This document shows positions 1 through 64,000 of a stretch of DNA of 64,000 bases, in pieces. The DNA lies in the NCBI RefSeq assembly GCF_000372525.1, contig NZ_AQUR01000097.1, forward strand, positions 62,001 to 126,000. The letters are read 5' to 3'. How positions within the stretch are numbered: position 1 is the stretch's first letter; each line of letters starts with the position of its first letter. A model generated the notes under the pieces. The model saw only the letters and a list, made by a program, of their open reading frames with translations, did not search any database and had not been told where the DNA came from. The position numbers and the translations under genes were made by a program. Origin of the DNA: Cupriavidus neocaledonicus. GTDB lineage: Bacteria; Pseudomonadota; Gammaproteobacteria; Burkholderiales; Burkholderiaceae.

Positions 1-175
1 TGGCCGCGCTGACCGCCAGCGCCAGGCCCGCGGCCGACACCAGCACATGGCCGAAGGCCCACAGCCGCCCCGCCGTGCTCGCGCGCAGCGCGAACACCAG
101 CCCCGCCGCAATGATCAGCGTGCCGCAGAAAAACACCATCATCACCACCGCAATGGTCTGCTGGTCCAGGTGCAA
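1..175 (-). CDS. Partial hypothetical membrane protein (N-terminal 58 residues)
   Basis: The first 58 codons of a leftward gene are visible and the rest lies beyond the window edge. I chose the TTG at 173-175 because the reverse strand shows GAGGA about 6 bases upstream and the frame stays open to the edge. Two hydrophobic segments are visible, residues 7-30 and about 38-58, joined by a short basic loop (R31, R37), so it is an inner-membrane protein starting with a helical hairpin. No family is recognised and no function can be assigned. Confidence 0.5.
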   Translation of the reverse strand, partial: MHLDQQTIAVVMMVFFCGTLIIAAGLVFALRASTAGRLWAFGHVLVSAAGLALAVSAA

Positions 176-722
176 GGGATTTCCTCAAGAATGCCGTCCG
201 CCCGCCGTCAATATCGATTGGCGGGGATCAGGCCACGGGGGCGCGACGCGAGGCATGCGGGCGTTGATTTCACCAGATGTGACGTGCGCTGTTTTTCATG
301 CCAGCCGCATGATAGCCCGTGCCGGCGCCAGCTTGGCACCCCCTGCAAGCCGGGTCGGCCGCGCTGCCGCAGTTTGGCCCGCGCCCAGGTGGTCGCGCGG
401 CCCAGGTGTGCCGTGGCGTCGACGCCCGCACGCCCGCGTGGTGGCGTTTTTCTGCAACACTCATGCCCGCTTGCTAACCTGACTGTGCGTTGGCGCAAGC
501 GCCTGGTGCGCCCTCTGGACACCGCATGCGCCACATCGCATGCCCCGCGCTTAGCCTATTCGCCACTCCTGGCTTTGCAAGCGGAACCAGCGGGGTAAAT
601 CGCCCCGGCTTTTGATTTAGCGGCCGCTGCACTGGATGGATAGAATCATGCGTTGCTCAACTCCGCACCGTCCTGCTGTTTCCGCCGCAATGTCTCATCG
701 CCGTGCTATTCCCGACCTTGGT
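176..722. other. Gene-poor stretch upstream of a small hypothetical gene
   Basis: About 550 bases without a convincing gene. Overlapping open frames on both strands have compositions typical of GC-rich antisense noise (Arg, Pro and Ala rich) and no ribosome site. A small hairpin (GGGG 592-595, CCCC 603-606) is followed by a short T run, a possible weak rightward terminator. The left part should hold the promoter of the partial membrane protein gene. No clear sigma-70 boxes were found. Confidence 0.4.
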
Positions 723-956
723 ATGACCATTTCCGCACTCTCGCTTGGTGCTATCCTGGACGACCTGCGCAGTGCCCCGCGGCCGCTGACTTCCGCGGAA
801 TATGCATACCTGGCCCAGCTGCGGCAACGCATCGTCACCGGCGACGCCGACCTGTGGACCACGCTCGAAACCGCGGGCGTGCCCTGCAGCGAACGCCGCC
901 TGTCGCCCGACGTCGTGCTGGCACTGACCGCGATCGGCCAGTTGCCGATGCACTGA
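723..956 (+). CDS. Small hypothetical protein (77 residues)
   Basis: A short acidic-to-neutral protein with coding-like composition: amphipathic N-terminal helix (LGAILDDLRS), then a TSAEYAYLAQLRQRI helix and a short C-terminal part. No signal peptide or membrane segment. In-frame upstream ATGs exist at 636 and 690, but the 29 residues they add are low-complexity and none of the starts has a clear ribosome site, so the start is uncertain. It lies alone between the left gene-free stretch and a LysR-type HTH protein. Family not recognised. Confidence 0.45.
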   Translation: MTISALSLGAILDDLRSAPRPLTSAEYAYLAQLRQRIVTGDADLWTTLETAGVPCSERRLSPDVVLALTAIGQLPMH

Positions 957-1118
957 CTGCGTCGCTGCCCCACGCCTCGCCGGAAGATTCCGCGCTGCAT
1001 TTCTGAATCCGGCTGCCCACCTGCCCCGCGCCGCCCCGCTACGATCGATCCACTTCGATCCGCCGGGGACCCGTCTCAGCGCGCGAGCGCGAAACCGCCC
1101 CCCGGCCATGACACGGGC

Positions 1119-1484
1119 ATGGCTTACCGACTTATCAACCGGCGCGTCTCCTTTCTCTCCCTGCGTGTCTTCGTCGCGCTGATGCAGCATCGCGACGCCG
1201 GCCGCGCCGCCCAGGCGCTCGGCATCCAGCCGCAAAGGCTCCATTACCAGCTGCGCCAGCTCGAGGCCGGGCTCGGCATGGCGCTGTTCCAGCCTTGCGG
1301 CACGGGCTGGCTGCCGACCGCGGCCGGGTTCAATGCCTTGCCCAAGATCCGCGCCATGCTCGACATCTGGGAGCAGATCCAGGCCAGCACCCACGCGCAG
1401 CGCCGTGCCGAAGCGCAGCGGCAGCGCGAACGCTGCGCGGTGCGCGTTGGCGCGGCATTCTGGGTGCGGCAGGCCACCATGTAG
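1119..1484 (+). CDS. LysR-type HTH domain-only protein
   Basis: 121 residues. Residues 12-60 read as a LysR-type winged HTH: FLSLRVFVALMQ, the helix with RAAQALGIQ, then LHYQLRQLEAGLGMALFQ, which is the usual recognition helix and wing. The frame stops after about 35 further residues rich in Arg, Ala and Gln, so the roughly 200-residue effector-binding domain of a LysR regulator is absent. Either a stand-alone DNA-binding protein or a truncated remnant; the downstream DNA is occupied by an intact methyltransferase on the other strand, so no detached effector domain is seen. Function beyond DNA binding cannot be stated. Confidence 0.6.
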   Translation: MAYRLINRRVSFLSLRVFVALMQHRDAGRAAQALGIQPQRLHYQLRQLEAGLGMALFQPCGTGWLPTAAGFNALPKIRAMLDIWEQIQASTHAQRRAEAQRQRERCAVRVGAAFWVRQATM

Positions 1485-1486
1485 GC

Positions 1487-2257
1487 TCAGGCAAGCCGTT
1501 CGCAGTGATAGGCCTCGGTGCGGTACGGGAAGGCGACCTCGGCGCGGTCCGACAGCGCCGGATGCCGGTCGATGAGCGCGTGCAGGCGCGCGCGCACGCG
1601 CGCCTGCTCCGGCTCGGGCAGCGACGCAATGAAGCTGACCGACATGACGCGATCCACGATCACCTGCTGGGGCGGCCCCACATGCGCGTAGGGCAGGCTC
1701 TGCAGCGTCAGCGGCCCGAAGCCCGCGGCGGGAAACACCCGCTTCCAGTCACCCTTGTAGAAGCGCGGGGCATCGCCTTCATGCGGCGCCATGATGGCAG
1801 TCAGCTGCGCCACCCAGTCCACGCTTTCGTCCCGGACGTTCCATACCAGTCCGAGCCGGCCGCCGGGGCGCAGCACGCGGCGAATCTCCGCCAGCGCGCG
1901 CGCGTTGGCAAACCAGTGGAACGCCTGTGCGCAGACCACGGCATCGACGCTGGCGTCTGGCAGCGGGATTGCCTCGGCGCTGCCTTCCAGCGCCTGCACC
2001 GGCGCCACCGCGGCCGCCAGTTGCGCACGCATCGGCGCCACCGGCTCCACCGCGATCACGGTGGCGCCGGTCTGCACCAGCCGGCGCGTGAACTTGCCGG
2101 TGCCAGCGCCGAGATCGAGCACGACGCGGCCCGCCTGCAAGTCAAGCGCGCCACGCAGCCAGGTGTCGATCTCGGCGGGGTATTCGGGTCGACCGCGCGC
2201 GTAGGTATCGGCCTGGCTGGCGAACCCCTGGGCGGCGGCTTGGTGGATGGTGGTCAT
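1487..2257 (-). CDS. Class I SAM-dependent methyltransferase
   Basis: 256-residue cytosolic enzyme of the Methyltransf_11/UbiE-like type. Motif I VLDLGAGTG (residues 46-54) binds S-adenosylmethionine; an acidic residue follows beta-2 (VIAVEPVAPM) and a PLPDASVDAVVCAQAFHW stretch forms motifs II-III. The substrate cannot be read from sequence. It lies 61 bases downstream of a sulfonate-type permease gene on the same strand and could be the last gene of that operon, though the gap and different function make this unsure. The ATG start agrees with the family N-terminus. Confidence 0.8.
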   Translation of the reverse strand: MTTIHQAAAQGFASQADTYARGRPEYPAEIDTWLRGALDLQAGRVVLDLGAGTGKFTRRLVQTGATVIAVEPVAPMRAQLAAAVAPVQALEGSAEAIPLPDASVDAVVCAQAFHWFANARALAEIRRVLRPGGRLGLVWNVRDESVDWVAQLTAIMAPHEGDAPRFYKGDWKRVFPAAGFGPLTLQSLPYAHVGPPQQVIVDRVMSVSFIASLPEPEQARVRARLHALIDRHPALSDRAEVAFPYRTEAYHCERLA

Positions 2258-2318
2258 GGGCAGGCTCCGCTTTGCTACCGGAGCCGTAGCCTACGCGTTC
2301 GCGCGGCATCGGACAAGG

Positions 2319-3200
2319 CTAGTGCTGCATGCCCCAGCGGCGCACGGTCAGCCGCTCCAGCGTGGTGAACACCAGCCCCTCGACCAGCAGGCCAATCAGG
2401 ATCACCGCGGCCAGCCCGGCGAAGACGCGGTCGGTATAGAGTTCATTGCGGTTCTGGAAGATGAACCAGCCCAGCCCGCCCTGCCCCGACGACGCGCCGA
2501 ACACCAGCTCGGCGGCGATCAGCGTGCGCCAGGCGAAGGCCCAGCCGATCTTCAGGCCCGACAGGATCGCGGGTAGCGCCGCCGGCACCAGCACCAGCGC
2601 GACATAGCGCAGCCCGCGCAGCCCGTAGTTGCGCCCGGCCATGCGCAGTGTCAGCGGCACCGCGCGAAAGCCCGCGTACATGTTCAGCGCCAGCGGCCAC
2701 AGCACCGAATGGATCAGCACGAACACCAGGCTGCCGGTGCCCAGCCCGAACCACAGCAGCGCCAGCGGCAACAGCGCAATCGCCGGCAGCGGGTTGAACA
2801 TGGCGGTAAGCGTGTCCAGCAGGTCGCGCCCGAGGCGCGTCGATACCGCCAGCGAGGTCAGCACGAACGCCAGCACGATGCCGGCGGCATAACCGCGCAG
2901 CAGCACCGACAGCGAGATCGCCGCCTTGCCCGGCAGCTCGCCGCTTGCCACCGCGGCGCCGAAGGCGCGCAGCGTGTCCAGGCAGGACGGCAGCAGCAGC
3001 GCGTTGTCGTGGACGCGCGCCACGGCTTCCCAGATCAGTCCCAGCGCCAGCAGGATCAGCGCCTTGCGCAGCCAGTCCTGCTGCCACGCCCGCTGGTGCC
3101 ACGGCAGTGCGCGCGCCAGCGGGGCTGCGGTGAAGGGCTCGGGCTCGCGCTCGTATTCGGGCCGCAGCGGGCCGGCCAGGTTTAGGGAGGGTTGGGTCAT
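2319..3200 (-). CDS. ABC transporter permease, sulfonate/nitrate/taurine type
   Basis: 293 residues, a BPD_transp_1 permease of the SsuC/TauC family. A hydrophilic N-terminus of about 45 residues precedes roughly six membrane helices, beginning with LRKALILLALGLIWEAVA. The cytoplasmic EAA-like loop, which docks the ATPase, is in the segment MAGRNYGLRGLRYVALVLVP and continues to AALPAILSGLKIGWAFAWR. It forms one operon with the ATPase (stop at 3217) and binding protein upstream. Substrate is inferred from the operon (TauD-like dioxygenase and nearby sulfite dehydrogenase) to be a sulfonate or other organosulfur compound. Confidence 0.85.
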   Translation of the reverse strand: MTQPSLNLAGPLRPEYEREPEPFTAAPLARALPWHQRAWQQDWLRKALILLALGLIWEAVARVHDNALLLPSCLDTLRAFGAAVASGELPGKAAISLSVLLRGYAAGIVLAFVLTSLAVSTRLGRDLLDTLTAMFNPLPAIALLPLALLWFGLGTGSLVFVLIHSVLWPLALNMYAGFRAVPLTLRMAGRNYGLRGLRYVALVLVPAALPAILSGLKIGWAFAWRTLIAAELVFGASSGQGGLGWFIFQNRNELYTDRVFAGLAAVILIGLLVEGLVFTTLERLTVRRWGMQH

Positions 3201-3216
3201 GATGCGATGTCGGTTT

Positions 3217-4053
3217 TCAGCGCGCCGCCGCAGTGCGCGCCGGCGGCTGTGCCACGGTGGCGGGCGTGTCGAACAGCAGGCCGTGGATGCGCTGCGCCGC
3301 GGCCTGGAACTCGGCGCTGCCCTGGCTGGCCAGGCTGAACTGGTGACTGTCGAGCTCCGCGCGCACGCGCCCCGGATGCGGCGACAGCAGCAGGATGCGG
3401 CTGCCCACCACCAGCGCTTCTTCGATCGAATGGGTCACGAACAGCAGCGTCAGCGCGGCGTCAGCGCACAGCGCCAGCAGTTCTTCCTGCATGCGCCGGC
3501 GCGTCAGGGCGTCGAGCGCGGCAAAGGGTTCGTCCATCAGCAGCACCTTGGGCCGCATCGCCAGCGCGCGCGCAATCGCCACGCGCTGCTTCATGCCGCC
3601 CGACAAGGTGTGCGGATAGGCACCGGCAAACTCGGCCAGGCCCACCTTGCGCAGGCTGTCCAGTGCCAGCTCGCCCGCGGCCGCGCGCGACAGGCCGTGC
3701 GCGTGCCGCAGCGGGAACATCACGTTCTGCAGCACCGTCTTCCACGGCGGCAGCTGGTCGAACTCCTGGAACACCACGATGCGGTCCGGGCCAGGCTGCT
3801 GCACGCGCCGGCCCTCGAGCCGGATCTCGCCCTCGCTGGGCGCGACGAAGCCCGCCACCGCCTTCAGCAGCGTGGACTTGCCGCAGCCCGAAGGGCCCAG
3901 CAGCACGAAGCGGTCGCCCGCGTGCACGTCGAAGCTGACGCGGTGCGTGGCGCGCACGATGCGTTCGGGCGTGCGGTACTCCAGCGACACGCCGTCCACC
4001 TGCAGCAGCGGCGCGGCGCGGTCCGAGACCACGCGCAGGTTGTGGGTGGCCAT
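3217..4053 (-). CDS. ABC transporter ATP-binding protein, sulfonate type
   Basis: 278-residue ATPase of the SsuB/TauB group. Walker A GPSGCGKST is at residues 53-61, the Q-loop at FQEFDQ near 95-100, the signature LSGGM at 150-154 and Walker B LLMDEP at 171-176, followed by the D-loop and the switch His in VTHSIEEA. The ATG at 4053 is preferred because it gives a normal N-terminus and sits 2 bases after the stop of the binding-protein gene; the frame is open much further upstream, but that is antisense-frame noise. It energises the permease encoded immediately downstream. Confidence 0.88.
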   Translation of the reverse strand: MATHNLRVVSDRAAPLLQVDGVSLEYRTPERIVRATHRVSFDVHAGDRFVLLGPSGCGKSTLLKAVAGFVAPSEGEIRLEGRRVQQPGPDRIVVFQEFDQLPPWKTVLQNVMFPLRHAHGLSRAAAGELALDSLRKVGLAEFAGAYPHTLSGGMKQRVAIARALAMRPKVLLMDEPFAALDALTRRRMQEELLALCADAALTLLFVTHSIEEALVVGSRILLLSPHPGRVRAELDSHQFSLASQGSAEFQAAAQRIHGLLFDTPATVAQPPARTAAAR

Positions 4054-4055
4054 GC

Positions 4056-5072
4056 TCAGCTCCCTTGCGCGGTGACCGGATCCGGGAAGAAATAGTCCTG
4101 CCAGGACTTGGGCTGGTTGCGGATCGCGCCGACACGATGCATGAACGACGCCAGCGCGAAGGTGTTCTGCGGCGCGACGCGGAACTGCACCTGCGGGTTC
4201 TTCAGCACGCGCAGCAGCAGCGCGCGGTCGGTGCGCGCCTTGCTCTGGCGCAGGTAGATGTCGGCGGCGGCCTCGGGATTGGCGGTGGCAAAGGCGGCGG
4301 CCTCGGCCAGCGCATCGACAAAGGCGCGATAGGTCTTCGGGTTGTCGTTGCGGAACTTCTCGGTGGCGTACAGCACCGTGGCCGAGCTCGGTCCGCCCAG
4401 CACGTCGTATGAGTTCAGCACGATGCGCGCATTCGGGTTGCCGGCCAGCTCCTGCTCCTGGAACGGCGGGTTGCCGAAGTGGCCGGTGATCTCGGTGCCG
4501 CCGGCAATGATGGCCGCCGCCGCATCCGGATGCGGCACCGCCACGGTCCACTTGTCGAGGCGGTTGTATTCCTTGTCGCCCCACTGCCTGGCCGCGGCGA
4601 GCTGCAGCACGCGCGACTGCACCGAGACGCCGACCGCCGGCAGCGCGATGCGGTCCTTGTCGGTGAAATCGGCAATGGTGCGGACCTTGGTATTGTTGCT
4701 GACCAGGTAGTAGGGGAAGTTGCCCAGCGAGGCGACGCCACGCACGTTCTGCTTGCCGTGGGTACGGTCCCACAGCGTCAGCAGTGGCCCCACGCCGGCG
4801 CCGGCAATATCGATGGCGCCAGACAGCAGCGCGTCATTGACCGCGGCGCCGCCGGACAGCTGGGTCCATTCGACCTTGATGTCGACGCCGTGCTGCCGGC
4901 CGTGCTTCTCGATCAGCTGCTGGTCGCGCGCCACGTTGAGCAGCAGGTAGACCACGCCGAATTGTTCGGCAATGCGCAGCCGGCCTTCGGCGTGCGCGCT
5001 GCCGGTGAGGGCCAGGCCGGCGCCGAGCGCCAGCAGGCCGAGCTTGCGGGAAAGACGAGTGAACATGTTCAT
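4056..5072 (-). CDS. ABC transporter substrate-binding protein, sulfonate type
   Basis: 338 residues with a cleavable signal peptide (basic start MNMFTRLSRK, hydrophobic core, AHA cleavage near residue 28), so periplasmic. The mature part starts with RLRIAEQFGVVYLLLNVARDQQ and belongs to the SsuA/NMT1-like binding-protein group that captures sulfonates, taurine or nitrate for SsuC-type permeases. An in-frame ATG two codons later is a possible alternative start. Gene order binding protein, ATPase, permease with almost no spacing argues for a single importer unit. The exact ligand is unknown. Confidence 0.85.
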   Translation of the reverse strand: MNMFTRLSRKLGLLALGAGLALTGSAHAEGRLRIAEQFGVVYLLLNVARDQQLIEKHGRQHGVDIKVEWTQLSGGAAVNDALLSGAIDIAGAGVGPLLTLWDRTHGKQNVRGVASLGNFPYYLVSNNTKVRTIADFTDKDRIALPAVGVSVQSRVLQLAAARQWGDKEYNRLDKWTVAVPHPDAAAAIIAGGTEITGHFGNPPFQEQELAGNPNARIVLNSYDVLGGPSSATVLYATEKFRNDNPKTYRAFVDALAEAAAFATANPEAAADIYLRQSKARTDRALLLRVLKNPQVQFRVAPQNTFALASFMHRVGAIRNQPKSWQDYFFPDPVTAQGS

Positions 5073-5146
5073 GATTCCGGGGCATGCGTTGGAGCGGCGT
5101 TCGCGCAAGCGAACGCCAAGGGATGGCTTGCGAAGCGTTGCCGCGC

Positions 5147-6079
5147 TCAGCGCGGCACGTCGCCTTCGATGGTGGTGCGGTACATCACGCGCCGCAGGTG
5201 CGGCGGACAGCCCGCGGCCAGGTGCAGTAGCGAGCGGTTGTCCCAGAACACCAGGTCGTGCGGCTGCCAGCGGTGGCGGTATAGATGGGCAGGCTTGACG
5301 CTGTGCGCAAACAACTGGTCCAGCAGCGCGCGGCTTTCGTCCTCGGGCAGGCCGACGATGCGGGTGGTGAAGTGTTCGCTGACGAACAGCGCCTTGCGCC
5401 CGGTTTCCGGATGGGTCCGTACCACCGGCTGCAGCACCGGCCGGACCTGCGCCACCTGCTCCGGCGTCAGGTCGGGCCGCCACGGGCTGCGCTGCTGCAG
5501 CTCGGCGTAGCGGGCCAGGTAGGTGTGTTCGGCTTGCCTGCCTTCGACCGCGCGCTGGAGCGCGGCCGGCAGCGTGTCCCACGCCAGGTGCATGTTGGCG
5601 AACAGCGTATCGCCGCCTTCGGCGGGCAGCTCGCGCGCATGCAGCAGCGAGCCCAGGCTGGGCCGCTCCTTGTACGACAGGTCCGAATGCCAGAAATGGC
5701 CGGCATCGCCCAGCCCGATCGGCTTGCCGTCCTCGACCACGTTGGAGACCACCAGCACCTCCGGATGGCCGGGCAGCTGAAACTGGTGCAGCACGTGGAC
5801 CTGCAGCGGGCCGAAGCGGCGGCTGAAGGCGATCTGCTGTGCGGGCGTGATGCGCTGGTCGCGGAATACCAGCACGTGGTGGTCGAGGTGGGCGCGATGG
5901 ATGCGCGCGAACTCCGCTGCCGACAGCGGTTGCGACAGGTCCAGTCCGATCACCTCGGCGCCCAGCGGCGCATCGAGCGGGCGGATCTCGAAGCGAACTG
6001 GGGCAACGGAAGAAGAAGCGGTGGCAAGCGGTGCGCTGTGCGGGCGCGAAGCGCGGGGGTGGGCGGTTGCGGTCGTCAT
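5147..6079 (-). CDS. TauD/TfdA-family Fe(II)/2-oxoglutarate dioxygenase
   Basis: 310 residues from the ATG at 6079. Metal ligands are the HxD motif at H131-S132-D133 and the distal His at about residue 286 (in NRSLLHLAAG), with conserved Arg residues at 297-301 that should bind 2-oxoglutarate. Members couple 2-oxoglutarate decarboxylation to oxygenolysis, commonly releasing sulfite from taurine or alkylsulfonates or sulfate from alkyl sulfates. It is the first gene of the leftward operon with a sulfonate importer, so a desulfonating role is likely. A longer frame back to 6172 exists, but the added 31 residues look non-conserved. Confidence 0.85.
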   Translation of the reverse strand: MTTATAHPRASRPHSAPLATASSSVAPVRFEIRPLDAPLGAEVIGLDLSQPLSAAEFARIHRAHLDHHVLVFRDQRITPAQQIAFSRRFGPLQVHVLHQFQLPGHPEVLVVSNVVEDGKPIGLGDAGHFWHSDLSYKERPSLGSLLHARELPAEGGDTLFANMHLAWDTLPAALQRAVEGRQAEHTYLARYAELQQRSPWRPDLTPEQVAQVRPVLQPVVRTHPETGRKALFVSEHFTTRIVGLPEDESRALLDQLFAHSVKPAHLYRHRWQPHDLVFWDNRSLLHLAAGCPPHLRRVMYRTTIEGDVPR

Positions 6080-6166
6080 GGCAGGCTCTGGCATACGGGG
6101 GGAAAGCCGATGCGGCATCCGTGATGCCGCGTACAAGCTTGCACTGTAGAGAGCGGGCCAGCGCAG

Positions 6167-6199
6167 GGTCAACGAATCATATCGCTGGCCCTTATCCGC
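6167..6199 (-). promoter_or_regulatory. Candidate CysB/SsuR-type operator upstream of the left sulfonate operon
   Basis: Read on the minus strand this 33-base stretch has GATAA, then 11 bases, then ATGATTCGTTGA. It matches the stretch at 8194-8226 at 21 of 33 positions without gaps (GCNGATAA and ATNATTCGTTNA being the fixed parts). It lies about 88 bases before the dioxygenase start. Two divergent sulfur operons sharing it suggests a common regulator of sulfur limitation. The regulator name is inference. Confidence 0.4.
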
Positions 6200-6252
6200 T
6201 CAGCGCATATCCATGTCTTGACATTGCCGTGCCCCGTCACGGCCGGCACGGC

Positions 6253-6840
6253 TCAGGGCTTGCCGGGGCAGCCGCTGCGGCAGGGCACGTTGGCCGTGTC
6301 CGGACGCGCGTCGGCGACAAAGCCAGCGCGGTTCGGCATCTTCACCTGCGGCAGGGTGCGCGCGTCCAGCACCGCATCGGCGGGGACGATGCCGTTCCTG
6401 TGCAGCAGCCATGCGGTCACGGCATAGACCTCGTCCGACGTCAGGCTCTGCGGCGCGTCGTACGGCATGGCACGGTTGATGAAGTCGAACACCGTGGTCG
6501 CATAGGGCCAGAAGCTGCCGATGGTCTTGACCGGATCCTTGCCTTTGGCGGCATCCGCCAGCGTGCCTTGCCCGCCTACCAGCGCATCGGCGGGCTTGCC
6601 TTCGCCATTGGCGCCGTGGCACGCGGCACAGCGTTGCGCATAGACCTGCTGGCCTTGCGCGACCGTGCCGCGGCCCGGCGGCAGGCCCGCCCCATCCGGC
6701 GTGACATCGATATTCCACGCGGCAAGCTCGCGCTCGCTGGCGGGGCGGCCCAGGCCGTAGGACTGCGCAGCGGCACCATGGGCAGCGCAGGCCAGCGCCA
6801 GCATCGCGGCGGCGCCGCGGATCGGTTCAGGCACGCGCAT
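6253..6840 (-). CDS. sorB: Monoheme cytochrome c, probable sulfite dehydrogenase electron-accepting subunit
   Basis: 195 residues with a signal peptide (hydrophobic residues 9-25, cleavage near AAA-QS), so periplasmic. One CxxCH haem-c site, CAACH, is at residues 71-75; a Met near MPYD about 60 residues later is a plausible sixth ligand. The C-terminus carries an unusual VPCRSGCPG with two extra cysteines. The ATG overlaps the end of the molybdenum subunit gene by 14 bases, implying translational coupling. Known SorB/SoxD-type cytochromes accept electrons from the Mo subunit and pass them to the respiratory chain. SoxD usually has two haem domains; this has one, so SorB-like is the better label. 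Confidence 0.8.
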   Translation of the reverse strand: MRVPEPIRGAAAMLALACAAHGAAAQSYGLGRPASERELAAWNIDVTPDGAGLPPGRGTVAQGQQVYAQRCAACHGANGEGKPADALVGGQGTLADAAKGKDPVKTIGSFWPYATTVFDFINRAMPYDAPQSLTSDEVYAVTAWLLHRNGIVPADAVLDARTLPQVKMPNRAGFVADARPDTANVPCRSGCPGKP

Positions 6841-8068
6841 TGGCAATGCTCCCGTCCGCGCCCACGCGCCAGCGCTGGATCGCGTTGTAGTGATAGGTGG
6901 AAGCCACGCCACGCGCGGCCACCAGCTGGTCCGGCGTGGGCTGGACATTGCCGGCTTCATCGATGGCGCGGCTCTCCAGCGCGGCCGGGCCGCCATCCCA
7001 GCGCCACGGCAGGCGAAAGCGCACCAGCGCGCGGTCCAGCACCGGCTCCTGCAGCTGTGCCTCGCGCCAGCTGCGCCCGCCATCGACCGACACTTCGACG
7101 CGCCGGATACGGCCGTGGCCGGACCACGCCAGGCCAGAGATCTCGTAGAAGCCGCGCTCGCGCAGCCTGTGGTCCGGAGCAGGGAAGGTGATCACGGATT
7201 TCACGTCCATCAGGAAGGTGAACTGCCGCGCGCTGCCGTCGGGCAGCGAGTCGGTGTACTTGGCGGTCTCTTCGCGCGACATGAACGGCGCGCGGCCCAG
7301 CTTCAGGCGCCGCAGCCACTTGATGCTCATGTTGCCCTCATAGCCCGGCAGGAACAGCCGCAGCGGATAACCATGCTCGGGCCGCAGCATCTCGCCGTTC
7401 TGCGCATAGACCAGCAGCGCGTCTTCCCGTGCCTTGGCCAGCGGCACGCTGCGCGTCATGGCCGCGGCGTCGGCGCCCTCGGCCAGCACCCACGCCGCCT
7501 CCGGCGCCACGCCGGCCTCGTCCAGCACCACTGACAGCGGCACGCCGGTCCATTCGCAGCAGGACAGCAGTCCGTGGCTGATCTGCACCGACTTTGCAGC
7601 CGGTGCCTTCCACTCGCGCCCGGTATTGCCGGAACACTCCAAAAAATGGATGCGCGACACCGACGGCAACCGCACCAGGTCGTCCATGGTGAAAACGCGC
7701 GGGCGCGCCACCAGCCCGTGCACCGCGAGCCGGTGTCGTGCCGGGTCGATCAGCGGAATGCCGGCGTGGTGGCGCTCGAACACCAGCCCGGTCGGCGTGA
7801 TGATGCCGCGCAGGTCCTGCAGCGGCGTCATCGACGAATTGGCGCCAGGCAGCGGCGCCGCGCCGCGGCTGCGCCGCACCACGTCTTTCTCGAACGGGGA
7901 CGGCTGGCCGTAGGCATGCCACAGCACGGGCTCGCCCGGCGTGCGCGTCCACGGCGCAACCGTCAGGGGTTCAGCGCGCGCCGCAGTGGCGGCGCCGGCC
8001 GCGGCGGCGCCCAGCACCGCCCCGCGCTGCAGGAAGCGCCGGCGGCCGGAACTCAGGTCATTGCTCAT
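6827..8068 (-). CDS. sorA: SoxC/SorA-type molybdopterin sulfite dehydrogenase subunit
   Basis: 413 residues of the sulfite oxidase/SoxC family. A Tat signal (RRRFLQ at residues 9-14, then an Ala-rich core) indicates export of the folded Mo enzyme. The Mo-ligating cysteine is C145 in HFLECSGN. The C-terminal third is the Mo-co dimerisation domain (VEVSVDGGRSW and a DEAGNVQP stretch). Overall sequence is closer to SoxC than to animal sulfite oxidase, but no other sox genes are nearby. With the monoheme cytochrome immediately downstream it should oxidise sulfite to sulfate in the periplasm, detoxifying sulfite released by the flanking desulfonation systems. Confidence 0.85.
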   Translation of the reverse strand: MSNDLSSGRRRFLQRGAVLGAAAAGAATAARAEPLTVAPWTRTPGEPVLWHAYGQPSPFEKDVVRRSRGAAPLPGANSSMTPLQDLRGIITPTGLVFERHHAGIPLIDPARHRLAVHGLVARPRVFTMDDLVRLPSVSRIHFLECSGNTGREWKAPAAKSVQISHGLLSCCEWTGVPLSVVLDEAGVAPEAAWVLAEGADAAAMTRSVPLAKAREDALLVYAQNGEMLRPEHGYPLRLFLPGYEGNMSIKWLRRLKLGRAPFMSREETAKYTDSLPDGSARQFTFLMDVKSVITFPAPDHRLRERGFYEISGLAWSGHGRIRRVEVSVDGGRSWREAQLQEPVLDRALVRFRLPWRWDGGPAALESRAIDEAGNVQPTPDQLVAARGVASTYHYNAIQRWRVGADGSIANARA

Positions 8069-8193
8069 CGTGAGGGCGTGGTCAGTCTGGTAGCGATCAA
8101 AATGCGCAGACTGTAGGACAGCACCGGCACTCGGCCAACGAAGAAGATTGCATGCCGATATGCCAACGCCGCCCTGCGCGCCATATGCGCGGG

Positions 8194-8226
8194 GCCGATA
8201 ACCAAAGCCGGAATCATTCGTTCAGG
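8194..8226 (+). promoter_or_regulatory. Candidate CysB/SsuR-type operator upstream of the right sulfonate operon
   Basis: Plus-strand counterpart of the minus-strand site at 6167-6199: GCCGATAA at 8194-8201, then CGGAATCATTCGTTCAGG at 8209-8226. It ends 57 bases before the ATG at 8284. A third version, ATA at 18541 and GGAATCGCTCGTT to 18565, keeps the same spacing of 15 bases between ATA and the seven-base block ending TCGTT. CysB-family sites are known to control sulfonate genes in related bacteria; binding here is inferred. Confidence 0.4.
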
Positions 8227-8283
8227 TCCGCGCGCAGCGCCGCTTATCGTGGAGCCGTCCTCCACTTCAAGAAGGTCTGCATC

Positions 8284-9414
8284 ATGACGACCCCGCGCCC
8301 CGATGCCACCGCTGCACCCACGCTGACCCGCCGCGAGCTGCTGCGCTGCGCGGCCTGGTCCGGGCTGGGCATGGCCGCGTCGCTGTCGCCGCTGTCCGCG
8401 TTCAGCGCCAGCCCGGCCGCGCGGCCCGACGTGATCCGCGTCGGCGTGGCCCAGCCCGCCACCGGCACCCCGCCCAGCTTTGCCGGCAGCTCGCTGGCGA
8501 TTGCCCATGCGCGCGGCTGGCTCGAGGAATCGTTCAAGCCGACCGGCACGCGCGTGGAGTGGTTCTTCTTCAAGGGCGCCGGCCCCGCCGTCAACGAGGC
8601 GCTGGCCAACCGCCAGCTCGACTTCGCGCTGCAGGGCGACCTGCCGTCCATCGTGGCGCGCTCCGCGGGCCTGAAGACGCGGCTGGTGCTGGCCACTGGA
8701 GTGCGCGCCAACATCTACGTGGGGGTGCCGCCCGATTCGCCGCTGAAGACGGTCAGCGACCTGCGCGGCAAGCGCGTGTCGCTGTTCAAGGGCACCAACA
8801 TGCATCTGCCGGCGCTGCGCCTGCTGGAAGCGAACGGGCTGACCGACAAGGACCTGCGCCTGCTGAACCTGGACACGGCCGGCTACCTGGCGGCGCTGTC
8901 CACGCGCGACATCGACGCCGCCATCGGTGCCATGGACATCCTGCGCCTGCGCGACAAGGGCGCGGTGCGCATCCTTTACTCCAGCAAGAACCAGTCGCCG
9001 ATCTACACACGGCAAAGCCACGTACTGGTGAGCGACGAATTCGCCGGGCGCTATCCGGAGGCCACGCAGCACCTGGTGAAGGCCGCGGTCGAGGCGGCGC
9101 GGTGGGCCTCGGACGAGAGCCATCGTGAAGAAGTGCTGCGCACCTGGGCGCGCGCGGGTACGCCTTATGACCACTGGAAGGAGGACTTCGACGGCGAGCC
9201 GCTGCGGGTGCGGCTGAACCCGAATTTCGATCCCTTCCTGGTCAGCCGCTACAAGGACGCGGTCGAGCAGGCCTATCGCTTCAAGCTGAGCCGTGCGCGC
9301 TTTGACGTGGACCAGTGGATCGACCAGCGCTTCCTGAAGGCTGCGCTCAACGACCTGAGCCTGCAGAGCTACTGGCCCGTCTACCAACCCAACGGCAAGA
9401 TCCTGGGAGCCTGA
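8284..9414 (+). CDS. ABC transporter substrate-binding protein, sulfonate type, Tat-exported
   Basis: 376 residues. The N-terminus has a twin-arginine motif (TRRELL, R16-R17) and a hydrophobic stretch ending in AFSASPAA, so export through Tat is likely, unlike the Sec signal of the paralogue at 4056-5072. The mature part (IRVGVAQPATGTPPSF, then GAGPAVNEALANRQLDFALQG) is typical of SsuA-like aliphatic sulfonate binding proteins. AAGAAGG at 8268-8274 is the ribosome site, which decides the ATG at 8284 over an upstream in-frame ATG. First gene of a rightward operon with two permeases and an ATPase. Confidence 0.87.
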   Translation: MTTPRPDATAAPTLTRRELLRCAAWSGLGMAASLSPLSAFSASPAARPDVIRVGVAQPATGTPPSFAGSSLAIAHARGWLEESFKPTGTRVEWFFFKGAGPAVNEALANRQLDFALQGDLPSIVARSAGLKTRLVLATGVRANIYVGVPPDSPLKTVSDLRGKRVSLFKGTNMHLPALRLLEANGLTDKDLRLLNLDTAGYLAALSTRDIDAAIGAMDILRLRDKGAVRILYSSKNQSPIYTRQSHVLVSDEFAGRYPEATQHLVKAAVEAARWASDESHREEVLRTWARAGTPYDHWKEDFDGEPLRVRLNPNFDPFLVSRYKDAVEQAYRFKLSRARFDVDQWIDQRFLKAALNDLSLQSYWPVYQPNGKILGA

Positions 9415-9418
9415 CATC

Positions 9419-10255
9419 ATGTCTGTCGCCGATTCGCTTTCACTGCCCGCCGCCGCGGCGCCGTGCGTGGCGGCTCCGCGCAGGCCACTGCGCTGGCAGG
9501 ATGCCACCCGCTGGCTGCTGGCCTGGCCGGTGCCGCTGGCGCTGCTGCTGGTCTGGTACGTGGCCGCCCGCAATGCCTGGATTCCGCCGCAGGTGCTGCC
9601 GGCGCCCGAGGACGTCGCACGCACGCTGGCCGACCTCTGGCAAAGCGGCGAACTGCAGGCCAACCTGGCCATCAGCGCACTGCGCGTGGCCGGTGGCTTT
9701 GCCGTGGGGCTGGCCGGTGGCCTGGCGCTGGGCGCGGCCATGGGCCTGTCGCCGACGTTGCGCGACTACGTCTACCCGACCTTCAAGGCGTTCAGCCAGG
9801 TGCCGGTGCTGGGCTGGCTGCCGCTGCTGATGCTGCTGGTCGGCATCGACGAAGCGCTCAAGGTGATCCTGATCGCCAAGGCCGCCTTCGTGCCGGTGGC
9901 GCTGAACACGTACAAGGGCATCGGCAGCGTGCCGACACGCTACCTGGAAGTGGCGCGGGTGCTGAGGCTCACGCGCTGGCAGACGCTGTCGCGCGTGGTG
10001 CTGCCCGCCGCGGCCGCGCCGGTGTGGAACGGCGTGCGCTACGGCCTGACGCACGCGTGGCTGGCACTGGTGGTGGTGGAGCTGCTGGCCTCGTCCGAGG
10101 GGCTGGGCTACATGATCGTCTACGGGCGCCAGCTATTCCAGCTCGACATGGTGCTGGCCGCCGTGGTGGTGGTGGGCGTGGTGGGCTTTGCGCTGGACAA
10201 GACCCTGGCGCTGGCCGAAGGAGCGGTGCTGCGCTGGCGCAAGCCGGGCTTCTGA
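9419..10255 (+). CDS. ABC transporter permease, sulfonate type (first of two)
   Basis: 278 residues, SsuC/TauC-like. About six membrane helices start with a segment near residues 34-52 (WPVPLALLLVWYVAARN). The EAA-type ATPase-docking loop is around LEVARVLRLTRWQTLSRVVL. It starts 4 bases after the binding-protein stop. A second, distinct permease follows 12 bases downstream, so the importer may use a heterodimeric channel, which is unusual for this family, where one permease normally forms a homodimer. Confidence 0.85.
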   Translation: MSVADSLSLPAAAAPCVAAPRRPLRWQDATRWLLAWPVPLALLLVWYVAARNAWIPPQVLPAPEDVARTLADLWQSGELQANLAISALRVAGGFAVGLAGGLALGAAMGLSPTLRDYVYPTFKAFSQVPVLGWLPLLMLLVGIDEALKVILIAKAAFVPVALNTYKGIGSVPTRYLEVARVLRLTRWQTLSRVVLPAAAAPVWNGVRYGLTHAWLALVVVELLASSEGLGYMIVYGRQLFQLDMVLAAVVVVGVVGFALDKTLALAEGAVLRWRKPGF

Positions 10256-10267
10256 GGCGAGGCCGCG

Positions 10268-11065
10268 ATGACCACTTCTGCTATCCGCCGCCGTATTCGC
10301 CTGCCCCGCGCCTTGCGCGGCTGGGTGCTGCCGCTCGCGCTGCTCGCGTTGTGGTGGGCCGCCGTGCGCTTTGGCTGGACCACTTCGCCGCTGCTGGTGC
10401 CAGTCTCCAGCGTCTGGGACACCGCGGTGCGCCAGCTGCAGAGCGGCGCGCTGGCCACGGCATTGGCCGCCAGCCTGTGGCGCGACCTGGCCGGCTTTGC
10501 CATCGGCGCCAGCGCCGGGCTGGTGTTCGGCACGGCGCTGGGCCTGTCGCGCCTGCTCGAGCGACTGGTCGGCCCGAGCTTTCACACGGTCAAGCAGATC
10601 TCGCTGTTTGCATGGATCCCGCTGATCTCGGTCTGGTTCGGGCTGGGCGATGCCGCCAAGGTGGTGTTCCTGTCGCTGGCCGCATTCTTCCCGGTGGTGC
10701 TGAACACCTTCGAAGGCATCCGCGCCGTGCCGGCCGACCTGCTCGAGGTGGCGCGTGTCCTGCGCTTCAACCGCACCCAGGTACTGTGGCGCGTGGTGCT
10801 GCCGTCGGCGGCCCCGTCGATCTTCGCCGGCATCCACCTGGGGCTGATCTATGCGTGGCTGGCGACGCTCGGCGCGGAGTACCTGCTGGTATCCGGCAAG
10901 GGCATCGGCAACACCATGACCGACGGCCGCGAAAACTTCTGGATGGACCTGGTGATCTTCGGCGTGATCGTGGTCGGCCTGGTCGGCTTCACGCTGAACT
11001 GGATCGCCAGCCGCGTCGAATCCCGCCTGCTCGCCTGGCGCGGGCGCTCGGTGGCCGCGGGCTGA
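10268..11065 (+). CDS. ABC transporter permease, sulfonate type (second of two)
   Basis: 265-residue paralogue of the preceding permease, with the same layout: basic N-terminus, helix starting WVLPLALLALWWAA, and the docking loop LLEVARVLRFNRTQVLWRVV. The two differ widely outside the loop, so this is not a recent tandem duplication. Its product probably pairs with the neighbouring permease and uses the ATPase encoded at 11099-11893. Confidence 0.85.
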   Translation: MTTSAIRRRIRLPRALRGWVLPLALLALWWAAVRFGWTTSPLLVPVSSVWDTAVRQLQSGALATALAASLWRDLAGFAIGASAGLVFGTALGLSRLLERLVGPSFHTVKQISLFAWIPLISVWFGLGDAAKVVFLSLAAFFPVVLNTFEGIRAVPADLLEVARVLRFNRTQVLWRVVLPSAAPSIFAGIHLGLIYAWLATLGAEYLLVSGKGIGNTMTDGRENFWMDLVIFGVIVVGLVGFTLNWIASRVESRLLAWRGRSVAAG

Positions 11066-11098
11066 GCCGCGCTGCCCCCTATTGAACGGAGACCACAA

Positions 11099-11893
11099 AT
11101 GCCACATGCCGGCACGCTAAGCATCGCGCACCTGCACAAGCAGTACGAAGTCGAGGGCCGGGCGCTGCCCGTGCTGGAGGACATCACCCTGACCATCGCC
11201 CCGGGCGAGTTCGTCAGCATCGTCGGCGCCAGCGGCTGCGGCAAGTCCACCCTGCTGCGGCTGGTGGTAGGGCTGGAACAGGATTACCGCGGCGAGATCC
11301 TGCTGGACGGCAAGCGCGTATCGGGCACCAGCCTGCAGCGCGGCATCGTGTTCCAGGAGCATCGCCTGTTCCCGTGGCTGACAGTCGAGCAGAACATCCG
11401 GCTGGCGCTGCTCAACACCCCAGGCAGCGACGCGGAGAAAGACCGCAACGTCGCCGAGCATATCGCGCTGGTTGGCCTGCGCGGCTTCGAACAGGCCTAT
11501 CCGCACCAGCTCTCTGGCGGCATGTCGCAGCGCGTGGCGATTGCGCGGGCACTGGTGACGCGGCCGGAGATCCTGCTGCTCGACGAGCCCTTCGGCGCGC
11601 TCGATGCGATGACGCGGGCCTACCTGCAGCAGGAGCTGCAGCGCATCTGGCAGGCCGAGGGCATCACCATGATCCTGGTCACCCACGACGTCGAGGAAGC
11701 CGTCTTCCTGGGCGACCGCGTGGTGGTGATGGAACCCCGGCCCGGCCGCATCCGCCGCATCCTGCCGGTGGACCTGCCGCATCCGCGCGAACGCGCCGGA
11801 ATTCCCTTCGCGCGGGCGCGCGATGCCGTGCTGCGCGAATTCGCCGGGCAGGAGCCCGTCGTGCAGCGGGCCCCCGAACCTGAACTCGCCTGA
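11099..11893 (+). CDS. ABC transporter ATP-binding protein, sulfonate type
   Basis: 264 residues. Walker A GASGCGKS is at 43-50, the Q-loop at FQEHRLFPW (85-93), the signature LSGGM at 138-142, Walker B LLLDEP at 159-164 and the H-loop in VTHDVEEA. This is the SsuB/TauB arrangement. Spacing of 33 bases from the permease and 26 bases to the dioxygenase gene indicates one transcript. Confidence 0.88.
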
Positions 11894-11919
11894 CCCACCC
11901 CTATCCCCGGAGCTTCGTG

Positions 11920-12882
11920 ATGACCCAAGCCAACGCCACGCCAGACCAGACCGTCCAGCTCGACATCCACCCGGTTGCCGGCCGCATCGGCGCCGAGATC
12001 CGCGGCGTCGCGCTGCACGGCGACCTGCCGCCCACCACCTTCGCCGCCATCCGCGCAGCCTTGCTCAGGCACAAGGTGCTGTTCTTCCGCGACCAGGTGC
12101 ATCTGGACGATGCCGCACAGCAGGGCTTTGCGCGCCTGTTCGGCGACACCGTGCCGCACCCGACCGTGCCCTCGCGCGACGGCACGCAGCTGCTTGAGCT
12201 CGACTCGCAGCACGGCGGCCGCGCCAATTCCTGGCATACCGACGTGACCTTCGACCTGGCCTATCCCGCGGTCTCGGTGCTGCGCGCCGTGACCGTTCCC
12301 GCCGCCGGCGGCGATACGGTGTGGGCCAACACCGCCGCCGCTTACCAGGACCTGCCCGAGCCGCTGCGCGAACTGGCCGACAAGCTGTGGGCGCTGCACA
12401 CCAACGACTACGACTACGCGGCCACGCGCGTCAATCCGAGCGACGAAGGACTGAAGCGCTACCGCGAGGTATTCACCGCGGCGCTCTACGAGACCGAGCA
12501 CCCGGTGGTGCGCGTGCACCCGGAAACCGGTGAGCGCACGCTGGTGCTGGGGCACTTCGTCAAGAAGCTGCTGGACTACGCGTCGGCCGATTCGGCGCAC
12601 CTGATTGCCGTGCTGCAGGGCCATGTGCACCGGCTGGAGAACACCGTGCGCTGGCGCTGGCGCGCGGGCGACGTCGCCATCTGGGACAACCGCGCCACCC
12701 AGCACTACGCCATCAACGACTATGGCGACGCGCACCGCGTGGTGCGCCGCGCCACCGTGGCCGGCGACATTCCGGTCGGTGTGGATGGCCGCCGCAGCAG
12801 GGCGGTGAAGGCGGGCGTGCGCAGCGAGGGCGCGGCGCCGGCCAACCAGTCCGCCGGTGCCGCGCAACGGCAAGCGGCCTGA
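11920..12882 (+). CDS. TauD/TfdA-family dioxygenase (taurine/alkylsulfonate or alkylsulfate type)
   Basis: 320 residues. The HxD iron ligands are H106-T107-D108 (in NSWHTDVTF, a stretch typical of TauD and alkylsulfatase AtsK) and the distal His is H262, followed by the 2-oxoglutarate-binding Arg region (RVVRRAT). A GTG directly precedes the ATG; the ATG is taken as start, with GGAG 7 bases upstream. The C-terminal 35 residues are Ala and Gln rich and probably disordered. It is only distantly similar to the dioxygenase at 5147-6079, so the two operons likely handle different substrates. Confidence 0.85.
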   Translation: MTQANATPDQTVQLDIHPVAGRIGAEIRGVALHGDLPPTTFAAIRAALLRHKVLFFRDQVHLDDAAQQGFARLFGDTVPHPTVPSRDGTQLLELDSQHGGRANSWHTDVTFDLAYPAVSVLRAVTVPAAGGDTVWANTAAAYQDLPEPLRELADKLWALHTNDYDYAATRVNPSDEGLKRYREVFTAALYETEHPVVRVHPETGERTLVLGHFVKKLLDYASADSAHLIAVLQGHVHRLENTVRWRWRAGDVAIWDNRATQHYAINDYGDAHRVVRRATVAGDIPVGVDGRRSRAVKAGVRSEGAAPANQSAGAAQRQAA

Positions 12883-12913
12883 TCCAGCCAGCTTCTTCCG
12901 AAGAGCACGATCG

Positions 12914-14287
12914 ATGACATCGCAAAAGCCGTCGCGCCAACTGCATCTGGGCGCCTTTCTCCAGGCCACCGGGCACCATGTCGCCGGATGGCGCCATCCC
13001 GGCGCGCAGGCCGATGCCGGGCGCAACCTGGCGCACTACATCGCACTGGCGCAGCGCGCCGAGGCCGCGGGGTTCGATGCGCTGTTCCTGGCGGACGGCG
13101 TCGCCATCCGCGGCATGGACGATGCCACCCTGCCGCGCACCGCGCGCGCCGCCACCTTCGAGCCGCTGACGCTGCTGTCGGCACTGGCGGCGGTGACGCA
13201 GCGCATCGGCCTGGTGGCGACCGTCTCCACCACCTACAACGAGCCCTTTCATGTGGCGCGCAAGTTCGCCTCGCTCGACCATCTCAGCGGCGGCCGCGCG
13301 GGCTGGAACGTGGTCACATCGTGGTCGGATGCCGAAGCGCGCAACTTCAGCCTCGAACGTCATCCCGCGCACGCTGACCGCTACGCCCGTGCCGAGGAGT
13401 TCGTAGACGTGGTCACCGGGCTGTGGGACACCTGGGAGGACGATGCCTTCCTGTATGACAAGGACAGCGGCCGGCATTTCGATGCGGACAAGCTGCACAC
13501 GCTGGACCATCGCGGCGCGCACTTCCAGGTGCGCGGGCCGCTCAACGTCGCGCGCCCGCCGCAGGGCCATCCGGTGATCGTGCAGGCCGGCTCGTCCGAG
13601 GCCGGGCAGGCGCTGGCCGCACGCACCGCCGAGGTCATCTTCACCGCGCAGCAGTCGCTGGCGGATGCGCAGGCCTTCTATCGCGGCCTGAAAGCGCGGC
13701 TCGCGCGCTATGGCCGCACGCCCGACCAGCTCAAGATCCTGCCGGGCGTGTTCCCGGTGGTGGGCCGCAGCGAGGCTGAGGCGCACGAAAAATTCGAGGC
13801 GCTGCAAAACCTGATCCATCCGTCGGTGGGGCTGGCCCTGCTGTCGCAGCACCTGGGCGGGATCGACCTGAGCGGCTATCCGCTGGACGGCCCGCTGCCC
13901 GACAACCTGGCCGAACCGAACGGCGCCAAGAGCCGCTTCCAGCTGGTTACCGGCCTGGCCCGGCGCGAGGGGCTCACCATCCGCCAACTGTGCCTGCGCG
14001 TGGCCACCGCGCGCGGCCACTGGTCGATCCACGGCACACCGCAGTCCATCGCCGACCAGCTGCAGGCGTGGTTCGAGGGCGAGGCCGCCGATGGCTTCAA
14101 TGTCATGCCGCCCTGGCTGCCGGGCGGGCTCGATGATTTCATCGAACTGGTGCTGCCGGAGCTGCGCCGGCGCGGGCTGTTCCGCGAGCGCTATACGGGC
14201 ACCACGCTGCGCGAGCACCTGGGGCTGCGCCGGCCGGAGAACTTGCGCTGGCAGCAGCTCGAACCGCCGCTCGCGGCCGGGGCATGA
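12914..14287 (+). CDS. LLM-class flavin-dependent monooxygenase (NtaA/SnaA/DszA group)
   Basis: 457 residues of the bacterial-luciferase-like superfamily, NtaA/SnaA/DszA/DmoA subgroup: N-terminus LGAFLQATGHH, GFDALFLADG near residue 52, the SGGRAGWNVVTS stretch near 130 and QAGSSEAGQALAARTAEVIF near 225 are family landmarks for FMN and substrate binding. Such enzymes use FMNH2 from a separate reductase to oxidise xenobiotics, sulfones, sulfides or sulfonates. No flavin reductase gene is in the operon, so it must borrow one. It follows the dioxygenase gene by 31 bases and may act on the same imported compound. Confidence 0.85.
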   Translation: MTSQKPSRQLHLGAFLQATGHHVAGWRHPGAQADAGRNLAHYIALAQRAEAAGFDALFLADGVAIRGMDDATLPRTARAATFEPLTLLSALAAVTQRIGLVATVSTTYNEPFHVARKFASLDHLSGGRAGWNVVTSWSDAEARNFSLERHPAHADRYARAEEFVDVVTGLWDTWEDDAFLYDKDSGRHFDADKLHTLDHRGAHFQVRGPLNVARPPQGHPVIVQAGSSEAGQALAARTAEVIFTAQQSLADAQAFYRGLKARLARYGRTPDQLKILPGVFPVVGRSEAEAHEKFEALQNLIHPSVGLALLSQHLGGIDLSGYPLDGPLPDNLAEPNGAKSRFQLVTGLARREGLTIRQLCLRVATARGHWSIHGTPQSIADQLQAWFEGEAADGFNVMPPWLPGGLDDFIELVLPELRRRGLFRERYTGTTLREHLGLRRPENLRWQQLEPPLAAGA

Positions 14288-14517
14288 CCGCTGCGCCGCG
14301 GCGCCGCGCATATCCAAATGCAATAAGTTTCCTTGCCTCGCGCGAGCGCCGTCGGCAACCATAGCAGCCACGCCGCAGGAGCGTGCGCGGGCCGGCTGGT
14401 ACCATCGCACGGCCTGGTGCGCCCGTGCGGCGCACTGCTCGGCATGCCCGGCGCCAGGGCAGGCACTGCCCCCGTGCGCCGGTCCGGCAACCAACAGCGA
14501 GAAGAAGAGAGAAGAAG
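14288..14517 (+). promoter_or_regulatory. metY leader region with two hairpins
   Basis: 230 bases between the monooxygenase and metY. Two inverted repeats are visible: a 7-bp stem CGCACGG/CCGTGCG (14406-14412 with 14423-14429) and a 5-bp stem GGGCA/TGCCC (14457-14461 with 14467-14471). A purine-rich GAAGAAGAGAGAAGAAG tract ends at the ATG and is the ribosome site. I looked for SAM-II and SAH riboswitch signatures and did not recognise either, so a leader role is only a possibility. Confidence 0.25.
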
Positions 14518-15792
14518 ATGAGACTCGAAACCCTGGCCGTCCATGGCGGCTACTCGCCAGATCCCACCACGCGCGCGGTGGCCGTGCCTATCTACCAGAC
14601 CGTGGCCTACGCCTTCGACAACGCCCAGCACGGCGCCGACCTGTTCGACCTGAAGGTGGCCGGCAACATCTACAGCCGCATCATGAACCCGACCAACGAC
14701 GTGCTCGAGCAGCGCCTGGCCGCGCTCGAGGGCGGCGTCGGCGCGCTGGCGCTGGCGTCGGGCATGGCGGCGATCACCTATGCGATCCAGACCATTGCCG
14801 AGGCCGGCGACAACATCGTCTCGTCCAGCCAGCTCTACGGCGGCACCTACAACCTGCTGGCGCATACGCTGCCGCAGTCGGGCATCGAGACCCGCTTTGC
14901 CGACGGCCGCAATCCGTCCAGCTTCGGCGACCTGATCGATGCGCGCACCAAGGCCGTGTTCGTCGAGTCGGTGGGCAACCCGCTAGGCAACGTGGTCGAT
15001 ATCGCCGCGATCGCGCGCGTGGCGCACAACCACGGCGTGCCGCTGATCGTCGACAACACGGTGCCGTCGCCCTACCTGTGCCGGCCGTTCGAGCATGGCG
15101 CGGATATCGTCGTGCATTCGCTGACGAAGTACCTGGGCGGCCACGGCAACAGCGTCGGCGGCGCCATCGTCGACAGCGGCAAGTTCCCGTGGGCGCAGCA
15201 CAAGGAGCGCTTCCGCCGCCTGAACGAGCCGGACGTGTCGTACCACGGCGTGGTCTATACCGAAGCGCTGGGACCGGCCGCCTATATCGGCCGCGCGCGC
15301 GTGGTGCCGCTGCGCAATACTGGCGCGGCGCTGTCACCCTTCAACGCCTTCCTGATCCTGCAGGGCATCGAGACGCTGGCGCTGCGGCTGGACCGCATCA
15401 CCGACAACGCGCTGGCAATCGCGCGCCACCTGGAGCAGCACGCCAAGGTGGCATGGGTCAATTTTGCCGGCTTGCCCGACCATGCCGACCACGCCCTGGT
15501 GCAGCAATACCTGGGCGGCCGCGGCCCCGGCATCCTGTCGTTCGGCCTGAAGCAGGGCGGCCGCGAAGGCGGCGCGCGCTTCCTCGATGCGCTGCAGCTG
15601 TTTACGCGGCTGGTCAATATCGGCGATGCCAAGTCGCTGGCCACCCACCCGGCATCGACCACGCACCGCCAGCTCAACGCCGCCGAGCTGCAGGCGGCCG
15701 GTGTCAGCGAAGACATGGTGCGGCTGTCGATCGGCATCGAGCACATCGACGACCTGATCGAGGACCTGGATCGCGCGCTGGCGGCCGCCTGA
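14518..15792 (+). CDS. metY: O-acetylhomoserine sulfhydrylase (aminocarboxypropyltransferase)
   Basis: 424 residues, Cys/Met metabolism PLP enzyme. The Schiff-base lysine is K204 in SLTK, with the phosphate-binding SGMAA near residue 81 and YSRIMNPTN at 52-60, all typical of MetY. The enzyme makes homocysteine from O-acetylhomoserine and sulfide, which fits a region devoted to recovering sulfur from organic compounds. Length matches the family (about 425-440). Strong purine-rich ribosome site. A hairpin repeat follows the stop codon and may terminate the transcript. Confidence 0.92.
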
Positions 15793-15806
15793 CCCCGCCC
15801 GGTTTG

Positions 15807-15850
15807 CGCCCCTCTCCCGCTTGCGCGAGAGGGGCCGGGTGAGAGGGCAG
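15807..15850. repeat. Half copy of an intergenic hairpin repeat, possible terminator of metY
   Basis: CCCCTCTC at 15809-15816 and GAGAGGGG at 15827-15834 form a stem extended by GC/GC pairs around a TT turn, followed by CCGGGTGAGAGGGC. The same hairpin-plus-GGTGAGGGC unit occurs at 24.9 kb and 57.3 kb, where it is doubled. Lying just after the metY stop and before a convergent gene, it may also act as a bidirectional terminator, though it has no T tract. Confidence 0.7.
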
Positions 15851-15877
15851 GCGCCGGCAGTTCACGCCCGCGCACAC

Positions 15878-16834
15878 CTACCCTCCATGCTTGCCACGCG
15901 CCTCCAGCACGAAATAGCTCACCGAGCCGATCATCAGCGGAATCAGGTAGTAAAGCGACCGATAAGCGATCAGCGCTGCGAGCAGCAGCCCGTGCGGCAC
16001 CTGGTCGCCCAGCATCGTCAGGAACACGGTCTCGATCACGCCGAGTCCGCCCGGGATGCGCACCACCACGCCCGCCAGCCCCGATGCCAGCAGCACGCCC
16101 AGCACGGTGAAGTACGTCGCATGCGTATGCAGCAGCGCGTACAGGATCGCGCCCATCGCCATCCAGTGGGCCGCCGACAGCGCGCATTGCAACGCCGCGA
16201 AGCGCACCGTGGGCATATAGACGTCATGGTCGCGCACGGTGCGGTGGCGGCCGTGCCAGAGCGCGCACGCGGCCACGTAAGCGGCCGGGATTGCCAGCAT
16301 CAGCATGCCCAGCATCCGCGTCAGCGCCGCGGGCAGGCCCCACTCGGGCGGCAGCACCACCAGTTCGCCGGCGAGGATGGTGCCCGCCAGCACGGCATAG
16401 CCGAGCCAATTGGTCGTGACCACCACCACGAACAGGCTCCAGACCTGCGGCGCGCTCAAGCCCGCGCGCGAATACAGCCGGTAGCGCACGCCCGCGCCAC
16501 CCAGCGTGGCGCCGAGGTTGAGGCTGAGCGTGTAGCTGACATAGGAGATCGCCATCACCCGGCGCAGCGGCAACGGGTGCCCGGCATAGCGGCAGCCCAG
16601 CACGTCGAACTGGCTGTACAGCAGCCCGCACAGGGCGACGAAACCGGCTGCCGGCAGCAGCGTGCGCGCGTTGAAGCCGCGCAGCGCGGCCAGCACCGCG
16701 TCCCAGTCGATAGTGCCGAGCTTGCGCGCAATCAGCGCCAGCACCGCGGCAATGAAGAGGATGCCGATGGCACGGCGCCAGGCCGGCCAGTGCGCATGCT
16801 GGCGGATGGCGGACAACGCCTCGGCGCCCGTCAT
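15878..16834 (-). CDS. Lysylphosphatidylglycerol synthase-type TM domain protein (UPF0104, flippase-like)
   Basis: 318 residues with about eight membrane helices, no soluble domain. The N-terminal helix (AIGILFIAAVLALIA), the loop NLGATLGGAGVRYRLY and the C-terminal VVVRIPGGLGVIETVF are hallmarks of the LPG_synthase_TM/UPF0104 family, related to the flippase half of MprF. The start at 16834 overlaps the stop of the upstream cardiolipin synthase gene by 4 bases (ATGA). A role in moving or protecting phospholipids in the inner membrane is plausible from this pairing; the real substrate is unknown. Confidence 0.8.
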   Translation of the reverse strand: MTGAEALSAIRQHAHWPAWRRAIGILFIAAVLALIARKLGTIDWDAVLAALRGFNARTLLPAAGFVALCGLLYSQFDVLGCRYAGHPLPLRRVMAISYVSYTLSLNLGATLGGAGVRYRLYSRAGLSAPQVWSLFVVVVTTNWLGYAVLAGTILAGELVVLPPEWGLPAALTRMLGMLMLAIPAAYVAACALWHGRHRTVRDHDVYMPTVRFAALQCALSAAHWMAMGAILYALLHTHATYFTVLGVLLASGLAGVVVRIPGGLGVIETVFLTMLGDQVPHGLLLAALIAYRSLYYLIPLMIGSVSYFVLEARGKHGG

Positions 16835-18063
16835 TCCGCACCTCCGCGCAGCACCACCACGCGCCGCGCGTTGCGCCGCCCGCCCGGCATCGGCTGCACC
16901 AGTCGCGGCGCATGTGCCGGCAGCCAGCCCGCCCACGCCGGGAAACGGCGCAGGAAGTGGAACATCAGCGTCGCGCCCAGCGCATCGAGGCGGCTGCGCG
17001 GCGACTTCTGCCCGGGCGGCACCGCGCGGCAGCGCGCGCCGATCAGCGCTTCGAGCCGGCCACGCAGGTGGCGCGCGAAGGCTTCATTGCGGATCACGAG
17101 ATTGGCCTCGAGGTTCAGCGACAGGCTCAGCGGGTCGAGGTTGCTGGAGCCGACCGTGGCCCAGTTGTCGTCCACCACCGCGACCTTGCCGTGGAAGGGA
17201 CGCTCGACATATTCGAGGATCTGCACGCCGGCGTCCTGCAGATGGGCGTAGAGCAGCCCGCCCGCGCGCGCCACCCACGGCATGTCGGGCTTGCCCTGCA
17301 GCAGCAGCCGCACCCGCACGCCGCGCGCGGCGGCCTCGCACAGCGCATGCAGCAGCCGGTAGCCCGGCAGGAAGTATGCGTTGGCGATGATGACGTCGCG
17401 CCGCGCCGCGCGGATCGCGTCCAGGTAGGCAAACTCGATGTCGTTGCGGTGGCGGTGGTTGTCGCGCGTGACCAGGCACGCGCGTGCGGCAGGCGTGCGC
17501 GGAGCGGTCCCCTCGCGTTCGGCCACGGGCGCCGGCAAAGGGAGCGGCGGACACGCGCCGGGCATCGCGCGCACCAGGAAGTCGTGCACCTGGCGCGCGA
17601 ACGGCCCGCGGATTTCCACCGCATAGTCCTGCTTGGCCAGCGGCCCGAACTGGTACAGGTGCTGGGCCGAGAAGTTGAGGCCACCGACGAACGCGACCTC
17701 GGCATCGACCGCGATCAGCTTGCGGTGCATGCGCCGGAAGATATGCGTGCGCACGCCGAACAGCCGCGGCCGCGGCGCAAATGTGCAGAACTGCACGCCC
17801 GCGTCGACCAGCCCGGCAATAAAGGCGGGCGACAGGTCATGCGAGCCGAAGCCATCCACCGTCACGGCCACGCGCACGCCGCGGCGCGCGGCAGCCAGCA
17901 GTGCCGCGTGCAATTTGTGGCCTACCTCGTCTTCAAACAGGATAAAAGTTTCCAGCAGTACGCTTTCGCGCGCGCGCGCAATGGCGTCGAACACGCACGG
18001 AAAATACTCCTCGCCGTTCTCAAGCAGGCGGAAGTGGTCGGAAGCGGTCGGCAGCGGTGTCAT
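16831..18063 (-). CDS. clsB: Cardiolipin synthase B (phospholipase D family)
   Basis: 410 residues with two HxKxxxxD motifs: H113-K115-D120 (HRKLIAVD) and H291-K293-D298 (HGKVAVVD), each followed by the GG/GSSN turn typical of PLD enzymes. There is no N-terminal membrane hairpin, which distinguishes ClsB from ClsA. The enzyme condenses phosphatidylglycerol with another phospholipid to make cardiolipin. It is cotranscribed with the flippase-like gene through a 4-base overlap. About 50 residues after the second motif are basic and probably membrane-associating. Confidence 0.88.
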   Translation of the reverse strand: MTPLPTASDHFRLLENGEEYFPCVFDAIARARESVLLETFILFEDEVGHKLHAALLAAARRGVRVAVTVDGFGSHDLSPAFIAGLVDAGVQFCTFAPRPRLFGVRTHIFRRMHRKLIAVDAEVAFVGGLNFSAQHLYQFGPLAKQDYAVEIRGPFARQVHDFLVRAMPGACPPLPLPAPVAEREGTAPRTPAARACLVTRDNHRHRNDIEFAYLDAIRAARRDVIIANAYFLPGYRLLHALCEAAARGVRVRLLLQGKPDMPWVARAGGLLYAHLQDAGVQILEYVERPFHGKVAVVDDNWATVGSSNLDPLSLSLNLEANLVIRNEAFARHLRGRLEALIGARCRAVPPGQKSPRSRLDALGATLMFHFLRRFPAWAGWLPAHAPRLVQPMPGGRRNARRVVVLRGGAE

Positions 18064-18116
18064 GGCCGGGTAATCGCCGCAAACACCATGCCAGCGAAAA
18101 CCCACGCCAGCCACGG

Positions 18117-18473
18117 CTAGCCGCGGCGCCGGCCGCGCCGCCAGCGCGCCAGCACTGCGGCGGCCAGTGCACCGGCCACCAACCCGGCAGCGAAGATCGC
18201 CACCGCCATGCCACTGCCCGCGCCCGCGCCAGCACCATCGGCGCTGCCCCGCGCCAGCGGCGCGAGCGACTGCCAGTCGGCGGCGGTGAACTGCGTCATC
18301 GCCGGGGCGCCATCCAGGCCATACACGCACACCTCGCCGCCCGGCAGCTTGCAGAAACGCTCCGGCGGGCAACTGCGCAGGATGGCCTGGGTCTCGCCCG
18401 CGCCGCAGCGGGCGCCGGCGCTGCGCAGCACCTGGATCGTGACGTCGGGATGCTTGGTCAGTTGTTCAGGCAT
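18117..18473 (-). CDS. Hypothetical protein with C-terminal membrane anchor
   Basis: 118 residues. The first 60 carry four cysteines (near residues 23, 35, 41 and 48, in GARCGAGE, RSCPPERFCKL and EVCVY), a pattern that could bind metal or form disulfides. A Gly/Ala-rich linker leads to one hydrophobic helix (MAVAIFAAGLVAGALAAAVLA) and a basic tail, giving a single-pass tail-anchored topology. Located 53 bases upstream of clsB on the same strand and divergent from a MetQ-like gene. No family recognised. Confidence 0.6.
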   Translation of the reverse strand: MPEQLTKHPDVTIQVLRSAGARCGAGETQAILRSCPPERFCKLPGGEVCVYGLDGAPAMTQFTAADWQSLAPLARGSADGAGAGAGSGMAVAIFAAGLVAGALAAAVLARWRRGRRRG

Positions 18474-18540
18474 GGCAACTCCCATGGCTTTTCGAACGGG
18501 TGACGCCTGCCTACAGCGTAGGTCCTTATTCCGTGCCGGC

Positions 18541-18565
18541 ATATCGCCATGCGGAATCGCTCGTT
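18541..18565 (+). promoter_or_regulatory. Third copy of the candidate sulfur-limitation operator
   Basis: ATA at 18541-18543, 15 bases, then GCTCGTT at 18559-18565, with GGAATC at 18553-18558 exactly as at 8210-8215. It lies 85 bases before the start of a MetQ-like binding protein. Spacing and the two blocks match the sites at 6167-6199 and 8194-8226. The regulator is not proven. Confidence 0.35.
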
Positions 18566-18650
18566 CGTCCATTGGCTGCTTTTCCATACAATGGCCCGAT
18601 GCCACGGCGCGACGCCGCGAGCAGACCACCACATCAAAGGGGAGCATCCG

Positions 18651-19472
18651 ATGCAATACGGGAAATTCGGCCTGGCCGCGCGACTGGCGGCAGCCGTGCT
18701 GGCGCTGGGCGTGGTGCAAGGCGCCGGCGCGGCCGATCCGGACAAGAAGGAAATCCGCTTCGGCGCCACCGCCGGCCCGTATGCCGACCAGATCCGTTAT
18801 GGCGTCAAGCCGGTGCTGGAACAGCGCGGCTACAAGGTCACCATCGTCGAGTTCAGCGACTACGTGCAGCCCAACCTGGCGCTGGCCGACGGCGCCATCG
18901 ACGCCAATGCCTTCCAGCACGTGGCCTACCTGAAGAAATTCTCGGCCGACCGCAAGCTGGCGCTGAGCGACGTGATTCAGGTACCGACCGCGCCGATCGG
19001 CATCTACAGCCGCAAGCACAAGGCGCTGGCCGAGGTGAAGGCGGGCAACACCGTGTCGCTGCCGAACGACCCGACCAACCTGGCGCGCGCCATCGCCATC
19101 CTGCAGCAGATCGGCTGGGTCACGCTCAAGCCCGGCACCGACCCGATCCGCGCCAGCGAACGCGATATCGACACCAACCCGCACAAGCTCAAGCTGGTCC
19201 AGCTCGAAGCCGCGCAGCTGCCGCGCTCGCTCGACGATGTCGACTATGCCTTCGTCAACGGCAACTATGCGCTGGCCTCGGGACTGAAGCTGACCTCGGC
19301 ACTTGCGCTGGAGAAGATTCCGGACTACTACATGAACCTGGTCGCGGTGAAGACCGCCGACCTGAACAAGCCCTTCGTCAGGGACATCCGCGAGGCCTAC
19401 CAGTCCGCCGAGTTCAAGGCGGTGACGCAGCAGCGCTTCGCCGGCTTCGTGCCGCCGCCGTACCAGCGCTGA
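18651..19472 (+). CDS. MetQ/NlpA-family ABC substrate-binding protein (orphan)
   Basis: 273 residues. Signal peptide in residues 1-28 (hydrophobic LAARLAAAVLALGVVQGAGA), then IRFGATAGPYADQIRYGVKP and EFSDYVQPNLALADGAIDANAFQH, which are landmarks of the D-methionine binding protein family. The cleavage region has no lipobox cysteine, so unlike classic MetQ it should be a free periplasmic protein. No MetN or MetI partners are adjacent, so it must work with a remote transporter. GGGGAG upstream of the ATG is the ribosome site. Sulfur amino acid binding is likely but other hydrophobic or cationic ligands are possible. Confidence 0.85.
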   Translation: MQYGKFGLAARLAAAVLALGVVQGAGAADPDKKEIRFGATAGPYADQIRYGVKPVLEQRGYKVTIVEFSDYVQPNLALADGAIDANAFQHVAYLKKFSADRKLALSDVIQVPTAPIGIYSRKHKALAEVKAGNTVSLPNDPTNLARAIAILQQIGWVTLKPGTDPIRASERDIDTNPHKLKLVQLEAAQLPRSLDDVDYAFVNGNYALASGLKLTSALALEKIPDYYMNLVAVKTADLNKPFVRDIREAYQSAEFKAVTQQRFAGFVPPPYQR

Positions 19473-19589
19473 GCCCCCTGCGCGCATTGTTCTGGTTTTC
19501 TGGATGATCTATCCAGGCGCCGCCGATTTATTCCGCAGTCCCGCCCGCCTAAGCTGAAGCCTCCTTCGACGCATCCACAGGAGAGTTTC

Positions 19590-20363
19590 ATGGCTGACCA
19601 TTCCATCCGCGGCAAGGTTGCGCTGATCGCCGGCGGCGCCAAGAACCTGGGCGGGCTGATCGCGCGCGACCTGGCCGCCCAGGGCGCGCGCGCCATCGCC
19701 ATCCACTACCACGGCGCGGCCTCGCGCGCCGACGCCGATGCCACGGTCCGGGCGATCCGGGCAAGCGGCGCCGAGGCGGTGGCGCTGCAGGCTGACCTGA
19801 CCAGCGCGGGCGCGGTCGAGCGGTTGTTTGCCGACGCCGTGGCCGCGGTGGGCCGCCCCGATATCGCCATCAACACGGTGGGCAAGGTGCTGAAGAAACC
19901 GTTCGCCGAGATCAGCGAGGCCGAGTACGACGAGATGTCGGCCGTCAACGCCAAGAGCGCCTTCTTTTTCCTGAAGGAAGCCGGCCGCCACGTCAACGAC
20001 CACGGCAAGATCGTGACGCTGGTGACCTCGCTGCTGGGCGCGTTCACGCCTTTCTATGCCGCCTATGCCGGCACCAAGGCGCCGGTCGAACACTTTACCC
20101 GCGCCGCGGCCAAGGAGTTCGGGGCGCGCGGCATCTCGGTAACCGCGGTAGGACCCGGCCCGATGGATACGCCGTTCTTCTACGGCCAGGAAGGCGACGA
20201 TGCCGTGGCCTATCACAAGAGCGCGGCCGCGCTGTCGCCGTTCTCGCCGACGGGACTGACGCATATCGAGGATGTGGTGCCCTTTATCCGCCATCTGGTC
20301 AGCGACGGCTGGTGGATCACCGGCCAGACCATGCTGATCAACGGCGGCTACACGACCAAATAA
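19590..20363 (+). CDS. Short-chain dehydrogenase/reductase
   Basis: 257 residues, classical SDR fold. The cofactor loop is a variant GGAKNLGG (residues 15-22) instead of TGxxxGIG. Catalytic residues are Ser147, Tyr159 and Lys163 (YAGTK), and the family end signature GQTMLINGGYT is present. H40 after beta-2 leaves NAD versus NADP preference open. Substrate unknown. A LysR regulator follows 67 bases downstream on the same strand. Confidence 0.85.
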   Translation: MADHSIRGKVALIAGGAKNLGGLIARDLAAQGARAIAIHYHGAASRADADATVRAIRASGAEAVALQADLTSAGAVERLFADAVAAVGRPDIAINTVGKVLKKPFAEISEAEYDEMSAVNAKSAFFFLKEAGRHVNDHGKIVTLVTSLLGAFTPFYAAYAGTKAPVEHFTRAAAKEFGARGISVTAVGPGPMDTPFFYGQEGDDAVAYHKSAAALSPFSPTGLTHIEDVVPFIRHLVSDGWWITGQTMLINGGYTTK

Positions 20364-20430
20364 GCCGCCGCGCCGCTCTGGTGCGCGCACGCATTGCAGG
20401 TATGCTTGCGCCATCAACGAGCACAGGCGT

Positions 20431-21339
20431 ATGGACAGATTCGACCAGTACCGCGTTTTCCTGCAGGTGGCCGAGATGGGCAGCTTCATCAAGGCAGCGC
20501 ATGCGCTGGGGCTGCCGCGCGCGTCGGTGTCGGCGGCGGTGCAGGACCTGGAGGCCCAGGTGGGCACGCGCCTGCTGCACCGGACCACGCGGCAGGTGCG
20601 GCTGAGCGCCGATGGCGCGCAATTGCTGGAGCGGCTGCGCCCGCTGCTGGCCGAGGTCGAGGATATCGACCAGCTGTTCCAGGCCGGCCAGCGCCAGGCC
20701 AGCGGCCGCCTGAATGTCGATATGCCGAGCCGCATCGCGCGCCGGCTGGTGGCGCCGGCGCTGCCCGCACTGCTGCGGCGCCATCCGCGCTTGCAGCTGT
20801 CGCTCGGTTCCAGCGACCGCGCCATCGACCTGGTGCAGGAGGGCGTCGATTGCGCGGTGCGCTTCGGCGTGCTGGCCGACAGCAGCCTGGTGGTGCGGCC
20901 GCTGGGCCGGATCGCGCTGGTCAACTGCGCCAGCCCCGCCTATCTGCGCGAACACGGCGAGCCCCGCGATCCGACCGAACTGCGCCGCGGCCATCTCGCG
21001 GTAGGCTACGCCAGCCCCCGCACCGGCCGGGACTTGCCATGGGAATTCCTGGATGGCGAGGGCAGCGTGCACGAGGCCGAGGTGGCAACGCGCGTCTCCG
21101 TCAACAATGCCGAAAGCTACATCGCCTGCTGCCTGGCCGGGCTGGGCCTGATCCAGATTCCCCGCTTCGACGTGCAGCACCTGCTCGACAGCGGACAGTT
21201 GCTGGAAGTCATGCCCGACTGGCGCCCGCCCAGCATGCCGGTGGCGCTGCTCTACCCGCACCGACGCCAGCGCTCGCAGCGGCTCGCGGTGTTCCTGGAG
21301 TGGTTCCGCGCGCTGATGCAGCCGCACCTGGACGGCTGA
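20431..21339 (+). CDS. LysR-family transcriptional regulator
   Basis: 302 residues, full length. The N-terminal HTH (residues 1-60) reads FDQYRVFLQVAEMGSFIKAA, then the recognition helix LPRASVSAAVQDLEAQVGTRL and HRTTRQVRLS. The C-terminal substrate-binding domain runs from about residue 88 (ASGRLNVDMPSRIA). It belongs to the CrgA/AaeR-like group. Being between an SDR gene and a 2-oxoacid dehydrogenase operon, it could regulate either. No obvious T-N11-A operator was pinned down. Confidence 0.88.
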   Translation: MDRFDQYRVFLQVAEMGSFIKAAHALGLPRASVSAAVQDLEAQVGTRLLHRTTRQVRLSADGAQLLERLRPLLAEVEDIDQLFQAGQRQASGRLNVDMPSRIARRLVAPALPALLRRHPRLQLSLGSSDRAIDLVQEGVDCAVRFGVLADSSLVVRPLGRIALVNCASPAYLREHGEPRDPTELRRGHLAVGYASPRTGRDLPWEFLDGEGSVHEAEVATRVSVNNAESYIACCLAGLGLIQIPRFDVQHLLDSGQLLEVMPDWRPPSMPVALLYPHRRQRSQRLAVFLEWFRALMQPHLDG

Positions 21340-21550
21340 GCGGCGGCCCGCGCGCGCGCTGCCGCATTGTGCGCAGCAAGACAATTTCGCGCGGCGGCGG
21401 CCGCGCAAATGCCCTACACTCAAGCTCAAGTCCCCCGCGCCCAAAAAGCACGGCAGGGATCACAACGCGATCATTGCCGCGGAGGGCTGCGAAGATCCTC
21501 GCTCCGTTCCGCGCGGATCCTGTCGAGACAACCGCATCGAGAGACCTGCC

Positions 21551-22636
21551 ATGTCCACGGTTGCGCGCTTTGAGATCGGCTATACCCGCTACCTTGCCCC
21601 ACCGGGCGACACCACCCCCACCACTGTTCCCCTTCCCCCGTTCGGCAGCGACCCTGACGCGCTGGTACCGCTGTACCAGGCGATGGTGCTGACGCGCCAG
21701 TTCGACCTGAAGGCGATCGCGCTGCAGCGCACCGGCAAGATCGGCACGTTCGCCTCGGCGCTGGGCCAGGAGGCCATCGGCGTGGGCGTGGCCTACGCCA
21801 TGCGGCCGGAAGACGTGCTGGTGCCCTCTTACCGCGACCATGCGGCGCAGTTTGTGCGCGGCGTCACGATGACCGAGAGCCTGCTGTACTGGGGTGGCGA
21901 CGAGCGCGGCAGCGGCTTTGGCGCGGCGCCGCATGACTTTGCCAACTGCGTGCCGATCGGCACGCAGGTGTGCCACGCGGCCGGCGCGGCCTACGCGTTC
22001 CAGCTGCGCGGCGAGCCGCGCGTGGCGGTCTGCCTGCTGGGCGACGGCGGCACCTCCAAGGGCGACTTCTATGAAGGCATGAACATGGCCGGCGCGTGGC
22101 GCGCGCCGCTGGTGATCGTGATCAACAACAACCAGTGGGCGATCTCGATGCCGCGCAGCGGCCAGACCGCGGCGCAGACGCTGGCGCAGAAGGCCATTGC
22201 CGCGGGCATCCCGGGCGAGCAGGTCGACGGCAACGACGTGGTCGCGGTGCGCCACCGCGTCGGCGAAGCGGTCGCGCGCGCGCGCGACGGCGGCGGCCCC
22301 GCGCTGATCGAGGCCATCACCTACCGGCTGGGCGACCACACCACCGCCGACGATGCCTCGCGCTACCGCGACGAGGCCAGCGTCAAGGCGCACTGGCAGC
22401 ACGAGCCGCTGTTGCGGCTGCGCACCCACCTGCTGGCCCTGCATGCCTGGGACGCGGCGCGCGAAGAAGCGCTGGTCAGGGCGTGTTCGCAGCAGGTGGC
22501 GCAGGCGGTCGAGGCCTACCTGGCGATGCCGCCGCCGGACCCGGCGGCGATGTTCGACTGCCTGTACGCGGCCATGCCGGCCGAACTGCAGGCGCAGCTG
22601 GAGATCGCGCGGCGTTTCCCGGGGCAGCACGGCTAG
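21551..22636 (+). CDS. 2-oxoacid dehydrogenase E1 component, alpha subunit
   Basis: 361 residues. The thiamine diphosphate motif begins GDGGTSKGDF (GDG at 164-166) and ends at the Asn triplet 192-194 (INNNQWAIS). SYRDHAAQF near residue 93 and HTTADDASRY near 275 are E1alpha landmarks. With E1beta and E2 downstream it decarboxylates a 2-oxoacid (pyruvate or branched-chain) and passes the acyl group to lipoate. It resembles the two-subunit E1 of Gram-positive PDH and BCKDH, not the single-chain AceE used by the main proteobacterial PDH, so this is an accessory complex. Confidence 0.88.
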   Translation: MSTVARFEIGYTRYLAPPGDTTPTTVPLPPFGSDPDALVPLYQAMVLTRQFDLKAIALQRTGKIGTFASALGQEAIGVGVAYAMRPEDVLVPSYRDHAAQFVRGVTMTESLLYWGGDERGSGFGAAPHDFANCVPIGTQVCHAAGAAYAFQLRGEPRVAVCLLGDGGTSKGDFYEGMNMAGAWRAPLVIVINNNQWAISMPRSGQTAAQTLAQKAIAAGIPGEQVDGNDVVAVRHRVGEAVARARDGGGPALIEAITYRLGDHTTADDASRYRDEASVKAHWQHEPLLRLRTHLLALHAWDAAREEALVRACSQQVAQAVEAYLAMPPPDPAAMFDCLYAAMPAELQAQLEIARRFPGQHG

Positions 22637-22705
22637 CCGCAAGCGCCGGTGCTGCCGGCACGGCACGCGCACTCCTCCATCGACCCGGCCCACAGCGAGC
22701 GAACC

Positions 22706-23683
22706 ATGGCGGAAATCAATCTGGTCGAAGCAGTCAACCTGGCGCTGGCCCATGCGCTGGAACACGATCCCGATGTGCTGCTGCTGGGCGAGGACATCGG
22801 CGTCAACGGCGGCGTGTTCCGCGCCACCGTGGGCCTGCAGGCGCGCTTCGGCGCCGCGCGCGTCATGGATACGCCGCTGGCCGAAGGCGGCATCGTCGGC
22901 GCGGCGATCGGCATGGCGGCGATGGGGCTGAAACCCGTGGCCGAGATCCAGTTCACCGGCTTCATCTACCCCGCGGTCGACCACATCATCAACCACGCCG
23001 GGCGCATGCGGCACCGCACGCGCGGGCGCCTCGCCTGCCCGCTGGTGGTGCGCTCGCCGTGCGGCGCGGGCATCCACGCGCCCGAGCACCATTCCGAAAG
23101 CCCGGAAGCGATGTTCGCGCATATGCCGGGCATCCGCGTGGTGGTGCCGTCGTCGCCGGCGCGCGCCTACGGGCTGCTGCTGGCGGCGATCGCCGATCCC
23201 GACCCGGTGATCTTCCTCGAGCCCACGCGGCTGTACCGGCTGTTCCGCCAGGAAGTGGCCGACGACGGCGCGGCGCTGCCGCTCGATACCTGCTTCACCT
23301 TGCGCGAAGGCAGCGACCTCACGCTGGTGAGCTGGGGCGCGATGGTGCAGGAGACGCTGGCCGCCGCCGACGCGCTGGCCGCGGAAGGCGTCTCCGCGAC
23401 CGTCATCGACGTGGCCACGCTCAAGCCGCTCGACATGCAGACCATCCTCGACGCGGTCACGCGCACTGGCCGCTGCGTAATCGTGCACGAGGCGCCGCGC
23501 ACCGCCGGCTTCGGCGCCGAGATCGCGGCGCAGCTGGCCGATGCCGGGCTGTACTCGCTGGCCGCGCCGGTGCAGCGCGTGACCGGCTTCGATACCGTGG
23601 TGCCGCTGGCGCGGCTCGAATACACCTACCTGCCCGGCGTGGCGCGCATCGTCGATGCCGCGCGCCGGGCGCTGGCGGCATAG
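22706..23683 (+). CDS. 2-oxoacid dehydrogenase E1 component, beta subunit
   Basis: 325 residues. Landmarks: LLLGEDIGVNGGVFRAT (residues 25-41) with the conserved Glu, TPLAEGGIVGAAIGMA, and the C-terminal transketolase domain starting LTLVSWGAMVQE. The ATG at 22706 gives the canonical MAEINLVEAVNLAL start. It pairs with the alpha subunit encoded 69 bases upstream to form the ThDP-binding alpha2beta2 E1. Confidence 0.88.
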   Translation: MAEINLVEAVNLALAHALEHDPDVLLLGEDIGVNGGVFRATVGLQARFGAARVMDTPLAEGGIVGAAIGMAAMGLKPVAEIQFTGFIYPAVDHIINHAGRMRHRTRGRLACPLVVRSPCGAGIHAPEHHSESPEAMFAHMPGIRVVVPSSPARAYGLLLAAIADPDPVIFLEPTRLYRLFRQEVADDGAALPLDTCFTLREGSDLTLVSWGAMVQETLAAADALAAEGVSATVIDVATLKPLDMQTILDAVTRTGRCVIVHEAPRTAGFGAEIAAQLADAGLYSLAAPVQRVTGFDTVVPLARLEYTYLPGVARIVDAARRALAA

Positions 23684-23728
23684 ACGCCGGCCAGTGCGCG
23701 CAACGTTCAAGCCTGCCAAGGAGGACCG

Positions 23729-24847
23729 ATGAGAGTCTTCAAGCTGCCCGACCTGGGCGAAGGCCTGCAGGAGGCCGAGATCGTGACGTGGCATGTCAAG
23801 TCCGGCGACACCGTCGCCGCGGACCAGCCGCTGCTGTCGGTGGAGACCGCCAAGGCGATCGTCGAGATCCCGTCGCCGTATGCCGGCACCATCGGCAAGC
23901 TGTTCGCGCAGCCGGGCGACATCGTGCACCTGGGGGCGCCGCTGGTCGCCTTCGAGGGCGCCGGCGACGATGCCGACGCCGGCACCGTGGTCGGTTCGGT
24001 GCAGGTCGGCACGCATGTGGTCAGCGAAGCGGCGCCGCCGGGCACCGCGGCACCCGCGGCGGGCATGGCCGCGCGCGTCAAGGCCACGCCCGCGGTGCGC
24101 GCGCTCGCGCGCCGGCTCGGCGTGGACTTGGCGATGGCCACCGCCTCGGGGCCGGAAGGGGTGGTCACCGCCGCCGACGTGGAACGCGTCGCCAGCACGC
24201 TGGCCGAGCTTGGCGCGCCCGAGGAACTGCGCGGCGTGCGCCGCGCGATGGCGCAGAACATGGCGCGCGCGCAGGCGGAAGTGGCCGCCGCCACCGTGAT
24301 GGACGACGCCGACATCCATGCCTGGCACGCCGGCGCCGACGTCACCATCCGGTTGGTCCGCGCGCTGGTGGCCGGCTGCCGCGCCGAGCCCGGGCTCAAC
24401 GCCTGGTATGAAGGACAGACCGGGCGCCGCCACGTGTTGAAGAAGATCGACGTCGGCATTGCCGCGGACCTGCCCGAGGGCCTGTTCGTGCCGGTGCTGC
24501 GCGATGTCGGCATCCGCGACGCCGCCGACCTGCGCCATGGCCTCGACCGCATGCGCGCCGATATCCGCGCGCGCACCATCGCCCCCGAGGAAATGCGCGG
24601 CAACACCATCACGCTGTCCAACTTCGGCATGATCGCCGGGCGCTATGCCGCGCCCATCGTGGTGCCGCCCACCGTGGCAATCCTTGGCGCCGGACGCGTG
24701 CGCGACGAAGTGGTCGCGGCCGGCGGCGCGCCCGCGGTGCACCGGGTGATGCCGCTGAGCCTGACCTTCGACCACCGCGTGGTCACGGGCGGGGAAGCCG
24801 CGCGCTTCCTGGCGGCGGTGATCGCGGACCTGCGGATGGCGGAATAG
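23729..24847 (+). CDS. Dihydrolipoamide acyltransferase (E2) of a 2-oxoacid dehydrogenase
   Basis: 372 residues: one lipoyl domain (1-78, lipoyl lysine K42 in VETAKA), a peripheral subunit-binding domain near 112-150 (ATPAVRALARRLGVDL), and the catalytic acyltransferase domain. The active-site His is H349 in FDHRVVTGG. The canonical motif is HxxxDG; here Thr replaces the Asp, as I recall in some actinobacterial-type E2 enzymes. No lipoamide dehydrogenase (E3) gene follows, so E3 must come from another complex. GGAGG precedes the ATG. Confidence 0.85.
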   Translation: MRVFKLPDLGEGLQEAEIVTWHVKSGDTVAADQPLLSVETAKAIVEIPSPYAGTIGKLFAQPGDIVHLGAPLVAFEGAGDDADAGTVVGSVQVGTHVVSEAAPPGTAAPAAGMAARVKATPAVRALARRLGVDLAMATASGPEGVVTAADVERVASTLAELGAPEELRGVRRAMAQNMARAQAEVAAATVMDDADIHAWHAGADVTIRLVRALVAGCRAEPGLNAWYEGQTGRRHVLKKIDVGIAADLPEGLFVPVLRDVGIRDAADLRHGLDRMRADIRARTIAPEEMRGNTITLSNFGMIAGRYAAPIVVPPTVAILGAGRVRDEVVAAGGAPAVHRVMPLSLTFDHRVVTGGEAARFLAAVIADLRMAE

Positions 24848-24900
24848 GGCTGGCAACAGGCACCGCAAGGCAAGGTACGACAGGCTGTTCCAATACCGCC

Positions 24901-25038
24901 TGTGTACCCCCTCTCCCGCTGGCGGGAGAGGGTTGGGGTGAGGGCCGGAGCTTCCACGAAGTTCGAACGCCTCGTGCGTGCCACACGCCCGCCCTCACCC
25001 CCGCCCCTCTCCCGCAGGCGGGAGATGGGCGCAAACCG
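24901..25038. repeat. MITE/REP-like element with two inverted hairpins
   Basis: A near-perfect hairpin CCCTCTCCCGC/GCGGGAGAGGG (24909-24919 with 24922-24932) is followed by GGTTGGGGTGAGGGC and CGGAGCTTCCACGAAG; an inverted partner follows as GCCCTCACCCCC and a hairpin CTCCCGC/GCGGGAG (25009-25015 with 25018-25024). The inner GGGGTGAGGGC-N-GGAGCTTC-N-ACGAAG block is also in the element at 57.2 kb. It carries no gene and lies between the E2 gene and a small RHH gene. Confidence 0.75.
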
Positions 25039-25133
25039 CCGGTGTAGCGAAACCCTCCAGACCACACGGCAGCCCTGTATATAATGCCCATCCCATCGCC
25101 GCCGCCATCACGGCCCGGACCGCCGCCATCCTC

Positions 25134-25328
25134 ATGGAATCCAAGACCGCCCGCCTGACCATCCTGATCGACCCGGTCAAGAAAAAGGCCTTCGAAACGC
25201 TGTGCGCCGCGCAGGACCTGACGCCGTCGCAGGTGGTGCGCCAGCTGATCCGCGATTACCTGGCGCAGCATGGCGTGGATTACGCCACCAAGCCCAAGCC
25301 GGCGGGCAGCACGCGCCAGAAGAAGTAA
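25134..25328 (+). CDS. Small ribbon-helix-helix (CopG/Arc-like) protein
   Basis: 64 residues. RLTILIDPVKKKAFETLCAA (8-27) looks like the beta strand and first helix of an RHH fold, and LTPSQVVRQLIRDYLAQHGV (30-49) the second helix. The C-terminus is Lys-rich and disordered. Such proteins dimerise and bind DNA through the strand, often as antitoxins or autoregulators, but no toxin gene is adjacent. It lies between the MITE-like element and a convergent SulP gene, so it is monocistronic. Confidence 0.6.
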   Translation: MESKTARLTILIDPVKKKAFETLCAAQDLTPSQVVRQLIRDYLAQHGVDYATKPKPAGSTRQKK

Positions 25329-25330
25329 GT

Positions 25331-27016
25331 TCAGCGCGGGGCGTTGGCCTCGCCTTGCCCCTCTCCCGCCAGCACGGCGCAGCGCTGCGCCGCCTGCGCC
25401 AGCGACTCGGCGTAGTTGCCCTCGCCCAGCGCCGCCAGCACGCCGGCGCGCGCCAGCTTTTCCCTGACCCTTGCGTTGGCTTCGGCCAGCACCACCGCGA
25501 CGCCGCGCTTCTGCAGCGTGACGATCACCGCCTCGAGCGTCTGCAGCCCGGTCATGTCCATGAAGGGCACGCGGCCCAGGCGGATCAGCAGCACGCGCGG
25601 CTCGGTATGGGTCTGCACCAGGGCACGCTCGCACGCTTCGACCGCGCCGAAGAAGAACGGACCGTCGATGACATAGACCAGCACGCCCGGCGGCACCGGC
25701 GCCGCCGCGCCGGTGCCGGCATCGCCCAGTTCGCGCTCCACCGCCTCGGCGGCCTGGGGGGCCACCTCCACCGATGCCGACATGCGCCGCAGGAACTGCA
25801 GCATGGCCAGGATCACGCCGATATTGACCGCCACCACTAGGTCGGTCAGCACCGTCAGCGTAAAGGTGATCAGCAGGATCGCGACATCGGCGCGCGGCGC
25901 GCGCCGCACCATGCGCGCGAACTGGCGCATTTCGCTCATGTTGTAGGCCACCACGAACAGGATCGCGGCCAGCGCGGCCAGCGGCACGCTGGCCGCGAGC
26001 GGCGCCAGGAACAGCAGCACCAGCACCAGCGTGAGCGCATGCACCACGCCGGCCAGCGGGCTGTTGCCGCCGTTGCGGATATTGGTGGCGGTGCGCGCGA
26101 TCGCGCCGGTGGCGGCAAACCCGCCGAACAGTGGCGCCAGCACATTGGCGATGCCCTGTCCGACCAGCTCCTGGTTGGAATCATGCCGGGTGCCGGCCAT
26201 GCCGTCGGCCACCACCGCGGACAGCAAGGACTCGATCGCGCCCAGCATGGCGATGGTAAAGGCGGGCCCGGCCAGTTCCAGCACGCGCGCCAGCGTGATG
26301 TCCGGCCACGCCGGCACCGGCAGTCCGCGCGGCAGGCCGCCGAAGGCGGTGCCGATGGTGGCGACGCCATCGAAGCGGAACAGCGCCTGCGCCGCGGTCG
26401 CGGCCACCAGCGCCACCAGCGGCCCCGGCACGCGTCGCAGCCAGCGCAGCCGCGGCGCGCCCACCACCAGCGCCAGGCTGCCCAGCGCCAGCGCGGTGGT
26501 GGCGGGGTGCCATTGCGGCAGCGCCAGCAGCAGGTGCCAGAGCTTTTCGTGGAAATGCGCGCCGGCCACCGGCGGCAGCCCGAAGAAATCGCGCCACTGG
26601 CCGACAAAGATGATCACGCCGATGCCCGCGGTAAAGCCGACGATCACCGGCGCCGGAATGTAGCGGATCACGCTGCCTAGCCGCGTCAGCCCCATCGCCA
26701 CCAGGATCAGGCCCGCCATCAGCGTGGCGATCTGCAGGCCGTCGATGCCGTGGCGCGCCGTCACCGCGGATAGCACCACGATAAAGGCGCCGGTGGGCCC
26801 GGCGATCTGCAGCCGGCTGCCGCCGAACAGCGACACCGCCAGCCCGGCGACGATGGCCGTGTACAGGCCCTGCTCCGGCTTGGCGCCGGAGGCAATCGCG
26901 AAGGCCATCGCCAGCGGCAGCGCCACCACCCCCACGATCACGCCCGACACCAGGTTCGGCAGCCAGTTGCCGCGGCGGAACAATCCGGCCAGCCAAGCTT
27001 CGCGCAGCGCAATCAT
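25331..27016 (-). CDS. SulP-family anion transporter with STAS domain
   Basis: 561 residues. The membrane domain covers about residues 15-410 with the SulP signatures VGVVALPLAMAFAIASGAKP (28-47) and IAGPTGAFIVVLS; about 10-14 helices. A STAS domain follows (about 445-550, containing VYVIDGPFFFGAV and VPFMDMTGLQTLE). SulP proteins carry sulfate, bicarbonate, chloride or dicarboxylates with Na+ or H+; the ligand cannot be read here, though sulfate would suit the region. The last residues (GEGQGEANAPR) are encoded by a CCCCTCTCCCGCC stretch resembling half of the local hairpin repeat. Confidence 0.87.
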   Translation of the reverse strand: MIALREAWLAGLFRRGNWLPNLVSGVIVGVVALPLAMAFAIASGAKPEQGLYTAIVAGLAVSLFGGSRLQIAGPTGAFIVVLSAVTARHGIDGLQIATLMAGLILVAMGLTRLGSVIRYIPAPVIVGFTAGIGVIIFVGQWRDFFGLPPVAGAHFHEKLWHLLLALPQWHPATTALALGSLALVVGAPRLRWLRRVPGPLVALVAATAAQALFRFDGVATIGTAFGGLPRGLPVPAWPDITLARVLELAGPAFTIAMLGAIESLLSAVVADGMAGTRHDSNQELVGQGIANVLAPLFGGFAATGAIARTATNIRNGGNSPLAGVVHALTLVLVLLFLAPLAASVPLAALAAILFVVAYNMSEMRQFARMVRRAPRADVAILLITFTLTVLTDLVVAVNIGVILAMLQFLRRMSASVEVAPQAAEAVERELGDAGTGAAAPVPPGVLVYVIDGPFFFGAVEACERALVQTHTEPRVLLIRLGRVPFMDMTGLQTLEAVIVTLQKRGVAVVLAEANARVREKLARAGVLAALGEGNYAESLAQAAQRCAVLAGEGQGEANAPR

Positions 27017-27240
27017 GCGTCGGTCCCTTCCATCGGTGCGGGGGTGCAGGTGAATCGAATGATAACAGCATGTTAATGCTTGCCCGCGGCACCACCTTGT
27101 TCGCGGCCGCGCTCCGAAGGCCCCTGGTGTCCTGTTCCTTATGCCGCGCAATTCCTATACTGGATGGGCTCGCCCGCCAGTGCGCGGACGCGCCACGCTG
27201 GCGCGGTATCTCGGTATCTCTCTGCAAGCGGAGGCTCATC

Positions 27241-27678
27241 ATGTACAGGCACCTCCTAGTACCGACCGACGGCTCCGCGCGCGCCGACGCCATGGTGGGC
27301 CGCGCGATGGCATTCGCCAGCCGCATCGGCGCCCGTGTGACCGGGCTGCATGTGCTTCCCGAGTACCACGTGCTGACCTACCGGCTCACCAGCCTGCAAG
27401 ACACCAAGAGCAACTTCGCCGCCGAGGCCGCGCGCCACGCCGATACCTTCCTGGCCGCGCTCAGCCACACCGCGGCGCAGGCCGGCGTGCCGTGCGACAC
27501 CATCACCGCCACCGACGACCATCCCTGGCAGGCCATCATCGAGTGCGCGCAGCAGCGCGAGTGCGACCTGATCGTGATGTCGTCGCATGGCAAGCGCGGG
27601 CTGCAGGCCCTGCTGATCGGCAGCGAGACACACAAGGTGCTGACCCACAGCACGATCCCGGTGCTGGTGTTCCGCTAG
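27241..27678 (+). CDS. Universal stress protein, UspA family
   Basis: 145 residues, single Usp domain. LVPTDGSARADAMV at the N-terminus and the ATP-binding pattern SSHGKRGLQALLIGSET near residues 115-131 (G-2x-G-9x-G-S) indicate an ATP-binding member. GCGGAGG precedes the ATG. It is divergent from the SulP gene; a TATACT at 27156-27161 could be its -10 box but no good -35 was found. Followed 102 bases downstream by a peroxiredoxin gene on the same strand, consistent with stress function. Confidence 0.88.
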   Translation: MYRHLLVPTDGSARADAMVGRAMAFASRIGARVTGLHVLPEYHVLTYRLTSLQDTKSNFAAEAARHADTFLAALSHTAAQAGVPCDTITATDDHPWQAIIECAQQRECDLIVMSSHGKRGLQALLIGSETHKVLTHSTIPVLVFR

Positions 27679-27780
27679 CGGCGGACGGGCGATGGCGGGA
27701 TAGAGCGATAGGCGGGATAGCGGGCAAGCGTGCGCGGCAACGCGCGATTCCAAACCAAGCCAACTGCAAGGAGCGCAACC

Positions 27781-28437
27781 ATGGCGATTCGACTGGGCGA
27801 GCAAGCCCCTGATTTCACCGCCGACACCACGGAAGGCCAGATCAGCTTCCATGAGTGGATCGGCGACGGCTGGGCCATCCTGTTCTCGCATCCCAAGGAC
27901 TTCACGCCGGTGTGCACCACCGAGCTGGGCTACATGGCCCGGCTCAAGCCCGAGTTCGACAAGCGCAATACCAAGATCATCGGACTGAGCATCGATCCGG
28001 TCGGCGACCACCAGCGCTGGGTCAAGGACATCGAGGAAACGCAGGGCTGTACCGTCAACTACCCGATGATCGGCGATGCCGAGCTGAAGGTGGCCAAGCT
28101 CTACGACATGATCCACCCCGAGGCCAGCGGCAGCGGCCCGCGCACCGCGGTGGACAACGCCACCATCCGCTCGGTGTTCATCATCGGCCCGGACAAGAAG
28201 GTGAAGGCGATGCTGGTGTACCCGATGAGCGCCGGGCGCAATTTCGACGAGGTGCTGCGGCTGCTGGACTCGCTGCAGCTCAACGCCAAGCACACCGTGG
28301 CCACGCCGGTGAACTGGAAGCCGGGCGAGGACGTCATCATCCCGACCTCGGTCTCGGACGAGGAAGCCAGCAAGAAATACCCGCAGGGCTTCAAGACGCT
28401 GAAGCCCTACCTGCGCACGGTGGCCCAGCCCAAGTAG
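27781..28437 (+). CDS. 1-Cys peroxiredoxin (Prx6 type)
   Basis: 218 residues. Peroxidatic Cys45 in TPVCTTELG, Thr at 42, and the long C-terminal extension (YPQGFKTLKPYLR) typical of Prx6/AhpC-TSA 1-Cys enzymes. H38 in FSHPKD is typical of the group. Other cysteine (ETQGCTVNY) is not at a resolving position. It reduces hydrogen peroxide and alkyl hydroperoxides in the cytosol. AAGGAG lies 7-12 bases before the ATG. Confidence 0.92.
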   Translation: MAIRLGEQAPDFTADTTEGQISFHEWIGDGWAILFSHPKDFTPVCTTELGYMARLKPEFDKRNTKIIGLSIDPVGDHQRWVKDIEETQGCTVNYPMIGDAELKVAKLYDMIHPEASGSGPRTAVDNATIRSVFIIGPDKKVKAMLVYPMSAGRNFDEVLRLLDSLQLNAKHTVATPVNWKPGEDVIIPTSVSDEEASKKYPQGFKTLKPYLRTVAQPK

Positions 28438-28841
28438 CGCAACGACGCAGGCGCGGCGAGAACAGGGAGAGCGAGGAGCGGCGGCACTAGGGAGCGCGGC
28501 GGCGCGGAGCCCGCGCCGGGCCGCGGCCGGGGCTTCCCGGCCGGCATCGCGCGATGCCGGCCGGGAGTGCACCGGCGGCTCCACTTGTCCACAAAAAATA
28601 TCCACAGGAACAGTGGATATCTCCCCTCTTGACAACCGCGAACGGCGCGCCCGCGCTGGAACGCGCTGGAGTGCCCGTTTTATAGGCAACCGAGCGGCGT
28701 ACGGGAATGGTTGCGGGCGCTTGCATTTTGTGCCTTCTGCCCCGGCCACGTGGCGGCGCGCCTAACGTCGTTCAACGGCGCGCTCAACGGCACGCTCAAC
28801 GGCACGCTCAACGGCGCGCTTAACGGCGCGCTTAACTGCGC
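28438..28841. other. 404-base intergenic stretch with palindrome, composite motif and minisatellite
   Basis: Lies between the convergent peroxiredoxin and cheV genes, so no promoter for either is needed here. It holds TTGTCCACA (28585-28593, a DnaA-box-like word), the composite palindromic element at 28598-28714 and the 12-base tandem repeat at 28771-28842. The reading frame through the repeat is almost certainly not a gene. Confidence 0.7.
28598..28714. repeat. Composite palindromic element, copy A
   Basis: Components in order: inverted repeat ATATCCAC/GTGGATAT (28598-28605 with 28613-28620); 47 bases; the block GGA-N-TGCCC-N6-TAGGCAAC (28668-28690); then GCAACC (28686-28691) paired with GGTTGC (28709-28714). 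The same parts in the same order and nearly the same spacing occur at 43254-43352. On the minus strand the palindrome is followed by a short T run, so in this copy it could also stop leftward transcription. Confidence 0.65.
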
Positions 28842-28842
28842 T
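28771..28842. repeat. 12-base tandem repeat (minisatellite), about six units
   Basis: Units of YTYAACGGCRCG at 28771, 28783, 28795, 28807 and 28819, with a decayed sixth unit at 28831 that joins the cheV stop codon region at 28842. Differences between units are only C/T and G/A exchanges. Sited immediately downstream of cheV. Prone to slippage, so copy number may differ between strains. Confidence 0.85.
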
Positions 28843-29810
28843 CAACGGGTCAGCACCGCGCGGATGGTGTCGGCCAGTTCCTTGGCGACGAACTTGGCCA
28901 CGTAGGCGTCGGCCCCCACCTTGCGCACGTGCTCTTCGCTGGCCTCGCCCGACAGTGATGAGTGAATCACCACCGGCAATGACTTCAGCCGGCTGTCGGC
29001 CTTGATCTTGCGGGTCAGCGTAAAGCCGTCCATCTCGGGCATTTCCAGGTCGGTCAGCACCAGCGCCACGTCGTCGTGGACCGGGCGGCCCTTGCTGGCG
29101 GCCTCGGCCGCGATGCGGTCCAGCAGTTCCCAGGCCTCCTTGCCGGACTTGGTCATCACCACCGGCGCGCCCAGCGCCTTCAGGCCCTGCTCGATCAGCC
29201 CGCGCGCCAGTGCCGAATCGTCCGCCGCAATCACCCTGGCGCCAGGGCGCAATTGCAGCCGGGGTCCGACCTCGCCCGGATCCACATCCGGCTGGCGCGT
29301 GGGCAGCACATCACGCAGGATCTGCTCCACATCCAGCACCTGCACCAGCCGCGCGCCTTGCTCTGCACCCTCGCCGCCGCCGTCCAGCTTGGCGATGCTG
29401 GTCACATGGCCGGTGCGCACACTGGCTTCGGCGGAATGCACCTGGTTCCACTCCAGCCGCACGATTTCGTCGACCGCCTCGACCGCAAAGCCCTGGGTCG
29501 AGCGCGCGTACTCGGTCACCAGCAGGATGCCAAGTCCGGCCCGCGGCTTGCAGCCGACCAGCCGGGGCAGGTCGATCACCGGAATCACCTGCCCGCGGAT
29601 ATCGGCCATGCCGAGGATCGACGGGTCGGCGCCGACCACGGTGGTCACCGGCGGCATCACCAGGATCTCGCGCACCTTGAAGACGTTGATGCCGAACAGC
29701 TCCGACTGGCCGGAGTGCTCGGCCTCGCCGAGCCGGAACAGCAGCAGTTCGAACTGGTTGTTGTTGGTGAGGTTGGTCCGTTCGTCGATGTCCCTCATGG
29801 AACTGCTCAT
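28842..29810 (-). CDS. cheV: Chemotaxis coupling protein CheV (CheW-REC)
   Basis: 322 residues. The N-terminal CheW-like domain (about 15-165) begins with the hydrophobic FELLLFRLG and contains FGINVFKVREIL and ADIRGQVIPVIDL. The C-terminal receiver domain (about 190-322) has the acidic pocket IAADDS, phosphoacceptor D254 in LTDLEMPEMDGF and conserved K306. CheV couples receptors to CheA and tunes signalling through phosphorylation. GGAG 8 bases upstream decides the ATG at 29810. It stands alone, away from other che genes. Confidence 0.92.
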   Translation of the reverse strand: MSSSMRDIDERTNLTNNNQFELLLFRLGEAEHSGQSELFGINVFKVREILVMPPVTTVVGADPSILGMADIRGQVIPVIDLPRLVGCKPRAGLGILLVTEYARSTQGFAVEAVDEIVRLEWNQVHSAEASVRTGHVTSIAKLDGGGEGAEQGARLVQVLDVEQILRDVLPTRQPDVDPGEVGPRLQLRPGARVIAADDSALARGLIEQGLKALGAPVVMTKSGKEAWELLDRIAAEAASKGRPVHDDVALVLTDLEMPEMDGFTLTRKIKADSRLKSLPVVIHSSLSGEASEEHVRKVGADAYVAKFVAKELADTIRAVLTR

Positions 29811-29951
29811 GCGTTGCTCCCGTGCCGTGCGCGTGGTGTTTGCCGCCATGGTTGTGTCTGCCTGCGGCCGCGGCGGATGGCGGACGGCAGGTGTCATGAC
29901 CGGATATCGGCGCGCGCCCGTGGGAATTGAGCCGCGCGCGCGCCGCTTGCG

Positions 29952-29987
29952 CGGATTTCATCGTTCCATATCCGGATTGCTTCGTTC
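29952..29987 (+). promoter_or_regulatory. Tandem 15-base direct repeat upstream of the GntR/flavoprotein operon
   Basis: CGGATTTCATCGTTC (29952-29966) and CGGATTGCTTCGTTC (29973-29987), identical at 12 of 15 positions, start-to-start 21 bases, about two helical turns. The second copy matches the sulfur-operon block at 8209-8223 (CGGAATCATTCGTTC) at 12 of 15. It ends 62 bases before the GntR start. Likely a regulator-binding array on one DNA face. Confidence 0.4.
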
Positions 29988-30024
29988 CTTCGGCACGGCA
30001 TGGTCCATATAGTGACTCCCAACT

Positions 30025-30034
30025 TGTCATAACA
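30025..30034 (+). promoter_or_regulatory. Possible GntR autoregulatory operator
   Basis: TGT-CATA-ACA, a small palindrome of the type bound by HutC-group GntR regulators, ends 15 bases before the GntR start codon. Its position would block transcription of the whole downstream operon. Assigned only on form and position. Confidence 0.3.
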
Positions 30035-30049
30035 CGCTATGTCGATCCG

Positions 30050-30910
30050 ATGACCTTCCGGACCAACGCGTTGCCCGCCCACGGCGCCGCGGCAGCGCCG
30101 GCACCCATGCCGACCCCGTTGCCGCTCTACACGCAGATCAAGGACGCCTTGCGCGCCCGCATCCTGGACGGCACCTATCCGCCGCACCACCAGATGCCGT
30201 CGGAGAGTGAACTTGGCGCGAGCTTCGGCGCCAGCCGCATCACCGTGCGCCAGGCGCTGGGCGACCTGCAGAAAGAGGGCCTGATCTTCAAGATCCCCGG
30301 CAAGGGCTCCTTTGTCTCCAGGCCGCGCGCTTTCCAGAACGTGACCTCGCTGCAGGGCTTTGCCGAGGCGATGTCCGGCATGGGGTACGAGATCCTGAAC
30401 CAGGTGCGCAGCCTCAAGCGCGTGCCTGCCAGCGGCCACGTTGCCGCGCAGCTGCGCCTGCGTGAAGGCGATGCGGTGGTGGAGATCCGGCGCGTGCGCC
30501 TGCTCAACCGCGAACCGGTGTCGCTGGAACTGACCTGGGTGCCCGAGGCCGTCGGCCGCCGCCTGCTCAATGCCGACCTCGCCACGCGCGACATCTTCCT
30601 GATCCTGGAAAACGACTGTGGCGTAAAGCTCGGCCATGCCGACCTGAGCGTCGATGCCATCCTCGCCGACGACGAGCTGACCCAGGCGCTGCGCATCCAG
30701 GAAGGCGCGCCGGTACTGCGCATCGAACGCCTGACCCACAACGCGCAGGGCACGCCGATCGACTACGAGTTCCTCTACTTCCGCGGCGACGCGTTTCAGT
30801 ACCGGCTGCGCGCAGACCGGCACAAGGCAGCGCCCGTCACCAACGCCAACCACACAGCAGGCCGCGCCCGGCCCCGCAAACCAGCCAGCAAAGGGAAGCC
30901 TTCCGCATGA
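30050..30910 (+). CDS. GntR-family transcriptional regulator (HutC subfamily, UTRA domain)
   Basis: 286 residues. The winged HTH is at about 25-92: LPLYTQIKDALRARILDGTY, then MPSESELGASFGASRITVRQAL and the wing GKGSF. The UTRA ligand domain runs from about 115 to 265 (VVEIRRVRLLNREPVSLELT, then PVLRIERLTHNAQGTPIDYE). UTRA domains sense small metabolites, which release the repressor. The stop codon overlaps the ATG of the flavoprotein by 4 bases, so regulator and operon are cotranscribed and probably autoregulated. The C-terminal 25 residues are basic and disordered. Confidence 0.9.
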   Translation: MTFRTNALPAHGAAAAPAPMPTPLPLYTQIKDALRARILDGTYPPHHQMPSESELGASFGASRITVRQALGDLQKEGLIFKIPGKGSFVSRPRAFQNVTSLQGFAEAMSGMGYEILNQVRSLKRVPASGHVAAQLRLREGDAVVEIRRVRLLNREPVSLELTWVPEAVGRRLLNADLATRDIFLILENDCGVKLGHADLSVDAILADDELTQALRIQEGAPVLRIERLTHNAQGTPIDYEFLYFRGDAFQYRLRADRHKAAPVTNANHTAGRARPRKPASKGKPSA

Positions 30911-32697
30911 ATACCGTGACTTACGAATACGACATCGTTGTCGTCGGCGGCGGCACTGCCGGCCCGATGGCCGCGATCAAGGCCAAGGAACGCAACCCGG
31001 CGCTGCGCGTGCTGCTGCTCGACAAGGCGCATGTCAAGCGCAGCGGCGCCATCTCGATGGGCATGGACGGCCTCAACAATGCCGTGATCCCCGGCCACGC
31101 CACGCCCGAACAGTACACGCGCGAGATCACCGTGGCCAACGACGGCATCGTCGACCAGTCCACCGTCTATGCCTACGCGCGCCACAGCTTCACTACCATC
31201 GAGCAGCTGGACCGCTGGGGCGTGCGTTTCGAGAAGGACGAGACCGGCGACTATGCCGTGAAGAAGGTCCACCACATGGGCTCATATGTACTGCCGATGC
31301 CCGAAGGACACAACGTCAAGAAGGTGCTGTACCGCCAGCTCAAGCGCGCCCGCGTGGAGATCACCAACCGCATCGTGGCCACGCGCGTGCTGACCGACCC
31401 GTCCGGCGCCGCCAGCGGCGTGATGGGCTTCGACTGCCGCACCGCGGACTTCCACGTGATCCGCGCACGCGCCGTGATCCTGTGCTGCGGCGCGGCCGGC
31501 CGGCTGGGCCTGCCCGCCTCCGGCTACCTGATGGGAACCTACGAAAACCCCACCAATGCCGGCGACGGCTACGCCATGGCTTATCACGCGGGCGCGGCGC
31601 TGGCCAACCTGGAGTGCTTCCAGATCAATCCGCTGATCAAGGACTACAACGGGCCCGCCTGCGCCTACGTGACCGGTCCGCTGGGCGGCTATACCGCCAA
31701 CGGCAAGGGCGAGCGCTTTATCGAATGCGATTACTGGAGCGGCCAGATGATGTGGGAGTTCTACCAGGAACTGCAGGGCGGCAACGGTCCCGTGTTCCTG
31801 AAGCTGGACCACCTGGCCGAAGAGACCATCCAGACCATCGAGACCATCCTGCACACCAACGAGCGCCCCAGCCGCGGCCAGTTCCATGCCGGGCGCGGCA
31901 CCGACTACCGCCGGCAGATGGTGGAGATGCATATCTCCGAGATTGGCTTCTGCAGCGGCCACAGTGCCTCCGGCGTGCATGTGAACGAGCGCGCCGAGAC
32001 CACGGTGCCGGGCCTCTATGCCGCCGGCGACATGGCCGCGGTGCCACACAACTATATGCTGGGCGCGTTCACTTATGGCTGGTTTGCCGGACAGAATGCC
32101 GCCGATTACGTGGCGGGCCGCGAGCTGCCCGAGGCGGATGCGGCGCAGGTCGCGGCGGAACGCGCGCGCGTGTTGGCACCGCTGGCCCGCGCCAGCGGCC
32201 TGCCGCCCGCGCAGGTGGAATACAAGCTGCGGCGCATGGTCAACGACTACCTGCAGCCGCCCAAGGTCACGCGCAAGATGGAAATCGGCCTGCAGCGCTT
32301 CGATGCCATCGCCGAAGACATCGGCCAGATCCGCGCCGCCAACCCGCATGAGCTGATGCGCGCGGTCGAGGTCATGGCCATCCGCGACTGCGCCGAAATG
32401 GCGGCGCGCGCCTCGCTGTTCCGCACCGAGAGCCGATGGGGCCTCTACCACCATCGCGTCGACTATCCGCAGCGCAATGACGCGGACTGGTTCTGCCATA
32501 CACACCTGAGCAAGGACGGCGCCGGACGCATGGTCAGCCACAAGCGCGCGATCGAACCGTACATCGTCCCGGTGGCGGGCGACGACGCCACTGCCTACCA
32601 GCGGCTGCGCGTTGGCCGTGGCCAGGCTGCCCATCCCGGCACCGAACCCGACATCAAACCCCGCGCCGCACTGGCCACCGGCCTCGCTGCCGCCTGA
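30907..32697 (+). CDS. FAD-dependent oxidoreductase, AprA/fumarate reductase-like flavoprotein
   Basis: 596 residues of the FAD_binding_2 superfamily. The dinucleotide motif VVVGGGTAGPMAA has its glycines at 14-16 and 19. HHMGSYVLPMPEGHNVKK, ARAVILCCGAAGRLG and GLYAAGDMAAVPHNYMLGAF are further FAD and substrate landmarks; a C-terminal helical domain (from about 440) is like that of succinate dehydrogenase and AprA. It is followed by a small 2[4Fe-4S] ferredoxin resembling AprB. No haem or membrane anchor gene is present. The reaction is unknown; given the ABC importer behind it, an imported organosulfur or dicarboxylate-like compound may be oxidised or reduced. Confidence 0.8.
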   Translation: MNTVTYEYDIVVVGGGTAGPMAAIKAKERNPALRVLLLDKAHVKRSGAISMGMDGLNNAVIPGHATPEQYTREITVANDGIVDQSTVYAYARHSFTTIEQLDRWGVRFEKDETGDYAVKKVHHMGSYVLPMPEGHNVKKVLYRQLKRARVEITNRIVATRVLTDPSGAASGVMGFDCRTADFHVIRARAVILCCGAAGRLGLPASGYLMGTYENPTNAGDGYAMAYHAGAALANLECFQINPLIKDYNGPACAYVTGPLGGYTANGKGERFIECDYWSGQMMWEFYQELQGGNGPVFLKLDHLAEETIQTIETILHTNERPSRGQFHAGRGTDYRRQMVEMHISEIGFCSGHSASGVHVNERAETTVPGLYAAGDMAAVPHNYMLGAFTYGWFAGQNAADYVAGRELPEADAAQVAAERARVLAPLARASGLPPAQVEYKLRRMVNDYLQPPKVTRKMEIGLQRFDAIAEDIGQIRAANPHELMRAVEVMAIRDCAEMAARASLFRTESRWGLYHHRVDYPQRNDADWFCHTHLSKDGAGRMVSHKRAIEPYIVPVAGDDATAYQRLRVGRGQAAHPGTEPDIKPRAALATGLAAA

Positions 32698-32710
32698 AGG
32701 AAACCTCGCC

Positions 32711-32956
32711 ATGGCCTACACCCCGCATGAAATCGCCCAGCGCACCAGCGCGCCGGTGACCATCGACGAAGACAAGTGCATCGCCGACAAGGGCTGCACC
32801 GTGTGCGTCGATGTCTGCCCGATGGATCTGCTGGCCATCGACCTGGCCAAGGGCAAGGCTTATATGCAGTTCGACGAATGCTGGTACTGCATGCCCTGCG
32901 AAAAGGACTGCCCGACGGGCGCGGTACGGGTCGAGATCCCGTACCTGTTGCGTTGA
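32711..32956 (+). CDS. 2[4Fe-4S] ferredoxin, AprB-like
   Basis: 81 residues. Eight cysteines form two clusters: C23, C29, C32, C36 (CIADKGCTVCVDVCP, with a 5-residue first gap) and C57, C60, C63, C67 (CWYCMPCEKDCP). The CW-x-C second motif resembles the APS reductase beta subunit. It probably passes electrons between the flavoprotein and a cellular carrier. Start at 32711 follows GGAAACC and the stop of the flavoprotein by 13 bases. Confidence 0.85.
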   Translation: MAYTPHEIAQRTSAPVTIDEDKCIADKGCTVCVDVCPMDLLAIDLAKGKAYMQFDECWYCMPCEKDCPTGAVRVEIPYLLR

Positions 32957-32996
32957 TTGCCAAGCTTCATGACCACAGCCCCACCGAGATAGCCCC

Positions 32997-34418
32997 ATGA
33001 AAGCCTTTTCCAGCATCCCGCTGCTGCTGGCGCTGGGCGCCGCCAGCCTGGCCGGCGCTGCCCGCGCCGAAACCATCCGCGTCGCCATCGGTACGCAGGA
33101 CACCACCATCAACTGCGCCACCGGCGGCCTGCTGATCCGCGAACTGAAGCTGCTCGACAAATACCTGCCGCGCACCGGCAAGTACAAGGACGTCAGCTAC
33201 GACGTGCAATGGAAGAACTTCACCTCCGGCCCGCCGCTGACCAACGAGATGGTGGCCGACAAGCTCGATCTCGGCGTGATGGCGGATTTTCCCGGCTCGC
33301 TCAACGCCGCGGCGTTCCAGAAGGCCGGCAAGAAGAGCCTGTTTATCGCGCCGCTGTCAGGCAACGCGATCGGCACCGGCAACGGCATCGTGGTGCCCGC
33401 CGATTCCCCGGTCCAGTCGCTGGCGGAGCTCAAGGGCAAGACCATCTCGGTGCCGTTCGGCTCGACCGCGCACGGCATGCTGCTGCGCGCGATAAAGCGC
33501 CAGGGCTGGGACCCGGACAAGGACGTGACGCTGGTGTCGCAGTCGCCCGAGGTCGGCGGCTCGGCACTGCAGGCGCACAAGGTGGATGGCCATGCCAACT
33601 TCGTGCCGTTCCCCGAGTTGTTCGCGTTCCGCGGCTTTGCGCGCAAGATCTATGACGGCTCCCAGGCCGAGGCGCCCACCTTCCACGGCGCGCTGGTGAG
33701 CGCGGAGTATGCGCACAAGTATCCGGAGATCGTGGTGGCCTATCTGCGCGCCGCCATCGAGGCCGACCGCCTGATGGCGGCGGAGCCCGAGAAATACAGC
33801 GAACTGATTGCCAGGGTGACCGGCATCGACGCCGAGGTGGACTACCTGTTCCATGGCCCGCTCGGCCTGCAGAACCGCGACTACACCTGGAAGCCGGAGT
33901 ACCGGCAGGCGCTGCAGACCTCGATCGAAACGCTGAAGCTGCTCAAGCGTACCGATGCCGACCTGAGCGCCGACGCCGTGATCGACGACCGCTACATCCG
34001 CGAAGCGTTCCGGCTTGAAGGCCTGGACTATGAGGCGCGCCTGAAGTCCTACGACAAGCAGCCGCTCGCGGCCCGGGACGCGGACAGCGGCAAGCCCATC
34101 GCCGAGCCCAGGCTGGCCGCGCAGCTGTGGCTGCGGGGCGAGCCCACGGTGCGCGCCTATGCCTCGCCGGCGGCAGCGTTCGCCGCGCTCAGGCAGGCGG
34201 CGAAGGCGGGCAAGCCGGCGCGCGTGGTGTATGTGCATGACCGCAATACCGGCCTGAAGCTGCTGGCCAACAAGGCGTGGTATGTGCAGGACGGCAAGGG
34301 ACAGGTCAGCGCCTTCCTGCTCAAGGGCTCCGCCGACGGCTGGGCCAGGGCCAATGGCGGCAAGGTGCGCGACTTCGCCGCAGTCAGCGGCGCGGCCGTC
34401 GCCGTGGCCAGCAACTGA
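32997..34418 (+). CDS. ABC substrate-binding protein fused to a C-terminal NosL-like domain
   Basis: 473 residues, about 130 longer than usual SsuA-type proteins. Signal peptide 1-24 (cleavage after ARA). Residues 25-350 are an NMT1/SsuA-like binding domain (LDLGVMADFPGSLNAAAFQK, then VQSLAELKGKTISVPFGSTA). Residues about 375-465 resemble the end of NosL: AQLWLRGEPTVRAYAS, ARVVYVHDRNTG, KAWYVQDG and ARANGGKVRDF follow NosL order. The Cys/Met copper site of NosL is not seen. Such a fusion is unfamiliar to me; the extra domain may sense or hold a ligand or metal. Followed 16 bases later by the permease gene. Confidence 0.8.
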   Translation: MKAFSSIPLLLALGAASLAGAARAETIRVAIGTQDTTINCATGGLLIRELKLLDKYLPRTGKYKDVSYDVQWKNFTSGPPLTNEMVADKLDLGVMADFPGSLNAAAFQKAGKKSLFIAPLSGNAIGTGNGIVVPADSPVQSLAELKGKTISVPFGSTAHGMLLRAIKRQGWDPDKDVTLVSQSPEVGGSALQAHKVDGHANFVPFPELFAFRGFARKIYDGSQAEAPTFHGALVSAEYAHKYPEIVVAYLRAAIEADRLMAAEPEKYSELIARVTGIDAEVDYLFHGPLGLQNRDYTWKPEYRQALQTSIETLKLLKRTDADLSADAVIDDRYIREAFRLEGLDYEARLKSYDKQPLAARDADSGKPIAEPRLAAQLWLRGEPTVRAYASPAAAFAALRQAAKAGKPARVVYVHDRNTGLKLLANKAWYVQDGKGQVSAFLLKGSADGWARANGGKVRDFAAVSGAAVAVASN

Positions 34419-34434
34419 TACCCGGAGCGCGACG

Positions 34435-35280
34435 ATGAGCGCAATCACGCTTGAAGCCGGGCCGCCCCCGGTGGCGCCGGCGATGGCCGGCGCGGCACGC
34501 GCCCGGCTGGCGCGCTGGCTGGTGCGCCTGGCCGCGCTGGCGAGCTGCATCGTGCTGTGGCAGCTGGCTTCGTCGCAGCGGGCCCACCTTGGCCTCGTTA
34601 CCTTCGCCAACGTGCCCGCGCCCAGCGAGGTGGTGCCGGCGGCCTGGCAGCTGTTGCAGTCGCCCAAGCTGGTGCTGCACCTGGGCAACAGCCTCTACCG
34701 CGTGTTTGCCGGCTTCGGCGCGGCGGCCGCGGCAGGCATCGTGCTCGGCATGGCCATCGGCCGCTCGCGCTGGCTGGAAGACCTGCTGCTACCGCCGCTT
34801 GAGGTGCTTCGCCCGATTCCCGGCGTGGCGTGGATTCCGCTGGCAATCCTGATGTTCCCTTCTTCGGAACTGAGCATGATCTTCATCACCTTTATCGGGG
34901 CGCTGTTCCCGATCCTGCTCAATACCATCCACGGCGTGGAACGCACCGATCCGCGGCTGATCGCCACGGCGCGCAGCCTGGGTGCGCGCCGCTGGACCGT
35001 CTTCCCCGAAGTGCTGTTGCCTGCCGCCCTGCCCAGCATCGTCACGGGCCTGGCGATCGGCATGGGCACGTCCTGGTTCTGCCTGGTCACTGCCGAGATG
35101 ATCGCGGGACAGTACGGCATCGGCTACTACACGTGGGAAGCCTACAACCTGCAGAACTATGCGGATATCGTGGTCGGCATGCTGCTCATCGGCGCCTTCG
35201 GCATGGGCAGCAGCGCGCTGATCAAGCGCACCGGCGCGTGGCTGATGCCATGGACCCGCCTGCAGCAGGAGCGCGCATGA
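34435..35280 (+). CDS. ABC transporter permease, sulfonate/nitrate type
   Basis: 281 residues with about six helices; the first is near LVRLAALASCIVLWQLASS. The ATPase-docking loop is LIATARSLGARRWTVFPEVL and GMGTSWFCLVTAEMI follows. The ATG has CCCGGAG upstream. The stop overlaps the ATPase start by 4 bases (ATGA). Confidence 0.87.
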   Translation: MSAITLEAGPPPVAPAMAGAARARLARWLVRLAALASCIVLWQLASSQRAHLGLVTFANVPAPSEVVPAAWQLLQSPKLVLHLGNSLYRVFAGFGAAAAAGIVLGMAIGRSRWLEDLLLPPLEVLRPIPGVAWIPLAILMFPSSELSMIFITFIGALFPILLNTIHGVERTDPRLIATARSLGARRWTVFPEVLLPAALPSIVTGLAIGMGTSWFCLVTAEMIAGQYGIGYYTWEAYNLQNYADIVVGMLLIGAFGMGSSALIKRTGAWLMPWTRLQQERA

Positions 35281-36083
35281 GCAGCCCGCCGATCCGCGCG
35301 GGCCAACTGCAGGTGCGCGGCCTGGATGTGGCGCTGGGCCAGGGCGAGACCGGCTTTACCGCCGTCCAACAGCTTTCCATCGACATTCCCGCCGGGCAGT
35401 TCGTCTGCATCCTGGGCCCATCGGGCTGCGGCAAGTCCACGCTGCTGGGCGCCATCGCCGGCCACTTGCGGCCGGCGGCGGGCGAGATCCTGCTCGACGG
35501 GGCGCTGGTGCGAGGCCCCGCGCCGGAGCGCGGGCTGGTATTCCAGCAGCACTCGCTGTTCCCATGGAAGCGCGTGCTCGACAACGTCGGCTTCGGCCTG
35601 AAGATGCGGGGCATGCCCGCCGCCGAGCGCAGACGCGAGGCGCAGGCCCTGCTGGATCTGGTCGGCCTGGGCAGCTTCGCGCAGCGCTATCCCGCCCAGC
35701 TCTCCGGCGGCATGCAGCAGCGCGTGGAGATCGCGCGCGTGCTGATCAACCGGCCGCGCGTGCTGCTGATGGACGAGCCCTTCGGCGCGCTCGACGCGCA
35801 GACCCGCGCCCATATGCAGGCGCTGCTGCTCGACGTCTGGACGCAGATGCGCACCACCGTGGTCTTTGTCACCCATGACATCGACGAGGCGCTGTTCCTG
35901 GCCGACCGCGTGCTGGTGATGTCTCAGCGGCCCGGACGCATCCTGGAGGATATCGCCGTCCCCTTCGAGCGGCCGCGCCGCGCCGAACGGATGACCGATG
36001 ACGATTTCATCCGGCTCAAGCGCCGCTGCCGCGGCCTGCTGCATCACCACGCCGACGCCGGCGCACTCGCGTCTGGCGCCTGA
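35277..36083 (+). CDS. ABC transporter ATP-binding protein, sulfonate/nitrate type
   Basis: 268 residues. Walker A GPSGCGKST 47-55, Q-loop FQQHSLFPW near 89-97, signature LSGGM 142-146, Walker B LLMDEP 163-168, H-loop VTHDIDEA. Translationally coupled to the permease by an ATGA overlap. It drives the importer whose binding protein carries the NosL-like domain. Confidence 0.88.
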   Translation: MSSPPIRAGQLQVRGLDVALGQGETGFTAVQQLSIDIPAGQFVCILGPSGCGKSTLLGAIAGHLRPAAGEILLDGALVRGPAPERGLVFQQHSLFPWKRVLDNVGFGLKMRGMPAAERRREAQALLDLVGLGSFAQRYPAQLSGGMQQRVEIARVLINRPRVLLMDEPFGALDAQTRAHMQALLLDVWTQMRTTVVFVTHDIDEALFLADRVLVMSQRPGRILEDIAVPFERPRRAERMTDDDFIRLKRRCRGLLHHHADAGALASGA

Positions 36084-36109
36084 CTCCCATATCGACCCGG
36101 CTGAAATCC

Positions 36110-37108
36110 ATGTCACACGCTTGCGTCTTGCCTGACCGTTCCCTGTCGGAACCCGATCCCGCCATCGCCGTACTGGCGCTGCGCCTCTCCGACCCCGACC
36201 CCGCCGTGCGCCGCGTGGCGGTGCTGCAACTGGCCGACCTGGAAGACGAAGACGGCGTGCCGCTGCTGCTGCAACGGCTGCAATCCGACCCGGCGCAGGC
36301 CGTGCGCGCCGAGGCCGCGCGCACGCTGGCCAGCTGGGAGCGGCATGCGGTGGTGCAGGCCCTGGCCACGACCCTGGCCGATCCGGTCCGCGAGGTCGCG
36401 CAAGCCGCTGCGCAAGCGCTGTCAGAACTGAAAGACCCGGCTTCCGGCGCCGCCCTGCTGCCCTGGGTCACGCACGCCGACCCCTTTGTGCGGGCCTGCG
36501 CCTGGCGCGGCCTGCGCGAACTGCGCCATGCGGCCGGGTTCGATGCGGCCATGGCGGCCCTGTCCGACACCGCCGCGCCGGTGCGGCGCGAAGCCGTGGC
36601 CGTGCTGGGCTGGCTCAGGCGCAGCGAAGCCCTGCCTGCGCTGGCCCGGGCCGCCACCGGCGACACCGACGCCGAAGTGCGGCGCGCCGCCGCCGGCGCG
36701 CTCGGCCTGGCCGCCGATCCGGCAGCGTGCGAGGCCTTGCTCGCGGCCTTGCGCGACGACGCCTGGCAGGTACGCGAAGAAGCCGCGCAGACGCTGGGAA
36801 AACTGAAGTTCGCCGAAGCCGTGCAGCCTCTGATCGGCGCACTGGAAGACCCCTACTGGCAGGTGCGCCTGCAGGCCGCCAGGGCGCTGGGCAAGCTGCG
36901 CGACCGCGCCGCGCTGCAGCCGCTGGCGCTGCAGCTCGGCCACGCCATCAGCAACCTGCGCAAGGAGGCCGCGCTGTCGCTCGGGAGCTTGCAGGATCCC
37001 GCAGCGCTGGCAGCCCTGAGCGCAGCGGCGCACGATGCCGATCCGGAGGTACGCAAGGCCGTGCGCATTGCGCTGGCGCAGATCGGTACACCACTTAATG
37101 CGGCGTGA
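36110..37108 (+). CDS. HEAT-repeat (PBS-lyase type) protein
   Basis: 332 residues made almost wholly of about ten 30-residue helical repeats; typical units read VREVAQAAAQALSELKDP, VREEAAQTLGKLKFAEAVQP and VRLQAARALGKLRDRAALQP. No signal peptide, so a cytosolic scaffold or a partner-binding protein. PBS-lyase HEAT proteins near Fe-S flavoproteins may help assembly or electron-partner docking, but that is a guess. It starts 26 bases after the ATPase gene and overlaps the DUF971 gene, so it belongs to the operon. Confidence 0.82.
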   Translation: MSHACVLPDRSLSEPDPAIAVLALRLSDPDPAVRRVAVLQLADLEDEDGVPLLLQRLQSDPAQAVRAEAARTLASWERHAVVQALATTLADPVREVAQAAAQALSELKDPASGAALLPWVTHADPFVRACAWRGLRELRHAAGFDAAMAALSDTAAPVRREAVAVLGWLRRSEALPALARAATGDTDAEVRRAAAGALGLAADPAACEALLAALRDDAWQVREEAAQTLGKLKFAEAVQPLIGALEDPYWQVRLQAARALGKLRDRAALQPLALQLGHAISNLRKEAALSLGSLQDPAALAALSAAAHDADPEVRKAVRIALAQIGTPLNAA

Positions 37109-37389
37109 GCATGCTGGTCCCGTCGCGGCTTGAACTGGCGCCTGCCGAAGGGGTGTTGCGCATCGACTGGCCGGATGGACGGCGCCAGTCACTCGATCAC
37201 GCACGGCTGCGCCAGGCATGCCGTTGCGCCGCGTGCCGGAGCGGGCCGGCCGGGGCGGCGGTCGGGCAGGCGCTCGACCAAGCGGTCCGCATCGTTGCGG
37301 TGCAGGACATGGGCTACGGCATCCAGCTGATCTTCAATGACGGACATGACCGCGGCATCTATCCATGGCGCTATCTCGAAACGCTTTAG
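37105..37389 (+). CDS. DUF971 (GBBH-like N-terminal) domain protein
   Basis: 94 residues. LRIDWPDGRRQSLDHARLRQ, then C39, C41 and C44 (CRCAAC), and the end FNDGHDRGIYPWRYLETL are the DUF971 pattern, a domain that binds zinc or Fe-S and is found alone near Fe-S assembly proteins or at the N-terminus of gamma-butyrobetaine hydroxylase. The GTG start overlaps the HEAT gene stop (GTGA); an ATG two codons later is the alternative. Last gene of the GntR-led operon. Confidence 0.82.
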   Translation: MSMLVPSRLELAPAEGVLRIDWPDGRRQSLDHARLRQACRCAACRSGPAGAAVGQALDQAVRIVAVQDMGYGIQLIFNDGHDRGIYPWRYLETL

Positions 37390-37434
37390 GTTGATGGGCG
37401 TGCAAGCGGCATGCAAGCGGCCGCTACCCGCTCG

Positions 37435-37695
37435 CTACCCGCCCGCCAGCGCCTGCAGGATATGCACTTCGTCGGTCTCCTGCAGCGGCGCATCCAGCCG
37501 CATCAGCTGGGTGCGGTTGACGAACACGCGGATATACGGCCGCAGCTTGCCTTGCTCGTCGACAATGCGAAAGCGCATGCCGGGAAACTGGCGGTCGAGG
37601 TCGTCAAGCAGCTCACCGATGCTGGCGCCATGGGCTTCGACATATTCGCGCTGTCCGGTGTAGGAGAAGAGCGGCGTCGCGATGCGGATCTGCAT
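37435..37695 (-). CDS. ThiS/MoaD-like sulfur-carrier-fold protein
   Basis: 86 residues, beta-grasp fold of the ThiS/MoaD family: IRIATPLFSYTGQREYVEA, LDDLDRQFPGMRFRIVD, then IRVFVNRTQLMRLD, and the diagnostic C-terminal Gly-Gly (LAGG) that is thiocarboxylated in true carriers. GGAG 6 bases upstream decides the ATG at 37695 over an upstream in-frame ATG. It follows a BNR-repeat gene by 27 bases. Together with the adjoining operon this hints at sulfur transfer, but no E1-like activating enzyme is present here. Confidence 0.82.
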   Translation of the reverse strand: MQIRIATPLFSYTGQREYVEAHGASIGELLDDLDRQFPGMRFRIVDEQGKLRPYIRVFVNRTQLMRLDAPLQETDEVHILQALAGG

Positions 37696-37722
37696 GGGTA
37701 TCTCCGGATCGGCCAATCACCA

Positions 37723-38880
37723 TCAGGCGGGGCGCGCCACGCTCACCGCGTAGATTTGCGGCAGGTTGCGCGCGATGCAGCGCCAGCTCTCGCCCTCGTC
37801 GGCGCTGGCCCAGAGTTCGCCGCCGGTGGTGCCGAAGTACACCCCCACCGGTTCGTGGCCGTCGGCTGCCATGGCCTGGCGCTTGACCGTGAACCAGCCC
37901 TGTTCGGACGGCAGGCCGCGGTCCAGGCGCTGCCACGTCTCGCCGGCATCGCGCGTGACATAGGCGGCCGGATGGCCGCCCGGGCTGACGCGCGGCCAGA
38001 CATCGCTGCCGTCCATCGGGAACACCCACACCGTGCGCGGGTCGCGGCGGTGGGCAACGATCGGAAAGCCGATATCCCCTACGTCGGCCGGCATGGCTGC
38101 GCCAATGCGCTGCCACACCCCTTCGCGGCGGTCCATGCGGTAGATGCCGCAGTGGTTCTGCTGGTAGAGGATGTCGGGATCGGCGGGATGCTGCAGGACG
38201 CAGTGCGGGTCCTGCCCGTATTCCGGATTGGGATCAGGCAGGAAGTTGGCAAGGCTGCCGCGGTTCAGCGGCTTCCAGTCGGCGCCGGCGTCGGTGCTCT
38301 CGAACACGCCGCCGCTGGACATGCCGATATACAGGTGGCGCGCATCGCGCGGATCGACCAGCACGGAATGCAGCTTGGGGCCGTCGGGGGTGCCGTCCTG
38401 CTCGCCGCCGGTCCAGGCGCGCCACATCGGGTGGTCGTTGAAGCCCGACACCGGCTCCCAGGTCGCGCCATGGTCGGCGCTGCGGAACAGGCCCTGTGGC
38501 GAGGTGCCGGCGTACCAGGTGCCGGGCTCGCTGGCATGGCCGGGAGTGAGCCAGAACACATGGTCGACGACGCGGCCGGTCTCGCCCTCCGGCACCTTGG
38601 CGAAGGCGGGCGGGCGCGCCGCCTCGGTCCAGTTGCGGCCGGCGTCGGTGGAGCGGAACACGGTCGGGCCGAGGTGGCCGGTGCGCGCCGCCATCAGCAG
38701 GCGCGACGGCTCGCGCGGGTCCTGCACGATATGGTGGATGGTATGGCCGAGGAAGGTCGGGCCCTCGATCTGCCAGTCGCGGCGCGCGGCGTCGCTGGTC
38801 AGGAACCAGGCGCCCTTGGTGGTGGCCACCAGCAGGCGGAGCGGGCCGGTATCCGTTTCGGGCATGGGGGAAGTCGTCAT
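37723..38880 (-). CDS. BNR/sialidase-like beta-propeller protein
   Basis: 385 residues without a signal peptide. Several Asp-box units (S-x-D-x-G-x-x-W) are visible: STDAGRNW, SADHGATW, STDAGADW, TRDAGETW and SADEGESW, giving a WD40/YVTN/BNR-like propeller. Catalytic residues of sialidases are not evident, so it is more likely a binding or structural propeller. It is cotranscribed with the ThiS/MoaD-like gene and convergent to the flavoprotein operon. Confidence 0.8.
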   Translation of the reverse strand: MTTSPMPETDTGPLRLLVATTKGAWFLTSDAARRDWQIEGPTFLGHTIHHIVQDPREPSRLLMAARTGHLGPTVFRSTDAGRNWTEAARPPAFAKVPEGETGRVVDHVFWLTPGHASEPGTWYAGTSPQGLFRSADHGATWEPVSGFNDHPMWRAWTGGEQDGTPDGPKLHSVLVDPRDARHLYIGMSSGGVFESTDAGADWKPLNRGSLANFLPDPNPEYGQDPHCVLQHPADPDILYQQNHCGIYRMDRREGVWQRIGAAMPADVGDIGFPIVAHRRDPRTVWVFPMDGSDVWPRVSPGGHPAAYVTRDAGETWQRLDRGLPSEQGWFTVKRQAMAADGHEPVGVYFGTTGGELWASADEGESWRCIARNLPQIYAVSVARPA

Positions 38881-39079
38881 CTTGGCTCCTGCGAGAAGGC
38901 CGGGTGAACGATGCTTCCGAGTCTAGTACATGTAGACAGTGTTCACAATCAACCTTGACGACGGATCCGGCAAGTGCCCGTGCAGTTGCCGGCGAGCGCA
39001 CGAAGAACGGAGTTCGCCGTGGAAGCCGGCACCTTGGCTGGACCGCCTTACCGCCATACCTTTGCCATGGTGGCGCTCG

Positions 39080-39289
39080 TTACAGCCAGCGGATCGGCGC
39101 CGCCTCGCGGGCATTGGCCGCGTACAGCGTCCAGCCCTGCGCAAAGTAAGCGCGCACGCGCGCGGCCAGCGACTGGCCGCCACCCATGCGGGCGTAATAG
39201 GCGACATCGCGCGCGGGCTCGGCGGCAGCGGGGCTGGCAGTCCGGGGCTGTGCGGACTGGCGATAGAGGGTGTCGGCAAGTGCTTGCAT
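39080..39289 (-). CDS. Small hypothetical protein (69 residues)
   Basis: Reads MQALADTLYRQ, a Pro/Ala linker, then VAYYARMGGGQSLAARVRAYFAQG and a short tail ending APIRWL. The C-terminal half is an amphipathic, basic helix with aromatic residues. No signal peptide or membrane segment. AAGGA precedes the ATG by about 9 bases. The AT-richer DNA upstream (39300-39420) would hold its promoter. Family not recognised. Confidence 0.5.
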   Translation of the reverse strand: MQALADTLYRQSAQPRTASPAAAEPARDVAYYARMGGGQSLAARVRAYFAQGWTLYAANAREAAPIRWL

Positions 39290-39757
39290 GGCGATTTTTC
39301 CTTTCCGGTTTGGAAATTGGTTTTGGTGTCTCGGGAAGCACACCAGGCCGGGATTTGGCCCGGGTTCTCGCGTAACTCAGGGTTATCCCTAGTATAGAGA
39401 AGTCGACCACTGGGGATCCGGGTCATTCCCTATAGGCCGTATATGCATCGCCTGATAATGGCAGCCGCCGCAAACGCCACCTGAAGCGGCTCCGCGACTC
39501 TGAGATGATCCGGAGTCACATTCGATATTCTCCCTCGCACATGCCGCGCATTGAGCGCCGGTGATGATGGCCGGCCCCGCCTCACCTAGCCTTCAGCCTT
39601 GCCCGGATCACGCCCGCAGAAGGCACCGACAAGCGGCACACCGATAACAGCGGGGTTGGCCAGGATTCCGCCTCCAGCCCAGACCAGAAACACGTGAGAC
39701 CGCCTGACGACGTTCCGCACGACGGACGTTGCAGCGCCCGCAAGGAGACAGCTCATC
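39290..39757. other. Intergenic stretch between a small hypothetical gene and a purine permease gene
   Basis: 468 bases without a convincing gene. It should hold divergent promoters. Visible features: locally AT-richer sequence near 39375-39450, and an inverted repeat GACTC (39496-39500) with GAGTC (39513-39517). I looked for purine and ykkC/guanidine riboswitch signatures before the permease and did not recognise one. AAGGAGAC before the ATG at 39758 is a strong ribosome site. Confidence 0.4.
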
Positions 39758-41170
39758 ATGATCGAACAACCCTATCCGTCGTCCGCGGCGGAGGCCGATC
39801 CCGCACGCCCGCAAGCCCACCAAGCCCCCCATGTCCCGCAAGTCAAAGGCCGGCTCGATGCCTTCTTCGAGATCACCGCGCGCGGCAGCACCCAGCGCCA
39901 GGAAGTGGTGGCCGGGGTCACCACCTTCATGGCGATGGTCTACGCCGTCTTTGTCGTGCCGGGCATGCTGGGCAAGGCCGGCTTCGACACCAGCGCGGTC
40001 TTTGTCGCGGTGTGCCTGACCACGGCCTTCGGCTCGCTGCTGATGGGCCTGTGGGCCAAGCTGCCGATCGCCATCGGCTGCGCCATCTCGCTGACCGCGT
40101 TCATGGCCTTCGGCCTGGTGCTGGGGCAGGGCCTGTCGCCGGCGGTCGCGCTCGGCGCGGTGTTCCTGATGGGCCTGATCTTCACCGCGATCTCGGTCAC
40201 CGGCGTGCGCAGCTGGATCCTGCGCAACCTGCCGGCCGGCGTGGCGCACGGCACCGGCATCGGCATCGGCCTGTTCCTGCTGCTGATCGCCTCGAATGAA
40301 GTCGGCCTGGTGGTCAAGAACACGCATGCCGGCCTGCCGGTGGCGCTGGGCAAGATCACCTCGTTCCCGGTGGTGATGTCGGTGCTGGGCCTGGCCGCGA
40401 TCTTCGGGCTCGAGCGCCGCAAGGTGCCGGGCGGGATCCTGCTGGTGATCATCGCCATCTCGGCGCTGGGCCTGGCCTTCGATCCGGCGGTGAAGTTCAC
40501 CGGCGTGTTCGCGCTGCCGTCGCTGAGCGCACCGGGCCACGAGTCGCTGATCGGCGCCATGGACGTACGTGGCGCGCTGACGGCCGCGGTGCTGCCGAGC
40601 GTGCTGGCGCTGGTGATGACCGCGGTGTTCGACGCCACCGGCACCATCCGCGCCGTCGCCGGGCAGGCCGGGCAGCTCAATGCCGCCGGCCATATCCACA
40701 ACGGCGGGCGCGCGCTGACCGCGGACTCGGTCAGCTCGATCTTCTCGGGCATGTTCGGCGGCGCCCCGGCCGCGGCCTATATCGAGTCGACCGTCGGCGT
40801 CGCCGCCGGCGCCAAGACCGGCCTGACCGCGGTGGTGGTGGGCCTGCTGTTCGTGGCGGTGATGTTCTTCTCGCCGCTGGCCGCGCTGGTGCCGTCGTAC
40901 GCCACCGCGCCCGCGCTGATGTACGTCGGCCTGCTGATGCTGTCGAGCGTCAGCCGCCTGCACATGGACGACCTGGTCGATGCACTGGCCGGCCTGGTCT
41001 GCGCCGTGTTCATCGTGCTGACCTGCAATATCGTCACCGGCATCATGCTCGGCTTCTGCACCCTGGTGGTGGGCCGCATCGTGGCCGGCGAATGGCGCAA
41101 GCTCAATCTCGGTACCGTGGCGATCGCGGTGGTGCTGGCGGCGTTCTACGCCGGCGGCTGGGCGATCTGA
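39758..41170 (+). CDS. NCS2-family purine permease (AzgA/AdeP-like)
   Basis: 470 residues, about 12-14 helices. Signatures of the AzgA-like COG2252 group are [25 protein letters not shown] near residue 48, the [20 protein letters not shown] segment, [10 protein letters not shown], and [20 protein letters not shown]. These proton symporters take up adenine, hypoxanthine or guanine. A 30-residue hydrophilic N-terminus precedes the membrane part. A hairpin and a strong terminator follow the stop codon. Confidence 0.88.
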
Positions 41171-41188
41171 CGCCACCCTTGCCTCACC

Positions 41189-41212
41189 GCGTCCCGGGTG
41201 ATGCCGGGACGC
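41189..41212 (+). terminator. Hairpin downstream of the purine permease gene
   Basis: GCGTCCCGG (41189-41197), a 6-base loop, and CCGGGACGC (41204-41212): a perfect 9-bp stem without a T tract. It may protect the 3' end or pause RNA polymerase ahead of the terminator at 41256-41292. Confidence 0.5.
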
Positions 41213-41255
41213 TGACAACCAGATGTCTCCTCCACCGCGATCCAGGTGGATTTCA

Positions 41256-41292
41256 AGCCCGGGCTTCCTGCTTTCCCGGGCTGTTTTTTTTT
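41256..41292 (+). terminator. Rho-independent terminator
   Basis: AGCCCGGG (41256-41263), an 11-base loop, CCCGGGCT (41275-41282) and G followed by nine T (41284-41292). The clearest intrinsic terminator in the window; it ends the purine permease transcript shortly before a convergent gene. Confidence 0.92.
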
Positions 41293-41318
41293 GGTCCTGG
41301 TCCGGCGCGATGGCGCGT

Positions 41319-41729
41319 TCACTGCGACGCCTGCATTGCCGCCATATCCATATACACCAGTTCCCAGACATGGCCGTCCAGGTCCTGGAAGCCATGGCCA
41401 TACATAAAGCCCAGGTCCATTGGCGGCTTGTAGGTATTGCCGCCCGCCAGCACCGCGGCATTGACCATTTCATCGACGCGGGCCCGGGTTTCCATCGACA
41501 GGCAAACCAGCACTTCGGTGGCTTTGCGCGCATCGCAGATGTCATTGGGCGAGAAGCTGCGGAACTTGGCTTCAGTGAGCAGCATCACAAAAATGTTCTC
41601 GCCGACGATCATGCAGGTCGCGGTATCGTCGGTAAATTGCGGATTGAAGGAAAAGCCCAGCTGGGTAAAGAAGGCAATCGACTTTTGCAGGTCGCGTACG
41701 GGTAAATTGACAAAGATCTGCTGACTCAT
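41319..41729 (-). CDS. VOC-family (glyoxalase-like) protein
   Basis: 136 residues. FVNLPVRDLQKSIAFFTQLGF at the N-terminus, CMIVGENIFVMLLTEAKF, and the C-terminal GFMYGHGFQDLDGHVWELVYMD form the beta-alpha-beta-beta-beta pattern of vicinal-oxygen-chelate proteins, with His and Glu in DGHVWEL as metal ligand candidates. The group includes many uncharacterised YaeR/PhnB-like proteins, so no reaction is assigned. GGAG 6 bases before the ATG. Confidence 0.85.
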   Translation of the reverse strand: MSQQIFVNLPVRDLQKSIAFFTQLGFSFNPQFTDDTATCMIVGENIFVMLLTEAKFRSFSPNDICDARKATEVLVCLSMETRARVDEMVNAAVLAGGNTYKPPMDLGFMYGHGFQDLDGHVWELVYMDMAAMQASQ

Positions 41730-42057
41730 GGGGGGCTCCGGTAGTCGTGACGTGGCACTGCGCGGGGCGCAGACAAACAGTCTAGGCGCTATAGCGGAGC
41801 GGCGCGCGTATTTCGATTGGCCCTGAATGAGGGCAAGAAAAATGGCAACCCGGCACAGCAAAACCATCATTGGCCGGGCCCATGTCGTGGCCATGGTGGC
41901 GGCAATCGCTCCCGCATTCGGCATGAAAATGATGCCGACCAGCGCCCCGACAATCTGTCCGTGCAATCTGCGTTATTTTTTGTAAAATTTTTTCAGGTGC
42001 TCGATCACCTGAATTTCTAGTACCATGCAGCGGCCTAATTGCAGAAAGGGGATATAA
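41730..42057. promoter_or_regulatory. AT-richer promoter region of the H-NS-like gene with an 8-bp-arm palindrome
   Basis: The right third is AT-rich (T-runs at 41975-41993). TTCAGGTG (41992-41999), CTCGAT, CACCTGAA (42006-42013) is a perfect inverted repeat lying about 45 bases before the H-NS start codon, in a place suited to an operator overlapping the promoter. H-NS genes are commonly autoregulated. The left part shows nothing beyond the start region of the VOC gene. Confidence 0.5.
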
Positions 42058-42366
42058 ATGGCGACATACAAGCAACTCCTGGCTGAGAAGGAAGCGCTGG
42101 AAGCCAAGCTGAATGAAGTGCGCGCAACCGAAGTGGCGGGCGTGATCGATAAAATCCGCGAACTGATGACCGAATATGGCCTGACCGCGGAAGACATCCT
42201 GCCCCGGCGCAAGCGTGGCCGTCCCGCCGGCAGCAGCCCGCGCAAGACTGCCGCCGCCCTGCCCCCGAAGTACATGGACCCCAAGACCGGCAAGACCTGG
42301 TCCGGCCGCGGCCGTGCACCGGCCTGGCTGGGCAAGCGTCCCGAGCGCTTCCTGATCGAGCAGTAA
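42058..42366 (+). CDS. H-NS family nucleoid-associated protein
   Basis: 102 residues. An N-terminal coiled-coil oligomerisation helix (LLAEKEALEAKLNEV), a basic linker (RRKRGRPAG, an AT-hook-like RGRP) and the C-terminal DNA-binding core KYMDPKTGKTWSGRGRAPAWL, which has the family TWSGRGR.P.WL signature of the beta/alphaproteobacterial HvrA/BpH3 type. It binds AT-rich DNA and silences genes. AAGGGGA precedes the ATG. Confidence 0.92.
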   Translation: MATYKQLLAEKEALEAKLNEVRATEVAGVIDKIRELMTEYGLTAEDILPRRKRGRPAGSSPRKTAAALPPKYMDPKTGKTWSGRGRAPAWLGKRPERFLIEQ

Positions 42367-42454
42367 AGCAGTCCTGCCGCCGGATCCCAGCGGGCCAATC
42401 CGGTTCCCCGCTGCCCCGCGAATCCGTCCGTAGCCCGGGGGGGCCGGACGGGTT

Positions 42455-43039
42455 TCACAACGCCTGGCAGACATAATCCTTGCGCAGCGCCCTGAAACCC
42501 TGCTGCGTCGGCTCCGCCGTCAGGCGCGCGCCGCCGTCGGCCAGCGGCTGCAGGCGCAGAATCCGCGCCGAACACTGGCTGGCGGTCTCGTCCCGCTGGT
42601 AGCGGATCTCATACTGCGCGCCGGCCACCGGCACGAACGACACGCCCGCGGCGCAGCGCATCTCGGGCAGCGGCGGCGCGGCCGCCGAAGTCACCGCCAC
42701 ATAGATGCGCCGGCCCGCCTCGACCAGCCTTTCGCGCGTGCGCGCGGCCGGCTCCGGCGAACGCCCGGCCATGTCCAGGCCGCGCTCCCTGCCCATCGCC
42801 GACAACTGCCTGCCCGTCCCGGCCAGCACCAGCGGCCGGGCCGGATCCGGGCATCTGGCCGGATCGACGACGGTGAACGCGGTGTTGTCGTCGGTGCTGG
42901 TCACCAGCCGCACGCTGGCGGACGGCGCACCGTCAGGCACCCGGTATTGCGCTACACAACCCGACATCGCCACGGCGGCGGCAAGCATCGGCAACACGGC
43001 AAGGCGGGGCGGGACGGCCAACGACCGGTCATGGCGCAT
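42455..43039 (-). CDS. Putative lipoprotein
   Basis: 194 residues. Signal peptide ends in a lipobox (AMSGC, Cys near residue 27), so membrane-anchored in the periplasm. The mature part is rich in short beta strands (SVRLVTSTDDNTAFTVVD, GRRIYVAVTSAA, AQYEIRYQRDE) and has paired cysteines that could form disulfides. No known family. Its promoter region is shared with the composite palindromic element copy B. Confidence 0.7.
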   Translation of the reverse strand: MRHDRSLAVPPRLAVLPMLAAAVAMSGCVAQYRVPDGAPSASVRLVTSTDDNTAFTVVDPARCPDPARPLVLAGTGRQLSAMGRERGLDMAGRSPEPAARTRERLVEAGRRIYVAVTSAAAPPLPEMRCAAGVSFVPVAGAQYEIRYQRDETASQCSARILRLQPLADGGARLTAEPTQQGFRALRKDYVCQAL

Positions 43040-43553
43040 GGCGGCGGAGTCGCGATAGAAGAAAGATGCCGGCTGCCGGCGGCGACGTGTGCGGCGTTGG
43101 CACCATGATGACGAACGATGGCACCGGGATGAGCCCCGGATCGCGCAGAGGCAGACCCGCACCAGCGGCACCAACGGCGTCAGAACGGCCCAGCATACCC
43201 GCTTCCCACACCCGCCGGCAGCCGCACAAACCCATGTTGAAAACTCCGACGTGATATCCACAGAATCTGTGGATATCCTGCCGTCCCCTGTCCGAAAACC
43301 CCGGTCTGTGCGCCACCGCACCGGACTGCCCAAAATTTAGGCAACAGGTTGCATCGGCCCGCCAGGCCAGCAGCGACGCGGCCTTCCCACCCCGGCTGGC
43401 ATCCCTCACGCGCCCCCAGGCGCCCGTTAAGCTGCCTGGCACACACTTCCCGCCGCCCCATGCCCTTGAAGGGGCCATCGCCACCGCGTAATCTCTTTCG
43501 TACCGGGGGCTGCACTGGCGCGATTGCGCCACCTTGCCAGCCAGAAAACGACG
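43040..43553. other. 514-base intergenic stretch containing composite element copy B
   Basis: Divergent region between the lipoprotein gene and an AraC-family gene. Open frames here look like noise. It contains the palindrome at 43254-43276 and the associated block at 43323-43352. Promoters for both genes must lie here, but clear boxes were not identified. Confidence 0.6.
43254..43352. repeat. Composite palindromic element, copy B
   Basis: A perfect palindrome ATATCCACAGA-A-TCTGTGGATAT (43254-43264 with 43266-43276), 46 bases, the block GGA-N-TGCCC-N6-TAGGCAAC (43323-43345), and GCAAC/GTTGC (43341-43345 with 43348-43352). Same order and spacing as copy A near 28.6 kb. Each palindrome arm contains ATATCCACA, one base from a DnaA box. 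Confidence 0.65.
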
Positions 43554-44582
43554 ATGCCACAACAAGAGCCTATCCAGGCCGGGCCGTTGCCTCGTGACCT
43601 GCTGCACGCGCTGCGTGAAGGCGGTTACGACGTATCGGCACTCGCGCCTGCCCCGGAATCCGACACCGACTCCGACCCCTGCGACCACCAACCCGCCGCG
43701 CATGCGGCCGACCCGCAACAGGCCATCCACCTGCTGCTGGCCGTCTATCACGCCACCGGCGATCCCGCCATCGGCCTGTGGCTGGGCAGCCGGATGCCAC
43801 CCGACCTGCTCGGCCTTGCCGGCCTGCCCGCCATGGCCGGCCCGTCACTGGGCACGGCCCTGCGGCGCATCGCGCGCTACCAGAAGCTGCTGGCCGGCGA
43901 CCGCGTCGAGCTGCGCCGCCAGGGCGACGAAGCCTGGGTCTGCATCCGCCCGAGCGATCCTGAGGGGCCCGACAGCCGGCCGCGCATCGACATGGAGCTG
44001 TGCTCGCTGCTGGCCTTCGGCCGGCGCTTCACGCGCAAGCCGCTGCATCCGCTGCGGGTCTCGCTGCGCATCGGCCGCCCGGCCTGGCACCTGCGCTATA
44101 CCGAGGCCTTCGACTGCCCGGTGCGCTTTGGCGAGCCCGAAGATGCGATCGTGTTCGGCCGCCGCGACCTGGCGCTGCGGCTGATGGCCCGCGACCGCTC
44201 CAGCCCCTCGGCGCCTCTCGCCAGCCGCGACCTGCGGCCGGCCACGGCCTCGCTCTACGATGTGCGCAGCGCCCTGCAGCAGCTGGCCGGCGACCGCGCC
44301 CTGAGCCTGGCCGCGGTGGCGCGCCACCTCGACATCAGCGAGCGCACGCTGCAGCGCCGGCTGATGGCCGCCGGCACCAGCTTCCGCACGCTGTGCGAAG
44401 ACGCGCGGCGCGAGCTGGCCGGGCACTACCTGAGCGAAGGCACGCTGTCGCTGGGCGAGATCGCGTTCCGGCTCGGCTTCGACGATGCCAACTCGTTCTT
44501 CCGCGCGTTCCGCCGCTGGACCGGCATGACGCCGGGCGACTACCGGCGCCACGCCACGGCCGCGCCGCAGCCGGCGGCGTAG
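43554..44582 (+). CDS. AraC-family transcriptional regulator
   Basis: 342 residues. The C-terminal two-HTH domain (about 245-335) includes SLAAVARHLDISERTLQRRLMAAG and LSLGEIAFRLGFDDANSFFRAFRRWTG in pieces matching the AraC signature. The N-terminal 200 residues resemble the Arabinose_bd/OruR-type sensor (LGSRMPPDLLGLAGLPAMAG). Members of this OruR/GbcR-like group control amino-acid or lipid catabolism. Nearest neighbour is a convergent LysR gene, so its target is not evident. Confidence 0.87.
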   Translation: MPQQEPIQAGPLPRDLLHALREGGYDVSALAPAPESDTDSDPCDHQPAAHAADPQQAIHLLLAVYHATGDPAIGLWLGSRMPPDLLGLAGLPAMAGPSLGTALRRIARYQKLLAGDRVELRRQGDEAWVCIRPSDPEGPDSRPRIDMELCSLLAFGRRFTRKPLHPLRVSLRIGRPAWHLRYTEAFDCPVRFGEPEDAIVFGRRDLALRLMARDRSSPSAPLASRDLRPATASLYDVRSALQQLAGDRALSLAAVARHLDISERTLQRRLMAAGTSFRTLCEDARRELAGHYLSEGTLSLGEIAFRLGFDDANSFFRAFRRWTGMTPGDYRRHATAAPQPAA

Positions 44583-44594
44583 CGCGGGGCTGGC

Positions 44595-45515
44595 TCACCC
44601 GCCGCGGAGCCGTTCCCACGGCGGGTGTTCGCCAAAGCGTTCAGCCAGGAAATCGACGAAGGCACGCACGCGCGGCGGCACCAGGCGCCGCTGCGGCATC
44701 ACCGCGTAGATGCCGGTGTCGGCCAGCGGATAATCGGGCAACACCTGCACCAGCCGGCCGGCCTGCAGGTCGGCGCCGACATGCCAGGCCGAATGCAGCG
44801 CGATGCCAAAGCCCGCCAGCGCCGCGTCGGACAGCAGCTCGCCGGTATTGGCTTCGATCCGGCCGCGCACGCGCACGGCAATCTCGCCGCCGGCGCCATC
44901 GCCCAGCCGCCACACATCCTGCCGCCCCTGGCTGCCGACCAGCAGCAGGCAATCGTGCCGCGCCAGGTCCTGCGGTGTGCGCGGCGTGCCGCGCCGGCGC
45001 AGGTAGTCGGGCGAGGCGCACAGCAGCCGCCGGTTGTTGGCGAGCCGGCGCGCGACCAGCGCCGAGTCGTCGAGCGCGCCGATGCGGATCGCCAGGTCGA
45101 AGCCGGCGCTGACCAGGTCCAGCACGTGGTCGGAAAGGTTGACGCTGAGCGATACCCCCGGGTGCCGCGCCAGGAATTCCGGCAGCAGCGGCGAGACATA
45201 GAGCCGCCCGAACGACGACGACGTGGTCACCCGCAAGGTGCCGCTGATGCCGGTGCCGGCCTGCCGCAGCGACGCCCCCAGCGCCTCCAGGTCGTCCACC
45301 AGCGCGCGGCCTTGTTCGGCCAGCACCGCGCCCTCCGGGGTGGCGTGCAAACGCCGCGTGGTGCGATGCAGCAGGCGCACGCCCAGATCGCGTTCCAGAC
45401 GCTGCAGCCGCTGGCTGGCCACCGCCACCGACAGGTCCAGGCTGCGCGCCGCGGCACTGATCGAGCCCAGGTCGAGCACGCGCAGAAACAGGCCGATATC
45501 GCCGATCCGGTCCAT
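44595..45515 (-). CDS. LysR-family transcriptional regulator
   Basis: 306 residues from the ATG at 45515. HTH in residues 1-60: LFLRVLDLGSISAAARSLDL, then VASQRLQRLERDLGVRLLHR. Effector domain from about 88 (ISGTLRVTTSSSFGRLYVSP). Divergent from an MFS exporter gene with only about 106 bases between starts, the common layout for a LysR regulator and its target. A perfect palindrome lies at 45521-45535 in front of the gene. Confidence 0.9.
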   Translation of the reverse strand: MDRIGDIGLFLRVLDLGSISAAARSLDLSVAVASQRLQRLERDLGVRLLHRTTRRLHATPEGAVLAEQGRALVDDLEALGASLRQAGTGISGTLRVTTSSSFGRLYVSPLLPEFLARHPGVSLSVNLSDHVLDLVSAGFDLAIRIGALDDSALVARRLANNRRLLCASPDYLRRRGTPRTPQDLARHDCLLLVGSQGRQDVWRLGDGAGGEIAVRVRGRIEANTGELLSDAALAGFGIALHSAWHVGADLQAGRLVQVLPDYPLADTGIYAVMPQRRLVPPRVRAFVDFLAERFGEHPPWERLRGG

Positions 45516-45520
45516 GATTC

Positions 45521-45535
45521 TCAATAATTTATTGA
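45521..45535. promoter_or_regulatory. LysR-type operator candidate between the LysR and MFS genes
   Basis: TCAATAA-T-TTATTGA, a perfect 15-base palindrome of the A/T-rich interrupted-dyad kind bound by LysR regulators, 6 bases upstream of the LysR start codon and about 87 bases from the MFS start. Position suits autorepression plus control of the exporter. Confidence 0.55.
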
Positions 45536-45621
45536 AACTGATTATGGATCATGCCGGTTTTTGCTGAAGCCGGAAAGGGCCAGACTGCGGGCTTCGTCCT
45601 CTCTTGCGCCCCTTTCCGACC

Positions 45622-46851
45622 ATGGCTTCCTCCCCTTCCCCCCGCGCCGCTGCCGCCCGGCCCCGGCTGCCGATGGCGTTGTACGCGCTGACGGCCGGTT
45701 CCTTCGGCATCGGCTGCGCCGAATTCGTGATCATGGGCCTGCTGCTGCAGGTTGCCGCCGACCTGCAGGTGACCATCGCCGCCGCCGGCATGCTGGTGTC
45801 CGGCTACGCACTCGGCGTGTTCGCCGGCGCACCGGTGCTGACGCTGCTGACGCGCCGCATGCCGCGCAAGGCGGTGCTGCTGGCGCTGATGGTGATCTAT
45901 ACCGTGGGCAATGCCGCCTGCGCGCTGGCGCCCGACTACACCACGCTGATGATCGCGCGCGTGCTGACCTCGCTCACGCATGGCACTTTCTTCGGCGTCG
46001 GCGCCGTGGTCGCCACCGGGCTGGTGCCCGAGGACCGCCGCGCCTCGGCAATTTCGGTGATGTTCTCGGGCCTGACCCTGGCCACGCTGCTGGGCATGCC
46101 CGCCGGCGCCTGGCTGGGCCTGCACCTGGGCTGGCGCTCGACCTTCTGGGCCATGACGCTGGTCGGCCTGCTGTCGCTGGCGGTGATCGCGCTGCTGGTG
46201 CAGAAGAGCCAGGACCACGGCGCGCGCGTGGCGCTGCGCGACGAGCTGGCCACCATCGGCCGCCCGCAGGTACTGCTGGGGCTGTTGATGACAGTGCTGC
46301 AGTCGATGGGCATCTTCGCCGTGATCACCTATGTGCAGCCGCTGCTGACGCGCGTGTCCGGCTTTGGCGAGGCGGCGGTATCGCCGATCCTGCTGCTGTT
46401 CGGCGCCGGCATGATCGTCGGCAACGTGCTGGGCGGCCGCTTTGCCGACCGCGCCCCGACGCGCGCGGTGCTGGCCACGCTGGCGGCGCTGACACTGGTG
46501 CTGGCGGCGATGACGCTGGCCATCCACAGCCAGGTGCTGGGGGTGGCCTTCGTCGGCATCCTGGGCGTCGCGGCCTTTGCCACGGTGTCGCCGCTGCAGC
46601 TGCGCGTGCTGCGCCACGCCCACGGCGCCGGCGAGAACCTGGCCTCTAGCTTCAATATCGCCGCGTTCAACCTGGGCAACGGCCTGGGCGCGTGGATGGG
46701 CGGGGTGGTGGTCGATCACGGCCCGGGACTGACGGCACTGCCCTGGGTGGCGGCACTGGCGCCGATGGCGGCGCTGGCGGTGGCGTGGCTGAGCGTGAAG
46801 CTGGAACAAGGCGCGCACACCCGCGCGCCCATGGCGCAGGCCTGCCCCTGA
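45622..46851 (+). CDS. MFS transporter, DHA1 family
   Basis: 409 residues, 12 helices. The first is ALYALTAGSFGIGCAEFVIMGLL in parts, followed by LVSGYALGVFAGAPVLTLLT with the motif-A-like loop RRMPRKA, as in AraJ/YdhP-type sugar or drug efflux proteins. The ATG at 45622 is preferred to an upstream TTG. Likely exports a small molecule or drug under control of the divergent LysR regulator. Confidence 0.87.
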   Translation: MASSPSPRAAAARPRLPMALYALTAGSFGIGCAEFVIMGLLLQVAADLQVTIAAAGMLVSGYALGVFAGAPVLTLLTRRMPRKAVLLALMVIYTVGNAACALAPDYTTLMIARVLTSLTHGTFFGVGAVVATGLVPEDRRASAISVMFSGLTLATLLGMPAGAWLGLHLGWRSTFWAMTLVGLLSLAVIALLVQKSQDHGARVALRDELATIGRPQVLLGLLMTVLQSMGIFAVITYVQPLLTRVSGFGEAAVSPILLLFGAGMIVGNVLGGRFADRAPTRAVLATLAALTLVLAAMTLAIHSQVLGVAFVGILGVAAFATVSPLQLRVLRHAHGAGENLASSFNIAAFNLGNGLGAWMGGVVVDHGPGLTALPWVAALAPMAALAVAWLSVKLEQGAHTRAPMAQACP

Positions 46852-46869
46852 CGCGCCCGCGCAATCTCG

Positions 46870-48096
46870 TCAGCCCGGCTTGCCGTCCACGCGCGGACGC
46901 GCCAGCCGCGGCGCATACGTCAGCGCATAAAGCCCGAAGCCCGCCACCCAGCACGCGCCCGCGCCCCAGGCCCAGTGCAGGTAGCCGGCGGGCCAGGCCA
47001 TCGGCCCGAACACCCGCAACACCGCCGCCGCGGCCACCAGCCAGTACGCCGCGGTCTCGGCTCGGCCGGCCACCAGCATGCGGCCGGTGTGGCCCAGCGC
47101 GGTGCGGGTGATCATGGCGATGATGGCCACGCCCAGCACGCCCACCGTGAATGCGTGCGTCGCCAGCCCGGCCATCGCCAGTCCGAGCGCACCGAACGCC
47201 TGCAGCAGCAGCGCCAGCGGCAGCCACGCATAGGCCAGGTGCAGCACCCACAGGATCGGCCGGTTGCCGACCGCATGACCGCGCCACCCCGCTACGCGCG
47301 CGCCCAGCACCAGCGCGGCCAGCAGCGACAGCGCCGCAGCCAGCCATCCCGGCAGCGGCAGCAGCCCGGCCGCCAGCCCCGGCACCGCAGCGGGAATCAC
47401 CAGGCGATCCACTTGCCGGTACTGGCGCAGCCGGAAGCCGGGAATCGCATTGGTGGTGAACATCGGAATCACGCGCCCGCCGATCACCACCACGAACAGC
47501 GTCACCAGCGCCACGCCGGCGCGGCACGCCAGCATCGCGCCCGCGTCATGGCCGCGCGCCTGCAGCCACAGGCTGGCGATATCGGCCAGCCCCAGCAGCC
47601 ATAGCGCGAGCGCCAGCGGATAGTTGCGGCGATTGCCGCCGCGCACCAGCGTGCGCGTGAAGGCCAGCGCCGCCAGCGGCAGGAACGCGGCTTCGACGGC
47701 GAAGGCCACGGTGCCCGGCACCACCCACAGCCCCACGCGTCCGGCCAGCCACAGCCCGAACAGCACGGCCAGCGCCGCGCCGGTCGGCGTGGGCTGGCCG
47801 GTCCAGGCACGTCCCGCCGTGAACAGGAATCCCACCACGATCGCCGCGGCAAAGCCGAACACCATCTCGTGCGCATGCCAGAACATCGCCGGCAGCGCCG
47901 GTGCCGGTGCGAACGCCTGCACGCCGGCCAGCATTGCCGACCACACCGCGATCGCCAGCGCGGCAAACACCGCGCCGCCCAGATAGAAGGGGCGGAAGCC
48001 CAGCGCAAACAGGGCAAAGCCACGTGGCGGCGGGCCCGGCGGGGCCTTGCCGGAGGGCGGCATGCGCCGCGCGGGAAGGATGGGGATGGTGTCCAT
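46870..48096 (-). CDS. nnrS: NnrS family membrane protein (NO-stress/denitrification)
   Basis: 408 residues with about 12 helices. FALFALGFRPFYLGGAVFA, FWHAHEMVFGFAAAIVVGFL with conserved His pair, and IGGRVIPMFTTNAIPGF are NnrS landmarks. NnrS is a haem- and copper-containing membrane protein that relieves nitric-oxide stress and accompanies denitrification genes. The start at 48096 gives MDTIPILPARRM; a longer frame exists but has no ribosome site. It is divergent from narK1, so both may be controlled from the same 225-base region. Confidence 0.88.
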   Translation of the reverse strand: MDTIPILPARRMPPSGKAPPGPPPRGFALFALGFRPFYLGGAVFAALAIAVWSAMLAGVQAFAPAPALPAMFWHAHEMVFGFAAAIVVGFLFTAGRAWTGQPTPTGAALAVLFGLWLAGRVGLWVVPGTVAFAVEAAFLPLAALAFTRTLVRGGNRRNYPLALALWLLGLADIASLWLQARGHDAGAMLACRAGVALVTLFVVVIGGRVIPMFTTNAIPGFRLRQYRQVDRLVIPAAVPGLAAGLLPLPGWLAAALSLLAALVLGARVAGWRGHAVGNRPILWVLHLAYAWLPLALLLQAFGALGLAMAGLATHAFTVGVLGVAIIAMITRTALGHTGRMLVAGRAETAAYWLVAAAAVLRVFGPMAWPAGYLHWAWGAGACWVAGFGLYALTYAPRLARPRVDGKPG

Positions 48097-48189
48097 GTCT
48101 GCAAGGCAATGAAGGTGCGGCGCACGGTCGGCCGCAGCGGCGCCAACACTGCGCCGCATGTCGTCCCCACGATAGCACCGCCACCGCGC

Positions 48190-48220
48190 CGGGGACCTCC
48201 CCCGGTAGAACTACTTCCAA
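48190..48220 (+). promoter_or_regulatory. Candidate nitrate-response site upstream of narK1
   Basis: Contains ACCTCCCCCGGT (48195-48206) followed by GTAGAACTACTTCC (48205-48218), which includes a small inverted repeat GTAG/CTAC and TACTTCC, similar to a NarL heptamer. ACCTCCCCCG and GAACTANTNCC are both found again before narG (51085-51114). Located about 100 bases before narK1. Confidence 0.35.
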
Positions 48221-48321
48221 AGGCAGTCAACGCGTGCGCGCGCGCTGTGCTGCCGGCGAATAGGCAGCACCAGCGCCCGCCCCTACTCTGGCATCACCCC
48301 CGCCAAAGTCGACACAGGAGC

Positions 48322-49608
48322 ATGGCCATGGCCACCCAATCCCGCGCGCCGGAGCCGATCCCGCCCGGCGCCGCCATCACGCTGGCGTCCAGCACGTTCG
48401 CCTTCACCATCTGCTTTGCCGTCTGGATGCTGTTCGCCGTCCTCGGCATCCCCCTCAAGCAACAGCTCGGCCTCAACGACACCGAATTCGGCCTGCTCGC
48501 GGCCACCCCGGTGCTGAGCGGCTCGCTGATCCGCGTGCCGCTGGGGCTGTGGACCGACCGCTTCGGCGGCCGCATCGTGTTCTTCGTGCTGATGCTGGCC
48601 ACCGTGGTCCCGATCTGGCTGATCTCGTATGCGACCACGCTGTGGCAGCTGCTGGTGCTGGGCCTGTTCGTCGGCCTGGCGGGCGGCTCGTTCTCGGTGG
48701 GCACGCCCTACGTGGCGCGCTGGTTCCCGCGCTCGCGCCAGGGGCTGGCGATGGGCATTTTCGGCGCCGGCAACTCGGGCGCCGCGCTGACCAAGTTCGT
48801 CGCGCCGGCGCTGATCCTGGCGGCCGGCACCTGGACCATCGTGCCGCGCGTGTATTCGGTGGCGATGCTGGCCACCGCGCTGTTGTTCTGGATGTTCTCG
48901 CGCAGCGATCCCGCGCACATGGTCAAGTCGAGCGTCGGCTGGCGCGAGCAGCTGGCGGTGATGCGCGACCCGCGCGTGTGGCGCTACTCGCAGTACTACT
49001 CGGTGGTGTTCGGCGGCTATGTCGGCCTGTCGCTGTGGATGACCAAGTACTACATCGGCGAGTACGGCTTCGACATCAAGACGGCCGCCTTCCTGGCCGC
49101 GTGCTTCTCGCTGCCGGGCGGCGTGCTGCGCGCGATCGGCGGCTGGATCTCGGACCGCTACGGCGCCCACCGCACCACCTGGTGGGTGATGTGGGTGAGC
49201 TGGGTCGGCTTCTTCCTGCTGAGCTATCCGCAGACTGATTTCATCATCCAGACCACCAGCGGACCGCAGGGATTCCGCATCGCGCTCACGCCCACGGTAT
49301 TCACCATCCTGCTGTTCGTGGTCGGCATTGCCTTCGCCATCGGCAAGGCCTCGGTGTTCAAGTTCATCTCCAACGACTTCACCCACAACATCGGCGCCGT
49401 CTCCGGCGTGGTGGGCCTGGCAGGCGGGCTGGGCGGGTTCGTGCTGCCGATCCTGTTCGGCATGCTGGCCGACCTGACCGGCATCCGCAGCAGCTGCTTC
49501 ATGCTGATGTACGGCACGGTATGCGTGAGCCTGGTGTGGATGCACTACAGCCACCGCGCCGAACGCCAGCGCAAGGCCCACGCCGTCGGCCTGACCCAGC
49601 CCGCTTGA
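48322..49608 (+). CDS. narK1: Nitrate/nitrite MFS transporter, NarK1 type
   Basis: 428 residues, 12 helices. NNP-family signatures: RVPLGLWTDRFGGR near residue 70 (substrate Arg) and GLAGGSFSVGTPYVARWFP and AGNSGAALTKFVAPAL (nitrate signature with Gly runs). GGAG 7 bases before the ATG; a second ATG two codons later is also possible. Known NarK1 proteins are nitrate/proton symporters. First gene of the nar operon, 62 bases before narK2. Confidence 0.92.
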   Translation: MAMATQSRAPEPIPPGAAITLASSTFAFTICFAVWMLFAVLGIPLKQQLGLNDTEFGLLAATPVLSGSLIRVPLGLWTDRFGGRIVFFVLMLATVVPIWLISYATTLWQLLVLGLFVGLAGGSFSVGTPYVARWFPRSRQGLAMGIFGAGNSGAALTKFVAPALILAAGTWTIVPRVYSVAMLATALLFWMFSRSDPAHMVKSSVGWREQLAVMRDPRVWRYSQYYSVVFGGYVGLSLWMTKYYIGEYGFDIKTAAFLAACFSLPGGVLRAIGGWISDRYGAHRTTWWVMWVSWVGFFLLSYPQTDFIIQTTSGPQGFRIALTPTVFTILLFVVGIAFAIGKASVFKFISNDFTHNIGAVSGVVGLAGGLGGFVLPILFGMLADLTGIRSSCFMLMYGTVCVSLVWMHYSHRAERQRKAHAVGLTQPA

Positions 49609-49670
49609 TACCGCACCGTGGCACCGACCCACGCGCGCCTCCGCGCATTCTTCATCAAGGCACACTGATC

Positions 49671-51056
49671 ATGACTTCATCCGTACTCACCCGCTGGGAG
49701 CCCGAGAACGCGGCCTTCTGGCAAAGCGAGGGCGAGCGCATCGCCTACCGCAACCTGTGGATCTCGATCCCGGCGCTGATGCTGGCCTTCGTGGTCTGGA
49801 TGCTGTGGAGCGTGGTCGCGGTCAACCTCGACCGCGCCGGCTTCGAGTTCACCAAGAACCAGCTGTTCTGGCTGACCGCGCTGCCGGCGCTGTCGGGCGC
49901 CACGCTGCGCATCTTCTATTCGTTCCTGGTGCCGGTGTTCGGCGGGCGCCGCTTCACCGCGATCTCGACCGCGCTGCTGCTGATCCCCGCGCTGGGCATG
50001 GGCTTCGCGCTGCGCGACCCGTCCACCGGCTACCCCACGCTGCTGGTGCTGGCGCTGCTGTGCGGCCTGGGCGGCGCCAACTTCAGCTCGTCGATGGCCA
50101 ATATCAGCTTCTTCTTCCCCAAGGCGAAGAAGGGCCTCGCCACCGGGCTGAATGCCGGCATCGGCAACCTGGGCGTGTCGGTGGTGCAGTTCGTCACGCC
50201 GCTGGTGGTGTCGCTGGCGGTGTTCGGCGCGCTCGGCGGCGAGCCGCAGCAATACCAGGCCAACGGCGCCACGCACAATCTGTGGCTGCAGAACGCGGGC
50301 TTTATCTGGGTGCCGTTCATCGTGGTATCGGCGCTGGCCGCGTGGTTCGGCATGCATGACATCGCCGATGCGAAGGCCTCGTTCGCCGAGCAGGCCGTGA
50401 TCTTCAAGCGCAAGCACAACTGGCTGATGTGCTGGCTGTACGTGGGCACTTTCGGTTCGTTCATCGGCTTCTCGGCCGGGCTGGCGCTGCTGACCAAGTC
50501 GCAGTTCCCCGGCGTGAATCCCACCGCCTATGCCTTCCTGGGGCCGCTGGTCGGCGCGCTGACACGTCCCGTGGGCGGCTGGATCTCCGACAAGCTCGGC
50601 GGTGCGCGCGTTACGCTGTGGACCTTCATCGGCATGATCGCGGCGGTGTTCGCCGTGCTGGCGGCGCTGCCGCATGACGGCGCCGGCGGCAACTTCACCT
50701 GGTTCCTCGCTGCCTTCATCGCGCTGTTCGCGCTGACCGGCATCGGCAACGGCTCGACCTTCCGCATGATCCCGGTGATCTTCCTGACCGAGCGCCAGCG
50801 CGCCGCCAGGGGCAAGGGCGACGCCGCGCAACGCCAGGCGCTGCAGGATGCCGGCAAGGAATCCGCCGCGGTGCTGGGCTTCTCCGGCGCGATCGGCGCC
50901 TACGGCGGCTTCTTCATCCCCAAGAGCTTCGGCACCGCGCTGGAGCTGACCGGCGCGCCCGACGCCGCGCTGTATTGCTTCATCGCCTTCTATGTCAGCT
51001 GCGTGCTGGTGACGTGGTGGTGCTACGCGCGCCGCAACGCCCCCATGCCCTGCTGA
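49671..51056 (+). CDS. narK2: Nitrate/nitrite antiporter, NarK2 type
   Basis: 461 residues, 12 helices. LWISIPALMLAFVVWMLWSV, RIFYSFLVPVFGGRRFT, and GGANFSSSMANISFFFPKAKKG with GIGNLGVSVVQFVTPL carry the NNP signatures. The sequence diverges clearly from NarK1 and fits the NarK2 nitrate/nitrite exchanger class found beside it in denitrifiers, where NarK1 and NarK2 are often fused. Here they remain separate genes. Confidence 0.92.
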   Translation: MTSSVLTRWEPENAAFWQSEGERIAYRNLWISIPALMLAFVVWMLWSVVAVNLDRAGFEFTKNQLFWLTALPALSGATLRIFYSFLVPVFGGRRFTAISTALLLIPALGMGFALRDPSTGYPTLLVLALLCGLGGANFSSSMANISFFFPKAKKGLATGLNAGIGNLGVSVVQFVTPLVVSLAVFGALGGEPQQYQANGATHNLWLQNAGFIWVPFIVVSALAAWFGMHDIADAKASFAEQAVIFKRKHNWLMCWLYVGTFGSFIGFSAGLALLTKSQFPGVNPTAYAFLGPLVGALTRPVGGWISDKLGGARVTLWTFIGMIAAVFAVLAALPHDGAGGNFTWFLAAFIALFALTGIGNGSTFRMIPVIFLTERQRAARGKGDAAQRQALQDAGKESAAVLGFSGAIGAYGGFFIPKSFGTALELTGAPDAALYCFIAFYVSCVLVTWWCYARRNAPMPC

Positions 51057-51070
51057 ACCCCTTGCCGGCC

Positions 51071-51094
51071 GGACTAGTTCTTCGGAACTAGTCC
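51071..51094. promoter_or_regulatory. TTCG-capped hairpin between narK2 and narG
   Basis: GGACTAGTTC (51071-51080), TTCG, GAACTAGTCC (51085-51094): a perfect 10-bp stem with an ultra-stable tetraloop, inside a larger GGCCGG context. It sits 15 bases after the narK2 stop. No T tract follows, so it may be an RNA-processing or stability element, or a DNA operator. GAACTAGTCCC resembles the site near 48207, and ACCTCCCCCG follows at 51105-51114. Confidence 0.6.
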
Positions 51095-51243
51095 CGCGGC
51101 CGGCACCTCCCCCGATCGCCATCCGGCGGCTGTTCCACCAGCGAATTGGCTGCCGCCCCGCTCCCCCATAAGCTCAAGGTGTCCCTGCAAACGCTCCCGC
51201 AAGCCGCGGAGCGCCGCAGCAAAGCCTCGCGGAGAACAAGCAA

Positions 51244-54200
51244 ATGAGTCATTTCCTGGATCGACTGAAGTTCATGTCGCGCGTCAAGTCAACCTATGCG
51301 GACGGCCACGGCGAGGTGGTGAACGAAGACCGCAAGTGGGAAGACGGCTACCGCAGCCGCTGGCAGCACGACAAGATCGTGCGCTCCACCCACGGCGTGA
51401 ACTGCACCGGCTCCTGCTCCTGGAAGGTCTACGTCAAGAACGGCCTGATCACCTGGGAAACGCAGCAGACCGACTACCCGCGCACGCGCCCGGACCTGCC
51501 CAACCACGAGCCCCGCGGCTGTCCGCGCGGCGCGTCGTACAGCTGGTACGTCTACTCCGCGCAGCGCGTCAAGTACCCGATGATCCGCGGCCGCCTGATG
51601 GAGATGTGGCGCGAGGCCCGCAAGACCATGGATCCCATCGCCGCCTGGGAATCGATCAGCCAGGATCCGGAGAAGGCGGCGCGCTACAAGAGCGTGCGCG
51701 GCCAGGGCGGCTTCGTCCGTGCCGACTGGAACACCGCCACCGAGATGATCGCCGCGGCCAACGCCTTCACCGTGAAGACATTCGGCCCCGACCGCGTCAT
51801 CGGCTTCTCGCCGATCCCGGCGATGTCGATGGTGTCGTACGCCGCGGGCGCGCGCTACCTGAGCCTGCTCGGCGGCGCCTGCCTGTCGTTCTATGACTGG
51901 TACTGCGACCTGCCGCCGGCCAGCCCGCAGATCTGGGGCGAGCAGACCGACGTGCCCGAATCCGCCGACTGGTACAACTCCACCTACCTGATGGTGTGGG
52001 GCTCGAACGTGCCACAGACGCGCACGCCCGACGCCCACTTCTACACCGAGGTGCGCTACAAGGGCACCAAGACCGTCGCGGTCTCGTCCGACTTCGGCGA
52101 GATGGTCAAGTTCGGCGATATCTGGCTGGCGCCGAAGCAAGGCACCGATGCCGCGCTGGCAATGGCGATGGGCCACGTGGTGCTCAAGGAATTCCACGCC
52201 AGCGGCAAGTCCGCCTACTTCCGCGACTACGTGAAGCAGTACACCGACATGCCGATGCTGGTGCTGCTGCGCGAGCACGGCGGCACGCTGGTGCCCGACC
52301 ACTTCCTGCGTGCCTCGCACCTGGCCAACAACCTCGGCGAAGCCAACCATCCGGAATGGAAGACGCTGCTGGTCGACGACGCCACCGGCGAGATCGTCGC
52401 GCCCAACGGCTCGATCGGCTTCCGCTGGGGCGAGGCTGCGCACAACGACGGGGCAAAGGTGGGCCGCTGGAACCTGGAGATGAAGGACGGCGGCAGCGGC
52501 CGCGCGGTCGAGCCGCGCTTGTCGCTGCTCGGCCACGGCGACGAAGTGGTCGAGGTCGGCTTCCCCTATTTCGGCGGCGAACACGACGAACTGCTGCGCC
52601 GCCGCGTGCCGGCGCGCCGCCTCACGCTGGCCGACGGCAGCACCGCGCTGGTGGCGACCGTGTACGACCTCCAGATGGCCAACTACGGTGTCGACCAGGG
52701 CCTGGGCGGCCCCAACGTGGCGTCGTCGTATGAGGACGACGTGCCCTACACCCCTGCCTGGCAGGAGAAGCACACCTCCGTGCCGGCGCGCCTGGTGATA
52801 CAGGTGGCGCGCGAGTTCGCCGACAACGCCGACCGCACGCAGGGCAAGAGCATGGTGATCGTCGGTGCCGCGCTGAACCACTGGTACCACAACGACATGA
52901 TCTACCGCGGCATCATCAACCTGCTGATGATGTGCGGCTGCATCGGCAAGAGCGGCGGCGGCTGGGCCCACTATGTCGGCCAGGAAAAGCTGCGTCCGCA
53001 GTTCGGCTGGGCCCCGCTGGCATTCGGCCTGGACTGGTCGCGCCCGCCACGCCAGATGAACGGCACCTCGTTCTTCTACAACCACACCAGCCAGTGGCGC
53101 CACGAGAAGCTGGCCGTCGACGAGATCCTGTCGCCGACCGCCGACCGCAGGCGCTACGACGGCCTGTCGCTGCTCGACCTGAACGCGAAGTCCGAGCGCA
53201 TGGGCTGGCTGCCTTCGGCGCCGCAGCTCGGCACCAATCCGCTCGACGTGGTCGATGCGGCCGAGCAGGCCGGCAAGGATCCGGTGGCCTATACCGTCGA
53301 GCAACTGAAGTCGGGCGCGCTGCAATTCGCCTGCGACGATCCCGACAACCCGGCCAACTTCCCGCGCAACATGTTCGTGTGGCGCTCCAATATCCTGGGC
53401 AGCTCGGGCAAGGGCCATGAGTATTTCCTGAAGTACCTGCTCGGCACGCAGAACGCCGTGTTCGGCGACGAGAACGATGCGATCAGGCCGAGCGAAGTCA
53501 ACGTACGCCCGGCCGCCGAAGGCAAGCTCGACCTGCTGACCGTGCTGGACTTCCGCATGAGCACCACCTGCCTGTACGGCGACATCGTGCTGCCGACCGC
53601 CACCTGGTACGAGAAGGACGACCTCAACACGTCCGACATGCACCCCTTTATCCACCCGCTGTCCGAAGCCGTGCAGCCGCTGTGGGAAAGCAAGACCGAC
53701 TGGGAAATCTACAAGGCCATCGCGAAGAAGTTCAGCGAGATCGCCGGTCCCTACCTGGGCACGCGCAAGGACCTGGTCTGCACGCCCCTGCTGCACGACA
53801 CCCCCGGCGAACTGGGCCAGCCGTTCGAGCCCAGGGACTGGAAGGCCGGCGAGTGCGACCTGATCCCCGGCAAGACCGCGCCGTCGATGACGGTGGTCGA
53901 GCGCAACTACGCCGATATCTACAAGAAATTCACCTCGATCGGCCCGCTGCTCGACAAGCTCGGCAACGGCGGCAAGGGCATCAACTGGAACACCCAGCAC
54001 GAGGTGAACGAAATCGGCGAGCTCAGCCACACGGTGACGGAGCCCGGCGTGAGCCAGGGCCGCCCGAAGCTGGAGACCGCGATCGACGCCGCCGAGATGA
54101 TCCTGACCTTCGCCCCGGAAACCAACGGCCACGTCGCCGTCAAGGCATGGGAAGCGCTGTCGAAGATCACCGGCCGCGACCACACCCACCTGGCCGAAGG

Positions 54201-54981
54201 GCGCGAGCACGACAAGATCCGCTTTCGCGACGTGCAGGCGCAGCCGCGCAAGATCATCTCAGCGCCGACATGGTCGGGGCTGGAATCGGAAGAGGTCAGC
54301 TACAACGCCGGCTACACCAACGTGCACGAGCTGATCCCCTGGCGCACGCTGACCGGCCGCCAGCAGTTCTGGCAGGACCATCGCTGGATGCTGGACTTCG
54401 GCGAGGGCGCGTGCGTGTACAAGCCGGCCATCGACACCAAGACCGTGGCGCCGATGCTGGGCAGGAAGCCCAACGGCAACCCGGAGCTGGTGCTGAACTG
54501 GATCACGCCGCACCAGAAGTGGGGGATTCACTCCACCTACTCGGACAACCTGCGCATGCTGACGCTGTCGCGCGGCGGCCCGCACGTGTGGATCTCGGAA
54601 GCCGAGGCCAAGGCCAACGGCATCCGCGACAACGACTGGGTCGAGGTGTTCAACGTCAACGGCACGCTGACCGCTCGGGTGGTGGTGTCGCAGCGCGTGC
54701 CCAAGGGTATGTGCCTGATGTACCACGCCCAGGAAAAGATCGTGAACGTGCCGGGTGCCGAGACCAGCGGCATGCGCGGCGGCATCCATAACTCGGTCAC
54801 GCGCGCCGTGACCAAGCCCACGCACATGATCGGCGGGTACGCGCAGCTGGCCTACGGCTTCAACTACTACGGCACCGTGGGCAGCAACCGCGATGAGTTC
54901 GTGATCCTGCGCAAGATGAAGAAGGTCGACTGGCTGGAAGGGCCGCTGGTGGAAACCAACAAGGAAGGAGCAACGCAATGA
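51244..54981 (+). CDS. narG: Respiratory nitrate reductase, alpha subunit
   Basis: 1245 residues, cytoplasmic-facing bis-MGD molybdenum subunit that reduces nitrate to nitrite. FS0 ligands H50, C54, C58 and C93 (HGVNCTGSCSW and RGCPRG). Asp242 in ESADWYNS corresponds to the Mo-ligating Asp of E. coli NarG. Length equals E. coli NarG (1247). The N-terminus keeps only a remnant of a Tat-like signal, as usual. GGAG lies 9-12 bases before the ATG. Its last four bases overlap narH (ATGA). Confidence 0.97.
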   Translation: MSHFLDRLKFMSRVKSTYADGHGEVVNEDRKWEDGYRSRWQHDKIVRSTHGVNCTGSCSWKVYVKNGLITWETQQTDYPRTRPDLPNHEPRGCPRGASYSWYVYSAQRVKYPMIRGRLMEMWREARKTMDPIAAWESISQDPEKAARYKSVRGQGGFVRADWNTATEMIAAANAFTVKTFGPDRVIGFSPIPAMSMVSYAAGARYLSLLGGACLSFYDWYCDLPPASPQIWGEQTDVPESADWYNSTYLMVWGSNVPQTRTPDAHFYTEVRYKGTKTVAVSSDFGEMVKFGDIWLAPKQGTDAALAMAMGHVVLKEFHASGKSAYFRDYVKQYTDMPMLVLLREHGGTLVPDHFLRASHLANNLGEANHPEWKTLLVDDATGEIVAPNGSIGFRWGEAAHNDGAKVGRWNLEMKDGGSGRAVEPRLSLLGHGDEVVEVGFPYFGGEHDELLRRRVPARRLTLADGSTALVATVYDLQMANYGVDQGLGGPNVASSYEDDVPYTPAWQEKHTSVPARLVIQVAREFADNADRTQGKSMVIVGAALNHWYHNDMIYRGIINLLMMCGCIGKSGGGWAHYVGQEKLRPQFGWAPLAFGLDWSRPPRQMNGTSFFYNHTSQWRHEKLAVDEILSPTADRRRYDGLSLLDLNAKSERMGWLPSAPQLGTNPLDVVDAAEQAGKDPVAYTVEQLKSGALQFACDDPDNPANFPRNMFVWRSNILGSSGKGHEYFLKYLLGTQNAVFGDENDAIRPSEVNVRPAAEGKLDLLTVLDFRMSTTCLYGDIVLPTATWYEKDDLNTSDMHPFIHPLSEAVQPLWESKTDWEIYKAIAKKFSEIAGPYLGTRKDLVCTPLLHDTPGELGQPFEPRDWKAGECDLIPGKTAPSMTVVERNYADIYKKFTSIGPLLDKLGNGGKGINWNTQHEVNEIGELSHTVTEPGVSQGRPKLETAIDAAEMILTFAPETNGHVAVKAWEALSKITGRDHTHLAEGREHDKIRFRDVQAQPRKIISAPTWSGLESEEVSYNAGYTNVHELIPWRTLTGRQQFWQDHRWMLDFGEGACVYKPAIDTKTVAPMLGRKPNGNPELVLNWITPHQKWGIHSTYSDNLRMLTLSRGGPHVWISEAEAKANGIRDNDWVEVFNVNGTLTARVVVSQRVPKGMCLMYHAQEKIVNVPGAETSGMRGGIHNSVTRAVTKPTHMIGGYAQLAYGFNYYGTVGSNRDEFVILRKMKKVDWLEGPLVETNKEGATQ

Positions 54982-56528
54982 AGATCCGCGCCCAGGTGGC
55001 CATGGTACTGAACCTCGACAAGTGCATCGGCTGCCATACCTGCTCCGTGACCTGCAAGAACGTCTGGACCAGCCGCGACGGCGTCGAGTACGCGTGGTTC
55101 AACAACGTCGAGACCAAGCCCGGCATCGGCTATCCCAGGGAATGGGAAAACCAGGACAAGTGGCAGGGCGGCTGGAAGCGCAATGCCGACGGCACGCTGG
55201 AGCCGCGCCAGGGCGGCAAGCTGAAGATCCTGGCGAACTTGTTTGCCAATCCGAACCTGCCGGCGATCGACGAATACTACGAGCCCTTCACCTACGACTA
55301 TGAACACCTGCAGAAGGCGCCGCTTTCGCAGACGCCGCCGACCGCGCGCCCGGTCTCGGTGCTGACCGGCCGCAAGATGGAGAAGATCGAGTGGGGCCCG
55401 AACTGGGAGGACGACCTCGGCGGAGAGTTCAGCTCGCGCGGCCGCGACAAGCTCTTCGACGACGTGCAGAAGGAGATGTACTCGACCTTCGAGAACACCT
55501 TCATGATGTACCTGCCGCGCCTGTGCGAGCACTGCCTGAACCCGGCCTGCGTGGCCTCGTGCCCGTCGGGCTCGATCTACAAGCGCGAGGACGACGGCAT
55601 CGTGCTGGTCGACCAGGACAAGTGCCGCGGCTGGCGCATGTGCATCTCGGGCTGCCCGTACAAGAAGATCTATTTCAACTGGCAGAGCGGCAAGGCCGAG
55701 AAATGCCTGTTCTGCTATCCGCGCATCGAGGCTGGCCAGCCTACGGTCTGCTCCGAAACCTGCGTCGGCCGCATCCGCTACCTAGGCGTGATGCTGTACG
55801 ACGCCGACCGTATCGGGCAGGCCGCGTCGGTGGCCGACGAGCGCGACCTGTACCAGTCGCAGCTCGACGTGTTCCTCGATCCGCACGACCCCAAGGTACA
55901 GGCCGAAGCGCTGCGCCAGGGGATTCCGCAAGGCTGGCTCGATGCCGCGCGCAAGTCGCCGGTCTACAAGATGGCGTGCGAGTGGAAGATCGCGTTCCCG
56001 CTGCACCCGGAGTACCGCACGCTGCCGATGGTCTGGTACGTCCCGCCGCTGTCGCCGATCCAGTCGGCGGCCGAGGCCGGCCACATGGGCATGAACGGCA
56101 TCATCCCGGACGTCAAGAGCCTGCGCATCCCGGTCAAGTACCTGGCCAACCTGCTGACCGCGGGCGACGTGATGCCGGTGCTGTCGGCGCTGGACCGCAT
56201 GCTGGCGATGCGCGCCTACAAGCGCTCGCAGGTGGTCGACGGCGTGCAGGACCTCGATGTCCTGAAGCAGGTGGGCCTGACGCCCGCGCAAGTCGAGGAC
56301 ATGTACAAGACCATGGCCATCGCCAACTACGAAGACCGCTTCGTGATCCCGTCCTCGCACAAGGAAATGGTCGAGGACAGCTTCAACGACAAGGCCAGCT
56401 GCGGCTTCACGTTCGGCAACGGCTGCTCGGGCGGCACCTCGGATGGCGCGCTGTTCGGCAAGAAGCCGCAGGGCAGCGTGCATTTCGTCGACATGCCCCG
56501 GTCGCGCAAGAAGCCCGTGATGAGCTGA
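54978..56528 (+). CDS. narH: Respiratory nitrate reductase, beta subunit
   Basis: 516 residues, iron-sulfur subunit passing electrons from NarI to NarG. The four cluster motifs are visible: C16, C19, C22, C26 (CIGCHTCSVTC); CEHCLNPACVASCP; CRGWRMCISGCP, with the Trp that replaces a Cys and gives a [3Fe-4S] centre; and CLFCYPR with CSETC. This is the E. coli arrangement. The start overlaps narG. Confidence 0.97.
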   Translation: MKIRAQVAMVLNLDKCIGCHTCSVTCKNVWTSRDGVEYAWFNNVETKPGIGYPREWENQDKWQGGWKRNADGTLEPRQGGKLKILANLFANPNLPAIDEYYEPFTYDYEHLQKAPLSQTPPTARPVSVLTGRKMEKIEWGPNWEDDLGGEFSSRGRDKLFDDVQKEMYSTFENTFMMYLPRLCEHCLNPACVASCPSGSIYKREDDGIVLVDQDKCRGWRMCISGCPYKKIYFNWQSGKAEKCLFCYPRIEAGQPTVCSETCVGRIRYLGVMLYDADRIGQAASVADERDLYQSQLDVFLDPHDPKVQAEALRQGIPQGWLDAARKSPVYKMACEWKIAFPLHPEYRTLPMVWYVPPLSPIQSAAEAGHMGMNGIIPDVKSLRIPVKYLANLLTAGDVMPVLSALDRMLAMRAYKRSQVVDGVQDLDVLKQVGLTPAQVEDMYKTMAIANYEDRFVIPSSHKEMVEDSFNDKASCGFTFGNGCSGGTSDGALFGKKPQGSVHFVDMPRSRKKPVMS

Positions 56529-56555
56529 GCGCCCACGAACGAACCGGAGAACAAC

Positions 56556-57227
56556 ATGCCCCTCTATCCCATCCTCAGCGCGCTGCTCGGCTATCCCGAG
56601 CAGGAACTGCTCGACGCGCTGCCCGAGATCGATGCCGCACTGGCCGAATGGCCCCAGGCGCGCCGCCTGCTGGCGCCAGTGACCGGCATGCTGTGCGGCG
56701 AGACGCTGATCGGGCTGCAGGAAAACTATGTCGCCACCTTCGACCGCAACCCGTCGCACTCGCTGCACCTGTTCGAGCATGTGCACGGCGAAAGCCGCGA
56801 CCGCGGCCAGGCCATGGTCGACCTGATCGACGAATACCGGCGCGCGGGCTTCGAGCCCGTGGCGTCCGAACTGCCCGACTATGTGCCGCTGTTCCTGGAG
56901 TTCCTCGGCGCGCTTGCGGCGGACGGCAGCGAGGCACGCGCCGAACGGCTGCTGGGCGAAGCCATCCACGTGCTGGCCGCGATCGGCGACCGGCTCGCGC
57001 GCAACCAGAGCCCATACGCCAGCGTGTTCGCGGTGCTGCGCACGCTCACCGACGTGCAGCCGCAACCGCAGCAGGAGCCGCCGGTGCGGGACATGGACGA
57101 GGCGCTGGAAACCTTCGGTCCGGGCGCCGATGGCGTGGAGCCGCTGCTGGCGCCGCCGACCGGGCCGCAGGCGGTGAAGTTCTATCCGCGCGGCACGGCG
57201 CCGGCGCCTGTGCCGGTGCCTTGCTGA
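56556..57227 (+). CDS. narJ: Nitrate reductase molybdenum cofactor assembly chaperone
   Basis: 223 residues, all-helical TorD/NarJ fold. ILSALLGYPEQELLDALPEI at the start, ATFDRNPSHSLHLFEHVHGESRDRG (in parts) with the conserved DR..SLHLFEH motif. NarJ holds NarG during Mo-cofactor insertion and does not stay in the enzyme. GGAG precedes the ATG. The C-terminus is Pro-rich. A MITE-like element separates it from narI. Confidence 0.93.
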   Translation: MPLYPILSALLGYPEQELLDALPEIDAALAEWPQARRLLAPVTGMLCGETLIGLQENYVATFDRNPSHSLHLFEHVHGESRDRGQAMVDLIDEYRRAGFEPVASELPDYVPLFLEFLGALAADGSEARAERLLGEAIHVLAAIGDRLARNQSPYASVFAVLRTLTDVQPQPQQEPPVRDMDEALETFGPGADGVEPLLAPPTGPQAVKFYPRGTAPAPVPVPC

Positions 57228-57243
57228 AATGTTGGCCGACCTC

Positions 57244-57367
57244 CTGTTTTCTCCCCTCTCCCGCCTGCGGGAGAGGGGCGGGGGTGAGGGCGGGAGCTTC
57301 GACGAAGCGCCAGTGCTTAAACCACCCCTCACCCTACCCTCTCCCCTGAGGGGAGAGGGGAAAACAG
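57244..57367. repeat. MITE/REP-like element inserted between narJ and narI
   Basis: 124 bases bounded by inverted CTGTTTTC (57244-57251) and GAAAACAG (57360-57367). Inside are a perfect 12-bp hairpin CCCCTCTCCCGC/GCGGGAGAGGGG (57253-57264 with 57267-57278), the block GGGGTGAGGGCGGGAGCTTC with GACGAAG, and a second hairpin CCCTCTCCCC/GGGGAGAGGG (57337-57346 with 57350-57359). It shares its inner block with the element at 24.9 kb. It carries no gene. Transcription of narI must read through it. Confidence 0.8.
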
Positions 57368-57450
57368 TTGGCAGATCAAGACAGCAAAGCAAGCTCCACC
57401 GACGCAATCCAACACCCAGCCTTGCCGTCCACTTACCGAGCTAACACACC

Positions 57451-58134
57451 ATGGCTACCCTCCACCAATTCCTTTTCGGCATCTATCCGTACATCGCGCT
57501 TGCCATCTTCCTGTTCGGCAGCCTGGCCCGCTTCGAGCGCGAGCAGTACACGTGGAAGACCGACAGTTCGCAAGTGCTCTATCGCGGCAACCTGCGCATG
57601 GGCAACATCCTGTTCCACGTCGGCATCCTGGGCCTGTTCTTCGGGCACCTGGTGGGCCTGCTGACGCCCGTGGCGGTGTGGGACGCGCTGGGCGTCTCGC
57701 ACGGCTTCAAGCAAGGCGTGGCGATGGCCGCCGGCGGCGTGATGGGCACCATGTGCCTGGCCGGCCTGCTGATCCTGCTGCACCGCCGGCTGACCAACGC
57801 CCGCGTGTCCGCCGTGACCCGCACCGGCGACAAGGTGCTGCTGCTGTGGCTGCTGGTGACGCTGCTGCTGGGCCTGTCCACCATCTTTGAATCGGCCGGC
57901 CACATGGACGGCCACATGATGGTGCAACTGATGACCTGGGCGCAGCACCTCGTCACGCTGCGCGGCGACGCCGCCAGCTATATCGCCGACGCGCCGCTGC
58001 TGTTCAAGGCGCACCTGTTCATGGGCATGACCCTGTTCGTGATCTTCCCGTTCACGCGGCTGGTGCATGTGTGGAGCGGCTTTGCCTCGCTCGGCTACCT
58101 GGGCCGTGCCTGGCAGCTGGTGCGCAGCCGCTGA
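57451..58134 (+). CDS. narI: Respiratory nitrate reductase, gamma subunit (cytochrome b)
   Basis: 227 residues, five helices, quinol-oxidising membrane anchor with two haems b. Haem ligands H56 and H66 (HVGILGLFFGH) and H188 and H206 (HLFMGMTLF, RLVHVWSG) match the spacing of E. coli NarI (53, 66, 187, 205). The first helix LFGIYPYIALAIFLFGSLAR is canonical. Confidence 0.95.
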   Translation: MATLHQFLFGIYPYIALAIFLFGSLARFEREQYTWKTDSSQVLYRGNLRMGNILFHVGILGLFFGHLVGLLTPVAVWDALGVSHGFKQGVAMAAGGVMGTMCLAGLLILLHRRLTNARVSAVTRTGDKVLLLWLLVTLLLGLSTIFESAGHMDGHMMVQLMTWAQHLVTLRGDAASYIADAPLLFKAHLFMGMTLFVIFPFTRLVHVWSGFASLGYLGRAWQLVRSR

Positions 58135-58160
58135 ACGCTCAACCCGACAAGGAGAATCCG

Positions 58161-58913
58161 ATGCCTGTCACCGTCAATGGCGTGGAACTGCGCGACGCCG
58201 ATATCGAGCGCGAACTGGACCACCATCACGACGCCGCCAACCCGGCGCGGATGGCCACCATCTCGGCGATCCTGCGCCTGCTGTTGCGCAGTGAAGCCGA
58301 ACGCACCGGCCTGGACGCCGAGGCCATGGACGACGACGCGCTGGCGCGGGCGCTGCTGGCGCGCGAGGCCGCCACGCCCGACGCCGACGAAGCCAGCTGC
58401 CGACGCCACTACGACAACCACCCCGAGCGTTTCCGCGAAGGCGAATGGGTGGAAGCCGACCACATCCTGTTCCAGGTCACGCCGCGGGTGCCGCTGGACG
58501 CGTTGCGCGAGATCGCCGCGCAGACGCTGGCACTGGTGCGCGGCGATCCCGCGAGCTTTGCGCATCATGCCAGCGCGCTGTCCAACTGCCCCAGCGGCGC
58601 CAACGGCGGCCGGCTGGGCCGCGTGTTCCGCGGCGAGACCGCGCCGGAGTTCGAGCGCGCCCTGTTCGCGGCCCAGCACGACGGCGTGCTGCCGCAGCTG
58701 CTTGAAACCCGTTATGGCTTGCATATCGTGCGCATCCTCGAACGTTGCCCCGGCACGCGCCTGGCGTTCGAGGCGGTGCACGGCGAGATTGCGCGCGCCC
58801 TCAGCGAGGCGGCGCGCGACCGCGCCTGGAAGCAGTACGCCAGCCTGCTGATCGGCCGCGCGCGCATCGACGGCATCGAGCTCGAGGGCGCCGACAGCCC
58901 GCTGGTGCAGTAG
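58161..58913 (+). CDS. PpiC/parvulin-type peptidyl-prolyl isomerase (nar operon)
   Basis: 250 residues. The rotamase domain (about 95-215) has ADHILFQVTPRVPLDAL, FAHHASALSNCPSGANGGRLG and LETRYGLHIVRILER. The N-terminal helical part resembles NifM/SurA-type chaperone regions. No signal peptide, so cytosolic. Such genes commonly follow narI in betaproteobacteria and are thought to help nitrate reductase maturation. AAGGAG before the ATG; 26 bases after narI. Confidence 0.88.
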   Translation: MPVTVNGVELRDADIERELDHHHDAANPARMATISAILRLLLRSEAERTGLDAEAMDDDALARALLAREAATPDADEASCRRHYDNHPERFREGEWVEADHILFQVTPRVPLDALREIAAQTLALVRGDPASFAHHASALSNCPSGANGGRLGRVFRGETAPEFERALFAAQHDGVLPQLLETRYGLHIVRILERCPGTRLAFEAVHGEIARALSEAARDRAWKQYASLLIGRARIDGIELEGADSPLVQ

Positions 58914-58928
58914 CGAGCGGAGGCGGCC

Positions 58929-59627
58929 GTGCATCACATCGAACATCTGCTCAAGGGTTTCGAACGCTTCCAGCAACGCTATTTCGACGACGAGCCCGGG
59001 CTGTTCGACACCCTGCGCACCGGCCAGCGTCCGCCGACGCTGCTGATCGGCTGCAGCGACTCGCGCGTCGACCCCGGCCTGCTGCTCGGCTGCGACCCGG
59101 GCGAGCTGTTTACCGTGCGCAATATCGGCAACCTGGTGCCGCCCTGCACCGGCCGCCACGAAGGCAGCCTGCATGGCGTGTCGGCGGTGATCCAGTTCGC
59201 GGTGCAGCAGCTGCGCGTGGCCCGCATCATCGTGATGGGCCACGGCGGCTGCGGCGGCATCCGGGCGCTGCTGGCGCAGCCGGCCGATGCCTGCGACCAT
59301 CCGCCCGAAGACGGCGAGGATCCGGACTACCTCGGCGCCTGGGTACGCATTGCCGCACCGGCGCGCCGGCAGGTGGAGGAAACCCTGGCAACGGCCAGCG
59401 CCGCGCAGCGCCAGCGCGCCTGCGAACAGGCGGCGATCCTGGTGTCGCTGCGCAACCTGCAGACCTTCCCGTTCGTGCGGCGTGCGCTGGAAGCAGGAAG
59501 GCTGACGCTGCACGGCTGGTACTTTGATCTCCAGGCCGGCGCGCTGCTGGCCTATTCACAGCGCGCTGACAGCTTCCTGCCGCTGGTGTGCCCGCTGCCG
59601 GCTCAATCACAACCCTGCGAAGGCTGA
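58929..59627 (+). CDS. Beta-type carbonic anhydrase
   Basis: 232 residues, GTG start supported by GGAG 7 bases upstream. Zinc ligands C42, H105 and C108 with the D44-R46 dyad (CSDSRVDP and GHGGCGG) define a beta-carbonic anhydrase that interconverts CO2 and bicarbonate. It is packed 15 bases after the ppiC gene and 4 bases before mobB, so it is cotranscribed with nitrate reductase. A link to intracellular pH or CO2 balance during nitrate respiration is inference. Confidence 0.9.
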
Positions 59628-59631
59628 CCCC

Positions 59632-60192
59632 ATGCAACCCTTCACCCTTGGCATCACCGGCACCTCCGGCAGCGGCAAGACCAGCCTGATCACGGCGCTG
59701 CTGCCGTGGTTCCGCGCACGGGGCCTGACCGTCAACGTGGTCAAGCACAGCCACCATCCGCTCGAGCTCGAGCCGCCGGGCAAGGACAGCGCGCGCTTCC
59801 GCGCGGCGGGCGCGGCCGAGGTGATGGTGGCCTCGCCCTATCGCTACGCCATTGTGCGCGAGCTGGCCGACGAGGCCGAGCCGACGCTGGCCGAACAGGT
59901 CGCGCGCCTGCGTCCGGCCGATCTCACGCTGGTGGAGGGCTTCCGGCGCGAGGCGATCCCGCGCATCGAGGTCTACCGGCCCGCGCACGGGCGCGCGCCC
60001 TACTATCCGGGCGATCCGTCGATCATCGCGCTGGCCACCGACGCTCGCATGGATACCGTGCTGCCATGCATGGCGCTGGACGATATCGCGCAGATCGGCG
60101 GCTTTATCCTGGCCCTGCGCGACCAGGCCGCCGCGAGCCTGCCCGCTTCGTTTGATGCCAGTCAATCCCATGTCGGCAGTGTGTGCGCATGA
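59632..60192 (+). CDS. mobB: Molybdopterin-guanine dinucleotide biosynthesis adaptor MobB
   Basis: 186 residues. P-loop GTSGSGKT at 10-17, VVKHSHHP near residue 36 and [18 protein letters not shown] near 100 are MobB signatures. It is a GTP-binding helper in attaching GMP to molybdopterin for NarG. The ATG overlaps nothing and sits 4 bases after the carbonic anhydrase stop. Its 3' end contains the FNR/DNR box assigned to nirS. Confidence 0.92.
60152..60165 (+). promoter_or_regulatory. FNR/DNR-type box for nirS, inside mobB
   Basis: TTGAT-GCCA-GTCAA differs from the consensus TTGAT-N4-ATCAA at one base. Its centre is about 114 bases before the nirS ATG; with activation from about -41.5 the transcript would start near 60200, giving a roughly 70-base leader. 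CRP/FNR-family regulators (Fnr, Dnr, Nnr) activate nirS under low oxygen and NO in denitrifiers. The box lies in coding sequence of mobB. Confidence 0.65.
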
Positions 60193-60203
60193 TCGCCACA
60201 TGA

Positions 60204-61949
<1,746 letters not shown>

Positions 61950-62024
61950 GCCTGCGCCCTCACTGCGCCCCGGCGCGGCGAGGGCCGCCGACGTCCCCGC
62001 GTTACTTCCATGGAGAAAACCATC

Positions 62025-62348
62025 ATGCGAACACAACCCGCGCTGCGTGCGCTGCTGGCGGCGTTCGGCTGCCTGCAGGCATTCGGCACAGCCATGCCGG
62101 CACACGCCAGCCAGGCCCTGGCATCAAGCAAGGCCTGCCTGGCTTGCCATGCCATCGACAAGAAGATGGTCGGCCCCGCGTTCCAGGACATCAAGGGCAA
62201 GTACACCGGCAGGAAGGACGCGCAGGCGCAGATGGTCCAGTCCATCCTGAAGGGAAGCAGCGGCCGCTGGGGCCCGGTGCCGATGCCAGCCAACGCGGTC
62301 AGCGCGGCCGACGCCAACACGCTGGCCAAATGGATCCTTTCCCTCTGA
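62025..62348 (+). CDS. nirM: Cytochrome c-551/c-552 (nitrite reductase electron donor)
   Basis: 107 residues. Signal peptide 1-28 (cleavage after AHA), haem site C38, C41, H42 (CLACH), sixth ligand M87 in GPVPMPAN. This is the c-551 family that donates electrons to NirS. GGAG 9 bases upstream favours the ATG at 62025 over one at 62010. Confidence 0.92.
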   Translation: MRTQPALRALLAAFGCLQAFGTAMPAHASQALASSKACLACHAIDKKMVGPAFQDIKGKYTGRKDAQAQMVQSILKGSSGRWGPVPMPANAVSAADANTLAKWILSL

Positions 62349-62704
62349 ACCGCATTGCATGGCACCGCGCCGCGGTCGCGTTGCTGGTCGCCTCAGCCTG
62401 CGCCAGCGCGCTCGCATCCGCGGACCCGCCCGCGCCGGCGCGGCAGGCGCAACTGGCGCACTGGCTGCGCGACGATTGCGGCGCCTGCCACGGCATGACC
62501 CTGCGCGGCGGGCTGGGTCCGCCGCTGACGACCGCCAGCCTTGCAGGCAAGCCGCCTGACGGCCTCGTGGCCACCGTGCTGTACGGGCGGCCCGGCACGG
62601 CGATGCCGCCCTGGCAACCTTTCATGACGCAGGATGAAGCCCGATGGCTGATCGATCGACTCCGGGCCGGCCAGCCGCCGGCCGTCACGCCGCAAGGCAA
62701 CTGA
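62330..62704 (+). CDS. nirC: Cytochrome c, NirC type
   Basis: 124 residues. Signal peptide residues 1-31 (AAVALLVASACASALAS), haem site C50, C53, H54 (CGACH), Met ligand candidate in TAMPPW. NirC is a small c-type cytochrome needed for haem d1 maturation or as an alternative donor to NirS. The start codon lies inside nirM, overlapping it by 19 bases, so translation is coupled. Confidence 0.87.
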   Translation: MDPFPLNRIAWHRAAVALLVASACASALASADPPAPARQAQLAHWLRDDCGACHGMTLRGGLGPPLTTASLAGKPPDGLVATVLYGRPGTAMPPWQPFMTQDEARWLIDRLRAGQPPAVTPQGN

Positions 62705-63879
62705 TGCGCGGGCTGGCCGCGGCGGCATGCACGGCTCTCGTCGCCATGCTCGCTGCCGGTTGCGCCGCCACCGTGCGCGGCACCGGCGACCTGGGCGTGG
62801 TGGTGGAGCGCGCCGCGGGCCGGCTGCAGATCGTCGAGACCACCGGCATGACCCGCCTCGCCACGGTCGAAGGGCTGGGCGACCTGTCCCATGCCAGCGT
62901 GGTGTTCTCGCGCGATGCGCGCTATGCCTATGTGTTCGGCCGCGACGGGGGCCTGACGCGCGTGGACCTGCTTGGCGCGCGTATCACCCACCGCGTGCTG
63001 CAGGCCGGCAACAGCATCGGCGGCGCCATCTCGCAGGATGGCCGCGTGGTCGCCGCGCAGAACTATGCGCCGGGCGGCATCCGGCTGTTCGACGCGCAGA
63101 CGCTGGCGCCGCTGGCAGACCTGCCGGCGATCGGCAGCGACGGGCGCCGCGCCAAGGTGGTCGGGCTGGCCGACCTGCCGGGCCGGCGCTTTGCCGCGAG
63201 CCTGTTCGAATCCGGCGAAATCTGGATCATCGACGCCAGCGATCCGCGCCAGCCGCAGGTAACGCGCCTGCCTGCGGGGCGCGAGCCTTACGACGGCCTG
63301 GTCACGCCCGACGGCCGCTGGTACCTGGCCGGCCTGTTCGGCGAAGACGGCCTGGCGCTGGTCGACCTGTGGCAGGCGCCGCCGCTTGCGCGCCGCATCC
63401 TGTCCGGCTATGGCCGCGGCAATGCGCCGCTGCCGGTCTACAAGATGCCGCACCTGCGCGGCTGGGCCATGGCGCAAGGCATGGCGTGGCTGCCGGCGAT
63501 AGGGCGCCATGAAGTGCTGGTGGCCGATCCCGCCAACGGCTGGCGCGAGGCGGCGCGCGTGGCGCTGGCGGGCCAGCCGGTGTTCGCCATGGCGCGGCCC
63601 GACGGGCGCCAGGTCTGGGTCAATTTCGCCTTTCCGCACAACGACACCGTGCAGATAATCGACACCGCCACGCGCCAGGTGGTGCGCACGCTGCGCCCCT
63701 GCCGCGGGGTGCTGCACATGGAATTCACGCCCAAGGGCGAAGCGCTGTGGCTGTCCTGCCGCGACGACAACCGCGTCGAGGTCTACGACACCGCCACCCT
63801 GGAACGCCTGGCCACGCTGCCGGCCGACAATCCCAGCGGCATCTTCTTCACCGCGCGCGCGCAGCGCTTCGGCATGTAG
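62704..63879 (+). CDS. nirF: Haem d1 biosynthesis protein NirF
   Basis: 391 residues. The lipobox LAAGC (16-20) makes it a periplasmic lipoprotein. The remainder is an eight-bladed propeller like the d1 domain of NirS (VVFSRDARYAYVFGRDGGLT, GYGRGNAPLPVYKMPHL). NirF catalyses a late dehydrogenation step to haem d1. The start overlaps the nirC stop by one base (TGATG). An upstream in-frame start would lose the lipobox position. Confidence 0.93.
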   Translation: MRGLAAAACTALVAMLAAGCAATVRGTGDLGVVVERAAGRLQIVETTGMTRLATVEGLGDLSHASVVFSRDARYAYVFGRDGGLTRVDLLGARITHRVLQAGNSIGGAISQDGRVVAAQNYAPGGIRLFDAQTLAPLADLPAIGSDGRRAKVVGLADLPGRRFAASLFESGEIWIIDASDPRQPQVTRLPAGREPYDGLVTPDGRWYLAGLFGEDGLALVDLWQAPPLARRILSGYGRGNAPLPVYKMPHLRGWAMAQGMAWLPAIGRHEVLVADPANGWREAARVALAGQPVFAMARPDGRQVWVNFAFPHNDTVQIIDTATRQVVRTLRPCRGVLHMEFTPKGEALWLSCRDDNRVEVYDTATLERLATLPADNPSGIFFTARAQRFGM

Positions 63880-63887
63880 GGCGCGCC

Positions 63888-64000
63888 ATGTTTAACGAGC
63901 AAAGCCTCTATGACCAGCTGCAGCGCGGCTTCCCGCTGCAGCCGCGGCCCTACCAGGCGCTGGCCGCAAAAGCCGGACTGTGCGAGCACGCGTTGCTGAC
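63888..64000 (+). CDS. nirD: NirD-type siroheme decarboxylase subunit (5' part only)
   Basis: The first 37 residues before the window ends. LYDQLQRGFPLQPRPYQALA and AGLCEHALL match the N-terminal HTH of the NirD/L/G/H (AhbA/B, Lrp/AsnC-like) family, which decarboxylates siroheme to didecarboxysiroheme in haem d1 synthesis. Starts 8 bases after nirF. Whether it is separate or fused to NirL cannot be seen. Confidence 0.75.
   Translation, partial: MFNEQSLYDQLQRGFPLQPRPYQALAAKAGLCEHALL

Follow-up and report, generated by a model that had tools for sequence, protein, structure and literature searches.

The described systems closest to the locus reported here are AprBA, the Archaeoglobus fulgidus form of which (2fja/1jnr) was used for comparison, MtPAPSR of Methanothermococcus thermolithotrophicus (8a8o), the SsuABC/TauABC importers, and the PRK13800 fusion proteins of actinobacteria. 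MtPAPSR is an AprBA-type enzyme that is able to serve assimilation (PMC10322725). The Ssu and Tau importers are paired with the oxygenases SsuD and TauD in the sulfonate scavenging described in PMC11022551. For the PRK13800 fusions, our literature search found no tested function. The earlier note on this DNA knew of no described system with this gene set, and none was found in the literature searched, which mostly excluded subscription journals. The accessible parts of PMC5023235, PMC11022551, and PMC4505118 deal with other subjects, and Pseudomonas putida locus tags led to one zinc-stress paper and to unrelated work, with nothing on this system.

Within the window (the whole stretch of 64,000 nucleotides that was analysed), the eight genes from GntR to DUF971 form one operon (30050-37389), and overlaps or gaps between them are at most 40 bp. 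Gene families were assigned with Pfam and NCBIfam profiles; positions and families agree with the earlier note. The features are as follows.

29946..37433, plus strand: presence/absence cassette, its ends set by comparison with the empty sites of 7 congeners
30023..30036, no strand: palindrome CTTGTCATAACACG, which resembles an operator and differs from CTTGTYATRACAAG at one position; putative GntR site
30050..30910, plus strand: GntR-family regulator with UTRA ligand domain (Pfam GntR 1.2e-19, UTRA 1.9e-39)
30907..32697, plus strand: FAD subunit, PRK08275 family (NF006131, 1144 bits); 4-bp overlap with GntR
32711..32956, plus strand: 2[4Fe-4S] ferredoxin subunit (Fer4_7 1.6e-10); gap of 13 after FAD
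32997..34418, plus strand: ABC substrate-binding protein (NMT1_2 4.5e-9, SsuA family); gap of 40
34435..35280, plus strand: ABC permease (BPD_transp_1 3.1e-24); gap of 16
35277..36083, plus strand: ABC ATPase (ABC_tran 5.1e-34); 4-bp overlap with permease
36110..37108, plus strand: HEAT-repeat subunit (HEAT_2 1e-51); gap of 26
37105..37389, plus strand: DUF971 small protein (PF06155, that is DUF971, 1e-22); 4-bp overlap; GTG start
37435-37716, minus strand: ThiS (ThiS family match), outside the operon
37723-38880, minus strand: BNR (BNR family match), outside the operon

The FAD gene is publicly annotated as 'fumarate reductase/succinate dehydrogenase flavoprotein'. We found that its product passes NF006131 (PRK08275; 1144 bits against a curated cut-off of 587), a family for which the literature search found no tested function. 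In the phylogenetic tree, it belongs to a clade of its own (support 99/98), which is sister to AprA (AprA clade 100/99) plus the archaeal PAPS reductase and is split from SdhA/FrdA/NadB with support of 100/100. The tree against AprA, SdhA, FrdA, and NadB that the earlier note had proposed thus placed the flavoprotein outside every characterised clade. Furthermore, the motifs RGEGG and NRLG, the dicarboxylate-site Arg motifs of SdhA/FrdA/NadB, occurred in 0/110 FAD homologues, and membership of SdhA/FrdA or NadB was rejected on the split and on these absences.

By sequence, the nearest solved relatives of the FAD protein are APS and PAPS reductases, with MtPAPSR at the top (8a8o, 3.4e-58); its AlphaFold model was poor (mean pLDDT 59) and was left out of the fold searches. 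It resembles AprBA in its branch of the FAD superfamily, in its small 2[4Fe-4S] partner with a CWxC motif, and in the conserved His and Asn, the active-site His being kept. However, Val128, Leu243, and Tyr212 were present in 22/22 family members at the positions of Gln145, Arg, and Trp in 19/19 AprA references (n = 19 in the residue table; the labels of 12 of the 19 were tested and all passed). This Gln (alpha145) and this Arg (alpha265) are APS contacts, and the Trp belongs to the FAD site. MtPAPSR also pairs a FAD protein with a short Fe-S subunit (104 aa), but it groups with AprA, it keeps the Arg that is Leu243 here, and its PAPS-binding Lys120/Arg121/Ser122 are replaced here by Ser126/Tyr127/Val128 (Tyr and Val in 22/22; position 126 varies in the family). 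In addition, Cys252 and Cys349, the latter three residues ahead of His352, lie in conserved motifs of this clade and are not Cys in AprA or MtPAPSR. The aprA model TIGR02061 was not passed (176 bits against a cut-off of 641.75). The separate clade, the failed model, and the absence of Gln/Arg/Trp and of Lys120/Arg121/Ser122 led us to reject membership of the APS/PAPS reductases. With these changes to Leu243 and Tyr212, the enzyme may not work by the mechanism of AprA.

The ferredoxin is shorter than AprB of A. fulgidus (81 aa vs 150 aa). Its motif CW.C..C...CP, with the AprB-like CWxC tryptophan, was kept in 110/110 homologues, and its first motif CX5CX2CX3CP was found in 105/110, with a spacing unlike that of AprB (alignment to 3gyx_B); eight Cys and the CWxC tryptophan mark it as an AprB-like Fe-S partner. 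Meanwhile, the HEAT subunit aligns to positions 633-896 of NF010374 (102 bits) and is homologous to the C-terminal half of the FAD-HEAT fusions (PRK13800). In each of the two actinobacterial homologues seen (L091 and L115), FAD and HEAT make up a single chain, which places the HEAT protein in the same unit as the FAD subunit. The PRK13800 proteins share the FAD domain and the HEAT region, and in Tsukamurella the importer and ferredoxin genes adjoin; however, they are one fused chain, and the Tsukamurella order is GntR-Fd-SBP-perm-ATP-FAD::HEAT. The locus also differs from AprBA in the extra HEAT subunit, the importer, and the GntR control, and in hosts that also carry PF01507 (CysH/CysD). The AprA/AprB-like redox pair that the earlier note described, with its HEAT partner and under one GntR operon, is therefore supported by sequence comparison. 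The DUF971 protein is possibly a helper of Fe-S maturation, and a Mrp/NBP35 ATPase was present in 3/3 cyanobacterial clusters viewed.

The genes are conserved together, which the earlier note had suggested searching for. Their order cannot be put down to chance. Of 591 confirmed relatives, the top 80 were named and form a sample of close kin (about 80-96% identical); among them, 64/80 have GntR-FAD-Fd-(+/-SBP-perm-ATP)-HEAT-DUF971 in the same order and strand. A further 14/80 differ by a missing DUF971 match alone or by missing matches to both DUF971 and GntR, and these include two contigs (L025 and L056) that stop within HEAT; the contigs of the remaining two (L078 and L080) stop further upstream in the operon. 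DUF971 was found in 64/80 loci, and 4 of the other 16 are cut off at contig ends. The invariant core is FAD, ferredoxin, and HEAT. The hosts include Burkholderia, Pseudomonas, rhizobia, Acinetobacter, and cyanobacteria, with soil and plant bacteria among them.

The importer is of sulfonate type and stands in the GntR operon, as the earlier note had it, but it is not obligatory: a binding-protein match at E <= 1e-30 was absent from 35/36 genomes with an importer-less core. 'Bound to one importer' is thus too strong. The importer was gained or lost 13 times on the tree, and at least 6 of these events sit on branches with good support (SH-aLRT support only; 42/81 inner branches weak); locus L080 is outside both this tree and the 36 genomes. 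Unlike SsuABC/TauABC, the operon is without SsuD, SsuE, and TauD, and the binding protein (473 aa) adds a C-terminal NosL-like domain to the SsuA/TauA-type domain (about residues 24-351). SsuA and TauA were its best sequence matches, and it scored 120 bits with the SsuA subfamily model, below the cut-off of 163.5; the best NCBIfam match of the ATPase was the taurine ATPase model (252 bits, under the cut-off of 357). Hand mapping of Gln36, Gly68, Gly86, and Ser141 of Xanthomonas citri SsuA gave Gln, Gly, Ala, and Thr, so two of the four sulfonate contacts are identical, one is a main-chain contact, and one is a Ser/Thr swap; this Thr157 is Ala in the two distant homologues aligned (cyanobacterial and actinobacterial). 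For NosL (PF05573, cut-off 24 bits), the binding proteins scored 21.6 in the window, 28.1 in Methylocystis, 24.1 in Pseudanabaena, and 19.6 in Acinetobacter, and those of Rhizobium and Tsukamurella gave no match. The fold searches barely covered the NosL-like part and gave no match there.

A site of the palindrome CTTGTYATRACAAG precedes the GntR gene, or separates it from the FAD gene, in 81/83 loci; the palindrome was itself derived from these loci. In 28 whole genomes, all of its exact matches (21/21, checked by hand against contig ranges) fell inside this operon. It is probably the GntR binding site, judging from its conservation, and a wider GntR regulon was rejected, as there was no exact match elsewhere in the 28 genomes (exact matches alone were sought). 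Furthermore, the neighbouring genes join around 29945/37433 in 7/7 cluster-free congeners that were fetched out of 17 candidate genomes (9 of 13 cluster-bearing stretches were compared). The cassette is self-contained: it carries a putative switch of its own, and its importer is optional. ThiS and BNR, which the earlier note had set beside the system, form a separate neighbouring unit: they were near the cluster in 0/80 named relatives, they abut CheV in the empty sites, and a close BNR homologue (E <= 1e-190) was present in 28/60 congeners, 17 of the 28 without the FAD gene. Both were rejected as parts of the system.

The reading we favour, tentatively and at somewhat less than an even chance, is a ligand-inducible three-part flavin/Fe-S enzyme, AprBA-like, that would act on another, SO3-bearing substrate and probably release sulfite. 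An organosulfur substrate is plausible. GntR would bind the palindrome and let go once the ligand is present, and the importer, where it exists, would take up a small SO3-bearing anion. Electrons would pass from ferredoxin to FAD, in Methylobacterium perhaps from FdxA and ferredoxin-NADP reductase, whose genes adjoin the unit. The reduced FAD may attack the SO3 sulfur and release sulfite, while the HEAT subunit could substitute for the AprB tail as a clamp on the complex and DUF971, or Mrp in cyanobacteria, could help in loading the Fe-S clusters. The sulfite might then enter assimilation or leave the cell, as two cyanobacterial copies have exporter genes of the TauE/SafE and YeiH types next to them. 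Against this reading, no TauE/SafE gene lies beside the unit in 12 of 15 annotated stretches; in Acinetobacter, a TSUP gene is found about 6 kb away. A bolder proposal, which we regard as possible and rather unlikely, is a third AprA-branch lineage that moved off nucleotide-activated sulfate. It would carry out ferredoxin-driven, oxygen-independent, reductive sulfite release from a small imported S-sulfo or sulfonate compound with the two clade-specific Cys and the HEAT clamp, and would be spread by a self-contained, ligand-switched cassette in aerobic soil, plant-associated, and photosynthetic bacteria.

The first alternative, doubtful in our view, is a substrate without sulfur (an anion or a small organic acid), taken up by an NMT1-type carrier and used by a flavoprotein dehydrogenase or reductase that is kin of AprA by descent only. 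In the fold list of the binding protein, nitrate, bicarbonate, pyrimidine, and PQQ binders follow closely behind the sulfonate binders at the top, and the Arg and Trp of AprA are lost. The enzyme and permease are also not sulfur-poor: Met+Cys is 4.9% in FAD, 3.9% in the permease, 4.1% in the ATPase, and 5.4% in DUF971 (window ORF median 3.0), compared with 0.3-1.9% in the TauD/luciferase cluster of the same window. This uneven content argues against a plain sulfur-starvation operon, as a mixed answer. In addition, flanking genes differ among genomes with no dominant theme. These points also weigh against the favoured reading, as does the Ala at position 157 in the distant homologues. The neighbours came from a crude ORF caller, with the nearest ones scanned (91/275 importer-less, 87/284 importer-bearing); NMT1-type (7/91) and luciferase-like (4/91) proteins near importer-less cores and luciferase-like ones (3/87) near importer-bearing cores are counts with weak statistics. 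Neither type was among the 25 families listed for 94 control proteins, where single-member families may be missed. Ten neighbours under NCBIfam were six SsuA/TauA-type binding proteins, one such permease, two sugar ABC proteins, and one unmatched; two upstream ABC genes tested in Ralstonia (L034) were of sugar type. However, the SsuA and TauA matches, the sulfonate-contact positions that appear largely kept, and the sulfite-exporter-type or organosulfur genes that adjoin the unit in several lineages argue against a sulfur-free substrate, and so does the absence of RGEGG and NRLG in 110/110.

An oxidative direction, in which sulfinate, thiol, or sulfite would be oxidised at FAD and electrons would leave through the ferredoxin as in AprBA of sulfur oxidisers, seems improbable. 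AprBA works both ways in nature, most of the cassette hosts are aerobes, and Cys252 and Cys349 (near His352) would suit a thiol-type substrate. However, the Methylobacterium genes for FdxA and ferredoxin-NADP reductase suggest NADPH-driven reduction, and there was no QmoABC or AprM annotation in 15 annotated stretches, though a 1153-aa FAD-dependent oxidoreductase adjoins the unit in Acidithiobacillus. It is more improbable still that the NosL-like domain of the binding protein, DUF971 (64/80 loci) or Mrp (3/3 cyanobacterial clusters), and the low-potential redox pair supply another enzyme in Fe-S or copper cofactor maturation. No recurring client enzyme lies beside the unit, which has its own GntR and one-operon palindrome; furthermore, the NosL match in the window is under the Pfam cut-off, and the FAD family was seen in only 15/299 sampled Pseudomonadota. 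Finally, a role as another (P)APS reductase in sulfate assimilation, with APS and PAPS reductases as nearest solved relatives and MtPAPSR as the assimilatory AprBA-type precedent (PMC10322725), is very improbable given Val for Gln145 in 22/22, the absent PAPS set Lys120/Arg121/Ser122, the aprA score of 176 bits against 642, an SO3-type importer without evident use, and at least 2 PF01507 proteins in all 30/30 core genomes searched, a family covering CysH and CysD, on which a replacement for CysH was also rejected.

If the favoured reading of sulfite release from an SO3-bearing substrate is true, Burkholderia, Pseudomonas, rhizobia, Acinetobacter, and cyanobacteria would possess a reductive AprBA-like sulfur route. 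The system lends itself to testing, since its palindrome is confined to one operon and empty sites occur naturally. Furthermore, the FAD clade bears on the origin of APS reductase.

The operon from the GntR/UTRA gene to the DUF971 gene, described in the earlier note, was borne out in gene content and position by coordinates and family matches. The window, from a genome of 6.77 Mb, contains the following features.

8152-15792, second sulfonate-type cluster, with an NMT1 binding protein, a TauD-family dioxygenase and a luciferase-like monooxygenase
25331-27151, minus strand, SulP-type sulfate permease with STAS domain
30023-30036, palindrome, window copy with one mismatch
30050-30910, plus strand, GntR/UTRA regulator
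30907-32697, plus strand, FAD protein
32711-32956, plus strand, ferredoxin
32997-34418, plus strand, binding protein
34435-35280, plus strand, permease
35277-36083, plus strand, ATPase
36110-37108, plus strand, HEAT protein
37105-37389, plus strand, DUF971 protein
37435-38880, ThiS/MoaD-like protein paired with a BNR propeller (SAMP1/MoaD_arch match below cut-off)
51244-61949, denitrification genes for a cytochrome d1 protein and for the alpha and beta subunits of respiratory nitrate reductase

Among named relatives, the FAD gene is closest to that of Cupriavidus alkaliphilus (96%). The FAD gene occurs in 14 of 60 congeneric genomes and a close BNR homologue (E <= 1e-190) in 28; 11 genomes have both. 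Of the 17 congeners that have BNR and lack FAD, we fetched seven; in each, ThiS-BNR directly follows CheV, and homology to the window ends at 29931-29945 and restarts at 37433-37436. Nine of the 13 other congeners with the cluster were also fetched. The cluster lies between CheV and ThiS-BNR in six of them; in one, CheV adjoins the cluster and the fetched stretch contains no ThiS-BNR, and in two neither is beside it. Furthermore, ThiS and BNR were found in the flanks (up to 10 kb) of none of 80 named loci, the best 80 of 591 relatives. The ThiS-BNR pair is independent of the cassette. Because the empty sites close up there and ThiS/BNR lie near 0/80 loci, the system is the cassette 29946-37433.

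The cassette is real and conserved. Over the same best 80 of 591 relatives, FAD protein and ferredoxin occur in 80 loci each, GntR and HEAT in 78 each, DUF971 in 64, the binding protein in 43, and permease and ATPase in 42 each. All genes are present in order in 32 loci, and the complete order minus the importer was found in another 32. DUF971 is missing from 8 loci with importer and 4 without (one of each ends at a contig edge), 2 loci have the importer but no GntR or DUF971 match, and 2 end before HEAT. Importer presence switches 13 times on the FAD tree, from which the truncated locus L080 was omitted, and at least 6 of these changes fall on well-supported branches. In addition, 36 genomes have a core with no binding-protein gene linked to it, and 35 of them show no match to this protein at E <= 1e-30. 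The FAD family was found in 15 of 299 sampled Pseudomonadota, and plasmid-collection records add Nostoc, Pseudanabaena, Leptolyngbya, Tsukamurella, Nonomuraea, Acinetobacter, rhizobia, Methylocystis, Methylobacterium and Acidithiobacillus. Some congeners show apparent signs of cassette decay: L231 keeps FAD, ferredoxin, HEAT and DUF971 but has lost the permease and most of the ATPase from view, a fragment of the latter being all that was found; L232 has no GntR match; L233 has about 2.4 kb between the binding protein and a shortened permease match; and the FAD frames of genomes G372 and G356 each contain one stop.

The closest solved structure to the FAD protein is 8a8o, the PAPS reductase of Methanothermococcus (MtPAPSR; 3.4e-58), followed by AprA 2fja (4.1e-43). 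A midpoint-rooted tree, with some long branches flagged, was built from 53 proteins: 22 members of the cassette FAD family (the window protein among them), 19 AprA, MtPAPSR, 5 SdhA, one FrdA-like and 5 NadB. Reference labels passed their models for 12/12 AprA (aprA), 5/5 NadB (nadB) and 1/1 SdhA; the FrdA-like row reaches no model cut-off. The cassette family formed a single clade (99/98), sister to AprA plus MtPAPSR (100/99), and these together were split from SdhA/NadB (100/100). In this tree the cassette protein falls outside the characterised enzyme clades.

Residues in all 22 family members differ from those in all 19 AprA and in MtPAPSR: position 128 (window protein numbering) is Val against Gln and Ser, 212 is Tyr against Trp in both, and 243 is Leu against Arg in both, which we take to be alpha265 of A. 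fulgidus. Asn57 and His352 are common to all three; the latter, three residues behind Cys349 in the window protein, presumably corresponds to alpha398 of A. fulgidus. Cys252 and Cys349 are present in 22/22 members, while AprA and MtPAPSR have other residues there (position 349 is Cys in 3/5 NadB); a role for the two cysteines in thiol or persulfide chemistry is possible. The SdhA/NadB motifs RGEGG and NRLG were found in 0/110 homologues. The study describing MtPAPSR names Gln alpha145 as a residue that APS reductases conserve, and Lys120/Arg121/Ser122 as features linked to PAPS (PMC10322725). Since marker residues and motifs are missing, the cassette protein belongs by residues neither to APS/PAPS reductases nor to dicarboxylate enzymes. 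Judged from sequence, both its descent and its partner are AprA-like.

The partner ferredoxin carries CW.C..C...CP in 110/110 homologues and aligns there with AprB 3gyx_B, but has only 81 aa, against 150 and 166 in two AprB and 104 in MtPAPSR beta. The HEAT protein matches PRK13800 positions 633-896, a Tsukamurella protein joins FAD and HEAT domains on one chain with importer genes adjoining, and a fused Nonomuraea protein reaches PRK13800 full-length (1586 bits). Because of this match and these fusions, we infer that FAD protein, ferredoxin and HEAT protein may form one complex. An Mrp/NBP35 ATPase occurs in 3/3 cyanobacterial clusters viewed, and together with DUF971 it hints at a role in Fe-S loading. 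In Methylobacterium, FdxA and ferredoxin-NADP reductase adjoin the cluster.

The palindrome CTTGTYATRACAAG was found upstream of GntR with at most 2 mismatches in 70 of 83 loci and exactly between GntR and FAD in 11 further loci; it is absent from 2. TTGT-N4-ACAA is present in 48/78 upstream regions, where shuffled sequences give an expectation of 0.4. A search of 28 whole genomes placed all 21 exact copies of the palindrome, spread over 20 genomes, inside the cassette operon, and the reversed control gave 0; the window's own genome, whose site has one mismatch, is among the other 8. We read the palindrome as the likely mark of a one-operon regulon, so the cassette would bring its own predicted switch. 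Beside cyanobacterial cluster L111, a LysR regulator (5676-7676, minus strand) with a weak NMT1-like C-terminal match is possibly a one-piece ligand sensor.

As for function, the binding protein (1.06% Met+Cys) and HEAT protein (1.21%) are low in these residues, but the FAD enzyme, permease, ATPase and DUF971 protein are not, which counts against a sulfur-starvation operon. Unlike the cassette enzyme, the TauD/luciferase cluster of the window is low in Met/Cys: its seven ORFs (families assigned for three) have 0.3-1.9%, a typical sulfur-starvation signature. Furthermore, PF01507 proteins occur in 30/30 core genomes searched; therefore sulfate assimilation probably does not need the cassette.

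Among 15 annotated stretches, TauE/SafE genes adjoin the cluster in 3 (2 of these with YeiH/sulfate-exporter-type genes) and organosulfur-type monooxygenases in 2, and SsuA/TauA-like proteins lie near six cores without importer. These exporter, monooxygenase and SsuA/TauA neighbours, the AprA kinship and the SO3-type binding protein would favour a sulfur-oxyanion role. A role under ligand control, with some hosts exporting sulfite, may fit better than starvation scavenging.

The cassette architecture is secure, and no description of the system was found in the literature searched. For that literature, the cassette enzyme is a previously undescribed relative of AprBA-type enzymes.
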